Source: Pseudomonas sp. MH9.2
Lineage (GTDB): Bacteria; Pseudomonadota; Gammaproteobacteria; Pseudomonadales; Pseudomonadaceae
Assembly: GCF_034353875.1 (NCBI RefSeq)
Contig: NZ_CP133784.1
Coordinates: 1,178,001-1,242,000 of the forward strand
Direction: 5' to 3'
DNA: 64,000 nt
Shown here piece after piece: positions 1-64,000 of this stretch; the stretch's first letter is position 1, and every line of letters begins with the position of its first letter. The position numbers and the translations under genes are program-made. The notes beneath the pieces were generated by a model that worked only from the letters and a program-made list of their open reading frames with translations, had not been told where the DNA came from and did no database searches.

Positions 1-15
1 TGCACCGCCCTATGA

Positions 16-834
16 TTATTTGATGGTGTGCATTTGCTTGACCGCGCCACTGGCTATCAGCTCGGCCAATTCGGAAACATCCAACAGCGCGCACATATGC
101 TCGATCACTGTGCCCGCCAGCCAGGGACGCTGGCCTCGGTGGGTGCGCCATTTGATTTCGTTCGGGTCCAGGCGTAACGAGCGGCTGACCTGATGCACCG
201 CCAGCCCCCACTCATAGCCTTGAACCGAGATAACGTATTGCAGGCCCTGACGTAAATCGTCGCGGTAACGGTCCGGCATGACCCAGCGTGCGGTATCGAG
301 CACCTTCAGGTTCCCGCTCTGGCTGGGCAGAATGCCAAGAAACCAGTTCGGCTGACCGAACAGCGGCGTCAACTCCTGCCCTTCCAGCGAATAAATCGAG
401 CCCAGACACACCAACGGCACGGCCAGGGTCAGCCCGGCGACATCGAATAACAGGCATTCGAACGGCTCGGCAGCCCATGCCGGCCTACCGTCAGCAGACG
501 ATGGCGGCGGCGTGCGATGACCGGCCGCAAGATGCACCTCGACCACAGGCTCAACCAAGGTCACAACCGGAGTCTCAACCGCCTCTAAAACAGGTTCCGG
601 CAGTGCAACATCAGCGATAACGGCAACCGGCGCAGGCGTGGCAACCGCAACCACTGGCGAATTGAGCGCCGCGCGAACCACTGCATCGCGTGCCTGCTCT
701 TCAAGTACCGCCGCCTGGAATTCGTCAAGACTGGAGCTGAGCGTCAGCTCTTCAGTCGCTTCCTGCAGCAAGGCATCCAGATAAGACTGCAGCGCCAATT
801 GTGGCCGTGTTGCTATATCGACAGGGCGGCTCAT
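16..834 (-). CDS. CheW-domain protein, ParP-like (PA1463 type)
   Basis: About 272 aa. The N-terminal half has an acidic helix (residues ~10-55) and a low-complexity Ala/Val/Pro linker (~60-115). The C-terminal ~140 residues form a CheW-like domain, recognisable from the FECLLFDVAGLTLAVPL opening and the LKVLDTARWVMP segment. In Pseudomonas and Vibrio a CheW-domain protein (ParP) encoded next to a ParA-like ATPase (ParC) keeps chemosensory arrays at the cell pole; the neighbour upstream here is such an ATPase. I chose the ATG at 834 (MSRPVDI), because the in-frame starts at 846 and 870 have no better ribosome site. It is the last gene of the che operon seen; a plain cheW often follows but lies outside the window. 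Family call is firm; the ParP role is inferred from context. Confidence 0.8.
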   Translation of the reverse strand: MSRPVDIATRPQLALQSYLDALLQEATEELTLSSSLDEFQAAVLEEQARDAVVRAALNSPVVAVATPAPVAVIADVALPEPVLEAVETPVVTLVEPVVEVHLAAGHRTPPPSSADGRPAWAAEPFECLLFDVAGLTLAVPLVCLGSIYSLEGQELTPLFGQPNWFLGILPSQSGNLKVLDTARWVMPDRYRDDLRQGLQYVISVQGYEWGLAVHQVSRSLRLDPNEIKWRTHRGQRPWLAGTVIEHMCALLDVSELAELIASGAVKQMHTIK

Positions 835-939
835 AAGGGTGCCCATAAACAAGTACCGTAGAAATAACATTCACTGTTTATTGTTATCGGCTGCGCTGGC
901 GCCCGACTTGAATGTGTCCGAGAGTCACGCACCAACACC

Positions 940-1728
940 TCAAGCGACCTGAGCAACAAGTTGCTGGGAAAGCAGGTCTTTGAGCAGCGCCCGATAGGCC
1001 ACCACGCCACGACTTTTGTTGTCGAACTGCGAGGGCGTCAGCCCGGCCCGGCTGGCATCGCGCAAACGGGTGTCCACTGGCACGTACGCCTTCCAGATGT
1101 TTTCCGGGTAGTTGTCGCGCAGCACCCTCAAGGTACTCATGGACGCCTGCGTGCGGCGGTCGAACAAGGTTGGAACAATGGTGTAAGGCAGCGCCTGTTT
1201 GCGCGAACGATTGATCATCGCCAGCGTGCTGACCATGCGTTCAAGGCCCTTGACCGCCAGAAATTCGGTTTGCACTGGAATGACTAACTGCTGACTGGCC
1301 GCCAAAGCATTGACCATCAACACGCCGAGTAACGGTGGACTGTCGATGATGGCGTAATCAAAATCCTGCCAAAGCTGCGCCAGACTTTTTGCAATCACCA
1401 GCCCCAGGCCACTTTGCCCCGGCGACTGACGCTCCAGCACCGCCAGCGCTGTACTCGATGGCAGCAGGGAAATGCGCTCATCGCTGGTCGGCAACAGCAA
1501 CTGACCGGGCAGACCATCGGGCACGACACCCTTGTGCAGAAACAGGTCATAAGCGCTGTGCTCCAGCGTGTCGGGGTTGTGCCCGAAGTAACTGGTCATG
1601 GAACCATGAGGGTCGAGATCGACAACGACCACGCGCTTGCCCGCCTCTGCCAGCAAGCCAGCTAAAGCGATGGAAGAGGTGGTCTTACCGACGCCACCTT
1701 TTTGATTGGCTACTGCCCAGACTCTCAT
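940..1728 (-). CDS. ParA-family ATPase, ParC-like polar chemotaxis positioning protein
   Basis: 262 aa, the usual length for chromosomal ParA/Soj relatives in che operons (PA1462 type). The deviant Walker A motif KGGVGKTT is at residues ~10-17. The VVVDLDPHGS (Walker A') and IIDSPPLLG (Walker B region) motifs follow. There is no N-terminal DNA-binding domain and no parB partner nearby, which argues against plasmid or chromosome partition. The gene lies between motD and the CheW-domain gene, the arrangement in which ParC-type ATPases direct chemoreceptor arrays to the old flagellated pole. The ATPase assignment is certain; the array-positioning role is known for the family and inferred here. 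Confidence 0.88.
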   Translation of the reverse strand: MRVWAVANQKGGVGKTTSSIALAGLLAEAGKRVVVVDLDPHGSMTSYFGHNPDTLEHSAYDLFLHKGVVPDGLPGQLLLPTSDERISLLPSSTALAVLERQSPGQSGLGLVIAKSLAQLWQDFDYAIIDSPPLLGVLMVNALAASQQLVIPVQTEFLAVKGLERMVSTLAMINRSRKQALPYTIVPTLFDRRTQASMSTLRVLRDNYPENIWKAYVPVDTRLRDASRAGLTPSQFDNKSRGVVAYRALLKDLLSQQLVAQVA

Positions 1729-1772
1729 TGTGCTTTTCCTCCCGACATGACGCTTGCCATACCGAGAATTGA

Positions 1773-2660
1773 CTATAAGGCGGGTGACGGGGAATTGACG
1801 GCGTTCCCACTTACCGGCTGCGTACGGTGGGTCGGTGCAGTTTGTGTGCCAGCACGCTTCAACGCGGCATCCGGTTTTGCATTGGCAGTGCCGGAGCCAG
1901 TAAGACTGCGGCGTACCTCGAGATTGCGCGAAATCACCAGCACCACGCGCCGGTTATGGGCGCGCCCCTCGGCCGTGGTATTTGAAGCCACCGGCTGAAA
2001 CTCGCCGTAACCCACCGATGCCATGCGAGCCGGGTTAACCCCATCCATCGCCAGCATGCGCACGATGCTTGCCGCCCGCGCCGACGACAACTCCCAGTTG
2101 GTCGGGTACTGCGCCGTGCGGATCGGCTGGTCATCGGTGAAACCTTCAACGTGCACCGGGTTGTCGAAGGGATGCAAAATCTTCGCGACCTTCTCTATGA
2201 TATTGAATGCCATGTCACTGGGCATGGCATCGCCGCTACCGAACAACAGACTGGAGTTGAGCTCGATCTCAATCCACAGTTCATTGCCGCGAACCGTCAA
2301 CTGATTGGACTTGATCAAATCGCCAAAGCCACTGCGCACATCGTTCGAAATCGCCTGCAGCGGGTCAATCGAGCTTGGCGACAAACCCGCATCGACCTCC
2401 TCGCTGTCCCGAATCAATGGTTCCGCCGGTCTGACCGTCAGGGGGCGCTCGTTACCGATAGGAATCGGTTTGAGACTGCGCTCGGCATCGCTGAATACAC
2501 CATTCAAGGCCTCCGACAGAACTTTGTACTTACCCTCGTTGAGCGATGAAATCGAATACATCACCACAAAAAAAGCAAACAACAAGGTGATGAAGTCCGC
2601 GTAAGACACCAGCCAACGTTCGTGATTTTCATGCTCTTCGGGACGGCGACGGCGGGCCAT
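1773..2660 (-). CDS. motD: flagellar motor stator protein MotD (MotB-type)
   Basis: 295 aa. A short basic N-terminus is followed by one transmembrane helix (residues ~17-37, around WLVSYADFITLLFAFFVV) that contains the conserved stator Asp in SYADFITLLFAFF. A periplasmic OmpA/MotB peptidoglycan-binding domain covers ~155-250 (VEGFTDDQPI, NWELSSARAASIVRML, VGYGEFQP). The C-terminal ~45 residues are a polar Thr/Ala tail. MotC/MotD is the second, proton-type stator pair of Pseudomonas, distinct from MotA/MotB and important for swarming. It starts 10 bp after motC stops, so the two are co-transcribed. Confidence 0.93.
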   Translation of the reverse strand: MARRRRPEEHENHERWLVSYADFITLLFAFFVVMYSISSLNEGKYKVLSEALNGVFSDAERSLKPIPIGNERPLTVRPAEPLIRDSEEVDAGLSPSSIDPLQAISNDVRSGFGDLIKSNQLTVRGNELWIEIELNSSLLFGSGDAMPSDMAFNIIEKVAKILHPFDNPVHVEGFTDDQPIRTAQYPTNWELSSARAASIVRMLAMDGVNPARMASVGYGEFQPVASNTTAEGRAHNRRVVLVISRNLEVRRSLTGSGTANAKPDAALKRAGTQTAPTHRTQPVSGNAVNSPSPAL

Positions 2661-2670
2661 GACTATTGCA

Positions 2671-3411
2671 TCACTCCATGAAACCTTGCAGTTTCAATTC
2701 GATTGAGCGCGGGTTCTCGCCCTCGGCGATAGACAAAATGCCTTCGAGCAACATTTCGCGATAACGCGACTGACGCAGGGCAATCGCTTTGAGCTTGCTC
2801 GCGATCGGCAGCAAAATCAGGTTGGCTGAAGCCACCCCGTAGATAGTCGCGACGAATGCCACGGCAATCCCGCTGCCCAACTGACTTGGCTCGGCGAGGT
2901 TGCCCATCACATGAATCAAGCCCATAACCGCGCCGATGATGCCGATGGTCGGCGCGTAGCCACCCATGCTCTCGAAAACCTTGGCCGCCTGAGTATCGCG
3001 TGCTTCCTGGGTCATGAAGTCCACTTCCAGAATGCTCCGAATCGCTTCGGGTTCAGCACCGTCGACCAACAACTGCAAGCCTTTGCGCGAATAGGTATCG
3101 GGTTCCCCGTCGGCGATGGCTTCAAGCCCGAGCAGCCCTTCCTTGCGTGCAATCAGGCTCCAGTTGACGACACGGTCAATCCCACCCGACAGATCGATGC
3201 GTGGCGGGAACAGAATCCAGCCAACAATCTGCAGGGCTCGCATAAAAGAACTCATGGGAGACTGCAGCAGCGAAGCCGCCAGAGTTCCACCCAGTACGAT
3301 CAAGGCTGCCGGACCATTGAGCAAGGCGCTCAGGTGTCCGCCCTCCAGGAAATTGCCGCCAATAATGGCGACAAACGCCAGGATGATCCCAATCAGGCTC
3401 AGCACATCCAT
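2671..3411 (-). CDS. motC: flagellar motor stator protein MotC (MotA-type)
   Basis: 246 aa inner-membrane protein of the MotA/ExbB/TolQ group. Four hydrophobic segments are visible: residues ~2-20 (LSLIGIILAFVAIIGGNFL), ~30-50, ~150-170 (GGYAPTIGIIGAVMGLIHVM) and ~183-205 (VAFVATIYGVASANLILLPIA). The large cytoplasmic loop between segments 2 and 3 carries charged residues of the type that contact FliG. The start codon overlaps the cheB stop codon by one base, and motD follows 10 bp later, so motCD are read with the che genes. It pairs with MotD to form a proton-driven stator. Confidence 0.93.
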   Translation of the reverse strand: MDVLSLIGIILAFVAIIGGNFLEGGHLSALLNGPAALIVLGGTLAASLLQSPMSSFMRALQIVGWILFPPRIDLSGGIDRVVNWSLIARKEGLLGLEAIADGEPDTYSRKGLQLLVDGAEPEAIRSILEVDFMTQEARDTQAAKVFESMGGYAPTIGIIGAVMGLIHVMGNLAEPSQLGSGIAVAFVATIYGVASANLILLPIASKLKAIALRQSRYREMLLEGILSIAEGENPRSIELKLQGFME

Positions 3412-4553
3412 CAGAGACAGGCCTCGACCAAATGCTTGCCAATCTCGTCCAGGCTGTACACCGCATCCGCCAGGTCGGCTTTGACGATCGCCATAGGCAT
3501 GCCGTAAATCACACAGCTTGCCTCATCCTGCGCCCAGATATGGCTACCACCCTGCTTGAGCAGGCGAGCACCCTCGCGACCATCGGCCCCCATACCGGTG
3601 AGTACCACCGCCAACACCTTGTCACCGTAGGATTTGGCCGCAGAACCGAAGGTAATATCCACACAGGGTTTGTAATTCAAGCGCTCGTCACCGGGCAGGA
3701 TCTTCACCGCGCCGCGACCATCGATCATCATTTGCTTGCCGCCAGGGGCCAGCAATGCCAGACCCGGACGCAAAATATCACCGTCTTCGGCTTCTTTGAC
3801 ACTGATCTGACACAGCTTGTCCAGACGCTCGGCGAACGCCTTGGTAAACGCTGCCGGCATGTGCTGAATCAGGACGATAGGTGCAGGGAAGCTGGCGGGC
3901 AGTTGCGTTAACACGCGCTGCAATGCCACCGGGCCACCCGTTGATGTACCGATTGCCACCAGCTTGTAGGCTTTGCGCTTTGGAGCAGGCGACGCATGCG
4001 CTGGCACGTGCGCCGAGGAAGCGTTTGTCGGCGAGCGTACGGGTACAGCGCGGGGAGTCGTCGACCCGACACTCAAAGCGCTACTGGAAGTTGCGCCCGA
4101 TGACACAGCCACCTGCGGCGCCGGAGTCGGAGTGCTGTAGCCAGTGAAACGACGGTTGCTGCGCGAAATAGTGTGAATTTTTTCGCACAGCAGCTGTTTG
4201 ACCTTTTCGGGGTTGCGCGAGATGTCTTCGAAGTTTTTGGGCAAGAAATCGACCGCACCCGCATCCAGCGCATCCAGCGTAACCCGGGCGCCTTCATGGG
4301 TCAGCGAGGAGAACATCAAGACCGGTGTCGGAATGCGCTGCATGATGTGACGCACTGCTGTGATGCCATCCATCATTGGCATCTCGTAATCCATGGTAAT
4401 CACATCGGGTTTCAGCGCCAGCGCTTGCTCGATGGCTTCTTTGCCGTTAGTCGCCGTGCCGACTATCTGGATATTCGGGTCCGCAGAAAGAATTTCCGAG
4501 ACGCGGCGGCGGAAGAAACCTGAATCATCCACCACCAGGACCTTGACTGCCAT
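3411..4553 (-). CDS. cheB: chemotaxis protein-glutamate methylesterase/glutamine deamidase CheB
   Basis: 380 aa when started at 4553 ([10 protein letters not shown]); an upstream in-frame start at 4583 adds ten residues outside the receiver fold. The receiver domain (1-~125) has the acidic pocket VVDD and phospho-acceptor Asp55 in [14 protein letters not shown] Ser/Thr/Ala-rich linker (~135-185) leads to the methylesterase domain (~190-378) with the catalytic triad visible as Ser in [12 protein letters not shown], His in LIQHMP and Asp in [11 protein letters not shown]. It removes methyl groups from chemoreceptors after phosphorylation by CheA. No cheR lies in this window. It follows cheA by about 50 bp. 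Confidence 0.96.
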
Positions 4554-4604
4554 AAACACTCCGTTAGGTGCTGCGGGCACCAAAAGCGGCCCGCAGCCCC
4601 AGAA

Positions 4605-6821
4605 TCAAATACGCCGTGCAGCGTAACGCTTGAGCATGCTTGGTACATCGAGAATCAAGGCAATTCGACCGTCACCGGTAATGGTGGCGCCTGACATACC
4701 CGGTGTTCCCTGCAGCATTTTGCCCAGCGGCTTGATGACGACTTCCTCCTGACCCACCAACTGATCGACGACAAAACCGATACGCTGGGTGCCGACCGAC
4801 AGGATCACCACATGACCTTCGTGCTGCTCCTCGTGAGCGGCCTTGGCCACCAGCCAACGCTTGAGATAGAACAGAGGCAAAGCCTTGTCGCGCACGATGA
4901 CCACTTCCTGGCCGTCGACAACGTTGGTCCGCGACAGGTCGAGGTGGAAAATCTCGTTTACGTTGACCAGCGGGAAGGCAAAAGCCTGATTGCCAAGCAT
5001 CACCATCAGGGTCGGCATGATCGCCAGGGTCAACGGCACCTTGATGACGATCTTCGAACCCTGGCCCTTGGTCGAGTAAATATTGATCGAGCCATTGAGT
5101 TGGGCAATTTTGGTTTTCACCACGTCCATGCCCACGCCGCGCCCAGATACGTCGGAAATCTCGGTTTTGGTCGAGAAGCCCGGCGCGAAGATCAGGTTGT
5201 AGCAATCGGTTTCGCTCAAGCGATCCGCAGCGTCCTTGTCCATCACCCCGCGTTTCACGGCGATGGCACGTAACACGTTGGCGTCCATGCCCTTGCCGTC
5301 ATCGGAAATCGACAACAGGATATGGTCACCCTCCTGCTCAGCCGCCAGAATTACCCGACCGCATCGGGCTTTCCCGGATGCTTCGCGTTCTTCCGGGGTT
5401 TCGATGCCGTGGTCGACAGCGTTGCGCACCAAGTGGACCAGCGGGTCGGCCAAGGCCTCGACCAGGTTCTTGTCCAGGTCGGTTTCTTCGCCGACCAGCT
5501 CCAGATTGATCTCTTTCTTCAGCTGGCGTGCAAGGTCGCGAACCAGTCGTGGGAAGCGGCCAAAGACTTTCTTGATCGGCTGCATGCGGGTTTTCATCAC
5601 CGCGGTCTGCAGATCAGCCGTGACCACGTCAAGGTTCGACACCGCCTTGGACATGGCTTCGTCGCCACTGTTGAGACCCAGACGAACCAGGCGGTTCCGC
5701 ACCAACACCAACTCGCCGACCATGTTCATGATTTCGTCGAGGCGTGCGGTGTCGACCCGCACCGTGGTTTCAGCTTCAGACGCCGCGTGCTTCTCCGGTA
5801 CGGGCGCTTTGGCCGGAGCCTGGGCTGCAGCAACAGCCTTGGCCGGCGCAGGCGCCTTCACCACTGCGGCTTTAGCTACGACAGGTGCAGGGGCAACAGC
5901 TGCCACAACGGCTTCAGGCTCAAACTTGCCTTTGCCATGCAGCTCATCAAGCAACGCTTCGAATTCGTGATCGGAGATTTGATCGCCGCCCGCAGCACTG
6001 ACAGGCGCCTTGGCGACGGCCACTGGAGCCAGTACCCCAGACTCCAGAGCATCGGCTACGAACGAGCCTTTTCCGTGCAACTGATCGAGCAGTGCTTCGA
6101 ACTCGTCGTCGGTGATCTCATTGCTCGCTGACGCGGTCGCCACAGGCGCAGCCTGAACAGGCACGGCATCGGCGGCGAACTGGCCTTTCCCGTGCAACTG
6201 ATCGAGCAGCGATTCAAATTCAGCATCACTGATCTCGTCGCTGGCATTGGGGTCAATAGCAGGCATCGCAACTACTGCTGCGGGGGCCGCAGCTGAAGCG
6301 GCCGCTTGCGCCTTGACGGCGTTGAGCGAATCGAGCAACTGCTCGAATTCGTTATCGGTGATGTCGCCTGCGGCCTCAGCAGGTGGCTCTTCGACGCTGG
6401 CGGGCGCTGCCGCAGCGATCTCATCGGCAGACGCTGGCGCTGCCAAACGTGCTAATGCAGCCAGCAATTCGGGCGTGGCCGGGGTCACGGTAGTGCGCTC
6501 ACGCACTTCAGTGAACATACCGTTGACCGCATCCAATGCTTCAAGGACCACGTCCATCAACTCCGAGTCGACGCGACGCTCACCCTTGCGCAGGATGTCG
6601 AAGACGTTCTCGGCGATGTGGCAGCACTCCACCAGCTCATGGAGCTGGAGGAAGCCGGCGCCCCCTTTTACAGTGTGAAAACCGCGAAAAATTGCATTAA
6701 GCAAGTCCGCATCATCAGGTCGGCTTTCCAGCTCGACCAGCTGCTCGGACAATAGCTCGAGAATCTCGCCGGCCTCTACCAGAAAATCCTGAAGGATTTC
6801 TTCATCGGCGCCGAAGCTCAT
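4605..6821 (-). CDS. cheA: chemotaxis histidine kinase CheA
   Basis: 738 aa. P1 phosphotransfer domain with His49 in FRGFHTVKGGAGFL; dimerisation domain (~350-415); ATPase domain with N box LVRNAVDHGIE (~465-475), DDGKGMD (~507-513) and GRGVGMDVV (~560-568); C-terminal CheW-like regulatory domain (~600-735). There is no recognisable CheY-binding P2 domain. Instead, a long Ala/Pro/Val-rich linker (~120-350) carries four copies of a short acidic motif of the type EI(S/T)DxEFExLLDxLHGKG at residues 153-171, 196-213, 235-252 and 281-298. The kinase passes phosphate to CheY and CheB. The gene sits in a cheY-cheZ-cheA-cheB order, as in the main chemotaxis cluster of Pseudomonas. Confidence 0.96.
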   Translation of the reverse strand: MSFGADEEILQDFLVEAGEILELLSEQLVELESRPDDADLLNAIFRGFHTVKGGAGFLQLHELVECCHIAENVFDILRKGERRVDSELMDVVLEALDAVNGMFTEVRERTTVTPATPELLAALARLAAPASADEIAAAAPASVEEPPAEAAGDITDNEFEQLLDSLNAVKAQAAASAAAPAAVVAMPAIDPNASDEISDAEFESLLDQLHGKGQFAADAVPVQAAPVATASASNEITDDEFEALLDQLHGKGSFVADALESGVLAPVAVAKAPVSAAGGDQISDHEFEALLDELHGKGKFEPEAVVAAVAPAPVVAKAAVVKAPAPAKAVAAAQAPAKAPVPEKHAASEAETTVRVDTARLDEIMNMVGELVLVRNRLVRLGLNSGDEAMSKAVSNLDVVTADLQTAVMKTRMQPIKKVFGRFPRLVRDLARQLKKEINLELVGEETDLDKNLVEALADPLVHLVRNAVDHGIETPEEREASGKARCGRVILAAEQEGDHILLSISDDGKGMDANVLRAIAVKRGVMDKDAADRLSETDCYNLIFAPGFSTKTEISDVSGRGVGMDVVKTKIAQLNGSINIYSTKGQGSKIVIKVPLTLAIMPTLMVMLGNQAFAFPLVNVNEIFHLDLSRTNVVDGQEVVIVRDKALPLFYLKRWLVAKAAHEEQHEGHVVILSVGTQRIGFVVDQLVGQEEVVIKPLGKMLQGTPGMSGATITGDGRIALILDVPSMLKRYAARRI
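5922..6365 (-). repeat. four-fold acidic/aromatic motif repeat in the CheA linker
   Basis: Coding repeat inside cheA, residues ~153-300. The units read ITDNEFEQLLDSL, EISDAEFESLLDQLHGKG, EITDDEFEALLDQLHGKG and QISDHEFEALLDELHGKG, spaced about 39-46 residues apart by Ala/Pro/Val-rich spacers. Units 2-4 are nearly identical; unit 1 has lost the LHGKG tail. Each looks like an amphipathic helix ending in a Gly turn, which would suit a multivalent docking motif. What binds it is not shown by the sequence. Confidence 0.85.
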
Positions 6822-6854
6822 TGGGGTGCTCCCTAAAATTAACCATCAACCGAC

Positions 6855-7643
6855 CTAGAAGCCCAGGCTGGATAGCAGATCGTCAACATCATCCTGTCCG
6901 GACACAACGTCATCACGCTTATCGGCATGAATCTGCGGACCTTCACCCTGAGACAGATGTTTTTCTTGTTCTTTTTCTACGCGTATCGATTGATGGTCAT
7001 GTTCGATCCCGGCAAAACGATCGACCTGACTGGCCATCAGTACCAGTTTGAGCAGGTTGCTTTCGACTTCCGTGACCAACTGGGTCACGCGCTTGATGAC
7101 CTGACCGGTAAGGTCCTGATAATCCTGAGCCAGCAAAATATCGTTGAGGTGGCCCGACACTTCCCGGGTTTCCTTTTCGCTGCGCGTCAAAAAACCATCG
7201 ACACGCCGAGCCAGCTCACGAAATTCTTCGGCGCCGATTTCGCGACGCATGAAGCGTCCCCAATCGACACTCAAAGCAGCAGCCTCAGTGCCAAGCCCAC
7301 CCACCAGCGGTGTACTGAGCTCCACCAGATCCATCGTGCGGTTGGCCGCTGCCTCGGTCAGCCTGACCACATAGGACAGCCGCTCGGTAGCATCATTGAT
7401 CTGCGAGACTTCCTCGGCTTGCGGCGTGTTCGGGTCAATCTGAAAATTGACGATGGCACTGTGCAGTTCGCGAGTAAGTTTGCCGACTTCCTGATACAGG
7501 CCGCTGTCGCGGGCCTTATTAAGCTCATTGATCAGTTGCGCAGCGTCGCCGAACCGGCCCTTTTCAAGGCTATCGACCAACTCGTGTGCGTGTTTTTTCA
7601 GGGTCGACTCAAAGTCGCCCGATGACGAATCTGTGTGCTCCAT
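6855..7643 (-). CDS. cheZ: CheY-phosphate phosphatase CheZ
   Basis: 262 aa, all-helical. Conserved CheZ features are the four-helix-bundle segment ~90-200 with the active-site stretch LNDILLAQDYQDLTGQVIKRV (~166-186, containing the catalytic Gln), and the C-terminal CheY-binding peptide DDVDDLLSSLGF at the very end. The region between (~205-250) is charged and probably disordered. CheZ dephosphorylates CheY-P and so resets the motor signal. It lies between cheY and cheA with gaps of about 20 and 33 bp, as part of one operon. Confidence 0.94.
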   Translation of the reverse strand: MEHTDSSSGDFESTLKKHAHELVDSLEKGRFGDAAQLINELNKARDSGLYQEVGKLTRELHSAIVNFQIDPNTPQAEEVSQINDATERLSYVVRLTEAAANRTMDLVELSTPLVGGLGTEAAALSVDWGRFMRREIGAEEFRELARRVDGFLTRSEKETREVSGHLNDILLAQDYQDLTGQVIKRVTQLVTEVESNLLKLVLMASQVDRFAGIEHDHQSIRVEKEQEKHLSQGEGPQIHADKRDDVVSGQDDVDDLLSSLGF

Positions 7644-7662
7644 AGAGCCCTCGCGGCAAACA

Positions 7663-8037
7663 TCAGCTATTGACGCGCTCGAAGATCTTTTCGATCTTTT
7701 CTTTCAGCACTTGAGCCGTGAAGGGCTTGACCACGTAACCGTTCACACCGGCCTGAGCAGCTTCGATGATCTGATCACGCTTGGCTTCAGCCGTTACCAT
7801 CAACACCGGTAGATGCTTGAGGCGTTCATCTGCACGCACATGGCGTAACAGATCGATGCCGGACATGCCAGGCATGTTCCAGTCAGTCACCAAAAAATCG
7901 AAGCTCCCGCTTTGCAGCATCGGCAGCGCGGTAACCCCGTCATCCGCCTCAGCCGTATTGGTAAACCCCAAGTCACGCAACAGGTTTTTTATGATCCGCC
8001 GCATCGTTGAGAAGTCATCAACGATGAGGATTTTCAT
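7663..8037 (-). CDS. cheY: chemotaxis response regulator CheY
   Basis: 124 aa single-domain receiver. The acid pocket (VDDFSTMRR), phospho-acceptor Asp52 ([13 protein letters not shown]), the switch Thr in VMVTAEAK and Lys in [12 protein letters not shown] are all present. The ATG at 8037 gives MKILIVDD, the standard CheY start. A TTG at 8061 would add eight residues and lies only 4 bp after GGAGGT, whereas the ATG is 16 bp after it, so the true start deserves a check. Phosphorylated CheY binds FliM/FliN to reverse rotation. It is the first gene of the cheYZAB-motCD group. Confidence 0.96.
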
Positions 8038-8300
8038 GTTCTTGTTCAATTCGACCTCCAAGCAGTCTTTAACGCATTCAGCACCTGAATACGCTGTTCA
8101 ATCAAAAACCGGCGCAGCACACAACGGCTGCACGAAAACGACGACGAGCTTGGTAAATCAACAGGTCGGGAAACGGGCACAGCAGGTCTTACAGGACCCT
8201 GACTGACCGGCTCCTGCCTAGTCCTATTTTCTTCGCACGCAACGCTTTGCACAGCCAGCCTGCAGATAGCGCGAAACCACCAAGGGCCACGCACTGCCTG
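8038..8300. other. intergenic region fliA-cheY, 263 bp
   Basis: Non-coding stretch between the fliA stop and the cheY start. Apart from a GGAGGT ribosome site 16 bp before the cheY ATG, I see no convincing sigma-28, RpoN or sigma-70 promoter, no clear hairpin-T terminator and no conserved short ORF. The cheY operon may be read through from fliA or use a promoter too degenerate to call by eye. Confidence 0.5.
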
Positions 8301-9041
8301 TCAACGCGCTCGCCATTCCCCCAAACGCCCTCGCAAACGAGCTGCGCACTGGCTGTGTAACTGGCTGACCCGCGACTCGCTGACCCCCAATACCTCACCA
8401 ATTTCCTTAAGGTTCAGCTCCTCGTCGTAGTACAGCGCCAATACCAGTCGCTCGCGCTCTGGCAAATTGGCTATCGCATCTGCTAACGCAGCCTGGAAGC
8501 GTTCATCTTCCAGATCGCGCGACGGCTCAAGGTGAGCGCTTGCGCCATCCTCGTGCAGCCCTTCATGTTCGCCGTCCTGCAACAGATCGTCGAAACTGAA
8601 TAGCCGACTGCCCAAGGTGTCATTCAAAATCCCGTAATAATCATCGAGACTCAATTGGAGTTCGGCCGCAACCTCGTGATCTTTAGCGTCACGACCGGTT
8701 TTAGCTTCAATTGCCCGAATTGCGTCACTGACCATGCGTGTATTGCGATGCACAGAACGCGGGGCCCAATCACCCTTGCGCACCTCATCGAGCATGGCGC
8801 CACGAATACGAATCCCGGCATAGGTCTCGAAACTCGCACCCTTGGTGGCGTCGTATTTAGTCGAGACTTCCAACAAACCAATCATGCCAGCCTGGATCAG
8901 GTCTTCGACCTGCACACTGGCTGGCAACCGCGCCAGCAGGTGATAAGCAATGCGTTTAACCAGCGGCGCATAACGCTCGATCAGCTCGTACTGGGAGTCT
9001 TTTGACACCTTGCTGTACATGCGATAGCCGCTGGCTGTCAT
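8301..9041 (-). CDS. fliA: flagellar RNA polymerase sigma factor FliA (sigma-28)
   Basis: 246 aa. Region 2 is clear (YAPLVKRIAYHLLARLPASV, then DLIQAGMIGLLE). Region 3 (KDHEVAAELQLSLDDYY) and region 4 with its helix-turn-helix (LNLKEIGEVLGVSESRVSQLHSQ, ~205-230) follow. FliA directs late flagellar genes and is held by FlgM until the hook is complete. Its probable targets in this window are the sigma-28-type promoters before the two flagellin genes and fliS. The start codon overlaps the fleN stop (ATGA), so fleN and fliA are translationally coupled. Confidence 0.97.
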   Translation of the reverse strand: MTASGYRMYSKVSKDSQYELIERYAPLVKRIAYHLLARLPASVQVEDLIQAGMIGLLEVSTKYDATKGASFETYAGIRIRGAMLDEVRKGDWAPRSVHRNTRMVSDAIRAIEAKTGRDAKDHEVAAELQLSLDDYYGILNDTLGSRLFSFDDLLQDGEHEGLHEDGASAHLEPSRDLEDERFQAALADAIANLPERERLVLALYYDEELNLKEIGEVLGVSESRVSQLHSQCAARLRGRLGEWRAR

Positions 9042-9871
9042 AGCACCGGTCCTGCACTCGCTGGATGTACGAGCCGCTCAACGAAAAATTCCAGATGCCC
9101 GCGCGGGTTGGCCGGCAACGGCCAAGTGTCAACTTTCTGTGCGATAGCTTTGAACGCTAGGGAGCACTTGGAACGCGGGAACGCTTCATATACGGCGCGC
9201 TGCTTCTGCACGGCTTTACGTACGCATTCGTCATAAGGCACGGCGCCGACGTATTGTAGGGCGACATCCAGGAAGCGGTCAGTGACCTTGGTCAACTTGG
9301 CGAACAGATTGCGGCCTTCCTGAGGGCTTTGTGCCATGTTGGCAAGCACCCGGAAGCGGTTCATCCCGTAATCGCGGTTGAGCAGTTTGATCAGCGCGTA
9401 AGCATCGGTGATCGAGGTCGGCTCATCACACACCACCAGCAATACTTCCTGGGCCGCGCGCACGAAGCTGACGACCGATTCACCGATGCCCGCAGCCGTG
9501 TCGATCACCAGTACATCGAGGTTATCGCCGATGTCGCTGAAGGCCTGGATCAGACCGGCATGTTGTGCTGCCGTCAGGTGAACCATGCTTTGGGTGCCGG
9601 ACGCAGCCGGCACGATACGAATCCCGCCCGGCCCCTGAAGCAGCACATCGCGAAGCTCGCAGCGTCCTTCGATAACGTCGGCGAGGGTGCGTTTGGGGGT
9701 CAAGCCGAGTAACACATCGACATTAGCCAGACCCAGGTCGGCATCCAGCAGCATGACGCGCCGACCGAGCTCAGCCAGAGCCAGTGATAAGTTCACTGAC
9801 ACGTTGGTCTTGCCGACGCCACCTTTGCCACCGGTCACCGCGATAACCTGTACGGGATGCATGCTGCCCAT
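9038..9871 (-). CDS. fleN: flagellar number regulator FleN (FlhG), MinD/ParA-type ATPase
   Basis: 277 aa. Deviant Walker A KGGVGKTNVSVNLSLAL (~14-30), Walker A' LLDADLGLANVDVLLG, Walker B region VLVIDTAAGIG. In Pseudomonas, FleN binds FleQ and lowers its activity, limiting the cell to one or a few polar flagella; it also stimulates FlhF GTPase activity. The flhF-fleN-fliA order is the standard one. A 111 bp gap separates it from flhF, and it overlaps fliA by 4 bp. Confidence 0.95.
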   Translation of the reverse strand: MGSMHPVQVIAVTGGKGGVGKTNVSVNLSLALAELGRRVMLLDADLGLANVDVLLGLTPKRTLADVIEGRCELRDVLLQGPGGIRIVPAASGTQSMVHLTAAQHAGLIQAFSDIGDNLDVLVIDTAAGIGESVVSFVRAAQEVLLVVCDEPTSITDAYALIKLLNRDYGMNRFRVLANMAQSPQEGRNLFAKLTKVTDRFLDVALQYVGAVPYDECVRKAVQKQRAVYEAFPRSKCSLAFKAIAQKVDTWPLPANPRGHLEFFVERLVHPASAGPVL

Positions 9872-9938
9872 GTTATTTCTTTACCTTGTGTTGCTTAGAC
9901 CGAGGCCACATTACTGACTGCAAGTTCGTTGAGAGAAC

Positions 9939-9984
9939 AAAGCAAGGCAGACCATGATGTAGGTACATTCCAGTGTCTTGCTTT
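9939..9984. repeat. inverted repeat between flhF and fleN
   Basis: Arms AAAGCAAG (9939-9946) and CTTGCTTT (9977-9984) are perfect complements. Between them lies a small hairpin ATGTA-GG-TACAT (957-968). One arm overlaps the flhF stop codon. There is no T-run typical of a strong terminator, so it could be a weak attenuator or mRNA-processing site that sets fleN dose relative to flhF. Function is a guess. Confidence 0.35.
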
Positions 9985-11305
9985 ACCCAACCCTTTTGTT
10001 CGGGCTGTGATAAAGATCCGCGAACATATCCGCCATAGCTTCCTCGCTCGGCTCTTCCTGCATTTGCACACTGACCGCTCGACTCACCAATTGGTGCCGG
10101 CGCGGCAAGTGCAAATCATCCGGTATCCGTGGCCCATCCGTCAGATAGGCCACCGGTAATTCATGACTGATTGCCAGGCTTAACACTTCACCCAAGCTGG
10201 CGGTTTCATCCAGTTTGGTGAGAATGCAGCCGGCTAGACCGCAACGTTTGTAGCTGTGGTATGCCGCGGTCAGAACCTGTTTCTGGCTGGTTGTTGCCAG
10301 CACCAGATAATTACGCGCCTTGATACCACGACCTGCGAGGCTTTCCAGTTGCAGGCGCAGTGCTGGATCGCTTGCCTGCAGGCCGGCGGTGTCGATCAAG
10401 ACCACGCGCTTGCGTACCAATGGCTCCAACGCCTGACCAAGCGACTGGCCCGGGTCGATATGAGTGACCGGCACATTGAGAATACGGCCCAGGGTTTTCA
10501 GCTGTTCCTGGGCGCCAATCCGATAGCTATCCATGCTCACCAGTGCAATATTTTGTGGACCATATTTCAAGACATACCGTGCTGCCAGTTTCGCCAGCGT
10601 CGTGGTCTTGCCCATCCCTGCCGGACCGACCATGGCGATCACGCCGCCCTCCTCCAGAGGTTCGACGTCGGGCGTCACGATCATCCGCGCCAAGTGGGCC
10701 AGTAACATGCGCCACGCCTGACGGGGTTCTTCAATATCGGTGATCATCGCCAACAGGTCCCGCGACAACGGACCCGACAGACCAATGCGTTGCAGGCGAC
10801 GCCACAGGTTGGCTTGCTGCGGACGGCTGCCTTGCAGTTGATTCCAGGCCAACGAACCGAGTTGCACTTCGAGCAGTTCGCGCAGACCGTTCAACTCAAA
10901 ACGCATGGACTCATAAGCATGCTGCCCAGCGACGGGCTCAACGGCAGTGGCCGGAGCGGCTGGACGCGGCGGCTCGCTGAAGGTCGGCTCAATGTGCGAG
11001 TCGCCAGCGGTCAACGGCAGGCCGGAATAAAGCTGGCGATTGATCGATGAATCGCTATCGCCACGGGTGCCGAGTTCAGCCTGAGCAGAGACGATGCGAG
11101 ATTGGGTTTTGCGCAGTTCGTCTTCGAGTTCAATGTTCGGCACACGCGGTGCCAGCGCGGAAAGTTTGTAATCCAGGGCAGCAGTCAGCTCTACACCACC
11201 GGCAATCCGCCGGTTGCCAATGATGGCGGCATCAGCGCCCAATTCATCACGGACCAATTTCATGGCTTGACGCATGTCGGCGGCGAAAAAACGCTTAACT
11301 TGCAT
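9983..11305 (-). CDS. flhF: polar flagellar placement GTPase FlhF (SRP-type)
   Basis: 440 aa. Basic N-terminus (VKRFFAADMRQAMKLVRDEL), a variable linker (~60-130), a helical N domain (~135-215) and an SRP-family G domain with P-loop GPAGMGKTTTLAKLAARY (~226-243), G3 DTAGLQASDP and G4 TKLDETASLG. FlhF recruits the first flagellar parts to the pole. The gene starts 12 bp after flhA. I found no separate RpoN promoter in the flhA 3' end, so read-through from flhA is the simplest view. Confidence 0.95.
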   Translation of the reverse strand: MQVKRFFAADMRQAMKLVRDELGADAAIIGNRRIAGGVELTAALDYKLSALAPRVPNIELEDELRKTQSRIVSAQAELGTRGDSDSSINRQLYSGLPLTAGDSHIEPTFSEPPRPAAPATAVEPVAGQHAYESMRFELNGLRELLEVQLGSLAWNQLQGSRPQQANLWRRLQRIGLSGPLSRDLLAMITDIEEPRQAWRMLLAHLARMIVTPDVEPLEEGGVIAMVGPAGMGKTTTLAKLAARYVLKYGPQNIALVSMDSYRIGAQEQLKTLGRILNVPVTHIDPGQSLGQALEPLVRKRVVLIDTAGLQASDPALRLQLESLAGRGIKARNYLVLATTSQKQVLTAAYHSYKRCGLAGCILTKLDETASLGEVLSLAISHELPVAYLTDGPRIPDDLHLPRRHQLVSRAVSVQMQEEPSEEAMADMFADLYHSPNKRVG

Positions 11306-11316
11306 GACTCACTACC

Positions 11317-13449
11317 TCAGCCGTTGGGCCCGACAGTCGCGACGATTGTGACTTGCTTATTGTCAGGAATTTCCTGATACGCCAGAACATGCATGTTCGG
11401 TACAGCCAACCGTCCAAATCGTGACAGCATGGCGCGAACCGGGCCTGCGACTAACAAAATCACTGGCTGCCCCTGCATTTCCTGGCGCTGAGCAGCATCA
11501 ATCAACGAACGCTGGAGCTTTTCAGCCATGCTCGGCTCGAGAAGAACGCCCTCTTCCTGACCCTGACCAGCCTTCTGAAGACTATTTAGCAATATTTGTT
11601 CCAATCTTGGCTCAAGGGTAATGACAGGCAGCTCCGGCTCAGCCCCTACAATGCTTTGGACGATAGCGCGACACAGTCCGACGCGCACCGCTGCGACCAG
11701 CGCGGCAGTATCTTGACTCCGAGGTGCAGCGTTAGCGATGGCTTCGGCAATGCTGCGGATATCCCTGACAGGGACGTGTTCAGCCAGCAACGCCTGCAAC
11801 ACCTTGAGCAATGCCGAGAGCGAAAGAACACCTGGTACCAGCTCTTCGGCCAGTTTGGGCGAGCTTTTGGCCAATAACTGCATCAATTGCTGCACTTCTT
11901 CATGGCCAATCAGCTCATGAGAATGCTTGTACAGAATCTGATTGAGGTGAGTCGCCACCACTGTGCTGGCATCCACCACGGTGTAACCGAGCGATTGCGC
12001 CTGACTGCGCAGGCTGACTTCGATCCACACTGCCTCCAGACCGAACGCTGGGTCCTTGGCGGTGATCCCGTTGAGCGTACCAAAGACCTGACCCGGATTG
12101 ATCGCCAGTTCGCGATCAGGGTAAATCTCGGCCTCAGCCAGGGTGACGCCCATCAGTGTCAGACGATAGGCGCTGGGCGCCAGATCAAGGTTGTCGCGGA
12201 TATGCACGGTCGGCATCAAAAAGCCCAACTCTTGGGAAAGCTTTTTACGCACGCCCTTGATCCGTGCCAGGAGCTGACCGCCTTGATTGCGATCCACCAA
12301 CGGAATCAAGCGGTAGCCTACTTCCAGGCCGATCATGTCGATGGCTGTGACATCATCCCAACCCAGTTCTTTCGAGTCCTGAGCTCGCGTTGGCGAAGGC
12401 AAGAGATCCTGCTGGCGCTGGACCTCTTGCAACGCATTGACCTTGACCATGCTCTGCTTTTTCCAAAGCAGATAAGCAACTCCAGCGGCCACCAGCCCCA
12501 GACTGATAAAGGACAAGTGGGGCATGCCCGGCACTAACCCCATGACTATCATCAAGCCCGCGGCCACCGCCAGCGCCTTGGGCGAGGCGAACATCTGCCG
12601 ATTGATCTGTTTGCCCATCTCTTCCGAGCCGGACGCACGGGTCACCATGATTGCCGCGGCGGTGGACAGCAGCAGTGATGGCAATTGCGCCACCAAACCG
12701 TCACCAATGGTCAACAGCGCGTAAACCTTGCCGGCATCGGCAAAGGACATGTTGTGCTGGAAAATACCGACAGCCACGCCGCCAATCAGGTTGATGAACA
12801 AAATCAGCAGCCCGGCAATCGCATCGCCGCGCACGAATTTACTGGCGCCGTCCATCGAACCGTAGAACTCGGCTTCCTGGGCGACTTCCAGTCGACGATG
12901 TTTTGCCTGGGGCTGATCGATCAGGCCTGCGTTGAGGTCTGCGTCGATAGCCATCTGCTTGCCGGGCATCGCGTCGAGGGTAAAGCGGGCACTTACTTCG
13001 GAAATCCGCCCGGCACCCTTGGTCACAACAACAAAGTTGATGATCATCAAAATCGCGAAAACTACGATACCCACCACGTAATTACCGCCGATCACCACCT
13101 CACCAAAGGCCTGGATCACCTTACCGGCGGCAGCGTGACCGTCTTGACCGTGAAGCATGACCACCCGGGTCGACGCCACGTTCAGCGCCAGCCGCAACAA
13201 CGTGGCAACCAGCAAAATGGTGGGGAATACAGAGAAGTCCAGTGGCCGCAGGGCGTACACGCAAACCAGCAGGACGACGATCGACAGCGCGATGTTGAAC
13301 GTGAAAAACACATCGAGCAGGAATGGCGGCATCGGCAACATCATCATTGCCAACATGACCAACAGCAGCAACGGTACACCCAGCTGCCCACGACCCAGGC
13401 CCAGCAGGTTGCTGCGTGCAGCGTTGATTAATTGAGAGCGATCCACCAA
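11317..13449 (-). CDS. flhA: flagellar type III export gate protein FlhA
   Basis: 710 aa. The N-terminal ~330 residues hold about eight transmembrane helices (LLLLVMLAMMMLPMPPFLLDVFFTF onward) with the conserved FHIPEP-family loop (VTKGAGRISEVSARFTLDAMPGKQMAIDADLNAG, ~150-185). The C-terminal ~370 residues form the cytoplasmic ring that docks chaperone-substrate complexes. FlhA is the largest export-gate component. A well-spaced RpoN promoter lies 60-76 bp upstream (13509-13525), so flhA heads its own transcription unit with flhF, fleN and fliA. Confidence 0.97.
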   Translation of the reverse strand: MVDRSQLINAARSNLLGLGRGQLGVPLLLLVMLAMMMLPMPPFLLDVFFTFNIALSIVVLLVCVYALRPLDFSVFPTILLVATLLRLALNVASTRVVMLHGQDGHAAAGKVIQAFGEVVIGGNYVVGIVVFAILMIINFVVVTKGAGRISEVSARFTLDAMPGKQMAIDADLNAGLIDQPQAKHRRLEVAQEAEFYGSMDGASKFVRGDAIAGLLILFINLIGGVAVGIFQHNMSFADAGKVYALLTIGDGLVAQLPSLLLSTAAAIMVTRASGSEEMGKQINRQMFASPKALAVAAGLMIVMGLVPGMPHLSFISLGLVAAGVAYLLWKKQSMVKVNALQEVQRQQDLLPSPTRAQDSKELGWDDVTAIDMIGLEVGYRLIPLVDRNQGGQLLARIKGVRKKLSQELGFLMPTVHIRDNLDLAPSAYRLTLMGVTLAEAEIYPDRELAINPGQVFGTLNGITAKDPAFGLEAVWIEVSLRSQAQSLGYTVVDASTVVATHLNQILYKHSHELIGHEEVQQLMQLLAKSSPKLAEELVPGVLSLSALLKVLQALLAEHVPVRDIRSIAEAIANAAPRSQDTAALVAAVRVGLCRAIVQSIVGAEPELPVITLEPRLEQILLNSLQKAGQGQEEGVLLEPSMAEKLQRSLIDAAQRQEMQGQPVILLVAGPVRAMLSRFGRLAVPNMHVLAYQEIPDNKQVTIVATVGPNG

Positions 13450-13508
13450 TTCTTTTCCTGCCTGCTAAATCAAACTTTTGACGCCATCAAGCGACGTAGC
13501 AAGGTCAG

Positions 13509-13525
13509 TGCAAGAAGCTTTCCAA
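13509..13525 (-). promoter_or_regulatory. RpoN (sigma-54) promoter for flhA
   Basis: On the minus strand the sequence is TTGGAAAGCTTCTTGCA, with GG and GC separated by exactly 10 bases, as required for -24/-12 promoters. It ends 60 bp before the flhA ATG. Family knowledge: flhA is a FleQ/RpoN-dependent class II gene in P. aeruginosa. Confidence 0.75.
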
Positions 13526-13558
13526 CTATGGGTTTGTTGCGCAAACTTGTACGCAGGC

Positions 13559-14695
13559 TCATGAATCACGTCGCAAATCGCCTGGGATAGGCATATCGCC
13601 CAATGGGTCCGGGCGCTTGCCCTTGCCTGCGCGATGCTGGCGGATTTGATAGACGTATGCCAATACCTGCGCTACTGCGAGGTACAGGCCAGCAGGAATT
13701 TCCTGATCCAGATCGGTGGAGTAATAAATCGAACGCGCCAAAGCCGGTGATTCAAGGAGGAGTATGTTGTGCTCGGCGCCGATTTCCCGAATCTTCAACG
13801 CCAGAAAATCACTGCCCTTGGCCAGCAACATCGGCGCCCCACCTTGCTCTGGATCATATTTGAGCGCCACGGCAAAGTGCGTCGGGTTGGTGATGATCAC
13901 GTCGGCATCAGGGATCTTCGCCATCATTCGTCGCTGTGACATTTCACGCTGCAACTGACGAATCCGCTGTTTGACCTCTGGCCGCCCATCACTGTCTCGG
14001 TGCTCGTCACGCACCTCCTGCTTCGTCATCAACAGCTTTTTATGGCTTTCCCAGAGCTGAAACGGTACATCCACCGCAGCGATAATGATCAACCCACACG
14101 CCATCCATAACGCACTCCAGCCCACCACCTGCACACTGTGGACGATCGCCAACTCCAATGGCTCATGGGCGATGGAGACCAGATCCCCCCGGTCCTTGGA
14201 CAGCACCACCAACGCCACCATCAGGATGATGAAAAACTTGGCAAACGCTTTGACCAGCTCGACCAATGCCTGAACGGAAAACATGCGCTTGATCCCGGAA
14301 AGCGGATTCATTCGACTGAACTTGGGCACCATCGTGTCAGTAGAAAACAGCCAGCCTCCCAGCGAGATGGGGCCGATGAGCGCCGCCAGAACCATGATCA
14401 GCATCAGCGGCTGGATGGCAACCAGCGCCGCTTTGCCGGCGTTGAGAAAATACAGGCCCATATAATGGTCATCCATGATCACTTCACGCGAAAGCGTGAA
14501 ATTGACCCGCATCAACCCGAGCATCATTTCCGCCAGCTGGCCACCAAACGCCAGCAATCCGCCTGCACCCGCCATCATGATGACCAGTGTATTCAGTTCT
14601 TTGGAGCGGGCCGTCTCACCCTTGTCACGCGATTCCTTGAGCCGTTTGGACGTGGGGTCTTCTGTTTTGTCCTGGCCATTCTCGTTCTCAGCCAT
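13559..14695 (-). CDS. flhB: flagellar type III export protein FlhB
   Basis: 378 aa. Polar N-terminus (QDKTEDPTSKRLKESRDKGE), four transmembrane helices (~30-205) and a cytoplasmic domain with the autocleavage site NPTH in VIITNPTHFAVALKYD (~267-282). Cleavage between Asn and Pro lets the export gate switch from rod/hook to filament substrates, together with FliK. The start lies directly after the fliR stop, and the gene closes the fliLMNOPQR-flhB run. The flhA promoter lies in the gap after it. Confidence 0.97.
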   Translation of the reverse strand: MAENENGQDKTEDPTSKRLKESRDKGETARSKELNTLVIMMAGAGGLLAFGGQLAEMMLGLMRVNFTLSREVIMDDHYMGLYFLNAGKAALVAIQPLMLIMVLAALIGPISLGGWLFSTDTMVPKFSRMNPLSGIKRMFSVQALVELVKAFAKFFIILMVALVVLSKDRGDLVSIAHEPLELAIVHSVQVVGWSALWMACGLIIIAAVDVPFQLWESHKKLLMTKQEVRDEHRDSDGRPEVKQRIRQLQREMSQRRMMAKIPDADVIITNPTHFAVALKYDPEQGGAPMLLAKGSDFLALKIREIGAEHNILLLESPALARSIYYSTDLDQEIPAGLYLAVAQVLAYVYQIRQHRAGKGKRPDPLGDMPIPGDLRRDS

Positions 14696-14696
14696 C

Positions 14697-15482
14697 TCAG
14701 CGGGCCCTGACCAGACTGCGTAGCAACTGCAAGGCTTCCACCGCCAGCGGTTGATACTGATTGAGAATATCGCCGAGAGTGATCCACAGAATCACCATGC
14801 CCAGCACCAACGTAAGCGGAAAGCCAATTGAGAAGATATTCAACTGCGGCGCAGCACGCGTCATGACCCCAAATGCAACGTTCACCACCAGCAACGCAGT
14901 AACGGCCGGCAAGACCAGCAGCAAGCCGGCGCCCAATACCCAGCCCATACGACCAACCAGTTCCCAAATGTGCGTGAGATCCAGCCCACTGCCGACAGGC
15001 AACGTGGTAAAGCTCTCCACCAGTACTTCGAAGACCACCAAATGGCCATTCATGGACAGAAACAGCAAGGTCACCAGCATGGTAAAAAACTGCCCGACCA
15101 CCGCCACTGATACACCGTTGGTCGGGTCAACCATCGACGCGAAGCTCATGCCCATTTGCGTCGCAACAATCTGCCCGGCGATAACGAACGCCTGAAAAAA
15201 CAATTGCAGGGACAAGCCCAGCATTGCACCGATGATGATCTGCTCACCAATCAGCAGTAGCGCGCTCAAATCCAGCGCATGGACCTCGGGAATCGGCGGA
15301 AGACCGGGGGCAATCACGACGGTAATCGCCACCGAGAAATACAGACGCACACGCTTTGGCACCAGCGTCGTGCCAAAGATCGGCATGGTCATCAGGACCG
15401 CCGCGACCCGGAACAACGGCAGCATGAAACTCGCTACCCACGTCCCGATCTGCGCGTCAGTCAGGGCAAGCACGGAGGGCAC
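14697..15482 (-). CDS. fliR: flagellar export gate protein FliR
   Basis: 261 aa, hydrophobic almost throughout, with about six membrane segments and the FliR/SctT signature region (PLFRVAAVLMTMPIFGTTLVPKRVRLYFSVAI, ~22-53; FQAFVIAGQIVATQMGMSFASMVDP, ~95-120). It forms the export-gate core with FliP and FliQ. It starts 4 bp after fliQ and is followed at once by flhB. Confidence 0.96.
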   Translation of the reverse strand: MPSVLALTDAQIGTWVASFMLPLFRVAAVLMTMPIFGTTLVPKRVRLYFSVAITVVIAPGLPPIPEVHALDLSALLLIGEQIIIGAMLGLSLQLFFQAFVIAGQIVATQMGMSFASMVDPTNGVSVAVVGQFFTMLVTLLFLSMNGHLVVFEVLVESFTTLPVGSGLDLTHIWELVGRMGWVLGAGLLLVLPAVTALLVVNVAFGVMTRAAPQLNIFSIGFPLTLVLGMVILWITLGDILNQYQPLAVEALQLLRSLVRAR

Positions 15483-15486
15483 GTTG

Positions 15487-15756
15487 CTAACCGATCAACT
15501 GCGGAATACTGCCGTACAGCGACAGGATGTACTCCATGAACACCCGAACCAGCCAGGGCCCCACGACGATCAGGGTGATCAGCATCACCAATAGACGGGG
15601 CAGAAAGCTCAACGTCTGCTCGTTAATCTGCGTCGCAGCCTGAAACATGGCGACCAACAACCCCACGATCAGACTGGGCACCACCAGTATGGCGACCATC
15701 ATCGTGGTCAACCATAACGCCTCGCGAAACAGGTCGACAGCGACTTCAGGCGTCAT
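15487..15756 (-). CDS. fliQ: flagellar export gate protein FliQ
   Basis: 89 aa, the normal FliQ length. Two transmembrane helices: ~14-38 (LWLTTMMVAILVVPSLIVGLLVAMF) and ~52-75 (LPRLLVMLITLIVVGPWLVRVF), joined by the conserved QAATQINEQTLSF loop. It lies between fliP and fliR in the normal order. Confidence 0.96.
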   Translation of the reverse strand: MTPEVAVDLFREALWLTTMMVAILVVPSLIVGLLVAMFQAATQINEQTLSFLPRLLVMLITLIVVGPWLVRVFMEYILSLYGSIPQLIG

Positions 15757-15775
15757 TGCGCACGCTCCCCGTCAG

Positions 15776-16534
15776 TCATGGCGAGACCCCGCCAAAGCTG
15801 CTCGCCAGGGTGCCGATGATCAGGGCCCAACCGTCCACCAGTACAAACAGCATGATCTTGAACGGCAGAGAGATAATCAGCGGCGACAGCATCATCATGC
15901 CCATCGCCATCAATACACTGGCAACCACCAGGTCGATAATCAGGAACGGGATGAAGATCATGAACCCGATCTGGAACGCGGTTTTAAGTTCCGAGGTCAC
16001 GAATGCCGGAACCAGGATCGTCAGCGGCGCCTGATCAGGACTGGAAATATCGGTGCGTTTGGAGAGTCGCATGAACAAATCCAGATCGCTCTGTCGAGTC
16101 TGCGCCAGCATAAAGTCCTTGATGGGCACCTCAGCCTTGAGCACTGCGTCCTGCGCGGTAAGTTTTTCACTCAGATAGGGCTGCAATGCATCCTGGTTCA
16201 CCCGGTCAAACACGGGCGCCATAATGAACATCGTCAAGAACAGCGCCATGCCGGTGAGTATCTGGTTCGACGGCGTCTGCTGCAAACCCAGGGCCTGACG
16301 CAAAATCGAAAAAACGATGATGATCCGGGTAAAGCTGGTCATCAGCATGACGAATGCAGGGATGAAACTCAGCGCCGTCATGATCAACAGGATCTGCAGG
16401 CTGACCGAATATTCCTGTTGACCGTTGGCACCGCTGGACAATGTGATCGCAGGTATCGACAGTGGATCAGCCGCGAATACCAAGGGCGCCGCCAGCACCA
16501 GCAGCAACGTCAAGATTATGCGCAACGCACCCAT
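15776..16534 (-). CDS. fliP: flagellar export gate protein FliP
   Basis: 252 aa. A cleavable N-terminal signal (residues ~1-21, [16 protein letters not shown]) is typical of FliP. The conserved first cytoplasmic segment [29 protein letters not shown] (~65-93) and the C-terminal helices ([30 protein letters not shown]) match the family. Its start codon shares one base with the fliO stop, implying coupled translation. Confidence 0.97.
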
Positions 16535-16977
16535 TACTTCTTATCCTTATAATCCTTGCCCAGCAGCTCCATCAGACGCTGGGCAAACTCCGGTGTTGCC
16601 TGCGAAGCGGCGGGCACTTGTAGCGGCTCTTTGAGCACATGCAAGGGCGTGATGCGTCCCGGCGTAATCCCGAGCAAAATCTGCTCGCTACCCACTTGCA
16701 CCAGCACCAGCCGGTCTCGCGGACCCAGTGCGCGCGAACCCAGCAGCTCGATGAGTTGGCCGTTGCGCGGGCCGGCACCCTGCGCTCGGCGTAGCAGCCA
16801 GGCCAACCCGAAGATCAGGCCAATCACCAGCAACAGACCCAATACCAATTGCATCAATTGACCGCCCACCCCACCGCCCAGCGCACTGCTGACTTGCGGC
16901 GCAGCAGCCTGCACGGCAGGCTCCGCAGCCATCGCGCTTAAAGGCAAGACGAGCATCACACCGAGGAGCCTATTCAT
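16534..16977 (-). CDS. fliO: flagellar biosynthesis protein FliO
   Basis: 147 aa. Signal-like N-terminus ([15 protein letters not shown]), one transmembrane helix (~40-62, [22 protein letters not shown]) and a small cytoplasmic FliO domain ([32 protein letters not shown]). FliO helps FliP assemble in the membrane. It abuts fliN and overlaps fliP by one base. Confidence 0.92.
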
Positions 16978-17442
16978 TCAACGCAACTTCTTGATGCGTT
17001 CACTTGGGCTGATAACGTCAGTCAGACGAATGCCGAACTTTTCGTTGACCACAACCACTTCACCGTGAGCAATCAGCGTGCCGTTGACCAGCACGTCCAG
17101 CGGTTCTCCAGCCAACCGGTCGAGTTCGATCACCGAACCCTGGTTAAGCTGTAACAGGTTGCGAATATTGATATCAGTACTGCCCACTTCCATGGAAATC
17201 GATACCGGAATATCCAGAATCACATCCAGGTTTGGACCCTCCAGGGTCACGGCCGCATTGTTCTTCGGCACGCTGCCAAACTCTTCCATTTGCAAGCGAC
17301 TGGCAGAGGAGTTACCGGTATCGGCTGAAAGCAGAGCGTCGATGTCATCCTGGCTGGCATCGCCGGATTCACCCAGCGCGGCTGCCCATTCATCGGCCAA
17401 TGCCTGATCTTCAGCAGACGTTATTTCGTTTTCATCAGCCAT
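16978..17442 (-). CDS. fliN: flagellar motor switch protein FliN
   Basis: 154 aa. Acidic N-terminal extension (~1-70), including the FliM-like peptide SQDDIDALLSAD, followed by the C-terminal surface-presentation-of-antigens domain (~75-152: LDVILDIPVSISMEVG, LLQLNQGSVIELDRLAGEPLDVLVNGTLIAHGEVVVVNEKFGIRL). FliN builds the C ring with FliM and binds CheY-P. It follows fliM by 63 bp and abuts fliO. Confidence 0.96.
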   Translation of the reverse strand: MADENEITSAEDQALADEWAAALGESGDASQDDIDALLSADTGNSSASRLQMEEFGSVPKNNAAVTLEGPNLDVILDIPVSISMEVGSTDINIRNLLQLNQGSVIELDRLAGEPLDVLVNGTLIAHGEVVVVNEKFGIRLTDVISPSERIKKLR

Positions 17443-17505
17443 CAGTTGTCCTCGGCGGGCATTGATTCGTTAACACATCACATTTATTCACGCTGACGGC
17501 AAAGG

Positions 17506-18474
17506 TCAGCGACGTTCAATTGGTTCGATAACTTGCAGCGCCAGATGCCCCTTGTGGGAGCCCAGCTTGACCTTGAACGACGGCACGCCATTGGCACGCA
17601 TGATCAGCTCTTCAGGCAATTCCACTGGAATCACGTCACCCGGCTGCATGTGCAGAATGTCGCGCAGGCGCAATTGACGGCGAGCGACGACGGCACTCAG
17701 TGGCACAGCGACATCCAGCAGGTCCTCGCGCAAGGCTTTGCTCCAACGCTCATCTTGGTCATCCAGGTCGGACTGGAAACCGGCATCGAGCATTTCGCGT
17801 ACCGGCTCAATCATCGAGTAAGGCATGGTCACGTGCAGGTCGCCGCCACCGCCGTCGAGCTCGATATGGAACGTCGAGACTACAACCGCTTCGCTGGGGC
17901 CGACGATGTTGGCCATGGCCGGGTTCACTTCAGAGTTGATGTACTCGAAGCTCACTTCCATGATCGCCTGCCAGGCTTCTTTCAAATCGATGAATGCTTG
18001 CTCGAGCACCATGCGCACCACGCGCAATTCGGTTGGCGTGAACTCACGACCCTCGATCTTGGCGTGCCGCCCGTCACCACCGAAAAAGTTGTCCACCAGC
18101 TTGAACACCAGCTTGGCGTCCAGAATGAACAACGCAGTGCCGCGCAACGGCTTCATCTTGACCAGATTGAGACTGGTCGGTACGTACAGTGAGTGCACGT
18201 ACTCACCAAATTTCATGACCTGCACACCGCCCACCGCCACATCCGCAGAACGGCGCAACATGTTGAACATACTGATACGGGTATACCGGGCGAAACGCTC
18301 GTTGATCATCTCCAGGGTCGGCATCCGCCCTCGGACGATGCGATCCTGACTGGTCAGGTCATAACTTTTGACGCTGCCGGGTTCGGCAACGCTTTCGGTC
18401 TGGACCAGACCATCGTCGACACCGTGCAACAGGGCATCGATCTCATCCTGGGACAGCAGGTCTTGCACGGCCAT
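17506..18474 (-). CDS. fliM: flagellar motor switch protein FliM
   Basis: 322 aa. The N-terminal CheY-binding peptide LLSQDEIDALLHGV (residues ~6-19), the CheC-like middle domain with the GGxG-type segment (LKPLRG.. to FFGGDGR), and the C-terminal FliN-like domain (AVVARRQLRLRDILHMQPGDVIPVELPEEL) are all present. FliM is the C-ring scaffold that binds FliG and CheY-P. It begins 9 bp after fliL. Confidence 0.97.
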   Translation of the reverse strand: MAVQDLLSQDEIDALLHGVDDGLVQTESVAEPGSVKSYDLTSQDRIVRGRMPTLEMINERFARYTRISMFNMLRRSADVAVGGVQVMKFGEYVHSLYVPTSLNLVKMKPLRGTALFILDAKLVFKLVDNFFGGDGRHAKIEGREFTPTELRVVRMVLEQAFIDLKEAWQAIMEVSFEYINSEVNPAMANIVGPSEAVVVSTFHIELDGGGGDLHVTMPYSMIEPVREMLDAGFQSDLDDQDERWSKALREDLLDVAVPLSAVVARRQLRLRDILHMQPGDVIPVELPEELIMRANGVPSFKVKLGSHKGHLALQVIEPIERR

Positions 18475-18483
18475 GTCGTGGTC

Positions 18484-18978
18484 CTACTGCAATACGAAGT
18501 TAGTAAAAAGCAATTGTTCAACCACCACCTTGCCAACCTCTTTCTGCGCCACTTCCTGAACGCTGGCGGTGGCCTTCTGACGCAGCATTTCCTGACCGAT
18601 TGGCGTTGCCAAAGAGTCGAAAGTCTGCCCAGAGAAGAGCATGACCAGGTTGTTGCGGATAACCGGCATATGAACTTTCAGCGCATCCAGATCACCCTGA
18701 TTACGTGCCAGCAGGGTGATACTGACCTGCATATAACGCTGACGGCCGTTCTGGTTGAAATTGACCACAAAGGCCGGTGTCATAGGCTCGAAAATCGCAG
18801 GAGCCTTGACGTTGCTGGCCGCTACGGCTGGCTCAGGTTTACTTTGGGACGAGTGCAAAAAGAACCAAGTGGCGCCAACCGACAAGCCGATCGCAAGCAA
18901 CAATGCCACGACGATAATGATAATGAGCTTGAATTTGCCTTTCGCTGCGGGGTCTTTTACTGCTTCGGTCTTCGCCAT
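18484..18978 (-). CDS. fliL: flagellar basal-body-associated protein FliL
   Basis: 164 aa. A cytoplasmic Lys-rich start, one transmembrane helix (~18-40, KLIIIIVVALLLAIGLSVGATWFFL) and a periplasmic FliL domain with the conserved FVVNF and RYMQVSITLLARN segments. FliL surrounds the stator and supports torque. It is the first gene of the fliLMNOPQR-flhB run, with an RpoN promoter at 19029-19044. Confidence 0.94.
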   Translation of the reverse strand: MAKTEAVKDPAAKGKFKLIIIIVVALLLAIGLSVGATWFFLHSSQSKPEPAVAASNVKAPAIFEPMTPAFVVNFNQNGRQRYMQVSITLLARNQGDLDALKVHMPVIRNNLVMLFSGQTFDSLATPIGQEMLRQKATASVQEVAQKEVGKVVVEQLLFTNFVLQ

Positions 18979-19028
18979 GCCAATAATCCGTCACTATTCG
19001 GGGGTTCACCAATGCGTGACAGAGGCAG

Positions 19029-19044
19029 AGCAAGTGTTATGCCA
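19029..19044 (-). promoter_or_regulatory. RpoN (sigma-54) promoter for the fliL operon
   Basis: Minus-strand TGGCATAACACTTGCT: GG and GC are 10 bases apart and the match to TGGCAC-N5-TTGCW is close. It ends 50 bp upstream of the fliL ATG. The position suits the known FleQ/RpoN control of the fliL operon in Pseudomonas. Confidence 0.82.
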
Positions 19045-19079
19045 GATGTGTGACCGGATCGGCGGAGGGGGTTTATTCT

Positions 19080-19170
19080 GTAGGCGCGATCTCACTCACG
19101 AAGGGCTTGAGGCGGCGTGTCGGGCACACCGCCATCACGGCTGAACGCACGGTCGCAAGCCCGCGCCTAC
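19080..19170. repeat. REP doublet (REPIN-like palindrome) between fliK and fliL
   Basis: Outer inverted arms GTAGGCGCG (19080-19088) and CGCGCCTAC (19162-19170) enclose an inner palindrome (19111-19133; GGCGGCGTGT facing ACACCGCC, with a short GC loop). The GTAGG(A/C)GCG...GGCGG(C/T)GTGTC layout resembles the extragenic palindromes scattered through P. fluorescens-group genomes, in a decayed form. It sits just after the fliK stop and before the fliL promoter, so it may stabilise the fliK mRNA end or weaken read-through. Confidence 0.65.
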
Positions 19171-19188
19171 CAATAGCGTGTTACAGCA

Positions 19189-20604
19189 TCAAGCGTAGTA
19201 ATCCACTTCGCTGGAGCCGATGATTTGCATAGGCTGACTGGCAGCCTGCACCACATCATGAATGGACCCGTCATCGAGGCCATTGACTGGATCAGTGCCA
19301 CCACTCCTCGCGCCGCCACTTCGCTGCCCTTGGCTAGCCTGCTGCTGGTCCTGCCCCTGCCCATTCCAGCCACGGGACTGGTCAGACACATTGACGTCAA
19401 CCTGGCCCAGTCCCTGCTGAGTAAACGAATCGCGCAGCTTGGACATCTGCGCCTCCAGCGCATCGCGCACACCGACATGGGCACTCATGAACGTAACCTG
19501 GGTTTGCTGGTCAGGTGCCATGTTGACGCGGATATTCAGGCGACCCAGCTCCGCCGGCTCCAGCTGAATATCTGCTGACTTCAAGTTCTGACTCGACATA
19601 TACATGACGCGATCCACGACCCCCTCACTCCAACCGCTCTGATGCATGGCCAATGGCTGGGCCAACGACAAAGGCGAAGCTGCTTCCGCCGCCTTGGGCT
19701 GTACTGCCTGACTCAGGGCGGCTAGGCGATTGGCAAAATCATCGACCCGAGTGTCACTGGCCGGAGCTTTGACATTGCTCAAACCGTCTTCAATAAGACC
19801 TTTAAAAGCCTTATCGCCCCCCTCAGTACCTGCGCCACCCGCGGACGGTTGATCCGTGATGACCGTCAGGTTATTGGCAATGGCCTGCAAGGGGTCCGCA
19901 TCGGCTTGAGCGGGAGATGCTTTCGCGACACTCGGAGCAGAGGTAGACGCGGTGGGCACTGGCACTGAGCCTGACGCCTTGGCGCTCTGCTCCAGCGCCA
20001 TTTGCACGGCAGGCAACCCTGCCAGAGGGTCAGTCGCAGGGTCGAAACCAGCACCAGTGCCAGTGCCAACAGGAACAGGAACAGGAACAGCCGACTGCTG
20101 CGTGGCTACCGCTGCACTCACGGCTACCGGCACGACCTGAGGTTCAACGGCCGGAGCGACCGGCACCACAGACTCGGCAGCCGGCTGGACGACCAGCGCC
20201 TGCAAGGCCGCCGGATCCAGGGTCGGATCAACGGGGGCAACGTCGCTTAGCGCCGGGTCGGTCGTCTTATCCTTCGGCATATCCTTACCCGTAGCATCCG
20301 CTTTTCCGCTGACGTTATCGGCAGGCAAGGATTTGCCGCTATCGGCAACCGCCGAGGTGGAAGCGGCAGATTTATCGCTCACCGCTTGCTTGCCGTTACC
20401 TGCATCGGGCTTGTCGTGGACCGCTTTTGTACGGGTGTCATTGCTCACCACAGGCTTGGGCTGGGCATGTTTGGCAAACACTCGAGCAAAGCTGGAAGTG
20501 TCTTCCTTGCCCGTCTCAGCAGGTTTTGCCGCACTACTGGCGACAGCTGGCTGGGATTTGGCTACGGCGGCAGCCTGGAGAAGCGGGTGAGTGGCAAGGG
20601 GCAT
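19189..20604 (-). CDS. fliK: flagellar hook-length control protein FliK
   Basis: 471 aa. A long low-complexity Ala/Pro/Asp/Lys/Val-rich N-terminal ruler region (~1-340, including VPVPVPVGTGTGAG) is followed by the compact FliK C-terminal domain (~360-420: IQLEPAELGRLNIRVNMAPDQ, VTFMSAHVGVRDALEAQM) and a Gln/Gly-rich tail. FliK measures hook length and switches FlhB specificity. It has its own RpoN promoter at 20641-20656. Confidence 0.93.
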   Translation of the reverse strand: MPLATHPLLQAAAVAKSQPAVASSAAKPAETGKEDTSSFARVFAKHAQPKPVVSNDTRTKAVHDKPDAGNGKQAVSDKSAASTSAVADSGKSLPADNVSGKADATGKDMPKDKTTDPALSDVAPVDPTLDPAALQALVVQPAAESVVPVAPAVEPQVVPVAVSAAVATQQSAVPVPVPVGTGTGAGFDPATDPLAGLPAVQMALEQSAKASGSVPVPTASTSAPSVAKASPAQADADPLQAIANNLTVITDQPSAGGAGTEGGDKAFKGLIEDGLSNVKAPASDTRVDDFANRLAALSQAVQPKAAEAASPLSLAQPLAMHQSGWSEGVVDRVMYMSSQNLKSADIQLEPAELGRLNIRVNMAPDQQTQVTFMSAHVGVRDALEAQMSKLRDSFTQQGLGQVDVNVSDQSRGWNGQGQDQQQASQGQRSGGARSGGTDPVNGLDDGSIHDVVQAASQPMQIIGSSEVDYYA

Positions 20605-20640
20605 GTCAGTCTCCGTACGGGCACAATTGCCAAGTCACCA

Positions 20641-20656
20641 AGCAAGGGACGGGCCA
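20641..20656 (-). promoter_or_regulatory. RpoN (sigma-54) promoter for fliK
   Basis: Minus-strand TGGCCCGTCCCTTGCT, with GG-N10-GC spacing, ends 37 bp before the fliK ATG in the 65 bp gap after the hptB-type gene. It separates fliK from the upstream regulatory module. Confidence 0.75.
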
Positions 20657-20669
20657 GCTTCGGCTTATC

Positions 20670-21035
20670 TCAGCCTTGACCGATAAAACGCTGACGTTCA
20701 ACGCTGAACAAACGCCGGACCGTGATGAATTCAACGTCGATTTTCCTGAGCAACTCATCGACTCCGGTCAGCTCATTGCACTGAGCACGCTCTTCGAGCT
20801 GCTGGCACAGCTCAGCCAACCGAGTAGCCCCCATGTTGCCACTGCTGCCCTTGAGACTATGAGCAGCCATGCCCAGCGCCGGCAAACCAGATGCCTGCGC
20901 AGCAAGGGCATGGTGCAACTGCACCAGGCGCTGTTCGGAGTCTTTAAGAAACGTGTCGAGCAAGATGGGATATTCGGCCTCCATCACTTCTTGCAAGCCG
21001 CCCAGTACACGGTAATCCAAATGAGTCACTGACAC
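20670..21035 (-). CDS. hptB: histidine phosphotransfer protein, HptB-like
   Basis: 121 aa single Hpt domain with the phospho-acceptor His59 in AAHSLKGSSGNMGATRLAELC. In P. aeruginosa HptB relays phosphate from several sensor kinases to HsbR and so affects the HsbA partner switch, FlgM and the Gac/Rsm pathway. The two genes upstream encode just those partners (a receiver-PP2C protein and a STAS protein), which supports the name. The gene could be an unrelated Hpt protein, but the neighbourhood makes that unlikely. Confidence 0.82.
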   Translation of the reverse strand: MSVTHLDYRVLGGLQEVMEAEYPILLDTFLKDSEQRLVQLHHALAAQASGLPALGMAAHSLKGSSGNMGATRLAELCQQLEERAQCNELTGVDELLRKIDVEFITVRRLFSVERQRFIGQG

Positions 21036-21065
21036 TTGTTCGCTCCTTGATCAAGAATCATTGGA

Positions 21066-22772
21066 TTATGCCAGAGCCCCCCAGGAAAATTCCACGCACG
21101 CGGTACGTCCGTCCTGCGACCAATAGGAATGCTCACTCAATTCACGTATCAAGTTGAGGCCTCGCCCTGATAACTCATGAGTCTGCGCCGACAGCGCCAG
21201 AACACGATCGACGTCGAATCCAGCACCACTGTCTTCAACGCGTATCGTCAAATGACCACCCTGCCCGCGCGGCACAATCTGCAAATGCAGGCGCACATAA
21301 CCCTCTTCAAGACTCGCCAAGTGCTCATTGCGCTCCCGGTAGTACTGGGCAAAACCAAGAGCATCGCGCTTTAGTTCCGAGTCGAGACCCAGCACGCCAT
21401 GCTCCAGGGCGTTGGTGTACAGCTCGGAGAGCACGCTGTACAACGGCCCGCTCAGACTGCGCAGACCATGCACCTCCATCAGCAGCTGCAACAAGTAAGG
21501 CAAAGGATTGAAACGCTTGAGCGTCGTGGCGCGATACTCGAAGCTCGCCGACCAGTCCAGCGGGCTGGACTCACCACTGTCCGAATATGTCACCGACGGA
21601 GACCCCAGCAGGGCCGGGGCGATCAGGCTGATTTCGACCATGCTTACATCATCCCGCGCCTGCCCTCGAAAGCCGTCCAGGGCACGCTGAATCTCATTGA
21701 TCAGTTCGTCCGGCTGGCGATTGGCGGCGAACACCGCCTGTAATCGCTCGACACCAAACAATTGATCATCGTTGTCACTGGTGTCGAGTACGCCGTCGGA
21801 CAACAGGAAAATCCGGTCACCCAAGGCCAGCGGGTGCACTTCGGTCTTGTAATCGAAGCGAGCCGGGTCGAGCACACCCAATGGCAAATGCCGCGACACC
21901 AGCGGCGTTCGCTCCCCACTGGCAACGTGATGCAGATAACCATCAGGCAGACCACCGTTCCACACTTCCACTTGCTGCAAGCTGAAGTTCACGCTCAGCA
22001 AAGTCGCACAGCAAAACATGTCCACGGGCAAAATGCGTTTGAGCTTCGCATTCATTTCCCGCAAGGTTTGGGTCAGGCCGTACCCCTTGGCGGTCATGCC
22101 GTAAAACACTTCAGCCAAGGGCATCGCCCCTACAGCCGCAGGCAAACCATGGCCGGTAAAGTCACCCAATAAAACGTGCATGTTGCCGGCAGGCGTGTAC
22201 GCAGCCAACAATAGATCGCCGTTGAATAAGGCATAGGGCGATTGCAGGTAGCGAATGTTCGGCGCACTCAGGCAGCCGGAATGCGCCACCTGATCAAATA
22301 CTGCTTTGGCTACCCGCTGTTCATTAAGCAAATAGCCATGATGCCTGGCGATTTGGTCACGTTGTTCCAAGACCGTTTCCTGCAACCGTCGCAAGCGCTC
22401 CATGGCATTGATCTTCGCGGTGAGGATCGCCTCGCTGTAGGGCTTGGCGAGAAAATCGTCGCCCCCTGCGTCAAGGCATCGAACCAACGCCTCGCTTTCG
22501 CTCAGCGAGGTGAGAAAAATGATGGGCACCAGCGCTTCGCCTGCCACCTGTTTGATTCGGCGCGCGGCCTCAAAACCGTCCATCACCGGCATCAAAGCAT
22601 CCATCAGCACCAACTGCGGACGCTCTTTTTCAAACAACGCCAACGCTTCCAGGCCATTGCTGGCGCTGAGCACTGTATGGCCCTGGCGACGGACGATGGT
22701 CGTGAGTAGCAAGCGATCACTGGCATTGTCGTCAGCAATAAGCACGCACAGGCTTTCGGGCAGGGTTAGCAC
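21066..22772 (-). CDS. hsbR: response regulator with PP2C phosphatase and anti-sigma kinase-like domains, HsbR-like
   Basis: 568 aa in three parts: receiver domain (~8-125) with Asp58 in LVLMDALMPVMDG; SpoIIE/PP2C-type phosphatase (~185-385) with GDFTGHGLPAAVG and DDVSMVEI; and a C-terminal HATPase of the anti-sigma kinase type (~430-565) with N box LSELYTNALEHGVLG and EDSGAGFD. This is the architecture of HsbR, which phosphorylates or dephosphorylates HsbA depending on its own phosphorylation by HptB. It lies between the hsbA-like and hptB-like genes. Confidence 0.85.
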   Translation of the reverse strand: MLTLPESLCVLIADDNASDRLLLTTIVRRQGHTVLSASNGLEALALFEKERPQLVLMDALMPVMDGFEAARRIKQVAGEALVPIIFLTSLSESEALVRCLDAGGDDFLAKPYSEAILTAKINAMERLRRLQETVLEQRDQIARHHGYLLNEQRVAKAVFDQVAHSGCLSAPNIRYLQSPYALFNGDLLLAAYTPAGNMHVLLGDFTGHGLPAAVGAMPLAEVFYGMTAKGYGLTQTLREMNAKLKRILPVDMFCCATLLSVNFSLQQVEVWNGGLPDGYLHHVASGERTPLVSRHLPLGVLDPARFDYKTEVHPLALGDRIFLLSDGVLDTSDNDDQLFGVERLQAVFAANRQPDELINEIQRALDGFRGQARDDVSMVEISLIAPALLGSPSVTYSDSGESSPLDWSASFEYRATTLKRFNPLPYLLQLLMEVHGLRSLSGPLYSVLSELYTNALEHGVLGLDSELKRDALGFAQYYRERNEHLASLEEGYVRLHLQIVPRGQGGHLTIRVEDSGAGFDVDRVLALSAQTHELSGRGLNLIRELSEHSYWSQDGRTACVEFSWGALA

Positions 22773-22775
22773 ACG

Positions 22776-23081
22776 TCAGCCGATCTGAAACAGTTTTGAG
22801 AAATTGGAGATGGTCAGGATGGTGTTCACGTCGGCGTTGCAGTTGATCAGATGGATCTTCGCATCGTCACCGCCGGCATGGTCACGCAGCAGTAACAGCA
22901 TGCCAAGCGCGGAACTGTCCAGATAACTCGTGCCCTTTAGATCGACAACGAAGCGCCGAGGAGTGCCGGCAGCGTTCTCGTAGGCACCGCGAAAATCTTG
23001 ATGCGCGGCGAAATCAAAACGCCCTTCGATGAAAATGGTCAGTTCTTGCCCGTCGTGGGAGAGCTCGGTGTTTACGGACAT
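22776..23081 (-). CDS. hsbA: STAS-domain anti-sigma factor antagonist, HsbA-like
   Basis: 101 aa when started at 23081 (MSVNTEL), which has AAGGAAG upstream; an in-frame GTG-type start at 23129 adds 16 unlikely residues. One STAS domain with the phosphorylatable Ser near 56 in SYLDSSALGMLLLL. HsbA in P. aeruginosa binds FlgM when unphosphorylated, freeing FliA, and the diguanylate cyclase HsbD when phosphorylated, so it links motility and biofilm. It stops 3 bp before the hsbR start. Confidence 0.83.
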   Translation of the reverse strand: MSVNTELSHDGQELTIFIEGRFDFAAHQDFRGAYENAAGTPRRFVVDLKGTSYLDSSALGMLLLLRDHAGGDDAKIHLINCNADVNTILTISNFSKLFQIG

Positions 23082-23172
23082 TGGAGGCTTCCTTGGGTTA
23101 ACACAGACACGGTGTGAAAGATTTAGCATTCTGCTGCGCCAACAGCAACCCGAATGAATTCAATTACCTGCA

Positions 23173-23622
23173 TTAAAATTGATCGTGGCGGGGTAAGCGC
23201 TGGGAAAGTTCGTCGAGAAGCTTTTGTTCGCGCTTGTCTTCAAGCTGCCGCGCTTCATCAATGTAGCGCTGAACCAGCTTGCGCAGACCCTCGACCCGCG
23301 CATAACACTGCTGCCAGGCACCCCGAGCCTTGTCGAGATTTTCCTGATGCCAGGCAAGGCTCTTCTGTTGCTGGGCCACAGCAGTTTCCAGCTGATTGAG
23401 AAAGCTTTGATAATTTATCAGCCACTGCCCCGACACCCCGCGACCGCCTTTGTCGATCCACTGCAACTGATACTCATGGCGAAAACGCTCGAGTTCGGCC
23501 AGCTTGGTCTCAGCCAGACTGACCTGTCCCTGGAAGTGCCCCAGGCGCTGAGCCGCTGCGCGCTCTGCCTTTTCGGCCATGTCCACCACCGGCGCCAGGC
23601 GTACCGCTCGACTTGAGGCCAT
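23173..23622 (-). CDS. fliJ: flagellar export chaperone FliJ
   Basis: 149 aa, almost entirely helical coiled coil and rich in Gln, Glu, Lys and Arg (AERAAAQRLGHFQGQVSLAETKLAELERF). Length and position straight after fliI match FliJ, the stalk-like protein of the export ATPase. It begins 6 bp after fliI and is followed by a 91 bp gap before hsbA, in which I see no clear promoter. Confidence 0.92.
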   Translation of the reverse strand: MASSRAVRLAPVVDMAEKAERAAAQRLGHFQGQVSLAETKLAELERFRHEYQLQWIDKGGRGVSGQWLINYQSFLNQLETAVAQQQKSLAWHQENLDKARGAWQQCYARVEGLRKLVQRYIDEARQLEDKREQKLLDELSQRLPRHDQF

Positions 23623-23628
23623 GGCTTA

Positions 23629-24987
23629 TCAGCCGCCTGCTGCGGGATTGAACACTGCGGCGAGGCGCGCCTTACTCTCCTGCAGGCTCTCGTTGTCATT
23701 GAGCCCTTGGCGCAGGTAGCGCACCAATGTCGGCTGCAAGGCGATCGCCATGTCGGTTTCCCGATCACCACCGGCCACGTAAGCACCAACGCTGATCAAG
23801 TCGCGACTCTGCTGGTAGCGCGACCACAATTGTTTGAAATGCTGAGCCTGCCCCATGTGTTCAGGACTGACCACCGAAGGCATGACCCGACTGATGGACG
23901 CTTCGATATCGATAGCCGGGTAATGTCCCTCTTCGGCCAGACGCCGGGACAACACGATATGCCCATCGAGCACACCCCGCGCGGCATCGGCAATCGGGTC
24001 CTGCTGATCGTCGCCTTCAGAAAGCACGGTATAGAACGCAGTAATCGAGCCGCCCCCGGCCTCGGCGTTACCGGCGCGCTCCACCAGTTTGGGCAACTTG
24101 GCAAACACTGACGGTGGATACCCCTTGGTGGCGGGCGGCTCGCCAATGGCCAAAGCGATTTCCCGCTGAGCCTGAGCAAATCGAGTCAACGAATCCATGA
24201 GCAACAGGACGTTTTTACCCTTGTCGCGAAAGTATTCGGCAATGCGCGTGCAATACATGGCCGCCCGCATCCGCATCAAGGGCGCATCATCGGCGGGTGA
24301 AGCCACCACCACCGAGCGTTTCAGCCCCTCTTCGCCGAGGATATGCTCGATGAATTCCTTGACCTCTCGCCCCCGTTCGCCGATCAGGCCAACCACGATA
24401 ATGTCGGCTTCGGTGAAGCGCGTCATCATCCCGAGCAGCACGCTCTTGCCCACACCGGTACCGGCGAACAGACCGAGACGCTGACCACGGCCAACGGTCA
24501 ATAGCCCATTGATACTGCGAATACCCACATCCAGAGGCTGGCTGATCGGATTGCGCTTGAGCGGGTTGATCGTCGGGCCATCCATTGGCACCCAGTCTTC
24601 GGCTTTCATTCCACCTTTGCCATCGAGCGCGCGTCCGGCGCCATCGAGGACCCGACCCAGCATTCCCATACCCATCGGCAAGCGACCGGTATCGGCCAGC
24701 GGCACAACCCGAGCACCCGGTGCGATACCGGCAACACTGCCCACCGGCATCAGGAATATCTTGGACCCGGAAAACCCCATCACCTCGGCTTCGACTTGCA
24801 TCGGGTGATAGCTATCATCGTTGATCACCAGACACCGACTGCCCATCGCAGCCCGCAAGCCTTCGGCTTCCAGGGTCAAACCGACCATACGCAACAAACG
24901 ACCTTCCACCACCGGCTGGCCTGCCAGCTCGATGGCGTCGACGTAGGAACCCAGACGCTTGCCGAAGCTGGTCCGGTCAAGGCGCAT
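23629..24987 (-). CDS. fliI: flagellum-specific export ATPase FliI
   Basis: 452 aa when started at 24987 ([15 protein letters not shown]), the usual FliI length; a start at 25032 would lie far inside fliH. F1-beta-like ATPase: P-loop [17 protein letters not shown] (~168-185), Walker [13 protein letters not shown], conserved [10 protein letters not shown]. It powers or times substrate entry to the export gate with FliH and FliJ. The chosen start overlaps the fliH end by 11 bp. Confidence 0.96.
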
Positions 24988-25813
24988 CGGGGCCTGCTTT
25001 TTCAGGAGAGGCGTCATCTGCGTCATCTGCAATGACCGGGGCGTCGACGACTGTACCCAGATCGAGGCTCATGTCCGCAGGCGCAGGGTGCAGAGCCTGA
25101 TCGTGCAACTGATCGAACATTTTCGCCAATGCTTGAGAAATTCGAGTTTCGATGGTCGCATCGATTCGACTGTGCTCGGTTTCGACCCGGCAACCACCCG
25201 CCTGAAGGGTATCGTCTTCGACGATGCGCCAGGTTTCTTCATGGCGTTCACGCAGGGCTTTGACCTGAGCGAAGTCCTGAGGGTTGATGAAGATGCGTAC
25301 ATTCTGCGCGCCCATAGGCAACAACTTCAAAGCGTCACGCAATACCTGACCGATACGACTAGAGTCAGTGGTCAACTCGCGCTGAATGACTTGCCGGGTA
25401 ATGTGCCCTACCAGTTCGACCAGCGATTTTTCAATCTGCGTGTCCTGCTCGGCGATAGGCTCGAACAGATGGACCATCAATTGCTCAAGGCTCGCAAGCT
25501 TGGCGCTCAAGGCTACGTCAGCCTCTTGCCGGACCTTGAGCTGAGTGCTGTGAAAACCCTCTTTCTCACCCGTGGCAAAACCTTCGTTGTAGGCTTCCTG
25601 ACGAATGCCTTCCAGCTCTTCAAGGGTCAGCGGCTGGACTTCGTCCAGAGGTACTTCTTCCATCTCCGCCGGCTCGACCTCAACCGGTTCAGGCTCTGGC
25701 TCTAACAGCGCTTCACTGTGCGGGTCGAAACTAGGCAACGACCAGACATCAAAGCCGCCGACATCCTTGGCCCGGATCAGATCACTGGGCGGCTCTTTGT
25801 TGGAGCTAAACAT
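24977..25813 (-). CDS. fliH: flagellar assembly protein FliH (FliI regulator)
   Basis: 278 aa. Glu-rich N-terminus with a run of Glu/Pro/Val (~30-60), a central helical segment ([14 protein letters not shown], containing GxxxG-like spacing) and a C-terminal V-ATPase-E-like domain (~130-245: [33 protein letters not shown]). It dimerises and holds FliI at the C ring. The last ~30 residues are an acidic, probably flexible tail overlapping fliI. Confidence 0.93.
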
Positions 25814-25823
25814 GTAGTGATCC

Positions 25824-26843
25824 TCAGATCATCTCTTCGCCGCCCTTGCCACCGAGAACGATTTCTCCGGCTTCGGCCATACGGCGAGCAATAGTGAGGA
25901 TTTCTTTCTGCGCGGTTTCCACATCGCTGACGCGCACCGGGCCTTTGGCCTCGAGATCGTCGCGCAACAATTCGGCAGCACGTTTGGACATGTTCTTGAA
26001 GATTTTCTCCTTGATTGCTTCGTCGGAGCCTTTAAGCGCCAACACCAGCACATCAGAAGACACTTCGCGCAGCAACGCCTGGATACCCCGGTCGTCGACA
26101 TCGGAAAGGTTGTTGAAAACGAACATGAGGTCTTCGATCTGACCGGACAGGTCCCCGTCGACTTCGCGGATCGAGTCCATCAACTGGCCTTCGATGGAGC
26201 TGTCGAGGAAGTTCATGATATCGGCCGCACGCTTGATGCCGCCCAAGGTGGTGCGCGCTGTATTGGAGTTGCCGGAGAACTGCTTTTCCAGAATCTGGTT
26301 CAGCTCTTTCAATGCCGCCGGCTGCACGGTGTTGAGCGAGGAGACACGCAGAATGATATCCAGACGTACCTTGTGATCGAAATGACCGAGCACTTCGCCA
26401 GCCTGATCCGGGTCCAGATAAGCCACAACGATGGCCTGAATTTGCGGGTGCTCATAGCGGATCACGTCAGCAACCGCACGAGGCTCCATCCATTTCAGGC
26501 TGTCCAGACCACTGGTATTGCCCCCCAGCAAGATCCGGTCGATGAGGCCGTTGGCCTTGTCTTCGCCCAAGGCCTGGGTCAGCATTTTGCGGATATAACC
26601 GTCGGAGCCGACGCCGAGACTGGTCTGGTCGCCGACGATCTCGACGAACTCACTCATCACCTGCTCGACTTCCTCACGGTGCACATTGCGCATTTGCGCC
26701 ATGGCGACACCGACCCGCTGAACCTCTTTAGGCCCCATGTGCCGAAGCACCTGAGCGGCATCGGTTTCACCGAGGGAGAGCAAGAGAATGGCAGCCTTGT
26801 CGACCTTGGTCATCTTGGCGGTAAGCGCTCGATTGTCACTCAT
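25824..26843 (-). CDS. fliG: flagellar motor switch protein FliG
   Basis: 339 aa. N-terminal FliF-binding domain (KAAILLLSLGETDAAQVLRHMG), middle domain with the EHPQ motif (RYEHPQIQAIVVAYL, ~128-142) and C-terminal torque domain (~195-335) with the charged ridge LLREVSSDVLVLALKGSDEAIKEKIFKNMSKRAAELLRDDLE. FliG meets the stators to make torque. Its start overlaps the fliF stop by 8 bp. Confidence 0.97.
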   Translation of the reverse strand: MSDNRALTAKMTKVDKAAILLLSLGETDAAQVLRHMGPKEVQRVGVAMAQMRNVHREEVEQVMSEFVEIVGDQTSLGVGSDGYIRKMLTQALGEDKANGLIDRILLGGNTSGLDSLKWMEPRAVADVIRYEHPQIQAIVVAYLDPDQAGEVLGHFDHKVRLDIILRVSSLNTVQPAALKELNQILEKQFSGNSNTARTTLGGIKRAADIMNFLDSSIEGQLMDSIREVDGDLSGQIEDLMFVFNNLSDVDDRGIQALLREVSSDVLVLALKGSDEAIKEKIFKNMSKRAAELLRDDLEAKGPVRVSDVETAQKEILTIARRMAEAGEIVLGGKGGEEMI

Positions 26844-28620
26844 CTGCGTTAATCCACTCTTTCACGACCTGAGCCACACGACCTGGGTCTTCAGCCACCA
26901 GGCTCTTGATTGCATTCAACTGTGCGTCATAACCCTCGCTCGGGCTAGGCAGCAAAATACTTTGCGGACCGCCAAGGCTGACGCGGTCATTGGACAGTTC
27001 ACCACCCAGACCACCCATGCCACCGAGCTCGGCATCGCCGTCGACGCCAACCAGCTGCCGGTTCTTGCCACTGGTGATGTTGTTGAGTACCGGCCGCAGA
27101 ACACCAAATACCAGTACCAGGATGAACAACACACCCAGCACTTGTTTGACGATGTCCCAGAACCACGGATGGGAATAGAACGGAATATCAGGGATCACTT
27201 CGCCACGATCGGTGGAGAATGGCACGTTTACCACACTGACGCTGTCGCCGCGACTGGCGTTGAAACCAACAGCGTCCTGCACCAGCCGGGTAAAGCGCGC
27301 CAATTCGTCGGCATTCCATGGCGTAAGGCTGGTCTCGCCTGTCTTGGGATCGACTTTGACCCGATCATCCACGACCACCGCCACAGACAAGCGATTCACC
27401 CGACCCTGCTGCTGCTTGGTGTGACTGATGGAACGGTCCAGCTCAAAGTTCTTGGTCGACTGCTTACGCTTGTCCGCTGGATAAGGTGCCAGCATCGGCT
27501 GACCGGTCGCTGGGTCCATGATCTGCTGACCATTTGCGTCGAGCAGCGGTTGACCTGGCTGTATGGAACCTGAGGCAGCTGCACCCGCGCCCGCCTGCTG
27601 AGGCGCACTGGCTGGACCGGGCGGCTGATTACTCAACGCACCCGGAACGCCCTGCGGACCGCCACCGGAGGAACGCTGTTCGTCGACCGACTGCTCGCTG
27701 CGCAACGCAGGTTGATCGGGGTTGAAGCTTTCCGCTGTCGACTCAACGGCGCTGAAGTCCACATCGGCCGAGACTTCGGCCTTGTAGCGATCATTGCCCA
27801 GAATCGGTTGCAGGATGTTCTGTACACGCTGAGTGAGCATGTTTTCCATACGGCGACTGTAGTCAAACTGCTTGCCAGCCATGGTCAATTCGGAGTTTTC
27901 ACTCTGATCGGACAACAGCGTGCCCTTCTGGTCGACCACGGTAATCTGCGACTTGCTCAGTTCGGGAACAGCCGTTGCCACCAGGTTGATAATCGCCATG
28001 ACCTGACCCGGCTCCAATGAGCGGCCAGCGTACAATTCGATCAGTACCGAAGCGCTCGGTTTACGCTCGTCACGCACGAACACCGAACTTTTCGGGATCG
28101 CCAGATGCACACGTGCACCCTTGACGTTATTGAGGCTGGAGATGGTCCGGGCAAGCTCGCCTTCAAGCCCGCGACGATAGCGCGTGGCTTCCATGAACTG
28201 GCTGGTACCCAGGCCCTGGTCCTTGTCGAGAATTTCGAAGCCGATGTTGCCGTCGCCTGGCGCTACACCCGCGCCCGCCAATTTGATCCGCGCACGCTGC
28301 AAATCATCAGCCTTGACCAGCAACGCGCCAGAATTTGGTTCGACGGTATAAGGGATGTCCGCGGCCGCCAACGTATCCATGACCTGTTTGGCGTCCATAC
28401 CGGCCAGACTGCCGTACAGCGGCCGATAATCAGGCTGCTGGGACCAGAGCACCACGGCAAAACCAATAGCAACACTCGCTGCCAGACCGACCATAAGGCC
28501 AACCTGACGCAACATGGTCATCTCGGAGAGATTTTCCAGAAAGGACAAACCAAACAGCGGCGGCTTACCTTGAGGGGCACCCGATTTGGCCGGCACGTTA
28601 TCGGTGACTGCTTCAGCCAT
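26836..28620 (-). CDS. fliF: flagellar MS-ring protein FliF
   Basis: 594 aa. Two transmembrane helices, ~38-60 (GLMVGLAASVAIGFAVVLWS) and ~455-478 (FWDIVKQVLGVLFILVLVFGVL), flank a large periplasmic region with the ring-building motifs (SSLNNVKGARVHLAIP) and a Gly/Pro/Ala-rich linker (~305-365). The C-terminal tail (~555-594, VAEDPGRVAQVVKEWI) is the FliG-binding end. It forms the ring on which the rotor and export gate are built. It follows fliE by 14 bp. Confidence 0.97.
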   Translation of the reverse strand: MAEAVTDNVPAKSGAPQGKPPLFGLSFLENLSEMTMLRQVGLMVGLAASVAIGFAVVLWSQQPDYRPLYGSLAGMDAKQVMDTLAAADIPYTVEPNSGALLVKADDLQRARIKLAGAGVAPGDGNIGFEILDKDQGLGTSQFMEATRYRRGLEGELARTISSLNNVKGARVHLAIPKSSVFVRDERKPSASVLIELYAGRSLEPGQVMAIINLVATAVPELSKSQITVVDQKGTLLSDQSENSELTMAGKQFDYSRRMENMLTQRVQNILQPILGNDRYKAEVSADVDFSAVESTAESFNPDQPALRSEQSVDEQRSSGGGPQGVPGALSNQPPGPASAPQQAGAGAAASGSIQPGQPLLDANGQQIMDPATGQPMLAPYPADKRKQSTKNFELDRSISHTKQQQGRVNRLSVAVVVDDRVKVDPKTGETSLTPWNADELARFTRLVQDAVGFNASRGDSVSVVNVPFSTDRGEVIPDIPFYSHPWFWDIVKQVLGVLFILVLVFGVLRPVLNNITSGKNRQLVGVDGDAELGGMGGLGGELSNDRVSLGGPQSILLPSPSEGYDAQLNAIKSLVAEDPGRVAQVVKEWINADE

Positions 28621-28634
28621 GACTCAATACGTCC

Positions 28635-28961
28635 TTAAACCGGCATCTGCATGATGTCTTGATACGCTTGAACCAGTTTATTGCGGACCTGGGTCAACGC
28701 CTGGAACGAAACGCTCGCTTTTTGCGAGGAGATCATCACGTCAGTGAGGTCCACACCGCTTTTGCCGATTTCAAACGCATTCGACAATTGATTAGAGGCC
28801 TGCTGGGTATCGTTGACCTTGTTGACGGCCTGGCCAAGCATATCGGCAAAGCTGCTGGCGCCGATTTCCGGGGTGCTTATTGCTTTTGGCGTAGCCATGG
28901 CGTCCATTTGCATGGAGCGCATGTCCAACATCAAGCGATTAAATTCAACACCTTGGCTCAT
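28635..28961 (-). CDS. fliE: flagellar hook-basal body protein FliE
   Basis: 108 aa, the usual length. Helical protein with the FliE core [40 protein letters not shown] and C-terminal [26 protein letters not shown]. It joins the MS ring to the rod. It heads the fliEFGHIJ operon behind a near-perfect RpoN promoter. Confidence 0.96.
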
Positions 28962-29022
28962 GACGTCTCTCTCACTAAAGGCCGCAGATTTTTGACACTC
29001 GTTAAGCGGCTACACATGGCAA

Positions 29023-29038
29023 AGCAACAACAGTGCCA
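29023..29038 (-). promoter_or_regulatory. RpoN (sigma-54) promoter for fliEFGHIJ
   Basis: Minus-strand TGGCACTGTTGTTGCT matches TGGCAC-N5-TTGCW at every conserved position. It ends 61 bp upstream of the fliE ATG in the 188 bp gap after fleR. The rest of the gap shows no clear terminator for fleR. Confidence 0.9.
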
Positions 29039-29149
29039 GCCAAGTGATGGCCTTTAGCCGCAACTTGCATTCGAATGGTATGAAGTCTGCAGGAACACGC
29101 GCCAGCCTGCGAATAGTTTGATGCGATGCGCCTTATACACCACACGGCA

Positions 29150-30595
29150 TCAAGTAGCGAATAGAGACGCTTCAACATCCATCCCCGCATCGCGCATCTG
29201 CGCCAGCTTGTAACGCAAGGTCCGGGGGCTGATACCCAAGCGTTCCGCCGCTTCTTTGCGACGGCCGCGCTCAGCGCGTAGGGTGTCGATGATTATCTGA
29301 AACTCACGACGCCGCAAGTCATCACCCAAGGCCCCGGCGGACTCTCCGACCTGATTATGTGATGCCGCACCATCGGCTGAAGGCACTGACACTGAAGGCA
29401 TCGGTGTTGAAGCAACAACCTGCGGCTGCGTCGGAACACCTAACGCCGGCACTGGCGAAGCCGCTACCGGGCCAGACAAACAGAAGTCCTGTGCCTGAAT
29501 CACCCCTCCCTGCTGCAGGATCAATGCCCGCTGAATCGCGTTATCCAGCTCGCGAACATTGCCTGGCCATGGGTAGCCGATCAGACAGGCTTGCGCGTCC
29601 GCCGACAATCGTACGGCGGCATGCTTCATTTTATTGACGTGTTTGGACAGCAACCGTTCGGCCAGCGGCAGAATATCGGCAGTTCGCTCACGCAGTGGTC
29701 GCCAAGCCAACGGAAACACCGAAATCCGGTAATAAAGATCTTCGCGAAAACGTCCTGCAGCTACTTCTGCGGCCAGATCGCGGTTGGTGGTTGCCAGCAC
29801 ACGAATATCCAAGATGATGGGTTTACGCCCGCCCACACGCTCCACTTCCCTTTCCTGAAGCACGCGCAGCAATTTGGCTTGCAGACCGAGGGGCATTTCA
29901 GAAATCTCATCCAGCAGAATGGTGCCGCCATCTGCCTGCTCAAACTTGCCCGCCTGCGCCGCGATGGCGCCGGTGAACGATCCTTTCTCATGACCGAACA
30001 ACGTCGCTTCAAGCATGTTGTCCGGGATCGCCGCGCAATTGATCGCAATAAACGGCTTGCTAGCCCGAGTAGACTGCTGGTGAATAAAACGCGCCAACAC
30101 TTCCTTGCCCGTACCGGACTCACCGGAAATCAGCACCGTCGAATCACTCCTGGCCACTCGACCGGCCAAATCCAGCAATTGTGCGCTGGCCGGCTCGAAG
30201 GCTACCGGCCCCTCACTGTCCGCAGGCCCGGGACGACCCAGTGCGTGCCGCGCTACCAACTCCATAAATGCTTTGGGCTCGAAAGGCTTGACCAGATAAT
30301 CCGCCGCGCCCTGACGCATCGCATCTACCGCACGCTCGACCGCGCCGTGCGCAGTCATCAACAGTACAGGTAATTGCGCATAACGGCTGCGCAACACGCT
30401 CAACAATTGATGACCATCCATGCCCGGCATGTTGACGTCACTCACCACCAGACCGAAGGACTCTTCAGCCACGGCCTCAAGCGCCTCTTCAGCCGAACCG
30501 ACGGCACGGAAGTCGTGCCCGGCCAACATCAAGGTCTCACCCAGCGCCTCGCGCAGTGAAGGATCATCCTCGACCAGCAACACCTTGATCGCCAT
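29150..30595 (-). CDS. fleR: sigma-54-dependent response regulator FleR
   Basis: 481 aa. Receiver domain with Asp53 (LVVSDVNMPGMDG); AAA+ domain with Walker A GESGTGKE, the RpoN-contact loop ESTL-type GHEKGSFTGA and LLDEISEMPL; a Pro/Ser/Val-rich linker (~370-425); C-terminal Fis-type helix-turn-helix (KEAAERLGISPRTLRYKL). With FleS it turns on class III genes for the hook and basal body. Its start overlaps the fleS stop by one base. Confidence 0.95.
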   Translation of the reverse strand: MAIKVLLVEDDPSLREALGETLMLAGHDFRAVGSAEEALEAVAEESFGLVVSDVNMPGMDGHQLLSVLRSRYAQLPVLLMTAHGAVERAVDAMRQGAADYLVKPFEPKAFMELVARHALGRPGPADSEGPVAFEPASAQLLDLAGRVARSDSTVLISGESGTGKEVLARFIHQQSTRASKPFIAINCAAIPDNMLEATLFGHEKGSFTGAIAAQAGKFEQADGGTILLDEISEMPLGLQAKLLRVLQEREVERVGGRKPIILDIRVLATTNRDLAAEVAAGRFREDLYYRISVFPLAWRPLRERTADILPLAERLLSKHVNKMKHAAVRLSADAQACLIGYPWPGNVRELDNAIQRALILQQGGVIQAQDFCLSGPVAASPVPALGVPTQPQVVASTPMPSVSVPSADGAASHNQVGESAGALGDDLRRREFQIIIDTLRAERGRRKEAAERLGISPRTLRYKLAQMRDAGMDVEASLFAT

Positions 30596-31809
30596 CAGTT
30601 CACTCCCGCGTCACAAGCTTCCGGAATCAAAGGCAGAGTGACAATCGCGCACGTGCCGCGACCCGGACGAGAACGAAATTGCAGCTGCCCCTGGTGTGCA
30701 CGGGTGACTGCGCCGACCACCGCCAACCCCAACCCGGTGCCGGTGGACTTGGTGGTAAAGAAAGGCTCTCCGATGCGCGCCAGTGCCGAGGCGTCGATCC
30801 CGCTGCCGTTGTCACTGATGCATAAGCGCAGCGTGTTATCGCGACTGTAGAGATGGATTTTCAAGCGCGTTTTTCCAGCGCTGGCCTGCACCGCGTTTTC
30901 AATCAAATTAAGCAGCGCCCCCACCAGCGTGTCTCTATTGCACAGCAACGCGCCTTCGCGACTGTCGCACTGCCAACGTACCGATAGACCCTGCACGTGG
31001 GTTTGCGCCGCCGCCTGCAAGGCCTGAAACAACAGATCGGGCGCAATACGATCGGTCATCGGCAACTCGCCACGTGCGAAGACCAGCATGTCGCGCACCT
31101 GATGTTCGAGCTCGTGCAAACGCTCTTTCAAGCGTCCGGCAAAACGTTGCTGAGTCGCCACCGGCAGCTCCTGCTCAGCCAAATGGCTGGCATAGATCAA
31201 GGCTGCGGACAGCGGCGTACGAATCTGATGAGCCAGCGAGGTGACCATTCTCCCCAGGGAGGATAGACGCTCGTGACGGGCTAGCTGCCCCTGCAGATGA
31301 CGGGTTTCGGTCAAGTCGTTAAGCAGCACTAGCTGACCCGGCTCCGCGTCCAGTGAACGCGTTGCGATGGACAGACGTCGTCCATCCTTGAGAGACACTT
31401 CGTGACCATCATCTTCGCGCGGCGCGAAACACCGACTGATCACTTGTCGCCAAAGCATGCCCAGCAGTGGCTCACCTAACAGGTCGCATGCTGCAGGGTT
31501 GGCCTCACGCACCACGCCCTGACCGTCCATGACAATGACGCCGCCGGGCAACAGCATGAGCAAGTTTTGCAGGCGATTAGCCAGACGCTCTTTTTCCGCC
31601 AATTCCTGCATTCGCTGAGCACTGACGACCGCCAACTCCCCCTTGAGCTCCGTCACCCGCGCTTCGAGCAAGCTGTAGGAGTCACTCAACTGACTCGACA
31701 TCTGATCGAACCGCGAGAACGCCTGCTCAAGCCCGGTCCGGCTTTCCGGCTCGAGGGACGGCTGCGCTTCGTAAGAAAGGGCAGAAGACATCTGGGCAGC
31801 CTGGGGCAT
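30595..31809 (-). CDS. fleS: sensor histidine kinase FleS
   Basis: 404 aa from the ATG at 31809 (MPQAAQMSS); an ATG at 31824 is also possible and neither has a strong ribosome site. No transmembrane helix, so a cytoplasmic kinase. Helical N-terminus (~25-75), PAS-like domain (~80-165, LPGGVIVMDGQGVVREANPAA), HisKA with the phospho-His in SLAHQIRTPLSAALIY, and HATPase motifs LIENAVQAS, DNGSGID and GTGLGLAVV. It is the partner of FleR, in one operon driven by the RpoN site at 31862-31877. Confidence 0.93.
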   Translation of the reverse strand: MPQAAQMSSALSYEAQPSLEPESRTGLEQAFSRFDQMSSQLSDSYSLLEARVTELKGELAVVSAQRMQELAEKERLANRLQNLLMLLPGGVIVMDGQGVVREANPAACDLLGEPLLGMLWRQVISRCFAPREDDGHEVSLKDGRRLSIATRSLDAEPGQLVLLNDLTETRHLQGQLARHERLSSLGRMVTSLAHQIRTPLSAALIYASHLAEQELPVATQQRFAGRLKERLHELEHQVRDMLVFARGELPMTDRIAPDLLFQALQAAAQTHVQGLSVRWQCDSREGALLCNRDTLVGALLNLIENAVQASAGKTRLKIHLYSRDNTLRLCISDNGSGIDASALARIGEPFFTTKSTGTGLGLAVVGAVTRAHQGQLQFRSRPGRGTCAIVTLPLIPEACDAGVN

Positions 31810-31861
31810 AGTGGTCTCTCGCATGGCGAACCGTCATTAAACGGTATGTAGCAAGAGACAT

Positions 31862-31877
31862 AGCAATACCCGTGCCG
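31862..31877 (-). promoter_or_regulatory. RpoN (sigma-54) promoter for fleSR
   Basis: Minus-strand CGGCACGGGTATTGCT with GG-N10-GC spacing ends 52 bp before the chosen fleS ATG. It begins at the base immediately after the T-run of the fleQ terminator, so the two elements abut. FleQ/RpoN control of fleSR is known in P. aeruginosa. Confidence 0.88.
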
Positions 31878-31903
31878 AAAAAAAACCCCTGACTTATCAG
31901 GGG
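31878..31903 (-). terminator. rho-independent terminator after fleQ
   Basis: Perfect 7 bp stem CCCCTGA/TCAGGGG (886-892 with 897-903), loop of four, followed on the minus strand by eight T. It lies 27 bp after the fleQ stop codon and insulates fleSR from fleQ transcription. Confidence 0.92.
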
Positions 31904-31930
31904 TTTGATTATTCGAGAAGAGAAGAAGCG

Positions 31931-33406
31931 TCAATCCTCCGCCTGTTCTTCCCCATCACGACGGCTCATGCCGTATTTGCGCATTTTTTCCACCAGGGTT
32001 GTACGGCGAATACGCAGACGCTCAGCCGCGCGCGCCACAATGCCGCCCGCATCGTCCAATGCCTGCTGAATCAGGCCCTGCTCCAACCCTCCCAGATAGT
32101 CCTTGAGGTCAAGACCTTCAGGTGGCAACAAGGCGCCGGAAGCGAAGTTGGGCGTATGTCCATTAATAGCGACCCGCTCTTCCAGGTCAGTGCGAAAGCT
32201 ATCAACCAGTTGCTCGTCTTCATCGTCAACGTAACGGAATTTTTTCGGCAACTCGATGACGCCGATCACCCCGTAGGGATGCATGATCGCCATGCGCTCG
32301 ACCAGATTGGCCAGTTCGCGAACATTGCCCGGCCAGGCGTGACGACAAAGCGACATGATGGCCGCCGAGTTGAAACGGATCGAGCCACGTTTTTCGTGCT
32401 CCATGCGCGAAATCAATTCGTTCATCAGCAACGGAATGTCTTCGACACGCTCGCGCAGCGGGGCCATCTCGATCGGGAATACATTCAAACGGTAATACAG
32501 GTCTTCACGGAACGTACCGATCTCGATCATGTGCTCGAGATTCTTGTGCGTCGCTGCAATGATTCGCACATCGACGCTCTGGGTTTTGTTGCTGCCGACC
32601 CGCTCGAAGGTGCGCTCCTGCAGCACACGCAACAGCTTGACCTGCATAGGCAGCGGCATGTCGCCGATTTCGTCGAGGAACAAGGTGCCGCCATTGGCCA
32701 GCTCAAAGCGCCCGGCACGACTGGTGATCGCCCCGGTAAACGCGCCCTTCTCATGACCGAACAGTTCGCTTTCCAGCAACTCGGCAGGTATGGCTCCACA
32801 GTTGACAGGTACGAACGGCGCATCACGACGCTTGGAGTGATAGTGCAGATTGCGCGCAACCACTTCCTTGCCAGTACCGGACTCACCGAGGATCAGCACA
32901 CTGGCATCGGTGTCGGCAACCTGCTGCATCATTTGCCGAACATGCTGAATCGCGCGACTGGTACCCACCAGACTGCGAAACAGGTTCGGCTCACGATGAC
33001 GACCACGCTCACGGGCATGATCGTACATTTCACGATAAACCTGAGCACGGTGCAGGGAATCGAGCAGTTTGCTGTAGCTGGGCGGCATTTCCAGAGACGA
33101 GAGCACACGACGGCGCAAGTCCTCTGGCAGGTCAGTGGAAGAAAATTCTCCCATTAACATGACGGGAAGGAACTCATCCCAGGCGGCGATGGTCTTAAGC
33201 AGTCCTTGAAGAGTACCTGGAGCGCTCACTTCGCCCACCAGCACGCAAAGCACTTCTCGGGTAGAGGTCAGAGAACCGACGACCTGCTGCCAATCAAGGC
33301 TTGAGCAGGACAAATTTTCTTCGCCAAGAAAATTTAAAATGACCGCCATATCCCGGCGGCGCAGGCTATCGTCATCAATCAGCAAAATCTTGATTTCACG
33401 CCACAT
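31931..33406 (-). CDS. fleQ: master flagellar regulator and c-di-GMP sensor FleQ
   Basis: 491 aa. The N-terminal receiver-like FleQ domain (~1-125) lacks a phospho-acceptor Asp (the equivalent strand reads [13 protein letters not shown]). AAA+ domain: Walker [20 protein letters not shown] RpoN loop, [28 protein letters not shown], arginine-rich fingers. C-terminal Fis-type helix-turn-helix ([24 protein letters not shown]). FleQ activates the RpoN class II promoters seen in this window and, as a c-di-GMP-responsive protein, also controls exopolysaccharide genes elsewhere. It has its own terminator and a probable sigma-70 promoter. Confidence 0.97.
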
Positions 33407-33494
33407 GCAATAGCAACTTCCCTAGTCAAACTCAATGCCCATGAAATGGGGGCAAGCTTGGCGTCTACGACCCATTTGGCGATTTAGACGTCAG

Positions 33495-33523
33495 AAAATA
33501 GTAAACCGCACTAGTTAAGTCAA
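33495..33523 (-). promoter_or_regulatory. candidate sigma-70 promoter for fleQ
   Basis: Minus-strand TTGACT (-35), 17 bp spacer, TATTTT (-10), giving a start of transcription about 80 bases before the fleQ ATG. FleQ is known to be made from a sigma-70 promoter in P. aeruginosa. An inverted repeat CGTCTA/TAGACG spans 33462-33490 right at the expected start and could be a protein site or leader hairpin; a second small hairpin (CCCAT-GAA-ATGGG) lies at about 33438-33450. Confidence 0.45.
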
Positions 33524-33578
33524 AAATCCGCGCACAGTCAAATTTATGGCGAATTTCTTTTTTTCGATCAACTGAGTG

Positions 33579-33875
33579 TCAACCGAACAGATGGTAAACC
33601 TTTGCCGCGTTTTTCGCTTGCCGGATCTGCGTCATCTCGTCGACTATTGCTTGGCGCTCATCAGTAGCGACCTCAATCAGCTGTCGATACACCCCTAACA
33701 GGCGTTCAAGATTGCTTCTCACTTCGGTTTCGTTTAGCGGAGCCTCGCTGATCACATCGTCAACACAAGCGCGGCAAGCTAGATCCAGCTGCCCAATAGC
33801 TTCCCAGTCACGCTCAGCCAATGCACCGACCAACGCTTCACGGGTTTCTTCGATACGCTGCAATACAGCACTCAT
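33579..33875 (-). CDS. fliT: FliT-like flagellar protein
   Basis: 98 aa, helical and acidic (RIEETREALVGALAERDWEAIGQLDLACRACVDDV, then YRQLIEVATDERQAIVDEMTQIRQ). Small helical proteins encoded right after fliS in Pseudomonas are usually called FliT; the enteric FliT is the FliD chaperone. Sequence alone gives a modest match, so position carries much of the call. It follows fliS by 23 bp. Confidence 0.7.
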   Translation of the reverse strand: MSAVLQRIEETREALVGALAERDWEAIGQLDLACRACVDDVISEAPLNETEVRSNLERLLGVYRQLIEVATDERQAIVDEMTQIRQAKNAAKVYHLFG

Positions 33876-33898
33876 GGTGATCTCCTCGAAACAGCAGG

Positions 33899-34282
33899 CT
33901 ATAGGGTCGCGATGCCATCCCAGCCATCCTTGACCGTACGCAGCAAATCGCTGACTTCGTCGAGGATTTTCGGGTCGCTCTTGATGTTGGCTTCCGCCAG
34001 ACGCTTCATCATGTAAACGTAGAGATTGTCTAGATTCCCCAGAGCAGCTGCCGATTTCTCCAGGTCAAGACCTTCGCGCAGACCACCCACGATGCCAATG
34101 GCCTTGCCGATCAGGATACCCTTGTTAGGAATGTCCTTACGCTCCATCGCACCCCTGGCTTGAGCAATGCGGTCCAGACCGCCTTCCATCAGCATTTGCA
34201 CGAGGCGGTGGGGACTGGCTTCGGAAGTCTGGGCTTGCGCACCAATCTTCTGATACTGCCGAAGAGCTAACATCGGATTCAT
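33899..34282 (-). CDS. fliS: flagellin export chaperone FliS
   Basis: 127 aa. Starts MNPMLALRQYQKIGAQAQTSEASPHRLVQMLMEG, the typical FliS N-terminus (QYxxxxxxTASPxxLVxMLYxG pattern), and has the central MERKDIPNKGILIGKAIGIVGGL and YVYMMKRLAEANIKSD segments. FliS binds the flagellin C-terminus and stops early polymerisation. Ribosome site GAGGT lies just before the ATG. It has its own sigma-28 promoter. Confidence 0.95.
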   Translation of the reverse strand: MNPMLALRQYQKIGAQAQTSEASPHRLVQMLMEGGLDRIAQARGAMERKDIPNKGILIGKAIGIVGGLREGLDLEKSAAALGNLDNLYVYMMKRLAEANIKSDPKILDEVSDLLRTVKDGWDGIATL

Positions 34283-34321
34283 GTTCTACCTCATCAAAAC
34301 TCAAGAGTTCGTATACCCAAG

Positions 34322-34348
34322 GTATCGACACAACGTCACAAAACTTTA
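34322..34348 (-). promoter_or_regulatory. sigma-28 (FliA) promoter for fliST
   Basis: Minus strand: -35 TAAAGTTT (identical to consensus), 11 bp spacer, -10 GTCGATAC (6 of 8 against GCCGATAA). It lies 40 bp before the fliS start and just beyond the fliD terminator. Confidence 0.82.
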
Positions 34349-34360
34349 GGCCAGATGCCA

Positions 34361-34393
34361 AAAGCCCGACTGCGTTAAACGCAGCCGGGCTTT
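34361..34393 (-). terminator. rho-independent terminator after fliD
   Basis: Stem AAAGCCCG-CTGCG/CGCAG-CGGGCTTT with one internal mismatch (361-374 with 380-393) and a five-base loop; it ends in TTT on the minus strand, 17 bp after the fliD stop. The symmetry would let it work on either strand. Confidence 0.82.
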
Positions 34394-34410
34394 CGGTGCC
34401 GAGACAGTAA

Positions 34411-35826
34411 TTAGCCCGTCTTCGATGCGCTCAACGAAGTGAAGTATGACGTGATACTGGTCGAAGTCGCCTTCATCTGCCCCACCAAAAGGTCCATCGC
34501 GTTGTATTTGGCTGTCAACGCGGCGGTCATATTGGTCACCCGCAGATCCAGTGCGGCCTGCTGGGTGGTGAGGGCATTCTTCTGCGTGGTCAAACTGCTC
34601 GAACGCGTATCAAGAATACCACCCGTCTGAGTATAAGGCGTAAGGACCGCACCCATCCGCGCCAGCAATCCGTTGGTACTCGTGGTACCGCTGAACAACT
34701 GCTGAACCTGCCCGCCCAGACTCTTGCTGGTCATCGCTGTCGTGAACTTGGTGCTATCAAAGGTCAGCGTACCGGCCTTCTGGTCCGTCTGGATACCCAA
34801 CTGTGAAAGCACCGACAACTGACTGCCAGGACCAGGCGTAACCAATTGGTCACGCAAAGACGCCAGCAATGTCCTTGGCAGAGAATCACCGGTCATAGCA
34901 GCCGCTACCGTGAGATTACCCTTGCTGTCTGCGGTGGCCTTAGTCAAGGAGGTAATGGTCTTGACCACTGTGTTGTAGGCATCAACAAAGGTCTGCAACG
35001 AGGTTTTCAAGCCATCGGTATTGGTTGCAACCGTCACCGTCGAGCTGCCAGCGGCAACCAATGTCATGCTCAAACCACTGATTGCCTTGCTCACCGTGTT
35101 GGACGAGCTCTTGACCGCCAGCCCATCAATGGTGAGATTTGCATCCAATGCCTGACTGCCTATATAGCCAGCACTACCAGGAGTTGCTGAATTGAGCGCA
35201 GTATTCGCGGGTATAACCAACCCCGCAACGCTACTGGTGGTGGTGATATCCGAGCCAGCACCGGTGGTTGTAGAACCAAATACCAGACGCGAGGCCCCCG
35301 TGCTGTCCGTCACGATGTTGGCGCTGACGCCACTGGTGGCTGTCTGGGTGTTGACCAAATCACGAACCGACTGCAGCGTCGAGTTCGCCGGGATAGTGAA
35401 GCTGGTCGCAGTGGTATTTTGAGTGATAGTCAAGTTACCACTCGGAATAGCACTGGTAGCCCCTCCAGAGAAAGAGGCAGTCGCAACTTTGGAGCTGGTG
35501 GCCAGATTCTGAACAACAATATTGTAACTGCCATTGACCGCCGTATTGTCCGAGGTCGCAGCAAGGGTTGCCGGGGTAGACGAAGTCGCCGCAAAACCCG
35601 AAAAAGCCGGGTTTGTGGCGCTGCCAAGATTGGTCAACGCCGTCTGATAGGCAGTCAGAGCGCTTTTCAGCGAACCCACTCCAGAAATCTTGGACGTCGC
35701 GAGGGTCGTCTGACTGTTGATCTGCGTCTGCTTGGCCGACTTGTCGGCATTGACCAATGCGGTGACGATAGAACCGATATCAAGGCCAGAGCCAAGGCCT
35801 GTACTGGGGACAATTGGACTTGCCAT
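34411..35826 (-). CDS. fliD: flagellar filament cap protein FliD
   Basis: 471 aa from the ATG at 35826 (MASPIVPSTGLGSGLDIGSIV), which has AAAGGAG six bases upstream; the ATG at 35832 is too close to that site. FliD N-terminal (~5-100) and C-terminal (~235-465) helical domains flank a Ser/Thr/Ala-rich middle. It caps the filament and is an adhesin in P. aeruginosa. I see no RpoN promoter with proper spacing in the 81 bp gap to flaG, so read-through from flaG is likely. Confidence 0.95.
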   Translation of the reverse strand: MASPIVPSTGLGSGLDIGSIVTALVNADKSAKQTQINSQTTLATSKISGVGSLKSALTAYQTALTNLGSATNPAFSGFAATSSTPATLAATSDNTAVNGSYNIVVQNLATSSKVATASFSGGATSAIPSGNLTITQNTTATSFTIPANSTLQSVRDLVNTQTATSGVSANIVTDSTGASRLVFGSTTTGAGSDITTTSSVAGLVIPANTALNSATPGSAGYIGSQALDANLTIDGLAVKSSSNTVSKAISGLSMTLVAAGSSTVTVATNTDGLKTSLQTFVDAYNTVVKTITSLTKATADSKGNLTVAAAMTGDSLPRTLLASLRDQLVTPGPGSQLSVLSQLGIQTDQKAGTLTFDSTKFTTAMTSKSLGGQVQQLFSGTTSTNGLLARMGAVLTPYTQTGGILDTRSSSLTTQKNALTTQQAALDLRVTNMTAALTAKYNAMDLLVGQMKATSTSITSYFTSLSASKTG

Positions 35827-35907
35827 GTGCATCTCCTTTCAGTTTTTCGTCGGTCTTTTGACCACTACAACGAATAAAAGAACATACAGACACTATTCAT
35901 GCCAGCA

Positions 35908-36258
35908 TCAAGCTTTTGCGTTGAACAACACGCTGCTTGCATTACTTAAGTTATCTGCCAATTTCAGCGCCTCCTCCGAGGGAATCTGCCTGACCACCTC
36001 ACCCGTTTCACTGGCGATTACTTTTACCACAACCTTGCCGGACGTTTCGTCAATCGAAAACTCCAGATTGCGCTTGACCGATTGAACGAATTTTTCAATC
36101 TCCTGCACTGCCGCTTTCAACTTTTTCGAATCAGAGTCTTTACTCGCGGTCACTTCTGCCACGCTATCGACCAGAGGCGTCCCAGCCGACTTATTAGCAG
36201 CACCGCTCAGCGGTGTCACCGCCGGGTAAGACAAGTTCAGCTTGACGCTCATATCCAT
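35908..36258 (-). CDS. flaG: flagellar protein FlaG
   Basis: About 116 aa from the ATG at 36258 (MDMSVKLNLSYP), which is 8 bp after a perfect AGGAGG; neighbouring ATGs at 36264 and 36252 have poor spacing. FlaG domain at ~40-114 (AAVQEIEKFVQSVKRNLEFSIDETSGKVVVKVI, then VVRQIPSEEALKLADNL). FlaG affects filament length. It lies between fliC and fliD as in other polar flagellates. Confidence 0.92.
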   Translation of the reverse strand: MDMSVKLNLSYPAVTPLSGAANKSAGTPLVDSVAEVTASKDSDSKKLKAAVQEIEKFVQSVKRNLEFSIDETSGKVVVKVIASETGEVVRQIPSEEALKLADNLSNASSVLFNAKA

Positions 36259-36277
36259 GTCCATCACCTCCTAAAGT

Positions 36278-36314
36278 AAAAAAGCGGGAGAGCACGACAC
36301 GCGCACCCTCCCGC
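36278..36314 (-). terminator. rho-independent terminator after the first flagellin gene
   Basis: Stem GCGGGAG/CTCCCGC (284-290 with 308-314) with a 17-base loop, followed on the minus strand by six T. It lies 18 bp after the flagellin stop and just before the flaG ribosome site, so flaG would receive only read-through transcripts. Confidence 0.8.
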
Positions 36315-36331
36315 CAAAACTCATTCCAAAA

Positions 36332-37180
36332 TTACTGAAGCAGTTTCAGTACAGCGGAAGGCAGCTGGTTGGCCTGAGCCAAAACAGCGGTCGAAGCTTG
36401 TTGCAGGGTTTGGCTCTTGGTCAACTGAGCAGTTTCAGCAGCGAAGTCGGTATCTTGTACGCGACCTTGTGCAGCCGTGACGTTTTCAGTGATGTTCTGC
36501 AAGTTGGAAATGGTGCTGGTCAGACGGTTCTGCGAAGCACCCAGGTTTGCGCGAGTTGCGCCGATTTGAGCGATGGCAGCATCAATTGCAGTGATTGCGT
36601 TATCGATGTTGGTACCAACAGTGGCGCTGGTACCGGTCAGCGCAACAGTAGCGCTGGCTACGGAAAGGCTGGCGGCGTCGAACTTGCTGCTCAGAACCAG
36701 GTCGATGTGGTTAGCAGTACCGGTGTTGGAACCCACTTGCAGGGTCATGGTACCGGCAGAACCGTCGAGCAGGTTCTTGCCGTTCAAGTTGGTGCTGGCA
36801 GAGATACGAGTCAGTTCGTCAGACATCTGAGCGAATTCTGAGTTAGTTGCGGTCTGGTCAGCGGTACCGTTGGTGCCGTTACGTGCCTGAACAGCCAGTT
36901 CACGCATACGTTGCAGAATGTTGGTAGATTCTTGCAGCGCGCCTTCAGCAGTCTGAGCCATCGAGATACCGTCGTTGGCGTTTTTCACTGCCACGGTCTG
37001 ACCACGAATCTGGCTGCTCATACGGGTAGCAATCTGCAGGCCGGCAGCGTCGTCTTTAGCGCTGTTGATTTTCAGGCCGGAAGACAGGCGAGTCATGGAT
37101 TGAGAAAGAGAACTCGCTGCGTTGTTCAAGTTTTTCTGAACAGCCAGGGATGTAACGTTGGTGTTTACGCCTAAAGTCAT
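36332..37180 (-). CDS. fliC: flagellin (282 aa, short form)
   Basis: Classic N-terminal D0/D1 ([68 protein letters not shown]) and C-terminal D1/D0 ending in [22 protein letters not shown]. The variable middle is very short (~160-200) and rich in Ser, Thr and Ala, offering O-glycosylation sites. It follows GAGGAA ribosome site and a sigma-28 promoter. It is the more typical of two tandem flagellins and is the one next to flaG-fliD. The flg22-like stretch (~residues 31-52) is conserved, so the filament would be seen by plant immune receptors unless glycans mask it. Confidence 0.95.
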
Positions 37181-37260
37181 GATGAGTTCCTCAATGGTTG
37201 GGTACTGCGGCTTCCGGCCCTGGCAACCGCCGGGTGTGGCCTAGAGAACCTTCGTAATAG

Positions 37261-37287
37261 TTATCGTCGAGATAGCAAGGAGCTTGA
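37261..37287 (-). promoter_or_regulatory. sigma-28 (FliA) promoter for the first flagellin gene
   Basis: Minus strand: -35 TCAAGCTC, 11 bp spacer, -10 GACGATAA. Consensus is TAAAGTTT-N11-GCCGATAA, and TCAAG is the usual Pseudomonas variant of the -35. It lies 81 bp before the ATG. Confidence 0.82.
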
Positions 37288-37468
37288 GGGCTTTTTAAAA
37301 AAATATTGCCACTACTCTGACATCCCTACAGCTGTCGGGGGCTGCAGAGCATCTCACTCACTCTATTCAACGACCTACAACCTCACACCACCCCGACATC
37401 TCCAACCGTTTTGAGGCCTGGCATCCTTGACCGGATACCAGGATTCGACATGCGCCCGAAGGCATTCT
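37288..37468. other. gap between the two flagellin genes
   Basis: About 180 bp beyond the first flagellin promoter. It holds an imperfect hairpin at 37417-37442 (CCTGG-ATCC facing GGAT-CCAGG) 27 bp after the second flagellin stop. No T-run follows on the minus strand, so it may be an mRNA 3' stabiliser or weak terminator. Nothing else is recognisable. Confidence 0.4.
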
Positions 37469-38626
37469 TTATTGCAGAAGTTTAAGAACTGCGGCCGGTA
37501 GCTGGTTGGCTTGAGCCAAGACGGCCGTCGACGCTTGTTGCAGCGTTTGCTGCTTGGTCAGCTCGGCTGTTTCCGAGGCGAAATCGACGTCTTCGATTTG
37601 GCCGCGCGCAGCCGTGGTGTTCTTTACCATGTTGTTGAGGTTGGAAATGGTGCTGGCGAAGCGGTTTTGCTTGGCGCCCAGATTGGAACGAGCGGCATCA
37701 ATGGTTTCCAGAGCCTTGTCGATGGATACAATAGTTGCCTCGATGTTGTCGGCAATGGCTTGATCGTTGAGCGGTTTGCTCTTTTTATCCAGTTCGGTTG
37801 CGTCCTTTAAAACTGTCGTCGCACCATCGGCTTCCGTTTTTGCGGTAGCCACAACGGCTTGTTGAGCCGTGTAGGCAGCAGGATCAGTAACCGCATCAAT
37901 CGCACCCAGCGCAGCTTCAGCAGCAGCCAGTGCTGTATTTTTCTGTAGAGCATCATCGGTCATCTTTTCCGTCACATTGACAGGCAATAGATTTCGACTT
38001 CCGCTCCCATCAATCGCAAGCGCCGTGTACTCGCCCTTCACAACCGCTACGGAGCCGGTTGTCTTATCGTCGCCCGGTACAGCCGCAGCGCTTTTAGCCG
38101 CTACAAACAACGATTCGGCAGAGAAATCGTCCGAGAGCGACAGGCTGATCTCCTCGGTTCTCCCTACGTTGGCGCCCACATGAAACGTCATCGTCCCGGC
38201 GCTGCCATCCAGCAGCTTCAAACCACCACCAAACGTGGTGCTCTTCGAAAGACGGGTCAGTTCTTGAACCGACTGATTGAATTCGGAATTGAGTGCATCC
38301 CGCTCCTTTTGACTGTTGTCGCCGTTTTTTGATTGAATCGCCAGTTCTCGCATCCGCTGCAGGTTGTTGGTCGATTCCTGCAATGCCCCCTCCGCAGTTT
38401 GCGCAATGGAAATTGCATTGCCCGCATTTCTGGCCGCAACCGTCATCCCTTTAATCTGGGTCGTCAGGCGACTCGCGATTTGCATGCCGGCGGCATCGTC
38501 CTTGGCGCTGTTAATCCTTAAGCCTGAAGACAAACGCGCCATTGATGTGCTGACGGCATCGGAAGAGCGGTTCAGATTTCGCTGAACCGACAACGAAGCG
38601 ACATTGGTATTTACGGTTAAAGCCAT
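37469..38626 (-). CDS. second flagellin (385 aa, long form)
   Basis: Start at 38626 ([21 protein letters not shown]), with GAGGAA eight bases upstream. D0/D1 ends match the neighbouring flagellin closely ([21 protein letters not shown]; end [22 protein letters not shown]). Between residues ~178 and ~292 lies an extra stretch of about 100 residues, rich in Ala, Lys, Asp and Thr with heptad-like pattern ([52 protein letters not shown]), absent from the short form. It has its own sigma-28 promoter. Either it is a minor filament part or an alternative flagellin. The insert looks less GC-rich than its flanks. Confidence 0.93.
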
Positions 38627-38707
38627 CGTGAAATTCCTCACAAAAAAAAGATTGCTGGCTTCCAAAAACGGGCTGCATCCGGCACGCCCTGAAAACCTAC
38701 AAAATGT

Positions 38708-38734
38708 TTATCGGAAAAATTACAAGTGGCTTTA
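38708..38734 (-). promoter_or_regulatory. sigma-28 (FliA) promoter for the second flagellin gene
   Basis: Minus strand: -35 TAAAGCCA, 11 bp spacer, -10 TCCGATAA (7 of 8 against GCCGATAA). It lies 82 bp before the chosen ATG, almost the same distance as for the first flagellin. Confidence 0.83.
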
Positions 38735-39014
38735 ACTGGCTTTTTAAGACTGTTTGGGAATTACAACTATTAAATACCCGACATTTGTAGGGTATTTTGG
38801 TTATAAGCGTGGATTTTTAAAGGTTTAATTTTTTACGGATTTTTTTGCAAAAAAAGATGAAAAAAAAATCGAAAAGCCTCCTCCTCACACATTTTCCGAG
38901 CGGGGATAAGAGAAAAATTCGTGACGTATCTAGAACGGGGTCGTGACGGGGAGTCGAGAAAGGAACACATCCATGCAGAAGCGTCGGCGGGGCAACCTGA
39001 ACGCGCTCGAACTA
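38735..39014. other. AT-rich non-coding block upstream of the second flagellin
   Basis: About 280 bp without a gene. It contains an inverted repeat AAATACCC/GGGTATTT (about 38771-38797), a perfect AT palindrome of seven T, GC, seven A (38840-38855) and further A and T tracts up to 38871. The base composition is strikingly AT-rich against the rest of the window. The inverted repeat could end transcription from the upstream Maf pair; the tracts resemble curved DNA bound by MvaT/H-NS-type proteins. Confidence 0.55.
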
Positions 39015-39275
39015 CTATTCGCGCTCGAGTAACGCCACCAACTCATACTCTAGATAGTCAGCCAACCCCAACCAGTCCAGCCCTTCCTGGCAGGCCAGCA
39101 TCGGCGGCAGTAGCTGCAACCATTGTTGTTGCGCTGCTGGCGAGCCCCGACTTAACAGACTCTGCGCGTGATCGAACACATCGACCATAGTCAAGGCCGC
39201 CTCGACATTACGCCCAAGACGAAACAGCCCGGCACACTGCCGACAGTCGATGACACACTGTGCACGGGGGCTCAT
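39015..39275 (-). CDS. small protein encoded with the Maf gene, unknown function
   Basis: 86 aa, mostly helical with two Cys near the start (CVIDCRQCAGLF) and an acidic Leu-rich end (LGLADYLEYELVALLERE). Its start overlaps the stop of the Maf gene (ATGA), so the two are translationally coupled. I do not recognise a domain. Coupling and size suggest a partner or chaperone of the Maf protein or of flagellin export, but that is a guess. Confidence 0.75.
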   Translation of the reverse strand: MSPRAQCVIDCRQCAGLFRLGRNVEAALTMVDVFDHAQSLLSRGSPAAQQQWLQLLPPMLACQEGLDWLGLADYLEYELVALLERE

Positions 39276-40564
39276 TGCACAAACTCCAGGTTAAAGGCCG
39301 TACCGGCGATCATCGCACCTGCCCGACTACTGTTAAGAAAGCGCACCTCTGGATGCCCGGCAATGTAACGTTCCAGCTCGCCCAGATAGCGACGAAAATT
39401 GAGCTGCGTCTTGACTCGTTGTCCATGACCATCAAGCACCCAGTGCCTGGCGAGGTTAACGCCAGGCCCTAGATCACCGTCATTCCAGCCCGCGTGGGTC
39501 TTGTTCATCGGGAAAGCAAAATCAGCGCCGAACAAGGTGATTCTCGCTGCGCCCATTTTCACCGCCAAGTCTACCGCCGGATGAAGCACGCTGCCGCCGA
39601 CGTACAACTGCGCTTTGGCAATTTGCTGGCGCAGCGCGGCATAGATCGGGCTGGCGGAATAGCCGGCATAGCGCAGGCCCTTCCAGGCCACGAGCACCTC
39701 CGGATCACTCATTGGCATATACACCAAGGGGATACTGTCGGAGTCCGACGGCGGCAAGTGCCGAGCCGTGATCCCCTTATCGATGCTCACCACCAAGTCC
39801 GGTTTGATGCCGTGCTCAATTAACGGCCGGTAAGCCGTATCGACACTGATAAACAGAGGCCGCTGCACCTGCTCACGAATAGCCAGAAGCTTTTCGAAGT
39901 GCTGCTCCAGGCTCGGCCCCGTACCAATCACATAGACTTCCTGCCCCGCCTGCGAGCCGAACAGCTCAGCGATATCACGGCCACTGCGCAACAGCTCGAG
40001 GCTGTCCTGCAAGCGCTGGAGAATCTGCGGGGATTGCGGATCGAACTCGCGATTATTGAAGCTCAGGTGCACTTCGCTGACCAGTCGATCACGAATCCTG
40101 GCATTAAACTCATCCGCTAATTCCAACTCGGACGGCAGCGCAAAGAACGGTAACTGGATCTCGCGGCAATCGGCGGCATAACTCAGTTCGACCCGTGGAT
40201 CACTGAGCCAGGGCGTTTGGTCAAGGAGGCTGAGGACCAAAGCAAACAACCCACCGTTGAGAATGTGCACCTGCAACCGTCGTAGCTCGGGATTTTCCAG
40301 CAAGACCTGCTGCAAATCGCCCAGCCCCGTACCGTACACATGCAGCATCGGACTCTCAGGTGGCAGACTGGCTGCTTGCAGGCGGGCTTCAGCAGTGCGG
40401 TCATGGCGACTGGTCAACTGAATGCCGGCAATCCTCAGGGTTGAACCCAACCCTTCCACCAGTTCGACCTGCAATGATTCGCTATCTTCGGCCAACAACC
40501 GGGAGAACACCTCCGGCCAGCGCGCCTGTAGCACCTCGGCATTTTGCTGAAAGCTCTCGCTCAT
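39272..40564 (-). CDS. motility accessory factor, Maf/DUF115-type flagellin glycosyltransferase
   Basis: 430 aa. The central part (~205-375) carries the DUF115/6-hydroxymethylpterin pyrophosphokinase-like signature: IGTGPSLEQHFEKLLAI, FISVDTAYRPLIEHGIKPDLVVSIDKG, then GGSVLHPAVDLAVKMGAARITLFGADFAFPMNKTHAGW. Maf proteins in Campylobacter, Aeromonas and Magnetospirillum move pseudaminic or legionaminic acid from the CMP-sugar to flagellin Ser/Thr. A full pseudaminic acid pathway lies just upstream and flagellin genes just downstream, so the same role is likely here. It is set off by a terminator before it, so it may have its own promoter, which I could not identify. Confidence 0.85.
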   Translation of the reverse strand: MSESFQQNAEVLQARWPEVFSRLLAEDSESLQVELVEGLGSTLRIAGIQLTSRHDRTAEARLQAASLPPESPMLHVYGTGLGDLQQVLLENPELRRLQVHILNGGLFALVLSLLDQTPWLSDPRVELSYAADCREIQLPFFALPSELELADEFNARIRDRLVSEVHLSFNNREFDPQSPQILQRLQDSLELLRSGRDIAELFGSQAGQEVYVIGTGPSLEQHFEKLLAIREQVQRPLFISVDTAYRPLIEHGIKPDLVVSIDKGITARHLPPSDSDSIPLVYMPMSDPEVLVAWKGLRYAGYSASPIYAALRQQIAKAQLYVGGSVLHPAVDLAVKMGAARITLFGADFAFPMNKTHAGWNDGDLGPGVNLARHWVLDGHGQRVKTQLNFRRYLGELERYIAGHPEVRFLNSSRAGAMIAGTAFNLEFVQ

Positions 40565-40587
40565 GCTGCCTCACTCAAAACGTGCGC

Positions 40588-40631
40588 AAAAAAATAGCGC
40601 TCAAGGTTAACTCACCTGAAGCGCTATTTTT
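40588..40631 (-). terminator. terminator after the KAS III gene (possibly bidirectional)
   Basis: Perfect 11 bp stem AAAATAGCGCT/AGCGCTATTTT (591-601 with 620-630), with A-run before and T-run after on each strand. It lies 15 bp after the KAS III stop and 24 bp before the Maf start. Confidence 0.85.
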
Positions 40632-40645
40632 AGAAGCTTATGCAA

Positions 40646-41572
40646 TCACGAGCGATGAATGATCGCCGAGCCCCAGGACAAGCCAACACCAAAGCCACTC
40701 AACGCAACCCGATTCCAATCGCTGTCGAGCACGTGTTTTTCCAGCAACAAAGGAATGCTCGAAGAAACGGTATTACCGGTTTCCAGCATGTCCTTGAGAA
40801 ACTTCTCCGGATCACCTTCAAAACGCCGGGCTACAGCATCGACAATCGCAGCACTGCCCTGGTGAATACAGAAGGCGTCGATATCGTCCGAATGCAAGCC
40901 AGACTCATCCAGCAACTCGTGCAGGTGCGCGGGCACTTTGAGCAGCGCGAAGTTGAAGACCTGACGGCCATTCATGAAAAACACGCCGTTACTGACCTTC
41001 AGGTGCGGTGCGCCGGAACCGTCAGTGCCAAATTTGGCCTTGCCCAGCTGCCAGTCAGCCCCCTCGCCCATCCACGTGGCTGTCGCAGCATCGCCAAACA
41101 GCATCGTGGTATTGCGATCTTCGGGGTCGACAATTTTCGAGTACGGGTCGCAGGTCACCAGCAGGCCGTTCTTCAGCCCTGCGGCGTCCATGAAGCCCTT
41201 GAGCGCATACAGGCCGTAGACGTAGCCCGAGCACCCAAGGGAGATATCGAACGCGGCCACATGGGTCGACAGGCCGAGCTTGTCCTGAACGATGGCGGAG
41301 GTGTGGGGCAAGGCCTCTTCGTCGCCGTTCTGGGTGACGACGATCAGCACGTCGATGGATTCGCGCTTGAGGTCGGGATTCTTGGCGAACAAGGCATTGA
41401 CGGCCTCGACGCACAGGTCAGACGTTTCTTGCCCGGCGTCTTTGCGCGGCAGGAAAGCAGAACCGATCTTGCCCAGAATGAACTCTTCATCCTTGGCGAA
41501 CTTAGCACCTTGTGCGTAGTTATCGACGCCGGCTACGGGCACGTAACTCGCTATGCTTTTTATGCCAATCAT
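40646..41572 (-). CDS. 3-oxoacyl-ACP synthase III-like protein of the flagellin glycosylation island
   Basis: 308 aa FabH/KAS III fold. Active-site Cys114 in DISLGCSGYVYGL, His in DAFCIHQGSAAIV and Asn in LETGNTVSSSIP form the Cys-His-Asn set. A second KAS III in a flagellar island is known from P. aeruginosa a-type (OrfC) and P. syringae (orf3), where acyl groups such as 3-hydroxybutyryl decorate the amino sugar. By analogy it may make the acyl group used by the PglD-like transferase at 51657-52322. No acyl carrier protein or ketoreductase gene is nearby, so it would rely on the housekeeping ones. Ribosome site GGGAAG before the ATG. Confidence 0.88.
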   Translation of the reverse strand: MIGIKSIASYVPVAGVDNYAQGAKFAKDEEFILGKIGSAFLPRKDAGQETSDLCVEAVNALFAKNPDLKRESIDVLIVVTQNGDEEALPHTSAIVQDKLGLSTHVAAFDISLGCSGYVYGLYALKGFMDAAGLKNGLLVTCDPYSKIVDPEDRNTTMLFGDAATATWMGEGADWQLGKAKFGTDGSGAPHLKVSNGVFFMNGRQVFNFALLKVPAHLHELLDESGLHSDDIDAFCIHQGSAAIVDAVARRFEGDPEKFLKDMLETGNTVSSSIPLLLEKHVLDSDWNRVALSGFGVGLSWGSAIIHRS

Positions 41573-41800
41573 TATGGCTTCCCAATAATAAACAGCTGAA
41601 TATCACCGTTCTCTGCAATCGAGAGCGCTGGCCAACAGAGATTTCCTGTCGTCCACAAGGAGCGACAGCGAAGGGAATAAGTGGCTATCGCCAGGCCAAT
41701 AAAGAGCCAAGCGCCATCATTCCCTATTAATACAATACAGTGAAGATGCGCGTTATGACTCGCAGGTCACGCTATTTTGCCGAATCAGCCACAGAAGCTG
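41573..41800. other. 228 bp gap between pseI and the KAS III gene
   Basis: I see no conserved ORF and no clear hairpin-T terminator after pseI. A TATTAAT-like -10 near 41726-41734 on the minus strand has no good -35 partner. The KAS III gene probably has a promoter here, but I cannot place it. Confidence 0.4.
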
Positions 41801-42853
41801 CTATTCGACCAATGACCAGTCCAGGGGTGTACCCCGTTTCAAGGCCTGTCCCGCACGTCGCCCGATGAGCGCATCGCGGTGTTTTGGGGCCAATCCAAAG
41901 CCCGGACGGATTGCTCTCAGGTTGTCAGCACTGAAGACTTCACCGGCGACCATATCCTGAGTCACATACAGTGATCGACGATAGACCAGTGACGCGCGCT
42001 CGGCCTCTGTGACGCCATAATGCACGTGCCCCATGGCCTGCCAGGCACGTTCGGTTTCAATGACCAGGCTAGCCATTTCAGCCGGTTCCAGGGAAAAGCT
42101 CGCATCTACCCCGCCAGCGGCTCGATCCAGAGTGAAATGTTTTTCGATCACTGTCGCCCCGAGCGCTACGGCTGCCACGGAAACGCCAACGCCCATGGAA
42201 TGATCGGACAATCCCACCTCGCAACCAAACAAATCGCGCAAATGCGGGATGGTGCGCACATGGCTGTTTTCTGGCGAGGCCGGGTAAGTACTGGTGCACT
42301 TGAGCAACACCAAGTCCTTGCACCCGGCAGCACGAGCAGCGCGAACCGTCTCGTCCAGTTCGGCGATACTCGCCATGCCGGTCGAGATAATCAACGGCTT
42401 GCCGGTCGACGCGACCCGGCGAATCAACGGTAAATCGGTATTTTCGAAACTGGCGATTTTGTAAGCCGGCACATCCAGGCTTTCAAGAAAATCCACCGAA
42501 CTGTCATCGAATGGCGTCGAAAATGCCAGCATCCCCAGCGCTTTGGCCCGGGCAAAAATCGGCGCGTGCCACTCCCAGGGTGTGTGGGCTTTCTCGTACA
42601 ACGCGTAGAGGGACGACCCCGCCCACAGACTATTGGGGTCCTTGATAAAAAACTCGCCGTGCTCAAGGTCCAGGGTCATGGTATCGGCGGTGTAGGTTTG
42701 CAGTTTCAAGGCGTGAGCACCGGCCTTGGCCGCCGCCTCGACAATCTGTAGCGCGACCTCAAGCGACTGGTTATGGTTGCCGCTCATTTCGGCGATGATG
42801 AACGGCGCGGTATCGGCACCAATCGAACGCGAGCCTATCTTGAAACTAGTCAT
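41801..42853 (-). CDS. pseI: pseudaminic acid synthase PseI
   Basis: 350 aa from the ATG at 42853 (MTSFKIGSRSIG), 8 bp after AAAGGA. NeuB-type TIM barrel (~10-275: FIIAEMSGNHNQSLEVALQIVEAAAKAGAHALKLQTYTADTMT, ISTGMASIAELDETV, GLSDHSMGVGVSVAAVALGATVIEKHFTLDR) plus C-terminal antifreeze-like SAF domain (~290-350). It condenses phosphoenolpyruvate with the 2,4-diacetamido-altrose made by PseG to give pseudaminic acid. The KHFTLDR motif and neighbours point to PseI rather than NeuB or LegI. Overlaps the pseG end by 8 bp. Confidence 0.95.
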   Translation of the reverse strand: MTSFKIGSRSIGADTAPFIIAEMSGNHNQSLEVALQIVEAAAKAGAHALKLQTYTADTMTLDLEHGEFFIKDPNSLWAGSSLYALYEKAHTPWEWHAPIFARAKALGMLAFSTPFDDSSVDFLESLDVPAYKIASFENTDLPLIRRVASTGKPLIISTGMASIAELDETVRAARAAGCKDLVLLKCTSTYPASPENSHVRTIPHLRDLFGCEVGLSDHSMGVGVSVAAVALGATVIEKHFTLDRAAGGVDASFSLEPAEMASLVIETERAWQAMGHVHYGVTEAERASLVYRRSLYVTQDMVAGEVFSADNLRAIRPGFGLAPKHRDALIGRRAGQALKRGTPLDWSLVE

Positions 42854-44354
42854 TGGCATGATCCTTTAAAACGCGCTCGAAACGGCAGGCACTCTGCTGA
42901 TAGCCCGCATCGCGAAACAGGTTGATCGACGCCTGATTGGCTGGCAGCACCTGCGCATCGATCACTCGTAGTTGCGGCCAGTGACGCTTGATGAATCGCT
43001 CCCCTCCGGCCAGTAGCGCCCTGCCCCAGCCCAGACCGAATCGCCCTTCGAACAGGTAAATCGATACTTCAGCCCTTGTATCCAGCCTGTCATAGCGCAG
43101 CACGCCCACCGGGCCGTCGACCGTTTCTGCAACCAACAGCAGGCGTTGGTCATTCACGAGGGTGGCAGCCAACCAGGTCAGATGACCGGCCCAATCAATG
43201 GCGTGCGATTCCACCGACCAGCGCCGGACCTCTTCAGCGTTGCGCCCATCGAACAGCAGACGTGCGTCGTCTATCGTCGCCGGGCGCAATTGCAGCACCT
43301 CACCGGCCAGGGCCGCTGCCACACGGCGTGCGCCACAGCCATCGACCAGCAGGCGAGAGCGCTTGGCAAAACTCCGACGCAACCCCTGATTGGCCAACAA
43401 CACACTGATCGATTGACGCAATGACTCAACAGAAACCTGGTCACGCGGCCCCAGGTACAGGTGCGCACCGACTTCAGCCAAACGTTCAGCGTTGGCCTGT
43501 TGATTGGCCGCCACCGCGATACAGATCGTTGGCAGTCCCAAGGCTGCACGCTCCCAACTGGTGCCGCCGCCCGCGCCGACAAACAGATCGGCATGCGCCA
43601 TCAGCTCAGCGAACTGGTCCGTGTGGGTTTGCAATCGCCAGGTGGAACGCCCTGAGGCCAGTGCCTGCATCCGCGTCCACTCGGGGTTACCGGTGCCCGC
43701 GATAAAGTCGACTTCCAACCCGTCTAGTTCACTCAACGCCAACATCGCCTTCCAGGTTTCCCCGGCGGCATCGAAGCCGCCGAAATTCACCAGAACCCGA
43801 CGCGCCAGGGCCTGAATCGGCACCGGGTCGCGCTTGAACTCATCCCGAATCATGGCAAAACGTGGGCCGAACAACGTTCGGCACTCGGGTCCCACCCACG
43901 GTGCATAAGCGCTCGGCGTGCCGCTGAAGTTCTGGTCGAGCAACAGATCAACAGCGTGACGGCGGTTGGCCAGATCATCGATTGCTGCGATCCGTGGTGC
44001 CCATTGTCGGGCGGCGGTCTGCCAATGATGATCGAGGCCATAGTGATCGACGATGATCCAGTCGAACGCATCCTCTACCGTCAGCAACTGCTGCAGTGCC
44101 GCAATGTCCGCCTGCCAAGGCAACGCAGCTTCGATGTCTTGCCCTGCATTGGCTTGCTCAGCGTACGTCGCAGGTAACCCATAAGCGCGCCATCCCTGAG
44201 TCGCGAGATGCTCGAGCAAATGCCCAGGCAATAAGCGACAGGCAAAAGCCACGTCATGTCCGCCGTCGCGCAATACCTTGGCCAAGGTCAGGCACCGCGC
44301 AATATGGCCGCTGCCTATAGCGTGCGAGGCATCCGCCCGGATCAGCACTCTCAC
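42846..44354 (-). CDS. pseG: PseG sugar-nucleotide hydrolase fused to a GNAT acetyltransferase (PseH-like)
   Basis: 502 aa. Residues ~1-350 are PseG (GT-B fold, RADASHAIGSGHIARCLTLA with the catalytic His17; FVGAGGGTSWERAALGLPTICIAVAANQ), which removes UDP from UDP-2,4-diacetamido-2,4,6-trideoxy-altrose. Residues ~354-500 are a separate GNAT domain (LQLRPATIDDARLLFDGRNAEE, GRFGLGWGRALLAGGERF, PANQASINLFRDAGYQ). The pathway needs an N-acetyltransferase, PseH, before PseG, and no other candidate lies in the pse run, so the fusion probably supplies both steps. Typical PseG is about 270-350 aa. It overlaps pseF by 4 bp. Confidence 0.92.
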   Translation of the reverse strand: MRVLIRADASHAIGSGHIARCLTLAKVLRDGGHDVAFACRLLPGHLLEHLATQGWRAYGLPATYAEQANAGQDIEAALPWQADIAALQQLLTVEDAFDWIIVDHYGLDHHWQTAARQWAPRIAAIDDLANRRHAVDLLLDQNFSGTPSAYAPWVGPECRTLFGPRFAMIRDEFKRDPVPIQALARRVLVNFGGFDAAGETWKAMLALSELDGLEVDFIAGTGNPEWTRMQALASGRSTWRLQTHTDQFAELMAHADLFVGAGGGTSWERAALGLPTICIAVAANQQANAERLAEVGAHLYLGPRDQVSVESLRQSISVLLANQGLRRSFAKRSRLLVDGCGARRVAAALAGEVLQLRPATIDDARLLFDGRNAEEVRRWSVESHAIDWAGHLTWLAATLVNDQRLLLVAETVDGPVGVLRYDRLDTRAEVSIYLFEGRFGLGWGRALLAGGERFIKRHWPQLRVIDAQVLPANQASINLFRDAGYQQSACRFERVLKDHAND

Positions 44355-45061
44355 GACTCCAGCTCTCCACCCGCCAGCAACGCTGCGTAGAGGTACTCGG
44401 CGCGGGTCCAGTCCTCTTCGCTGTCGATATCCTGGACCAGATGCCGGGGCAAGATCACCGGCAAACTCTGATCCGAAAACAATACATCACCCCGCAACCA
44501 TGCCTCGGTGCGCCCCCAATAGAACTGTCCGGCGTCCTGATAGGCCACGGGCAGGTCCTGGGATCGGGTTTCCCGGTACTGCGGATACAGCGGTTGCAGG
44601 GCGCCCTGCTCATTCAGACTCAGCGCACGCTGCACGGCAAAGCCAAAACCGCACACGGAAAAGGCAAAGGATTTCCCCGGGTTCTGCTCGAGGGCCGTCA
44701 AGCCTTCGCGCAGGTAGCGCCCTTGCAGCAAAGGTGCTGTGGCATAGATACAACAAGCGTAATCGAAGCAGTGCCCCTGCTCCTGCAGTGTCGCCAGCCC
44801 ATGCATGATCACCGCCGCCGTACCGGTGAAGTCATCGGCCAGTTGCGCCGGGCGCATGAAGGGTACCCATGCACCGTGGGCCCTGGCGATCGCAGCGATT
44901 TCTTCATCGTCGGTACTGACCACAACCTGATCGAACAGGCCGCTCCGTAGCGCAGCCAGAATCGACCAGACAATCATCGGCTGGCCGTTGAACAGCTTGA
45001 GATTCTTGCGCGGGATCCGTTTACTGCCACCCCGCGCCGGGATGATTGCTACCGCTGTCAC
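44351..45061 (-). CDS. pseF: pseudaminic acid cytidylyltransferase PseF
   Basis: 236 aa. CMP-NeuA-type nucleotidyltransferase: N-terminal AIIPARGGSKRIPRKNLKLFNGQPMI with the nucleotide-binding ARGGSKRIP motif, STDDEEIAAIA, and YQDAGQFYWGRTEAWL. It activates pseudaminic acid with CTP, giving CMP-Pse for transfer to flagellin. Four-base overlaps at both ends couple it to the methylase before it and pseG after it. Confidence 0.95.
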   Translation of the reverse strand: MTAVAIIPARGGSKRIPRKNLKLFNGQPMIVWSILAALRSGLFDQVVVSTDDEEIAAIARAHGAWVPFMRPAQLADDFTGTAAVIMHGLATLQEQGHCFDYACCIYATAPLLQGRYLREGLTALEQNPGKSFAFSVCGFGFAVQRALSLNEQGALQPLYPQYRETRSQDLPVAYQDAGQFYWGRTEAWLRGDVLFSDQSLPVILPRHLVQDIDSEEDWTRAEYLYAALLAGGELES

Positions 45062-45678
45062 AGGCGCTTTTCCAATAGAAACCAGTTGATATCGTCGGTC
45101 GGGAACTGCGGATCGCGGTGATAGCTGAACCCATAGTCGAGCAGGTGCAGATCACTGTAGCGATCGAGCATTTCCCCGGCAAAATCACGCTTGAACAACT
45201 TGCCGCTGTTACCGCGATAGGACACCTCTACCGGCACCGGGTTGTAGTACTCGCAAATCAGGATATAGCGTTGACTCAGTTGGTACAGCTGAGCGTAAGC
45301 CGCAGGCAGCAGTTCAGGCGCGAGGTGAATCAGTACGCCTTTGCTCAGGGTCAACTGGAAAGTCCGATCATGTGGATAGTCGAACAACGAACCATGCCAG
45401 ACGTCCGCAACCCCCAGCGCTTGCGCATAGGCCTGAGCCTGAGCATTGATCTCGACCCCCTGAAGCACACATGTTGGCAATAGCTGATGCAAAGCTTGCA
45501 GGTTATTGCCCGTGTTGGTGCCCAACTCCAACAGACTCTCTAGCCGTGAGGTTCGCGCCAGCGCTTTGGCAAACAACGCCAGGTTGGCTGCGATCAGCGG
45601 CTGCCCCTGATTGCGTCCCGCGTATTGGTCACCGAACTCGCCCCGCCAGAACTGCTCTTGCTCACTTAATTCACGCAT
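45058..45678 (-). CDS. pseudaminic acid biosynthesis-associated methylase
   Basis: 206 aa SAM-dependent methyltransferase of the family found only within pse clusters (N-terminus QEQFWRGEFGDQYAGRNQ; SAM motif LLELGTNTGNNLQAL at ~44-58; ICEYYNPVPVEVSYRGNSGKLFKRDFAGEML). What it methylates is not known from sequence; a modified pseudaminic acid or a pathway intermediate is likely. It lies between pseC and pseF, overlapping pseF by 4 bp. Confidence 0.85.
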   Translation of the reverse strand: MRELSEQEQFWRGEFGDQYAGRNQGQPLIAANLALFAKALARTSRLESLLELGTNTGNNLQALHQLLPTCVLQGVEINAQAQAYAQALGVADVWHGSLFDYPHDRTFQLTLSKGVLIHLAPELLPAAYAQLYQLSQRYILICEYYNPVPVEVSYRGNSGKLFKRDFAGEMLDRYSDLHLLDYGFSYHRDPQFPTDDINWFLLEKRL

Positions 45679-45715
45679 GCACTACTCTCATCAACGGATC
45701 GCGGCAAGAAGGCAC

Positions 45716-46885
45716 TTAGCCAAGCAGGCTACGCAACTGCTCGATCACATAGTCTTGTTGCTCGTCTGTCAGGTCCGGGAACAGCGGCAAGGTGACCGCC
45801 TCGTCGAAATAACGCTCGGCCTCTGGATAATCGCCATCTGTGAATCCTGACTCGCGGTAGTAAGGCTGTAGATGCACCGGAATATAGTGCAGGTTCACAC
45901 CGATCCCTGCAGCTCTCAAAGCATCGAAAAGGTCTCGTTGGCTAAGTTTTACTTGATCAAACCGCACACGCACCACATACAGATGCCAAGCCGATTCGGC
46001 GCCTGCCTGTGCAGTGGGTAACACCAACGGAAGTTCAGCCAACAGTCGCTCATAACGCGCGGCCAATTGGCGCCGCCTCGCGATAAAACCGTCGAGCCTG
46101 GCCAACTGCGAAAGGCCCAATGCAGCGTGCAGGTCGGTCATTCGATAATTGAAGCCCAACTCCAGTTGCTGGTAGTACCAAAGCCCTTGGCTGGGTACCG
46201 ACATCTGCGACGGATCGCTGGTAATGCCATGGCTGCGCAACCGACGCAAACGTTCGGCAAGCTCTGGCCGATTGGTCAGGACCATACCGCCTTCACCCGA
46301 GGTAATAATTTTCACTGGATGAAAACTGAAGACCGTCATCGTTGCATACGCGCCACAACCCACTGGGCGTCCGTCATAGGACGCCCCTACCGCGTGCGCC
46401 GCGTCTTCGATCAAGGTGAATGCGTAACGTTCGGCGAGCCCGGCAATGGCTTGCATGTCGCAGCTCTGACCAGAGAATGCCACCGCCACCACCACCTTCG
46501 GCAGTTTTCCGACGCGCTCGGCGGCTTCGAGTTTTTGCGCCAGCAAGCCGGCGTCGAGGTTCCAGGTATGCGGATCGATGTCAACGAAGTCCACATCGGC
46601 GCCGCAGTAGCGTCCGCAGTTGGCGGAGGCAACGAAAGTATTAGGCGTGGTCCACAGCCGATCACCGGGGCCCAATCCTGCCGCCAGACAGGCGATATGC
46701 AACGCTGCCGTGGCATTGCACACCGCAACCGCGAAATCCGCCTGACAGCGCTCAGCCATTGCCGATTCAAAGCGCTCGATGGTTGGGCCCTGGGTCAGCC
46801 ACGGGGACTTGAGAACCTCAACCACCGCGTCGATATCCGCCTGGTCGATGCTCTGTCGCCCGTATGGAATCGAGTATGGAATCAT
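45716..46885 (-). CDS. pseC: UDP-4-amino-4,6-dideoxy-N-acetyl-altrosamine transaminase PseC
   Basis: 389 aa PLP enzyme of the DegT/DnrJ/EryC1 family. N-terminal PYGRQSIDQADIDAVVEVLKSPWLTQGP, acidic LIEDAAHAVGA, and Schiff-base Lys192 in FSFHPVKIITSGEGG, followed by YNYRMTD-like NYRMTDLHAALGLSQL. It aminates C-4 of the PseB product. The neighbouring pseB overlaps by 4 bp, which separates it clearly from the other DegT enzyme at 52319-53446. Confidence 0.94.
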   Translation of the reverse strand: MIPYSIPYGRQSIDQADIDAVVEVLKSPWLTQGPTIERFESAMAERCQADFAVAVCNATAALHIACLAAGLGPGDRLWTTPNTFVASANCGRYCGADVDFVDIDPHTWNLDAGLLAQKLEAAERVGKLPKVVVAVAFSGQSCDMQAIAGLAERYAFTLIEDAAHAVGASYDGRPVGCGAYATMTVFSFHPVKIITSGEGGMVLTNRPELAERLRRLRSHGITSDPSQMSVPSQGLWYYQQLELGFNYRMTDLHAALGLSQLARLDGFIARRRQLAARYERLLAELPLVLPTAQAGAESAWHLYVVRVRFDQVKLSQRDLFDALRAAGIGVNLHYIPVHLQPYYRESGFTDGDYPEAERYFDEAVTLPLFPDLTDEQQDYVIEQLRSLLG

Positions 46886-47883
46886 GAATGCAGCTCAGCG
46901 TGCAGATCCGCGATCTGACCCACGCTCAAAAACTCTGGATTGGTATCGGAACGATACTCAAAGGTTTCGTCTACTTGAGCACCACACTCACCGAGGCCAT
47001 TGACGGCATAGTCGACGTCGACGTTGGTAAACCGGATCGAGGGCTGGATGGTGTAGTGATCGGAGAACTCCAGGGTCATTCGCGCATCGTCGAGCGGCAC
47101 CATCAACTCATGGAGTTTTTCACCGGGACGAATCCCGACATTTTTGTGCGGTAGATGCTCGGCCATGCCCACGGCCAGATCGATAATCCGGATCGACGGA
47201 ATCTTCGGCACAAACACCTCGCCGCCGTGCATGCGCGCAAAGCTGTCGAGCACGAACTGCACACCATGATCCAGGGTGATCCAGAACCGCGTCATGCGCA
47301 CGTCAGTGATCGGCAACTCCCGCGCACCGTCGCTAATCAATTTACTGAAGAACGGCACTACCGAACCTCGAGAACCCGCCACATTGCCATACCGCACCAC
47401 AGCGAAACGCGTTGGCTGGTCACCGGCAATGTTATTCGCCGCAACGAACAACTTGTCCGACAGCAGCTTGGTTGCGCCATACAAGTTGATCGGGCTGGCC
47501 GCCTTGTCGGTGGACAAGGCGATAACCTTTTTCACCCCATTGTCGATGGCCGCAGCAATAATATTTTCCGCGCCGTTGACGTTGGTGCGGATGCATTCGG
47601 TCGGGTTGTACTCGGCGGCCGGCACCTGCTTCAAGGCTGCCGCATGCACCACATAATCGATCCCGCGCATGGCCAGACGCAGCCGCTCGGCATCGCGCAC
47701 ATCCCCCAGAAAATAACGCATACACGGCGCGTTGAACGTCTGTTGCATCTCGTATTGCTTGAGCTCGTCGCGGGAGAACACCACGACACGCTTGGGCTGA
47801 TACTGCTCAAGCAAACGGCGGATAAAGTTGCGACCGAACGAGCCGGTGCCACCCGAGATAAAAATTGATTTGCCGTTAAACAT
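46882..47883 (-). CDS. pseB: UDP-N-acetylglucosamine 4,6-dehydratase (5-inverting) PseB
   Basis: 333 aa from the ATG at 47883 (MFNGKSIFISGGTGSFG), with AAAGGA upstream; a longer frame reaches into the preceding gene and is not likely used. SDR fold: GGTGSFGRNF nucleotide-binding loop, STDKAASPINLYGATK with the Tyr-x-x-x-Lys pair, and EIFVPKIPSIRI-type segment (EVFVPKIPSIRI). It carries out the first step of pseudaminic acid synthesis. It heads the pse run right after the 976-aa glycosyltransferase. Confidence 0.95.
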   Translation of the reverse strand: MFNGKSIFISGGTGSFGRNFIRRLLEQYQPKRVVVFSRDELKQYEMQQTFNAPCMRYFLGDVRDAERLRLAMRGIDYVVHAAALKQVPAAEYNPTECIRTNVNGAENIIAAAIDNGVKKVIALSTDKAASPINLYGATKLLSDKLFVAANNIAGDQPTRFAVVRYGNVAGSRGSVVPFFSKLISDGARELPITDVRMTRFWITLDHGVQFVLDSFARMHGGEVFVPKIPSIRIIDLAVGMAEHLPHKNVGIRPGEKLHELMVPLDDARMTLEFSDHYTIQPSIRFTNVDVDYAVNGLGECGAQVDETFEYRSDTNPEFLSVGQIADLHAELHS

Positions 47884-47912
47884 GCCGTGAGTCCTTTTCC
47901 TGTCGACCAGAC

Positions 47913-50843
47913 TTAAGCAAGCAACTGCGCCCAGTTCACACTGGTCGGGCTGCCAAGGGTAAAGCCCTTGCCGGTCAAAGCGAGGTTCTTGTTGTACGCC
48001 AAATCGTGCTGGAACGGTCCTGCCCACTTGTCGCGCAGAGCCTCAAGGGCGACTGGCAACGTTGGCAGGGTGCCTGGGTGAATTACTTGCACCTGCGGCG
48101 TCCAGACCGTCAGGTAGCCGGCCTGGGCGATTTTCAAGCACAGATCGACATCACTGAAGGCCTCGGAGAAGCGCTCTTCGTCCAGACCGCCAACGGTTTC
48201 ATACAGTTCTTTACGGACCATCAGGCACGCAGCGGAGACCGCCGAGTAGTTTTGCTCAAGCACCAGACGATGCAAATAACCATTGGCTTTCACAGGTTCG
48301 CCGACAAACGCCGAGCCGGCCGCGTCATGCATGCCAAGAATAAGCCCGGCCTGAGTCACATTACCCTCACGATCAACCAGCTTTGGCCCTACCACGCCGA
48401 CTTCCGGACGCTGCGCCTGATTGAGCAACGTCTCGATCCAGTTCGGGTTGACCATCTCGCTGTCGACCGCCAGCAAGATCAGGTATTCACCCTGCGCCTG
48501 CTGACAGGCTGCATTGTAAAGCGCGGACGTACTGAGGCTTTGCTTGGATCGCAACACCCGCACCTTGCCGGTTTTTTGCTCCTGGGCGTCAAGCCAGGCC
48601 GAGACCGCCGAGGATTGACTGTGGTTGTCGGCGATCAGCACTTCATAGCGCAGGTAGCGTGTTCTTTGCAGGACGCTGTCCAGACAACGTTCCAGCAGTG
48701 GGAGGTTGTCCTGACTCGGCACGATGATCGACACCAGCGGACGCTCAGTGTGGCGATAATCAATCTGCCAGGTACCGGGCGTCGCCGAACTGATTTGCGC
48801 CTTATAACCACGGTTCGCAAGATGCCGAATCAACGCCAGGCGCTCATGGGGATTTTCCTCTAGAACCGGCGCCTGGCAGATGAGTAACGGCTCATCCAGA
48901 TGAGCCAGCCAGGCCATACCGCCTTGCTCAATCATCCGCAGCAGCAAATCAAATTCAAGTGCCTTACTGAAGTCCGCTGAGTAACCACCCGCTTCCACCA
49001 GTACATCGCGACGGATCAGCCAGTGTCGTGCCATCAGCGTCGGCAGGCTTTGCAACAAGTCGAGGTTGAAGCCTGGGCGGAACACATCGATCAGTGCGCC
49101 GTTGGGCTGTCGGTGAATTTCATCCGCAGCCACCGCGCGGCATTCGGGGGCCGCCAGCAGTTCCAGGCTGGCGCGCAACAAACCGCTGGCAGTGAACTGG
49201 TCTCCTGCCTCAGCCAGAAGCATCCAGTCGCAGGACGATTGGCGAGCCACTTGATTCAGCTTGTCTATGTAGTTGCCTGCGGTGACCTTGACAAAGTGCA
49301 GGACGTTTTGCGCAGTGGTAGCAGACTGCGGCTCACCGGTAGTGAACACCACAATTTTGAATTTTTTGCAGTATCCCTCTAACAGACTGTCGAGGGTAAC
49401 TTGCAGTTTTTCGACGTTATTATCGAGGTCCAGTAACAAAATACCGAACTGCGGACCTCCTTCATGGACCGCCAGATGCCCTGTAATCGACTCCAGTTCT
49501 TCGGCATTCGGACGTCGCGCTTCCAACCACTTGAGCAAGCGACCCGAGAGCATATTGTCGAATGTTTGACGGTAGTCAGAAGGCGATACTGCATCCAGGC
49601 GCTGAGCCCAGTCGAGCATCAGTTGGGCCTCATCCTGCTCACCAATATTTTCAAGCTGTTGCGCCAGCTGCTTGACCACTCGCATATTGAACGGATTGCA
49701 GTCCTGCGCCTGCCACAGACGATCGACAATGCTCTCGGCGATATCATTGTTGTGAGGTCGCAGCAAATCTTCTTGCCGAGTCCATACGCCTTCAAGCGCC
49801 TGAAGCTGTACACGGCCAGCCGGCATGGCGTGGAGCAAAAACTCGAACCGGGTCAACTGATCGAAAAACGCCTGGTTGTAGAACGGCATTTCCACATATT
49901 GCTTGGGCCCGAAACGTCGCACCGGCTCCGCATGAGCGGCTGTCCATGTGGACTCGAAAATCAGCTCGGCCGCCAACGCATTGCCCGTACGCAAACTGGC
50001 GGTCATCGCCGCAAAACTCTCGAGCGCAAACTGCTTCGCCTGCTCATGGTCGAGGTCTTTGATGCCCGTGGGCAGCGATGCCAGGAATTCAGCAAACGCC
50101 TCGCGCTCGGCCACTGATTTGGAGTCGGTATAACAGAGTGAGGTATACACCTCAGTGTTATGGTCGGAATGAATGTAATTGATCTCACGCACAACATACG
50201 GAATCGGCAGAATCCGCGCCTTGGCGCGTGCCAGCATGTAGTACACGTGGCCGACTTCCTGCCACTGAAAGATAGTGCCTTCCGGCATGACGGCATACCA
50301 GTCGCGCAACAGTGCAGTGCGGTGAACGGCATAGAAAGGCGGGATGTACTGGCCCATGTAGTCAAGCACACGGTCCTGAGCGCGTTCGGACGAGTAGTCT
50401 TCACAGACCTTTTTGTCACGTCGGTAATAGCTCACGCTATTGGCCAGGGTCAGGTACATCAGGCAATAGCCGTGACACATCCCATAGTCCTGGTTCGCCT
50501 CCAGAAACGCTACCGAATCGCAGAGCGCGTCATGCACGATGAAATCATCGTCCGCAGCGAACACCATGTAAGGCGTGGTCACTTGCTCGACGCCGTAGGC
50601 CAGTTTGGCCTGAATCCCCCAGTAGCCGAACTGTGGAAGATGCCGATAGTCGACCGACGCTAAATGCCCTGCTATCCCCTCGGATGGCTGGATTGACGAA
50701 TCCAGTACCAGAATCTTGCAAGGCAGCGAGCTGTAAAACTGCACAGCTCTGCGCAAAAAGGCCGGCCGGTTGTGGGTAATCAGCACCACTGTCAGCAGCT
50801 CACTCAGAGGTAACGCGTGTTCAGAACCATACTTGCCTTGCAT
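47913..50843 (-). CDS. large two-module flagellin glycosyltransferase
   Basis: 976 aa from the ATG at 50843 (MQGKYGSEHAL), behind GGGGAAAG. N-terminal GT2-like domain of the TIGR00180 type (~15-240: LTVVLITHNRPAFLRRAVQFY, DDDFIVHDALCDSV); a helical middle (~250-450); a degenerate glycosyltransferase-like segment (~455-680); a C-terminal GT-A domain (~700-935: RPLVSIIVPSQDNLPLLERCLDSVL, GEYLILLAVDSEM, GGLDEERFSEAFSDVDLCLKI). Its second half is clearly related to the 1195-aa enzyme at 57275-60862. Genes of this size between flgL and fliC in P. syringae (Fgt1/Fgt2) and P. aeruginosa (FgtA) put glycans on flagellin. Confidence 0.88.
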   Translation of the reverse strand: MQGKYGSEHALPLSELLTVVLITHNRPAFLRRAVQFYSSLPCKILVLDSSIQPSEGIAGHLASVDYRHLPQFGYWGIQAKLAYGVEQVTTPYMVFAADDDFIVHDALCDSVAFLEANQDYGMCHGYCLMYLTLANSVSYYRRDKKVCEDYSSERAQDRVLDYMGQYIPPFYAVHRTALLRDWYAVMPEGTIFQWQEVGHVYYMLARAKARILPIPYVVREINYIHSDHNTEVYTSLCYTDSKSVAEREAFAEFLASLPTGIKDLDHEQAKQFALESFAAMTASLRTGNALAAELIFESTWTAAHAEPVRRFGPKQYVEMPFYNQAFFDQLTRFEFLLHAMPAGRVQLQALEGVWTRQEDLLRPHNNDIAESIVDRLWQAQDCNPFNMRVVKQLAQQLENIGEQDEAQLMLDWAQRLDAVSPSDYRQTFDNMLSGRLLKWLEARRPNAEELESITGHLAVHEGGPQFGILLLDLDNNVEKLQVTLDSLLEGYCKKFKIVVFTTGEPQSATTAQNVLHFVKVTAGNYIDKLNQVARQSSCDWMLLAEAGDQFTASGLLRASLELLAAPECRAVAADEIHRQPNGALIDVFRPGFNLDLLQSLPTLMARHWLIRRDVLVEAGGYSADFSKALEFDLLLRMIEQGGMAWLAHLDEPLLICQAPVLEENPHERLALIRHLANRGYKAQISSATPGTWQIDYRHTERPLVSIIVPSQDNLPLLERCLDSVLQRTRYLRYEVLIADNHSQSSAVSAWLDAQEQKTGKVRVLRSKQSLSTSALYNAACQQAQGEYLILLAVDSEMVNPNWIETLLNQAQRPEVGVVGPKLVDREGNVTQAGLILGMHDAAGSAFVGEPVKANGYLHRLVLEQNYSAVSAACLMVRKELYETVGGLDEERFSEAFSDVDLCLKIAQAGYLTVWTPQVQVIHPGTLPTLPVALEALRDKWAGPFQHDLAYNKNLALTGKGFTLGSPTSVNWAQLLA

Positions 50844-50898
50844 AACTTTCCCCACACCCGGCGAATCGCAAAAAAATACTCAACGATGATGTTGCGGC

Positions 50899-51627
50899 TT
50901 AACCAACCCGTCGCAGATAACCATCCGGCGCGACGGTGATCAGCAATTTGCTGTGGATCGCGGAATCGATCTCGAAATCGCGATTTTCTTTCAAATAAGC
51001 CCAGACTGCAGTTTTCGGGTTATCGCCTTTGCCCCACGGACGATCTGGAAAGGCGTCTTCGGGCATATCTTCGACCACAGTGTCCATGACCACGCAATAG
51101 CTGCCGACCGAAACCAGCGGCGCGTATAGACGCAGTTCCTCAAGAACATGTTCGTGGGTGTGGTTGGAGTCGAGCACTACCAAGACTTTCTTACCGGCGA
51201 TGCGCGCCCGCACTTGATCGACAATCGTCGGATCGATACTAGACCCCTGGATCATATGAATCCGATGGCTCATCGGATGCGCTTCAATCGCCTCACGGTT
51301 GTGCTGGCGGATATCGATATCGACACCCACCACTTCACCGTGTCCGATCAATTCAAGCATCGATGCATAAAACACCAGGGAGCCGCCGTGGGCGATTCCG
51401 GTTTCAATAATTACATCAGGCCGCTGCGACCAAATGATTTCCTGCATGGCGATCATATCCTGGGGAAATTGAATGATCGGCCGCCCCATCCAGCTGAAGT
51501 TGTAGGTGTACTTGTGTTTTGCCGTCGTACCTACCCAGCCCAGAGAAGTGGCTTGAAGCTCTTTGTCCTGCTCCAGTCCTTCGATATTTTGTTTTACTTC
51601 TTCACGAAACAACTCATGAGGATTCAT
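50899..51627 (-). CDS. CmcI-like SAM-dependent methyltransferase
   Basis: 242 aa. Cephalosporin-hydroxylase (CmcI)/rhamnosyl O-methyltransferase family: IIQFPQDMIAMQEIIWSQRPDVIIETGIAHGGSLVFYASMLE (~50-90) holds the SAM loop (ETGIAHGGS), then VVGVDIDIR, VLVVLDSNHTHEHVLEELRLYAPLV and DTVVEDMP with likely metal ligands. Members methylate sugar hydroxyls or act on antibiotics. In this cassette an O-methylation of the glycan is the likely job; 2-O-methyl groups occur on P. syringae flagellin viosamine. It follows the acyltransferase by 29 bp. Confidence 0.8.
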   Translation of the reverse strand: MNPHELFREEVKQNIEGLEQDKELQATSLGWVGTTAKHKYTYNFSWMGRPIIQFPQDMIAMQEIIWSQRPDVIIETGIAHGGSLVFYASMLELIGHGEVVGVDIDIRQHNREAIEAHPMSHRIHMIQGSSIDPTIVDQVRARIAGKKVLVVLDSNHTHEHVLEELRLYAPLVSVGSYCVVMDTVVEDMPEDAFPDRPWGKGDNPKTAVWAYLKENRDFEIDSAIHSKLLITVAPDGYLRRVG

Positions 51628-51656
51628 AGGAAACTCTCCGAAAAATAGGGGCGGCT

Positions 51657-52322
51657 TTACTTGAAAACCCGGCCATCCTGATAGGAAACAGCATTCGACC
51701 TGATGATTCTGGCGGGATTACCCACCACCACTGCATAGTCAGGAACGTCTTGGGTGACGACCGCCCCGGCGCCAATAGTGACCCAACGACCAATGCGCAA
51801 ACGGGGCAAAATGGTCGCATTGATACCGATGAAGGCACCGTCTCCGATCTCGACACAGCCGGCGATACAGACCCCAGGCGCCATGAACACTGAATGACCA
51901 ATCCGGCCTTCATGCCCAATCACGCTTCCTGCACTGATACTGGTGTTGTCACCCAACGCGACGTCGGCCTGCATGATCACGCCCTCCTGCAGATAACAGC
52001 CAACGCCCATTCGGACCATCGTCAGATCAATGCCAGGATGCACAAAGTTACCCAATGTTCCGCCGGCCTCGACGATCTGGCAGGTTGTCTCGTAGCGAAG
52101 CTCGGTAGAGCCGGTAATCAGGTTGACGAACAGGGTGTCCGGCCCCTTCAGATCGGCCACACGATCAGTACCACCAACCACTGGAACACCAAAAAAATCA
52201 GCGCCCTGTTTGGCCGGATTATTGTCCAGAAACAAAAACTCGACGTTCGGGTTCGCGCGCTGCACCGAACGAATCATGCGTACGGCCTCAGGATTCGCCG
52301 CACCCAACAAGTAAATATTCAC
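51657..52322 (-). CDS. PglD/NeuD-like sugar-nucleotide N-acyltransferase
   Basis: 221 aa. N-terminal PglD-type Rossmann-like domain (~1-75: IYLLGAANPEAVRMIRS, FLDNNPAKQG) and C-terminal left-handed beta-helix of hexapeptide repeats (~90-205: GCYLQEGVIMQADVALGDNTSISAGSVIGHEGRIGHSVFMAPGVCIAG), with the general-base His in VIGHEGRIGHS. Such enzymes acylate a 4-amino group on a nucleotide-linked sugar. Straight after a DegT aminotransferase with a 4 bp overlap, it most likely acylates that enzyme's product. The acyl donor could be acetyl-CoA or the product of the island's KAS III. Confidence 0.86.
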   Translation of the reverse strand: MNIYLLGAANPEAVRMIRSVQRANPNVEFLFLDNNPAKQGADFFGVPVVGGTDRVADLKGPDTLFVNLITGSTELRYETTCQIVEAGGTLGNFVHPGIDLTMVRMGVGCYLQEGVIMQADVALGDNTSISAGSVIGHEGRIGHSVFMAPGVCIAGCVEIGDGAFIGINATILPRLRIGRWVTIGAGAVVTQDVPDYAVVVGNPARIIRSNAVSYQDGRVFK

Positions 52323-53446
52323 AGCAGCCCCAGCCCCCTGCTTGCGCAGACAGCGCGAACCACCGCAATGACCCGCTGCTGATCCGAGTCAGTCATATCG
52401 TGATAGCTCGGCAGATTGATCGCACGCTCCGACAGTGAAAAAGCCACCGGCGTATCGACATCCATCGCGCTGAACATCGGCAGCGACGACAATGGCCAGA
52501 AGAACACTCGCGCGTCGATATCAGCGGTTTTGAAAGCCTCGATCAAGGTGTCGCGAGTAATCCCGGTGCTCTCTTCAAACACCAACGTCGGCATCCAGTA
52601 GCCGTTGCGTGAGTGATCCGGCTGCGGGTTCATTGAAATACCCGGAATCTCCAGCAGAGCACTGGCGTAGTTGGCGAATATGGCGCGCTTGCGCTCAATC
52701 AGATCGTTGACCCGTTCAATCTGAGCACAGCCGATGGCGGCCTGCAGGTTGCTCATCTTGTATTTAAATCCAATGAAATCTGGCCAGAACTGACGCGTAC
52801 TGCCGTTCACCCGACCATGATTGGACAAGGTCAGAACCCGCTCGTACACGGATCTGTCCGACGTCACAAACATACCGCCTTCACCGGTGGTGAGGGTCTT
52901 GGTGCCGTGAAAGGAGAACGCCCCAAAAGTCCCCAGCGAACCGGCAGGCTTGGCGCGCCACTGGGAACCGATAGCTTCGGCGGCATCTTCGATCACTGCA
53001 ATGCCGAACTCGCGGCCGATCGCCAGTAACGCGTCCATGTCGCACAGATTGCCGTAGAGATGCACCGCGACAATGGCTTTGGTACGAGGGGTGATGGCTT
53101 GCCGGACTTTTTCCGGATCCAGGCACCAACTGTCCGGCGATACGTCGACAAACACTGGGGTAGCGCCAAGGTAGGTAATCGGCGCCGCAGAAGCGATCCA
53201 GTTGGTGTTGCCCAGAATCACTTCATCGCCCGACCCGATCTCGAGTGCCGCCATCCCCATGTGCAAGGCACCGGTGCAGCTTGAAGTTGCTATGGCGTAA
53301 GGCACGCCCATATGCTCGGCAAAGGCCTTCTCGAAACGGGTGATGTATTCATAGCAGCGCTCGCCCCAGCCGTTCTGTACTGCATCCAGTACATAGGATG
53401 CTTCCAGCTCACCCACACTCGGTTTGGTGTAATGAATTCTGCTCAT
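52319..53446 (-). CDS. DegT/DnrJ/EryC1 sugar aminotransferase
   Basis: 375 aa from the ATG at 53446 (MSRIHYTKPSVGELE). PLP-dependent: IEDAAEAIGS and Schiff-base Lys183 in FSFHGTKTLTTGEGGMF. Closer to VioA/RfbE-type 4-keto sugar aminotransferases than to PseC. It follows CDP-glucose 4,6-dehydratase, an epimerase and a C-methyltransferase, so it most likely puts an amino group at C-4 of a CDP-4-keto-6-deoxy sugar. There is no E1/RfbH dehydrase, so removal of the 3-OH is not predicted. Overlaps neighbours by 4 bp at both ends. Confidence 0.88.
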   Translation of the reverse strand: MSRIHYTKPSVGELEASYVLDAVQNGWGERCYEYITRFEKAFAEHMGVPYAIATSSCTGALHMGMAALEIGSGDEVILGNTNWIASAAPITYLGATPVFVDVSPDSWCLDPEKVRQAITPRTKAIVAVHLYGNLCDMDALLAIGREFGIAVIEDAAEAIGSQWRAKPAGSLGTFGAFSFHGTKTLTTGEGGMFVTSDRSVYERVLTLSNHGRVNGSTRQFWPDFIGFKYKMSNLQAAIGCAQIERVNDLIERKRAIFANYASALLEIPGISMNPQPDHSRNGYWMPTLVFEESTGITRDTLIEAFKTADIDARVFFWPLSSLPMFSAMDVDTPVAFSLSERAINLPSYHDMTDSDQQRVIAVVRAVCASRGLGLL

Positions 53447-54669
53447 CGGTAGCTCAACTCCGGAACCGCAACGACAAAACGACCACCCCACGTGCTCACG
53501 CAGGCGTACTGCTGAGTGATTTCATCCAGCAGATTCCATGGCAACACCAATACGTAATCCGGTTTTTCTTTCTCGATATGATCGGGAGAGACCACAGGAA
53601 TGCGACTGCCCGGCAAGAACTTGCCCTGCTTATGCGGGTTGGCATCCGCGACCCAGGCCAGCAGATCAGGTTTGACCCCGGCATAGTTGAGCAAGGTATT
53701 GCCTTTGGCAGCGGCACCATAGCCGACCACGCGCTTGCCTTCGGCTTTGGCCTGCAACAGGAAGCGCAGCAGTTCATGCTTGATGCGTTCGGCGGCCGGA
53801 GCCAGCGTTGCGTAGAACCCGGGGGTTTTCACCCCGGCGATCAGCTCGACATCCAGCACATGCTGCACGGCCGGTTGCAGCGCACGGCGCACGCCATCAG
53901 CGCGCTGGACGAAGACCCGCAGCGAGCCGCCATGGGTCGGCAGTTCGCTGACATCGAAGACTTCCAGGCCATTGCGTTCGCACAAACGCTGCACGGCCGT
54001 CAGCGACAGATAAGAATAATGCTCGTGGTAGAGGGTATCGAACTGAGCCCCCGCCATCAGCGTCAGCAGGTGCGGGAACTCGAAGGTTGCGACACCGGTG
54101 GACTTCAACAACGTAGCAAAGCCGCTCAGGAAGTCATTGATGTCCGGGACATGCGCCAACACATTGTTGGCCGCCATCAGGTCCGCCGCCCAGCCCTCTT
54201 CAAGCAAATGCAAGGCGGTCTCTCGACCAAAGAACAGCTCGCGAATCTCCAGCCCCTTTTCCCGCGCTGCCTGAGCCGTGCTGTGGGTCGGCTCGACGCC
54301 GAGGCAGGCGATGCCGCGTTTGGCCACGTATTGCAGCAGGTAACCGTCGTTGGCGGCGATTTCCACCACCCGACTGTCAGTCGTCAGGCCAAAGCGCTCG
54401 ACCATCTCCGCGACATAGCGCTCGGCATGAGCCAGCCAGGTGCTGGAATAGGAACTGAAGTAGGCATAGTCGGCGTCGAACAGGCTGTCGGCGCGGGTGT
54501 AGTCCTCGGTCTGGACCAGCCAGCACTCCTGACACACCTGCACCTTCAACGGCACCCATTGCTCGGACTGCTCCAGTTGCTCGGCCCGCAAGTACGCATT
54601 GGAGGGCGGCGACGTGCCGAGATCAATCAGCGACAAGGTCAATGGGGTGCCGCAACCTCGGCAGTTCAT
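53443..54669 (-). CDS. sugar-nucleotide C-methyltransferase (TylC3/NovU-type)
   Basis: 408 aa in three parts: N-terminal zinc-binding segment with Cys3, Cys6, Cys46 and Cys49 (NCRGCG and VCQECW); SAM domain (~95-200, VVEIAANDGYLLQYV); C-terminal Rossmann-like domain (~295-405, VVGYGAAAKGNTLLNYAGV). The HEHYSYLS motif (~215-222) matches the catalytic His-Glu-His of TylC3. This architecture is typical of enzymes adding a methyl group to C-3 of a 4-keto-6-deoxyhexose. Here the substrate would be CDP-linked. Overlaps the epimerase gene and the aminotransferase gene by 4 bp each. Confidence 0.87.
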   Translation of the reverse strand: MNCRGCGTPLTLSLIDLGTSPPSNAYLRAEQLEQSEQWVPLKVQVCQECWLVQTEDYTRADSLFDADYAYFSSYSSTWLAHAERYVAEMVERFGLTTDSRVVEIAANDGYLLQYVAKRGIACLGVEPTHSTAQAAREKGLEIRELFFGRETALHLLEEGWAADLMAANNVLAHVPDINDFLSGFATLLKSTGVATFEFPHLLTLMAGAQFDTLYHEHYSYLSLTAVQRLCERNGLEVFDVSELPTHGGSLRVFVQRADGVRRALQPAVQHVLDVELIAGVKTPGFYATLAPAAERIKHELLRFLLQAKAEGKRVVGYGAAAKGNTLLNYAGVKPDLLAWVADANPHKQGKFLPGSRIPVVSPDHIEKEKPDYVLVLPWNLLDEITQQYACVSTWGGRFVVAVPELSYR

Positions 54670-55226
54670 AGACGCACTCCAACGAACTGAGGATCGAGCA
54701 AGGGATGCGAGGCATCCCGTGCTGACAGATTTTTGACAACCAACGGCCAGGCTATCGCCAGCCGGGGGTCTAGTACTGAAAGACCGCCCTCGTGATCCGG
54801 GGCATAGTCGGCACTGTGCAGATAGAGCAGCTCGGCATCGTCGGTCAGGGTCTGAAAACCATGGGCAAAACCTGCCGGAATCAGCAGGCTACGACCATCC
54901 CCTGCGCACAAATGCTCGGCATGCCAGTTCAGGAACGTCTCGGAATCCGGCCGCAGATCCACCGCTACATCCCAGACTTCGCCCCGCAGGCAGGTAATCA
55001 GTTTGGCTTCCGGCTGTTCGGCTTTTTGATAATGCAGGCCGCGCACACTGCCCCGCTCGCGGGTGCAAGAATGGTTGATTTGACGAATATGAAACGACTG
55101 ACCGAAGGCACTCAAACCACCTTCACAGAACAGCCGGGCGAAGTGCCCACGCTGATCCTCATGGCGCTTGTGCTGCACGTTGAACAGTCCGGTCAACGGT
55201 AGCGGGGTTAACAAAAACTCACTCAC
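54666..55226 (-). CDS. RmlC-like 4-keto-6-deoxyhexose 3,5-epimerase
   Basis: 186 aa cupin of the dTDP-4-dehydrorhamnose 3,5-epimerase family: INHSCTRERGSVRGLHYQ with the base His, GEVWDVAVDLRPDSETFLNW, PAGFAHGFQTL, and the Tyr in LHSADYAP. No rmlA, rmlB or rmlD is nearby; the gene overlaps CDP-glucose 4,6-dehydratase by 4 bp, so its substrate is probably a CDP-sugar. It may epimerise C-3, C-5 or both, which decides whether the final sugar is D or L. Confidence 0.87.
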   Translation of the reverse strand: MSEFLLTPLPLTGLFNVQHKRHEDQRGHFARLFCEGGLSAFGQSFHIRQINHSCTRERGSVRGLHYQKAEQPEAKLITCLRGEVWDVAVDLRPDSETFLNWHAEHLCAGDGRSLLIPAGFAHGFQTLTDDAELLYLHSADYAPDHEGGLSVLDPRLAIAWPLVVKNLSARDASHPLLDPQFVGVRL

Positions 55227-56305
55227 AACTGCCCCCGATACAGGTTCAGCTGAGCGAGCGTTACTTCACGCATGTCCTCGCCATTCTTCCAGGCCAAGTG
55301 CCAATCCAGCGTCTGCTCCAGGCATTGCTGCAATGACCAGCGCGGCTGCCACGCCAACAACTGACGGGCGCGGCTGCTGTCCAGACGTAACAAGCCGGCC
55401 TCGTGAAAATCGCTTGGTTCAATACGCAGCCCCGGCGCTTGCGGCCAGCGCTTGGCAAGCAGCTCAACCACCTCGCCGACACTGCACATATCGCTTTCAC
55501 CGGGTCCGAAGTTCCATGCACCGGAGAACTGCGGGCCTTGTTCGTACAGGCCAGCGGCCAATTGCAGGTAGCCCGCCAATGGCTCCAGCGCATGCTGCCA
55601 GGGGCGAACAGCCTGTGGATAGCGCAGGGTCACCGGTTCACCAGCCGACCAGGCCTTGAGCACATCAGGGATCAAACGCTCGGGAGCAAAATCGCCACCA
55701 CCGAGTACGTTACCGGCGCGCGCCGTGGCCAGTGCCAAACCGTGTTCGGCATAACGTTCGGCCGGAAAGAATGAGGCCACATACGATTGTGCGAGCAACT
55801 CGCAGCAGGCCTTGCTGCTGCTGTAGGGATCATGTCCGCCGAGGGGCTCGTTTTCACGATACGGCCACAGCCATTCCTGGTTGGCGTAGACCTTGTCGGT
55901 CGTCACCAGTACGCAAGCACGCACCCCACCGATCTGGCGAATCGCTTCCAGCAGGTTGAGGGTGCCCATGACATTGCTTGAATAGGTGCCAAGCGGGTCG
56001 CGATAGCCTTCACGCACCAGCGGTTGCGCCGCAAGATGCAGGACAATCTCGGGCTGGACCTCTGCGATCAGTTCAAGTAAGGCGCCGAGATCGCGCAAGT
56101 CACCGCGCTGATCATTGATGCCTTCAGTGACCCGAGCCAGTTCGAACAAGCTCGGCTCGGTCGAAGGATCAAGGGCAAAACCACTGACCTCGGCACCGAG
56201 GCTTTTCAACCACAGCGTCAACCAACTGCCCTTGAAACCGGTGTGACCCGTCAGCAGAACCCGCTTGCCGCGCCAGAATTCCAGATTCAGTCCCATTGCT
56301 TCCAT
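55223..56305 (-). CDS. rfbG: CDP-glucose 4,6-dehydratase
   Basis: 360 aa from the ATG at 56305 (MEAMGLNLEFWRGKRVLLTG), after GGGGAGG; ATGs at 56296 and 56326 are alternatives. SDR enzyme with GHTGFKGSWL nucleotide loop, TTDKVYANQEWLWPYRENEPLGGHDPYSSSKACCE (Tyr-x-x-x-Lys pair) and a family-typical C-terminus. It turns CDP-glucose into CDP-4-keto-6-deoxyglucose. Its start lies inside the end of rfbF. Confidence 0.94.
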   Translation of the reverse strand: MEAMGLNLEFWRGKRVLLTGHTGFKGSWLTLWLKSLGAEVSGFALDPSTEPSLFELARVTEGINDQRGDLRDLGALLELIAEVQPEIVLHLAAQPLVREGYRDPLGTYSSNVMGTLNLLEAIRQIGGVRACVLVTTDKVYANQEWLWPYRENEPLGGHDPYSSSKACCELLAQSYVASFFPAERYAEHGLALATARAGNVLGGGDFAPERLIPDVLKAWSAGEPVTLRYPQAVRPWQHALEPLAGYLQLAAGLYEQGPQFSGAWNFGPGESDMCSVGEVVELLAKRWPQAPGLRIEPSDFHEAGLLRLDSSRARQLLAWQPRWSLQQCLEQTLDWHLAWKNGEDMREVTLAQLNLYRGQL

Positions 56306-57060
56306 GGGGCCTCCCCACTTTGCCACAGACTTTCAAGATAATTCTTGTCGCGCAGGGTATCCATCGGGTGCCAGAAACCATCGTGCTGGAACGCCGTCAA
56401 TTGCCCTCGCTCGGCCAGACCGATCAAGGGCTCTGATTCCCAGACCGTCTCATCGCTGTTAATCAGGGATAAAACCTTGGGCGACAACACAAAGAAGCCG
56501 CCATTGATCCAACCACCGTCGCCACGGGGTTTTTCGGTGAACCCGCTGACCAGATTGCCCTCGCGCTCCAGCGCGCCATAACGACCCGGCGGCTGCACTG
56601 CCGTGACGGTGGCCAATTTGCCGTGGGAAAGATGGAAGTCCACCAGTTCGCCAATATTCAGATCGGAAACACCATCGCCATAGGTGAAGCAGAACGCCTC
56701 TTCATTTTCCACGTAACGGCTGGCCCGCAGCAAACGGCCGCCGGTCATGGTGTCCTCACCGGTGTCGATCAGTGTCACCCGCCAGGGTTCGCTATAGTTC
56801 TGATGAACGTCCATGCGGTTGTTACACATGTCGAAGGTAACGTCGGAAGTATGCAGGAAGTAGTTGGCGAAAAAGTCCTTGATCGCGTAGCCCTTGTAGC
56901 CGAGACAGATCACGAAGTCGTGAATTCCGTGAGCGGAATACTGCTTCATGATGTGCCAGAGAATTGGCTTGCCGCCGATCTCAATCATCGGTTTGGGCTT
57001 CAGGTGCGACTCTTCGCTAATGCGCGTGCCCAGGCCACCCGCCAAAATAACTGCCTTCAT
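56287..57060 (-). CDS. rfbF: glucose-1-phosphate cytidylyltransferase
   Basis: 257 aa. Nucleotidyltransferase with MKAVILAGGLGTRISEESHLKPKPMIEIGGKPILWHIMK, the GYKGYAIKDFFANYF segment and FTYGDGVSDLNI that mark the CDP-glucose branch of the family. It makes CDP-glucose from CTP and glucose-1-phosphate and so opens the CDP-sugar cassette. Ribosome site AAAGGGG precedes the ATG. Confidence 0.95.
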   Translation of the reverse strand: MKAVILAGGLGTRISEESHLKPKPMIEIGGKPILWHIMKQYSAHGIHDFVICLGYKGYAIKDFFANYFLHTSDVTFDMCNNRMDVHQNYSEPWRVTLIDTGEDTMTGGRLLRASRYVENEEAFCFTYGDGVSDLNIGELVDFHLSHGKLATVTAVQPPGRYGALEREGNLVSGFTEKPRGDGGWINGGFFVLSPKVLSLINSDETVWESEPLIGLAERGQLTAFQHDGFWHPMDTLRDKNYLESLWQSGEAPWKQWD

Positions 57061-57274
57061 CTTGTCCCCTTTTATTCGTCACAGGGCTCAGCCAAGCTTT
57101 TACGGGCTTTGCAGGCCTTCTGTATAAAACCTTCAACGCCGCTCATGGCTCTTCTGGCAACGCCGGAAATGCATGTTTTATGACGATATACGGGGGACCT
57201 GCAGGAAACGCGCCAGCTCGGATTGCCCGAGCTGGCAGTTTACTGACTCAAAACAGCACTTAAATCCCTGGAGT
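57061..57274. other. 214 bp gap before rfbF, with a hairpin
   Basis: Holds a strong perfect hairpin, arms 57212-57221 and 57227-57236 (GCCAGCTCGG/CCGAGCTGGC, five-base loop), 39 bp after the stop of the large glycosyltransferase gene. A TATACA hexamer at about 57122-57127 on the minus strand could be a -10 for rfbF but lacks a good -35. Nothing else is recognisable. Confidence 0.45.
57212..57236 (-). terminator. hairpin, possible terminator of the 1195-aa glycosyltransferase gene
   Basis: Perfect 10 bp GC-rich stem with five-base loop. On the minus strand it is followed by GCGTTTCC, so the T-run is weak; it may reduce rather than stop transcription into rfbF. Confidence 0.5.
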
Positions 57275-60200
57275 TTAATCCGCCAACCAACCATTTTCCC
57301 AATACCGCAAGTTGTCCCCGCGCAGCATGTAATCGCGCAGTACCGTCTCACGCAGCTCATCACCCATACGGTAGCTGGCATCAGGGTCGGCCAGGTGCAT
57401 GCGAATGGCCTGCAGCCATTCCTCTGTGCTGTTGCCGATGACCCGAGTACACGGCAGGTAACCTCGATAGGCGGCGGTGTCGGTGCACACCACCGGATAA
57501 CCGCAAGCGCCATACTCCAGCAAGCGCAGGTTGCTTTTGCAGTCGTTGAAAATATGGAATTCCAGAGGCGCCAGGGCCAGGTCCAGATTCAGGCTGGCCA
57601 GCTTGGCCGGGTAGACACGCATATCGATCACCCCATGGAATTCGTGCAGATAAGGCCGCAACGCTTCCGGGCACATACCGAAAAACACCCAATCCACTTC
57701 ATTGGCCAGCTCGCGAACAACCTCGGCAATGATCTCCAGATCCCCCGAGTGACTGGTGCCACCCCCCCAGCCTACCCGAGGTTTTTTTGACGTCCGGCGC
57801 TGGCTGGACAACCCGGCCCACAAATCCGGCGCCAGCATATTCGGCACGACCCGAATGTCGTGGTGCATGTCCGACAGGGCATTGGCCAGAGGCTGGGTCG
57901 AGACCACGACCCGATCACACAGGCCGATACCGCGCCGAACCAGACGCTCCATATCCGCACCGCCAGGCATATTACGAATGTGCGAATTTTTATGCGGAAC
58001 GCTGATGACATAGTCATCCAGTTCGAAAATACGTAGCGCACGGGAGTAAGTTTTAAGGCTGATGATTTCGCTGATCGGCCCTTCGCTGTAGCGCCCTTGC
58101 AAAATGATAACGTCAGGCGACTGGCGTTCTACCTCTACGATTGATGGCATGTCATAGCTGATCCGCCCGACCGCCCTGCCCGCCGCCTGCAACTCGATAA
58201 GTGGCTGGGTCACACGATAATGCCCAATTGCCGAAGCATTGATTGGCAAGGCAAGGACATTGGGTAACTGGCGATTGGAAAAAGGGTTCCACCCCGTATT
58301 CAAACCGGGCTCCAGGCTAAAGCTTGAATTATTGAGGGCCAGGTTCGGGTTATACGCCGGATCCTTGGCAATAATCGGTAGCCAGCGCAGGTAGAACTTC
58401 TCCTGTTCCTTGGCCCGTCGCTCCTCGATAGTGACATCCCCCGCCGCAACAGGACGCGCGCCCAACGCCAGCTGGGCATGGGGCGTCCAAACGACTAAAT
58501 AGTCCTTTTGGCGCACCCGCAAGCACAGATCCACCGCACTGAAAGTTTGCGCGAAGCTCACCTCATCCAGCCCGCCCACGGCGTCGAATACCTGCTTACG
58601 CACCATCAGACAATCGCCATCGACAGCGCTCAAATCGTGAGCGACTTGCAAGCGTTGCATGTAGCCAGCAGCATGCAGGGGCTCCCCGAAGAACGGGACC
58701 CCGGCCGGACCTTGAAGGCCGAGAATCAGACCCGCATGCACCACACAGCCATCAGGATTGAATAGCTTGGCACCCACCACCCCGACTTCCGGACGCTGCG
58801 CATGGTTGAGCAAAGCATCCAGCCAGTCCGCATTAGTGATCACCGCATAAGGGCTGAGCATCAGCAGGTATTCACCGCGTGCCTGCTGCGCTGCAAAGTT
58901 ACGGATCGCCGCTACGTTGGCCTCCAGCGGATAGTCCAAGACACGCAACCTGTCGCTGCCCAACTGCGCCATGCTAGCCAGCCAGGCGCGGGCCTCGGCA
59001 CCGTCACTGGCATTATCAACGATCAACAGCTCATATTCGCTGTAGGCCGTTTTTTCCAGCAGACTTTCCACACAGCGCTGCAGCACCGCCAGCTGATCCT
59101 TGCTAGAGATGATAATCGACACCAGCGGCCGTCTGGCGTGAAGGTAATCGACCCGATTGAGCAATGGCAGACTGCCGGGCCGAACTTCGTGAGTAATGCC
59201 CATACGCTGCAGATGCGCCGCCAGCACCAGAGGGTTTTGCTCGACCACTTCAGGCAAAGACAGCCACTGGGAAAGGGCGAACGGCGATTCCAGCATAATT
59301 TCGGCGATATGCTCTATGGCCTGAGGACCGTCATTCTCAATCAGACGCCAGAGCAGATCGTGTACACCAAGTTCGCCATAGAGCGGATTGAAGCCACCCA
59401 ACTCGAGAAAGCGCTGGCGCTGGAAGGCTAAATTCCGCCCCACGTAGGGGTAGCTGCGCAGCAAGTCCAGGTTGAAATCAGGTTTGAACACCGGCTCGGC
59501 TGACTCGCCCTCACGCAAGGCACCCTCGTCGCTATAGACGCACAGCGCGCCTGGGGACATGGCAATGCGTTCGGCCAGCACCAGCAACGCCGGCTCTACC
59601 AGACGATCCCCGGCACGCAGCAAATAGAACCAGTGCGCGCCTTCGAGTTGCGACAGGAGCTCATTGAGTTGCTGCTGCCAGTTGTCCTGCAGTGGCAAAC
59701 TGAAGACCCGTTCATCAAGCGAGGCCTCAGTACGAGCGCTGGACAACACCAACACCAGCTCCGGAGGATAGAGCTGCCCGGCAAGGCTCTCCAGGGTGAC
59801 ATCAAGGCCGGCACTGCTGGCCTGCTCATCGATAACAACCGCAACAATTTTCGGCTGCTGCGGCCAGGCGGCAAGGGTGTCCGGCAGTAATTTGCGCTGT
59901 GGTTCAGAAAGCGTACGGCACACCAGCCATTGCGCGTAAAGCTCGGCAAAGCTCTCGCTGGCGACGCCCACCTTCCACGACAAGGTGGATTGTTTGCTGC
60001 CCAACATCCGGTTCAGCGCCAATTCTTCCCAGTCTCGCGACAAGTCGCCCGCTTGCTTCAACGGCACATAACGAACCCAACCCTTGGCCGGTGCTGGCTC
60101 ACCGCTACGCGCCTCAAGCATTTGTACCAGCCACTGCATTTCGGTCGCAGCCGCATCTCTCATCGGCTGCTGCCGACTCAGACGGCCCGGGTATAGGCGC

Positions 60201-60862
60201 TCGACACTCAAAATCAGGTTCAGCGAAACAATGTTTCCGCGACGCAACAGGCAAATGTACAACGCGAAATCGAGCATAGCGGCAAAACCATGGCCGGACT
60301 GAGTCAAGGCCGGCAAAAACTCCAAAACATCAAGACGACGCAGAAGGGCACTGCTGAAGCCACCCAGAAAGTTGAGGGGGAATGTCTCGAAAATCGACAG
60401 TAAATCCTCCCCCTTGAACAACCCATCGGTGGGCGCCAGCGGTGAGTTCTCCAGGCGTGGAGGCAGTTGAATATCGTCGGCATCCCAGAACAACCGCTGG
60501 GCCAACACCAAGTTGACATCCGCGTGTTCGATGAACACTTGCGCCTGACGTTCAATGCTCGCTGGAAACAGCTGATCATCGTCACACAGAAACTTGATGA
60601 ACTCGCCGCGCGCCTCTCCCAGGCCAGCCTGTAGGTTGCCGACAAACCCCAAATGCTGCGGATTTCGCACGTAGCGCAAAGAGACGGTAGGGCTTCCCTC
60701 CAATGACTCGACGATACCCTCGATCTCATCACCGCAGCTGTCGTCACAGACAATGATTTCCAGGTTGCCGTAGCTTTGGTTCAAAGCGCTGACTAATGCT
60801 TTTTTAAAAAAACGCGGGTTGAAAGCAGGGATGACAATACTGACGAGAGGAACTGGATTCAC
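57275..60862 (-). CDS. large three-module flagellin glycosyltransferase
   Basis: 1195 aa. N-terminal GT2 domain (~5-230: PLVSIVIPAFNPRFFKKALVSALNQSYG, FLCDDDQLFP); degenerate GT-like segment (~335-560); second GT2 domain (~577-800: RPLVSIIISSKDQLAVLQRCVESLL, GEYLLMLSPYAVI, FSAVDLCLRV); C-terminal GT4-like domain (~870-1195: LPINASAIGHYRVTQPLIEL, VGWGGGTSHSGDLEIIAEVVREL, LRLLEYGACGYPVVCTD). Large multidomain enzymes next to flgL are known flagellin glycosyltransferases in P. syringae and P. aeruginosa. Three possible active sites suggest it could build a short chain. It follows flgL by 116 bp. Confidence 0.88.
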   Translation of the reverse strand: MNPVPLVSIVIPAFNPRFFKKALVSALNQSYGNLEIIVCDDSCGDEIEGIVESLEGSPTVSLRYVRNPQHLGFVGNLQAGLGEARGEFIKFLCDDDQLFPASIERQAQVFIEHADVNLVLAQRLFWDADDIQLPPRLENSPLAPTDGLFKGEDLLSIFETFPLNFLGGFSSALLRRLDVLEFLPALTQSGHGFAAMLDFALYICLLRRGNIVSLNLILSVERLYPGRLSRQQPMRDAAATEMQWLVQMLEARSGEPAPAKGWVRYVPLKQAGDLSRDWEELALNRMLGSKQSTLSWKVGVASESFAELYAQWLVCRTLSEPQRKLLPDTLAAWPQQPKIVAVVIDEQASSAGLDVTLESLAGQLYPPELVLVLSSARTEASLDERVFSLPLQDNWQQQLNELLSQLEGAHWFYLLRAGDRLVEPALLVLAERIAMSPGALCVYSDEGALREGESAEPVFKPDFNLDLLRSYPYVGRNLAFQRQRFLELGGFNPLYGELGVHDLLWRLIENDGPQAIEHIAEIMLESPFALSQWLSLPEVVEQNPLVLAAHLQRMGITHEVRPGSLPLLNRVDYLHARRPLVSIIISSKDQLAVLQRCVESLLEKTAYSEYELLIVDNASDGAEARAWLASMAQLGSDRLRVLDYPLEANVAAIRNFAAQQARGEYLLMLSPYAVITNADWLDALLNHAQRPEVGVVGAKLFNPDGCVVHAGLILGLQGPAGVPFFGEPLHAAGYMQRLQVAHDLSAVDGDCLMVRKQVFDAVGGLDEVSFAQTFSAVDLCLRVRQKDYLVVWTPHAQLALGARPVAAGDVTIEERRAKEQEKFYLRWLPIIAKDPAYNPNLALNNSSFSLEPGLNTGWNPFSNRQLPNVLALPINASAIGHYRVTQPLIELQAAGRAVGRISYDMPSIVEVERQSPDVIILQGRYSEGPISEIISLKTYSRALRIFELDDYVISVPHKNSHIRNMPGGADMERLVRRGIGLCDRVVVSTQPLANALSDMHHDIRVVPNMLAPDLWAGLSSQRRTSKKPRVGWGGGTSHSGDLEIIAEVVRELANEVDWVFFGMCPEALRPYLHEFHGVIDMRVYPAKLASLNLDLALAPLEFHIFNDCKSNLRLLEYGACGYPVVCTDTAAYRGYLPCTRVIGNSTEEWLQAIRMHLADPDASYRMGDELRETVLRDYMLRGDNLRYWENGWLAD

Positions 60863-60978
60863 GGCGCAGACTCACGAGCGGCGGGCGCCCACTCAGTCGA
60901 GTGAGCCCCATGAACCGCTAAAGAACGGTTATCGCTCGGTGGTTGTAGCGACGGATTCGCTACCTTCCGGGCAGACGT
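60863..60978. other. gap between flgL and the glycosylation island
   Basis: 116 bp. I see neither an RpoN nor a sigma-28 promoter with correct spacing, and no clear terminator after flgL. The island's first gene may be read through from flgKL. Confidence 0.4.
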
Positions 60979-62571
60979 TTAAATTTTGCTGAACAGGTTC
61001 AATTGGGAGACCTGGGTAAAGACCAATTGCAAAGCCTGCAACATGGTTTTCTGCATCGTCAGACGGGCGATAGCGTCTACCGGGTCGGAAGCAGTGATCG
61101 CCGACTGATTCGTGGAATTGGATGCCTGCAGGCTGTCATTCGTGACGCCTTGACTAGTCGCCGCGTTTTGACGCGCGCCACCGGAGCTAATCGCCGTACT
61201 TATCTGCTCGGTGCCACTGGTCAGGTTGCCCAACGCAGAATCCAGTGCACCGCTCAATTTCTGCATGGCAGCCGGGTTGCCGTCGGCTGGCGTGTTCAGC
61301 GCGGTAATCACTGACGTCAGCGTGTTCAGAATATTCTGAGTCTGATGGGTATTGGCCTGGACCACGAATTGATCGCCTGCCGCTGGCGTGCCACTCAGCG
61401 TGAAGTTGACGCCGGACGCATTTGCAGTAGAGCCGCTCAAACTACCGCTGGAAACCGGCGTACTGCTGGCGGTAATGGGTGATGCATAGAGATCATAGTT
61501 AGTAGCGCTGCTGAACTTGAGAATCGCCCCGCCCGCTGGAAAACTGTTGTTATACGCGGTCATGTCCGAGGCTGTAGTACCCACTGATGCAGCAGTAATT
61601 GTTGCGGCAGAAGGATTACCAGCGCTACGCGACGTACTGATACTGCTCGGCGTAGAAGCCAACTGGAAGCTGTGCCCCGCAACAGCAGCATCTGCGGTGG
61701 CGGTGGTTGCCCGTTCGGCATCCGTCAGGTTGATGTTCAAATTCAAATTGACGCCGCGAAAACTGACAGTCTGATCCGAAGCATTTACCGAACTGAATGC
61801 ACCCGCCTGACTGGCTTCAGCTGTTACATCGGCACCCGCCGCATCTGTGATCTTCAACTGCGAGCTGCTGAGGAAAGCCACGGTGTAGGGCTGACCACCC
61901 ACAAACTTGGAATTGTAGGTTGTATTGGACCCCACAATGCCACCCGACAAAGCAACCTTGCCATCGTTCACAGCAGGCGACGTCAGACTGCTTGACGTGC
62001 GCGTGGTATTGATCGCCTGCTCGAAAGCATCCCAGCCCGTGGTATTGCTCGCCATAGAGAGCCCGTCGCCGATGGCCAGGTTTACCGAGGTCTGATCACC
62101 GCTATAGCTGTAGGTACCGTCACTGTTCAACGCATACGGTGGCGTCGTGGACTTGGAGCCGGAGAACAGATACTGGCCGTTGGCGTCCTGACTGCCCATC
62201 AACCCCACTATCTGAGCCTTGAGCTGAGTCAGCTCAGCAGCGTTGGCTTTACGGTCGGCATCTGTAAACGTCCCGTTACCCGCCTTGATCACCAATTCCT
62301 TGGCAGTCTGCAATGCATCAGTGATGCTGCTCAGTGCCGTTTCGGCCTGGGTCATGTTGGAGTTTACGGTGCTAATGTTGGTCTTGTACTGGTCGAGCAT
62401 CGAGCTTTGTTGCGCGAGCTGAAGCACACGTGCCGCACCGACAGGATCATCGCCAGCGGTATTGAGCTTGACCTGACTGGAAACCTCATTACCGGTCGTG
62501 ATCACGTTGTTGTAAGTACGCTGGTAGTTCGTAGCGCTGGCTTCGTAAAACTGGGCAGTGGAAATACGCAT
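60979..62571 (-). CDS. flgL: hook-filament junction protein FlgL
   Basis: 530 aa. Flagellin-like N-terminus (MRISTAQFYEASATNYQRTYNNVITTGNEVSSQVKLNTAGDDPVGAARVLQLAQQ) and C-terminus (DPVDAIARLTMQKTMLQALQLVFTQVSQLNLFSKI). The middle (~130-420) is long and rich in Ser, Thr, Ala and Gly. Enteric FlgL is about 317 aa, so this one carries a 200-residue extra surface domain, as other fluorescent pseudomonads do. It follows flgK by 13 bp. Confidence 0.94.
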   Translation of the reverse strand: MRISTAQFYEASATNYQRTYNNVITTGNEVSSQVKLNTAGDDPVGAARVLQLAQQSSMLDQYKTNISTVNSNMTQAETALSSITDALQTAKELVIKAGNGTFTDADRKANAAELTQLKAQIVGLMGSQDANGQYLFSGSKSTTPPYALNSDGTYSYSGDQTSVNLAIGDGLSMASNTTGWDAFEQAINTTRTSSSLTSPAVNDGKVALSGGIVGSNTTYNSKFVGGQPYTVAFLSSSQLKITDAAGADVTAEASQAGAFSSVNASDQTVSFRGVNLNLNINLTDAERATTATADAAVAGHSFQLASTPSSISTSRSAGNPSAATITAASVGTTASDMTAYNNSFPAGGAILKFSSATNYDLYASPITASSTPVSSGSLSGSTANASGVNFTLSGTPAAGDQFVVQANTHQTQNILNTLTSVITALNTPADGNPAAMQKLSGALDSALGNLTSGTEQISTAISSGGARQNAATSQGVTNDSLQASNSTNQSAITASDPVDAIARLTMQKTMLQALQLVFTQVSQLNLFSKI

Positions 62572-62584
62572 GGATTACGACTCC

Positions 62585-64000
62585 TTAAAGACTGTTGATC
62601 AGCGTGCTGAAAATGGTCTGCGCAGCTTTGATAATCTGCGAAGAGGCGGTGTAGTACTGCTGATACTTGACCAAGTTGGCAGCCTCTTCATCGAGGTTCA
62701 CCCCAGAAACCCCATCTCGTGCGCTTTTGGCCTGAGTCAGGATTGCCGTGGTCGCAGAGCTATCGCTTTTGGCCTGGCTGGCTTGCGCCCCAACATTCTC
62801 AATGAGCTTGCCATAGGCCCCGGACAGGCTCATTCCGTTATTGGCCGAAGAAACATCCACCGTCTGCTTGGTCTGCAACGCTAACGCTGCCAGGGCGTTG
62901 CGGTTATCCGCAGAACCAGCACCTGTAAGGCTGATGCTATAAGCATCGTTCGAGCTCGGCGAGCCCGCCACTGTCATCTCGAATTTGTAGGCCTGAGCTG
63001 CGCCGGAGGAATCGGTATACCCCACTGACAAACTCAGCGCATTGCTCTGTCCCGGTACGATGGAGCCAGTAACCGCAGTCCCCGAGGCATCGAGCACCGG
63101 CTGCCCCTTGGCGTCGAGTAATCGATAGCTTTGAGCGCCGCCGCTGACTGCCCCGAAAACCAGTTTGACCGGCGTCGAGTCTTTCAAGGCCGTGCGCAGG
63201 TCCGTGCTGGTGGTCGAATTATAGATATCCAGGCTAGTCGTCAGCACGGGTTGGGTGATCGTGCCTGAACCCAGATTGCTGGCGCTGGCTGTCGCGGTCA
63301 GCGGCGCAGCAGCGGCAATGGTCTTGGCATCACTCATCACAGTCGCGATACCTGCCGCCGCATTACGAGTCGGGGTAAGTTTGAAGCTATCACCCGCGCT
63401 CACGCCACCGCCATTGAGCGACAGCGAAAAGCCGTCGATGACCGGAGGCGGAGTAGTGCTGAGGTCATAGGACCCCACACTTGAACCATCAGGCAGGCGC
63501 TTGACGTTGTAGCCGGTGCTGCTGGTGAAGGTGACTTGGTAGTCGTTCGCCGTCAGTTTGCCAGTATTGGCAATGGTCACGTCGAGGTTGCCCGACCCGG
63601 CGCTGTTGCCTGACGAGGCAAGGCTGCGCTGATTGATCTGATCAGCACCATTGATGCTGTTGAACAGATTGGAACCAAACTCGCCGTTGCTGTCGATACC
63701 CTGGTTCAGCTGACTGTTGACCTGGTCTGAAACGACCAACGCCACACGCCCCAACTCGTTGGCCGCCGGTGTCAGCACATCGCTACGGTAACGCAGCAGA
63801 CCACCGATGGTGCCGCCGGTCACGACCGACGTCACATCAGAACTGGTCTGTGAGTAGTTCACTTTCAACGTGTATTGCGTAGCGTCGCTCGTGCCGGGCC
63901 CTGCAGACAAGGTATTGGCGGTCGTGCCACTGACCAGCGACTGGCCAGTACCAATGTACACATCGTAACTGCCGTTATTACTCACCACTTTCGCGCCAAC
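62585..64000 (-). CDS. flgK: hook-filament junction protein FlgK, C-terminal part
   Basis: The reading frame runs off the window edge at 64000 with no start; about 471 residues are seen. C-terminal FlgK features: GVNLDEEAANLVKYQQYYTASSQIIKAAQTIFSTLINSL at the end, and LRYRSDVLTPAANELGRVALVVSDQVNSQLNQGID near the visible start. The middle is Ser/Thr/Gly-rich. FlgK joins hook to filament with FlgL. The full protein probably has about 200 more residues outside the window. Confidence 0.95.
   Translation of the reverse strand, partial: VGAKVVSNNGSYDVYIGTGQSLVSGTTANTLSAGPGTSDATQYTLKVNYSQTSSDVTSVVTGGTIGGLLRYRSDVLTPAANELGRVALVVSDQVNSQLNQGIDSNGEFGSNLFNSINGADQINQRSLASSGNSAGSGNLDVTIANTGKLTANDYQVTFTSSTGYNVKRLPDGSSVGSYDLSTTPPPVIDGFSLSLNGGGVSAGDSFKLTPTRNAAAGIATVMSDAKTIAAAAPLTATASASNLGSGTITQPVLTTSLDIYNSTTSTDLRTALKDSTPVKLVFGAVSGGAQSYRLLDAKGQPVLDASGTAVTGSIVPGQSNALSLSVGYTDSSGAAQAYKFEMTVAGSPSSNDAYSISLTGAGSADNRNALAALALQTKQTVDVSSANNGMSLSGAYGKLIENVGAQASQAKSDSSATTAILTQAKSARDGVSGVNLDEEAANLVKYQQYYTASSQIIKAAQTIFSTLINSL

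Follow-up and report, generated by a model that had tools for sequence, protein, structure and literature searches.

Which sugar is made by the genes between flgL and fliC of Pseudomonas sp. MH9.2, and onto what is it placed? The question is raised by a 64,000-nucleotide stretch of the genome (the window), in which a seven-gene cassette lies on the minus strand between these two flagellar genes, all seven open reading frames being present. Judging from its genes, we are inclined to believe that the cassette would make one CDP-activated branched amino sugar that would be used on flagellin. The cassette and its surroundings are as follows.

60979..62571, minus: flgL, hook-associated protein (assigned by reading the sequence)
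57275..60862, minus: GT1195, multi-domain glycosyltransferase (GT2 twice and Glyco_trans_1_2; PF00535, PF13524)
56287..57060, minus: rfbF/ddhA, glucose-1-phosphate cytidylyltransferase (TIGR02623, 460 bits, cut-off 300)
55223..56305, minus: rfbG/ddhB, CDP-glucose 4,6-dehydratase (TIGR02622, 478 bits, cut-off 278)
54666..55226, minus: RmlC-like 3,5- or 5-epimerase (PF00908, 188 bits)
53443..54669, minus: cmt, TylC3/TcaB9/KijD1-type NDP-4-ketohexose 3-C-methyltransferase (PF08421, PF13489, PF08484)
52319..53446, minus: degT, DegT-family C-4 aminotransferase, replaceable module (PF01041)
51657..52322, minus: pglD-like, PglD/PerB-type N-acyltransferase, replaceable module (hexapeptide; TIGR03570, 158.3 bits, cut-off 160.8)
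50899..51627, minus: cmcI-like, RMNT_CmcI sugar O-methyltransferase (PF04989, 323 bits)
47913..50855, minus: GT980, GT2-type glycosyltransferase, candidate transferase (PF00535)
40646..47886, minus: second sugar system (pseB, pseC, small methyltransferase, pseF, pseGH, pseI, KAS III)
36332..40564, minus: Maf-like MptE/DUF115 protein and two flagellin genes of 385 and 282 aa (PF01973, PF00669, PF00700)

With rfbG taken from its ATG (the first GTG is at 56326), rfbF and rfbG overlap by 19 bp, and each of the next four junctions overlaps by 4 bp; degT was also taken from its ATG, a longer GTG frame reaching 53491. The 29-bp gap between pglD and cmcI is the one non-overlapping junction of six. The coordinates thus bear out the sequence-only reading of seven co-directional genes with five overlapping junctions, and the domain and TIGR profile matches uphold the gene families that it had named. 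A loose sigma-54 pattern search for a promoter gave no start in the 214-bp gap before rfbF. That reading had also proposed to look for the gene order in other genomes: rfbF-rfbG-rmlC-cmt-cmcI-GT980 is kept in all 80 named relatives, which argues against a chance arrangement.

The first two genes point to a CDP route. The TIGR02623 match of rfbF is unique in the MH9.2 genome by genome search, and the next best match to rfbG in the same genome reaches just 28%. RfbG carries TDK at 136 and YSSSK at 161, in agreement with the signature [ST]DKxnYx3K that a passage of PMC8987622 attributes to CDP-Glc dehydratases. With both cytidylyltransferase and 4,6-dehydratase over their curated cut-offs, the cassette falls among the CDP-6-deoxyhexose pathways; RfbF would supply CDP-glucose and RfbG would convert it to CDP-4-keto-6-deoxyglucose. 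In the enzyme order that we infer, the RmlC-like protein would next epimerise this intermediate from the D to the L series. Its residues H65, Y135 and Y141 are kept in 81 of 81 alignment rows, and its nearest solved relative is 1dzr RmlC. Its TIGR01221 score (145 bits) is narrowly under the cut-off of 155.75 and its solved relatives include putative 3-epimerases (4hn0), as would suit a sugar of different stereochemistry or decoration, either of the D series or without 2-O-methyl, with epimerisation at C-3 or C-5 only or with the CmcI-like enzyme methylating the acyl group or another residue. We hold such a product to be unlikely, since the nearest solved relatives of the protein are named 3,5-epimerases and the O-methyltransferase evidence given below also speaks against it. 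A passage of PMC8184846 gives P. putida two RmlC homologs, with no bearing on CDP sugars.

The L-series 4-ketone would then receive a methyl group on C-3, beside the ketone. The C-methyltransferase, encoded in single copy in the MH9.2 genome, possesses the features of TylC3/TcaB9 C-3 methyltransferases, namely the PF08421 zinc domain, PF08484, four Cys (3, 6, 46 and 49) and a YHEHYSY motif beginning at 214, confirming the TylC3-type enzyme with zinc Cys set and HEHYSY motif described earlier. All 81 alignment rows share C3, C6, C46, C49, Y70, H173, Y214, E216 and H217, and the best matches among solved structures are 4rv9 (D-mycarose 3-C-methyltransferase), 5t64 and TcaB9. We infer that it is a C-3 methyltransferase acting on a 4-keto nucleotide sugar. 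In its domains, its aligned Cys residues and its catalytic motif it agrees with TylC3, TcaB9 and KijD1 from antibiotic sugar pathways; those enzymes use dTDP substrates and give antibiotic products, whereas a CDP substrate and a surface glycan are predicted here.

DegT would install an amine on C-4, which the PglD-like enzyme would acylate. This pairing is supported by their best solved relatives, perosamine synthetase (3bn1) and perosamine N-acetyltransferase (4ea7); DegT carries the PLP lysine, Lys183, and His137 of the PglD-like protein aligns with a position occupied by Asn in the 4eaa variant. The perosamine pathway likewise proceeds by C-4 amination and then N-acylation, but its sugar is GDP-linked D-perosamine without a branch, whereas the sugar predicted here is CDP-linked and branched. 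The E1 (RfbH) 3-dehydrase has His where the PLP Lys would be. E1/RfbH-type 3-deoxygenation was rejected, as DegT has the PLP lysine and reaches only 164 bits with the RfbH model against a cut-off of 423. The cassette contains neither an E1 (RfbH) nor an E3 reductase gene, which sets it apart from the CDP-3,6-dideoxyhexose pathway (abequose, tyvelose and relatives). The lack of a ketoreductase and of an E1 dehydrase, both claimed earlier, is borne out by the ORF list, and for the dehydrase also by Lys183 and the low RfbH score.

Comparison of relatives revealed that this ending is exchanged. The slot 3′ of cmt holds degT and pglD in 27 of the 80 named relatives and a reductase-like gene, which probably leaves a hydroxyl group at C-4, in the other 53, of which 41 have a second methyltransferase and 12 do not. 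In one of the 27, L077, the degT match is split in two, the better part covering 53% of the length, and this degT may be broken. At a threshold of E<=1e-100, degT matches occur in 32 of 398 Pseudomonas genomes, and all 32 abut cmt (gap −1 to 14 bp). The earlier logic of CDP-glucose, 4-keto-6-deoxy sugar, C-3 methyl, C-4 amine and N-acyl group is supported by this module exchange and by the perosamine-type relatives. Could the cassette instead serve two separate sugars, its CDP part yielding one that is branched and either neutral or a keto sugar, and DegT and the PglD-like enzyme working on a different nucleotide sugar, for instance an intermediate of the Pse pathway? The Pse pathway does lie directly downstream, and DegT matches LegC (298.5 vs 420 bits) and PseC (257.7 vs 423.5 bits), both under cut-off. 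However, MH9.2 encodes a separate PseC that scores over cut-off, the degT matches sit against cmt without exception, a Pseudomonas locus (L100) has degT and pglD with no pse match in its stretch, and the reductase-like gene fills the slot in every relative without degT, making two sugars very improbable. DegT as part of the neighbouring Pse pathway was rejected on the first two of these grounds.

Within that Pse system, pseB and pseC match TIGR03589 and TIGR03588 over cut-off, KAS III and pseGH are backed by domain matches, and pseF and pseI were named by reading the sequence. KAS III (40646-41572) was considered as a special N-acyl source and rejected: it is kept in the reductase-type islands L014, L078, L148 and L099, where no pse match was found in the fetched stretch, and it is therefore not tied to degT.

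In the single-sugar pathway that we favour, the RMNT_CmcI enzyme would finally methylate O-2. The PF04989 family includes rhamnosyl O-methyltransferases. We propose 2-O-methylation because of this family membership and because C-2 would carry the only secondary hydroxyl left. The low NF045824 (rhamnosyl O-methyltransferase) score, 111 bits against a cut-off of 400, would suit the different decoration considered above; on the other hand, whichever of the two product types is made, its free secondary hydroxyl should be O-2, and of 114 genomes with both PF04989 and cmt only 30 have a degT match, so the enzyme does not need the N-acyl group. PF04989 was found in 126 of 396 genomes in all, and in 112 of the 114 it lies within 7 kb downstream of cmt. 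Six of the 12 genomes with PF04989 and no cmt match were inspected: L146-L150 share one island of rfbF-rfbG-rmlC-reductase-second methyltransferase-cmcI, in which the cmt query gives only a 24-28% cross-match to the second methyltransferase, and L154 is a different locus. Six of the 8 with cmt and no PF04989 match were also inspected (L097, L101, L102, L151, L152 and L153); in L101 BLAST does find cmcI, so that a few of the absences reflect genes that the genome search overlooked. The cmcI tree of 81 rows splits exactly by C-4 type, with 1 change against 16-27 in 200 label shuffles that ignore kinship; the other trees require 6 (rfbF), 18 (rfbG), 18 (rmlC) and 7 (cmt) changes. The first half of the cassette would thus be a shared platform and the C-4 ending, amine or reductase, a replaceable part that travels with its own O-methyltransferase, though the exact cmcI split may reflect only its place as the next gene, exchanged in one block.

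The predicted product, for which comparison gives good support, is CDP-4-acylamido-4,6-dideoxy-3-C-methyl-2-O-methyl-L-hexose, of the N-acylkansosamine or 4-amino-vinelose type. The backbone proposed earlier, CDP-4-acylamido-4,6-dideoxy-3-C-methyl-hexose, is kept in this prediction; "perhaps O-methylated" is sharpened to 2-O-methyl, and the L series is added. N-acylkansosamine is 4-acylamino-4,6-dideoxy-3-C-methyl-2-O-methyl-L-mannose, a constitution equal to that predicted for the cassette. Vinelose is 6-deoxy-3-C-methyl-2-O-methyl-L-talose, and CDP-vinelose comes from Azotobacter vinelandii; to our knowledge it is an orphan nucleotide sugar with no assigned genes or role. CDP-vinelose shares with the predicted sugar the CDP link, the 6-deoxy, 3-C-methyl and 2-O-methyl groups and the L series, but has a 4-OH, presumably set by a reductase, in place of the 4-acylamido group expected from DegT and the PglD-like enzyme. 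By a feature list drawn up in this analysis, which applies to gene content, the locus is of vinelose/kansosamine type: epimerase, C-3 methyltransferase and O-methyltransferase, with a C-4 reductase or an aminotransferase/acyltransferase.

The genome of A. vinelandii, identified by a VnfD identical over 461 aa to PDB 5n6y (which we take to be from that organism), carries the reductase version, rfbF-rfbG-rmlC-cmt-hexapeptide gene-SDR-cmcI, next to flagellin, with a cmt 61% identical to that of the window. This cassette holds the only TIGR02623 match over cut-off, the only cmt match and the only PF04989 match of the genome, which fits the known CDP-vinelose, and we propose CDP-vinelose as the flagellin-sugar donor in A. 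vinelandii.

In Mycobacterium kansasii, N-acylkansosamine occurs in a lipooligosaccharide (PMC4403928), that is, on a glycolipid, whereas flagellin is proposed for the sugar of the window. Table 1 of that paper lists glucose-1-phosphate cytidylyltransferase, epimerase/dehydratase, rhamnose epimerase and methyltransferase, the first of which points to a possible CDP route in that organism as well; the paper nowhere uses the word aminotransferase, and its available passages do not assign locus genes to kansosamine. Closer in destination is the P. syringae flagellin cap, whose donor is dTDP-N-(3-hydroxy-1-oxobutyl)-2-O-methylviosamine according to passages of PMC3927599. It too is a 4-N-acyl, 2-O-methyl 4-amino-4,6-dideoxyhexose made by an aminotransferase, acyltransferase and methyltransferase of one island with a large transferase (VioT, 1,173 aa), but differs in its dTDP route, D-gluco configuration, missing C-methyl branch, own acyl-chain genes and separate island. 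With its CDP route, the window's cassette is not a viosamine island (vioA, vioB, vioM, vioT, vioS, vioR, acp), and no acp or acyl-ACP reductase gene is among its seven genes.

Is flagellin the acceptor? The locus has the layout of a flagellar glycosylation island, in which flgL and fliC flank the genes for sugar synthesis and glycosyl transfer. Of the 80 relatives, 64 have a flgL match upstream of the cassette, 70 have GT1195 upstream of rfbF and all 80 have GT980 downstream of cmcI; of the ten without GT1195, six have <0.8 kb of upstream sequence and four a repeat-protein frame before the contig end. Position thus speaks for the proposed flagellin destination, and nowhere more clearly than in L100 (flgK-flgL-TPR/GT41-rfbF-rfbG-rmlC-cmt-degT-pglD-cmcI-fliC-fliD-fliS, pse genes not found in the 19 kb read), where the cassette runs together with a TPR/GT41 transferase. 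Cassettes of this type also occur at other polysaccharide loci. Diverged ones of the same order were found in Pseudomonas at non-flagellar L096, L098 and L102 (degT type) and L097 (reductase type), with cmt identities of 53-54%, and in other Gammaproteobacteria at L118, where the seven-gene order adjoins a flippase-like gene (named by eye), and L123. The sugar type is therefore not flagellum-specific, and nucleotide sugars diffuse in the cytosol, so that the same CDP-sugar might go to LPS or another surface glycan, its flagellar position being incidental. Given the flgL and GT980 neighbours, L100 and the A. vinelandii cassette adjoining flagellin, we consider this improbable. For flagellin as the acceptor, GT1195 or GT980 would transfer the sugar, GT1195 being a candidate for rhamnose and/or the cassette sugar; with two rmlD matches over cut-off in the MH9.2 genome, it may be rhamnose that is attached to the protein, the cassette sugar only capping it.

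The cassette is common, its cmt turning up in 122 of the 398 Pseudomonas genomes sampled, and it is modular. The newness once suggested for a CDP-linked branched amino sugar is weakened accordingly, N-acylkansosamine and vinelose being known chemotypes and the cassette not confined to flagella. A review (PMC3958885), in its accessible part, names as flagellin glycans rhamnose-linked ones, modified viosamine and nonulosonic acids, and a Sinorhizobium table lists ddhA, ddhB and an NDP-hexose 3-C-methyltransferase. Literature searches, with most subscription journals outside their reach, found nothing on CDP-glucose in a Pseudomonas flagellar glycosylation island, on such an island in Pseudomonas fluorescens, on M. 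kansasii lipooligosaccharide with cytidylyltransferase, or linking vinelose in print to these genes.

The wider picture is one that we put forward tentatively, at a little under even chances: a CDP-3-C-methyl-6-deoxyhexose platform shared by Pseudomonas and Azotobacter flagellar islands, with the C-4 block exchanged, flagellins of vinelose or N-acylkansosamine type across a sizeable part of the genus, and CDP-vinelose as the flagellin donor of A. vinelandii. If true, CDP-vinelose would acquire both its genes and a likely role, the known flagellin glycans would be joined by a branched amino sugar of CDP origin, and the cassette enzymes would provide a small toolkit for branched amino sugars. 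Flagellin glycans affect host recognition of bacteria, and a locus that swaps hydroxyl for acylamide at one position would then offer an easy route to a changed surface epitope.

The genome from which the window comes is a single contig of 5.58 Mb, and its named relatives place it in Pseudomonas. In order of transcription, the cassette and its surroundings are arranged as follows (flgK, flgL, fliD, fliS, pseF and pseI were assigned by eye):

5' part, minus strand: flgK, flgL, a 1195-aa glycosyltransferase gene (GT1195), then the cassette
50899..57060, minus strand: cassette of rfbF, rfbG, an rmlC-like gene, a C-methyltransferase gene (cmt), degT, a pglD-like acyltransferase gene and a cmcI-like gene
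After the cmcI-like gene: a 980-aa glycosyltransferase gene (GT980), pseB, pseC, a small SAM methyltransferase gene (45058-45678, minus strand), pseF, pseGH, pseI and a KAS III gene (40646-41572, minus strand)
Further 3': a Maf-like gene, a tandem pair of flagellin genes encoding 385 and 282 aa (36332-38626, minus strand), fliD and fliS

The sequence-only reading had described seven genes in one direction with five overlapping junctions, which the reading frames confirm: five of the six junctions overlap (19, 4, 4, 4 and 4 bp), and the final one is a 29-bp gap. The small methyltransferase gene has a match in only part of the relatives.

In a profile search RfbF and RfbG scored above curated model cut-offs, and RfbG carries the TDK...YxxxK signature given for CDP-glucose dehydratases in an excerpt of PMC8987622. 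A domain scan of the C-methyltransferase revealed the zinc and C-terminal domains of TylC3/TcaB9-type proteins, and the solved structures that it matches best are those of sugar 3-C-methyltransferases. Its four Cys residues and Y70, H173, Y214, E216 and H217, which we take to be the catalytic positions of TcaB9, are invariant in all 81 aligned rows. The best solved relatives of DegT and of the PglD-like protein are a perosamine synthetase and a perosamine N-acetyltransferase, respectively; the DegT lysine column is K in 77 of 77 rows, which include PseC paralogues and are not limited to degT-type loci. The last cassette gene belongs to PF04989, the rhamnosyl O-methyltransferase/CmcI family, with a low score on the rhamnosyl O-methyltransferase model NF045824.

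The search for cmt relatives in named genomes gave 348 matches, the best 80 of which, all from Pseudomonas and 83-89% identical, were kept. Comparison of gene order in other genomes, as proposed by the sequence-only reading, showed rfbF-rfbG-rmlC-cmt-cmcI-GT980 in all of these best 80, with degT and pglD between cmt and cmcI in 27 only; in the other 53 this slot holds an SDR gene encoding a putative reductase, accompanied by a second methyltransferase gene in 41 and without it in 12. The one SDR gene scanned, from locus L078, encodes an extended SDR for which no equivalog model scored above cut-off. The cmcI genes of the 27 degT types are 85-92% identical to the window copy, those of the 53 reductase types 68-73%. 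The degT types include the non-pathogenic strains P. jessenii DSM 17150 (L054) and P. lini DSM 16768 (L004). Mapped on gene trees, this C-4 type requires a single change for cmcI (81 rows), 6 for rfbF, 18 each for rfbG and rmlC, 7 for cmt, 14 for GT1195 and 9 for GT980, and 19, 16 and 15 for pseC, pseF and flgL on trees with fewer rows; 200 label shuffles on the five cassette trees, which ignore kinship, gave 16-28 changes. Since cmcI adjoins the exchanged module and the shuffles disregard kinship, its split by C-4 type may reflect block exchange, substrate fit or both. The branch methyl appears to be optional too, because five islands (L146-L150) keep the remaining reductase-type cassette (rfbF-rfbG-rmlC-reductase-second methyltransferase-cmcI) without cmt and probably make unbranched forms of the sugar. 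Islands of either C-4 type retain the KAS III gene that lies beside the flagellin genes, as do islands with no pse match in the stretch read.

A flgL match lies upstream of the cassette in 64 of the best 80 loci. Of the remaining 16, six have less than 0.8 kb of sequence 5' of rfbF, while in ten a long repeat-protein frame (RTX-like, by eye) lies directly 5' of rfbF, and the stretch read ends after it. A long repeat-protein gene was seen between GT1195 and rfbF, at about 1.8-7.4 kb of the locus, in L015, L027, L046, L047, L062 and L075; L051, L052, L074 and L077 have such a gene 5' of rfbF, and the stretch read ends before GT1195. At another locus, L100, a TPR/GT41 transferase gene is followed by the seven cassette genes and fliC, and the 19 kb read there contain no pse match.

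Within Pseudomonas, cassettes 53-54% identical occur at other loci (L096, L097, L098 and L102), in some cases next to flippase-like and rpsA-like genes (by eye); L095 and L101 are members of the same divergent group yet adjoin flgL. The latter two are degT-type with a WbqC-like gene (by eye) in the pglD slot, which suggests a different N-substituent. Among 369 Gammaproteobacteria genomes, the window's included, 37 have cmt (E<=1e-80). The surroundings of 15 of the 36 matches outside the window's genome were read: degT, pglD and cmcI follow cmt at two (L118 and L123), an extended-SDR gene lies downstream at six (L117, by eye; L120, L121, L122, L124 and L130), and the remaining seven have neither module there, are cut short or are unclear. 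The cassette type is not confined to flagellar loci.

Among 398 Pseudomonas genomes, the window's again included, cmt is present in 122 (E<=1e-80) and degT in 32 (E<=1e-100), all within those 122 and at -1 to 14 bp from cmt. In a nearly identical sample, PF04989 occurs in 126 of 396 genomes; 114 of these also have cmt, with PF04989 no more than 7 kb downstream of it in 112.

The enzyme families, their best solved relatives and the module exchange support in outline the product first proposed, a CDP-4-acylamido-4,6-dideoxy-3-C-methylhexose, now refined to a predicted L-configured, 2-O-methylated sugar of the kansosamine/vinelose type. This chemotype is already known; for its CDP-linked flagellar use, as for the C-4 module exchange, no precedent was found in the literature searched, most subscription journals being outside its scope. 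A close functional parallel is the P. syringae flagellin cap, N-(3-hydroxy-1-oxobutyl)-2-O-methylviosamine (excerpts of PMC3927599 and PMC3958885), which shares the C-4 N-acyl and 2-O-methyl groups but is D-gluco, unbranched and dTDP-derived. N-acylkansosamine is present in M. kansasii lipooligosaccharide; the table given for that locus (PMC4403928) includes genes for glucose-1-phosphate cytidylyltransferase, epimerase/dehydratase, rhamnose epimerase and methyltransferase functions, which may belong to kansosamine synthesis. In a recent NMR review, sugars with a 3-C-methyl group are described as quite uncommon (excerpt of PMC9912281).

One Azotobacter genome carries the cassette rfbF-rfbG-rmlC-cmt-hexapeptide gene-SDR-PF04989 adjoining a flagellin gene and the gene of a TPR/GT41+GT2 transferase. 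Its VnfD is identical over 461 aa to PDB 5n6y, the organism of which is presumably A. vinelandii, whence our naming of the genome. Its single TIGR02623 match above cut-off, single PF04989 gene and single cmt all lie in this flagellin-side cluster, and cmt occurs in two of four genomes of the genus that were searched. CDP-vinelose, reportedly described from A. vinelandii, is the 6-deoxy-3-C-methyl-2-O-methyl-L-talose derivative, and the groups of this structure match the genes of the cluster one by one. The cluster (5700-9455 of locus L093) also holds PhyH, TylF-type methyltransferase and hexapeptide acyltransferase genes, and for this reason the final flagellin residue of A. vinelandii may carry decoration beyond vinelose. 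The cassette gives a directly testable link to CDP-vinelose, to our knowledge an orphan nucleotide sugar.
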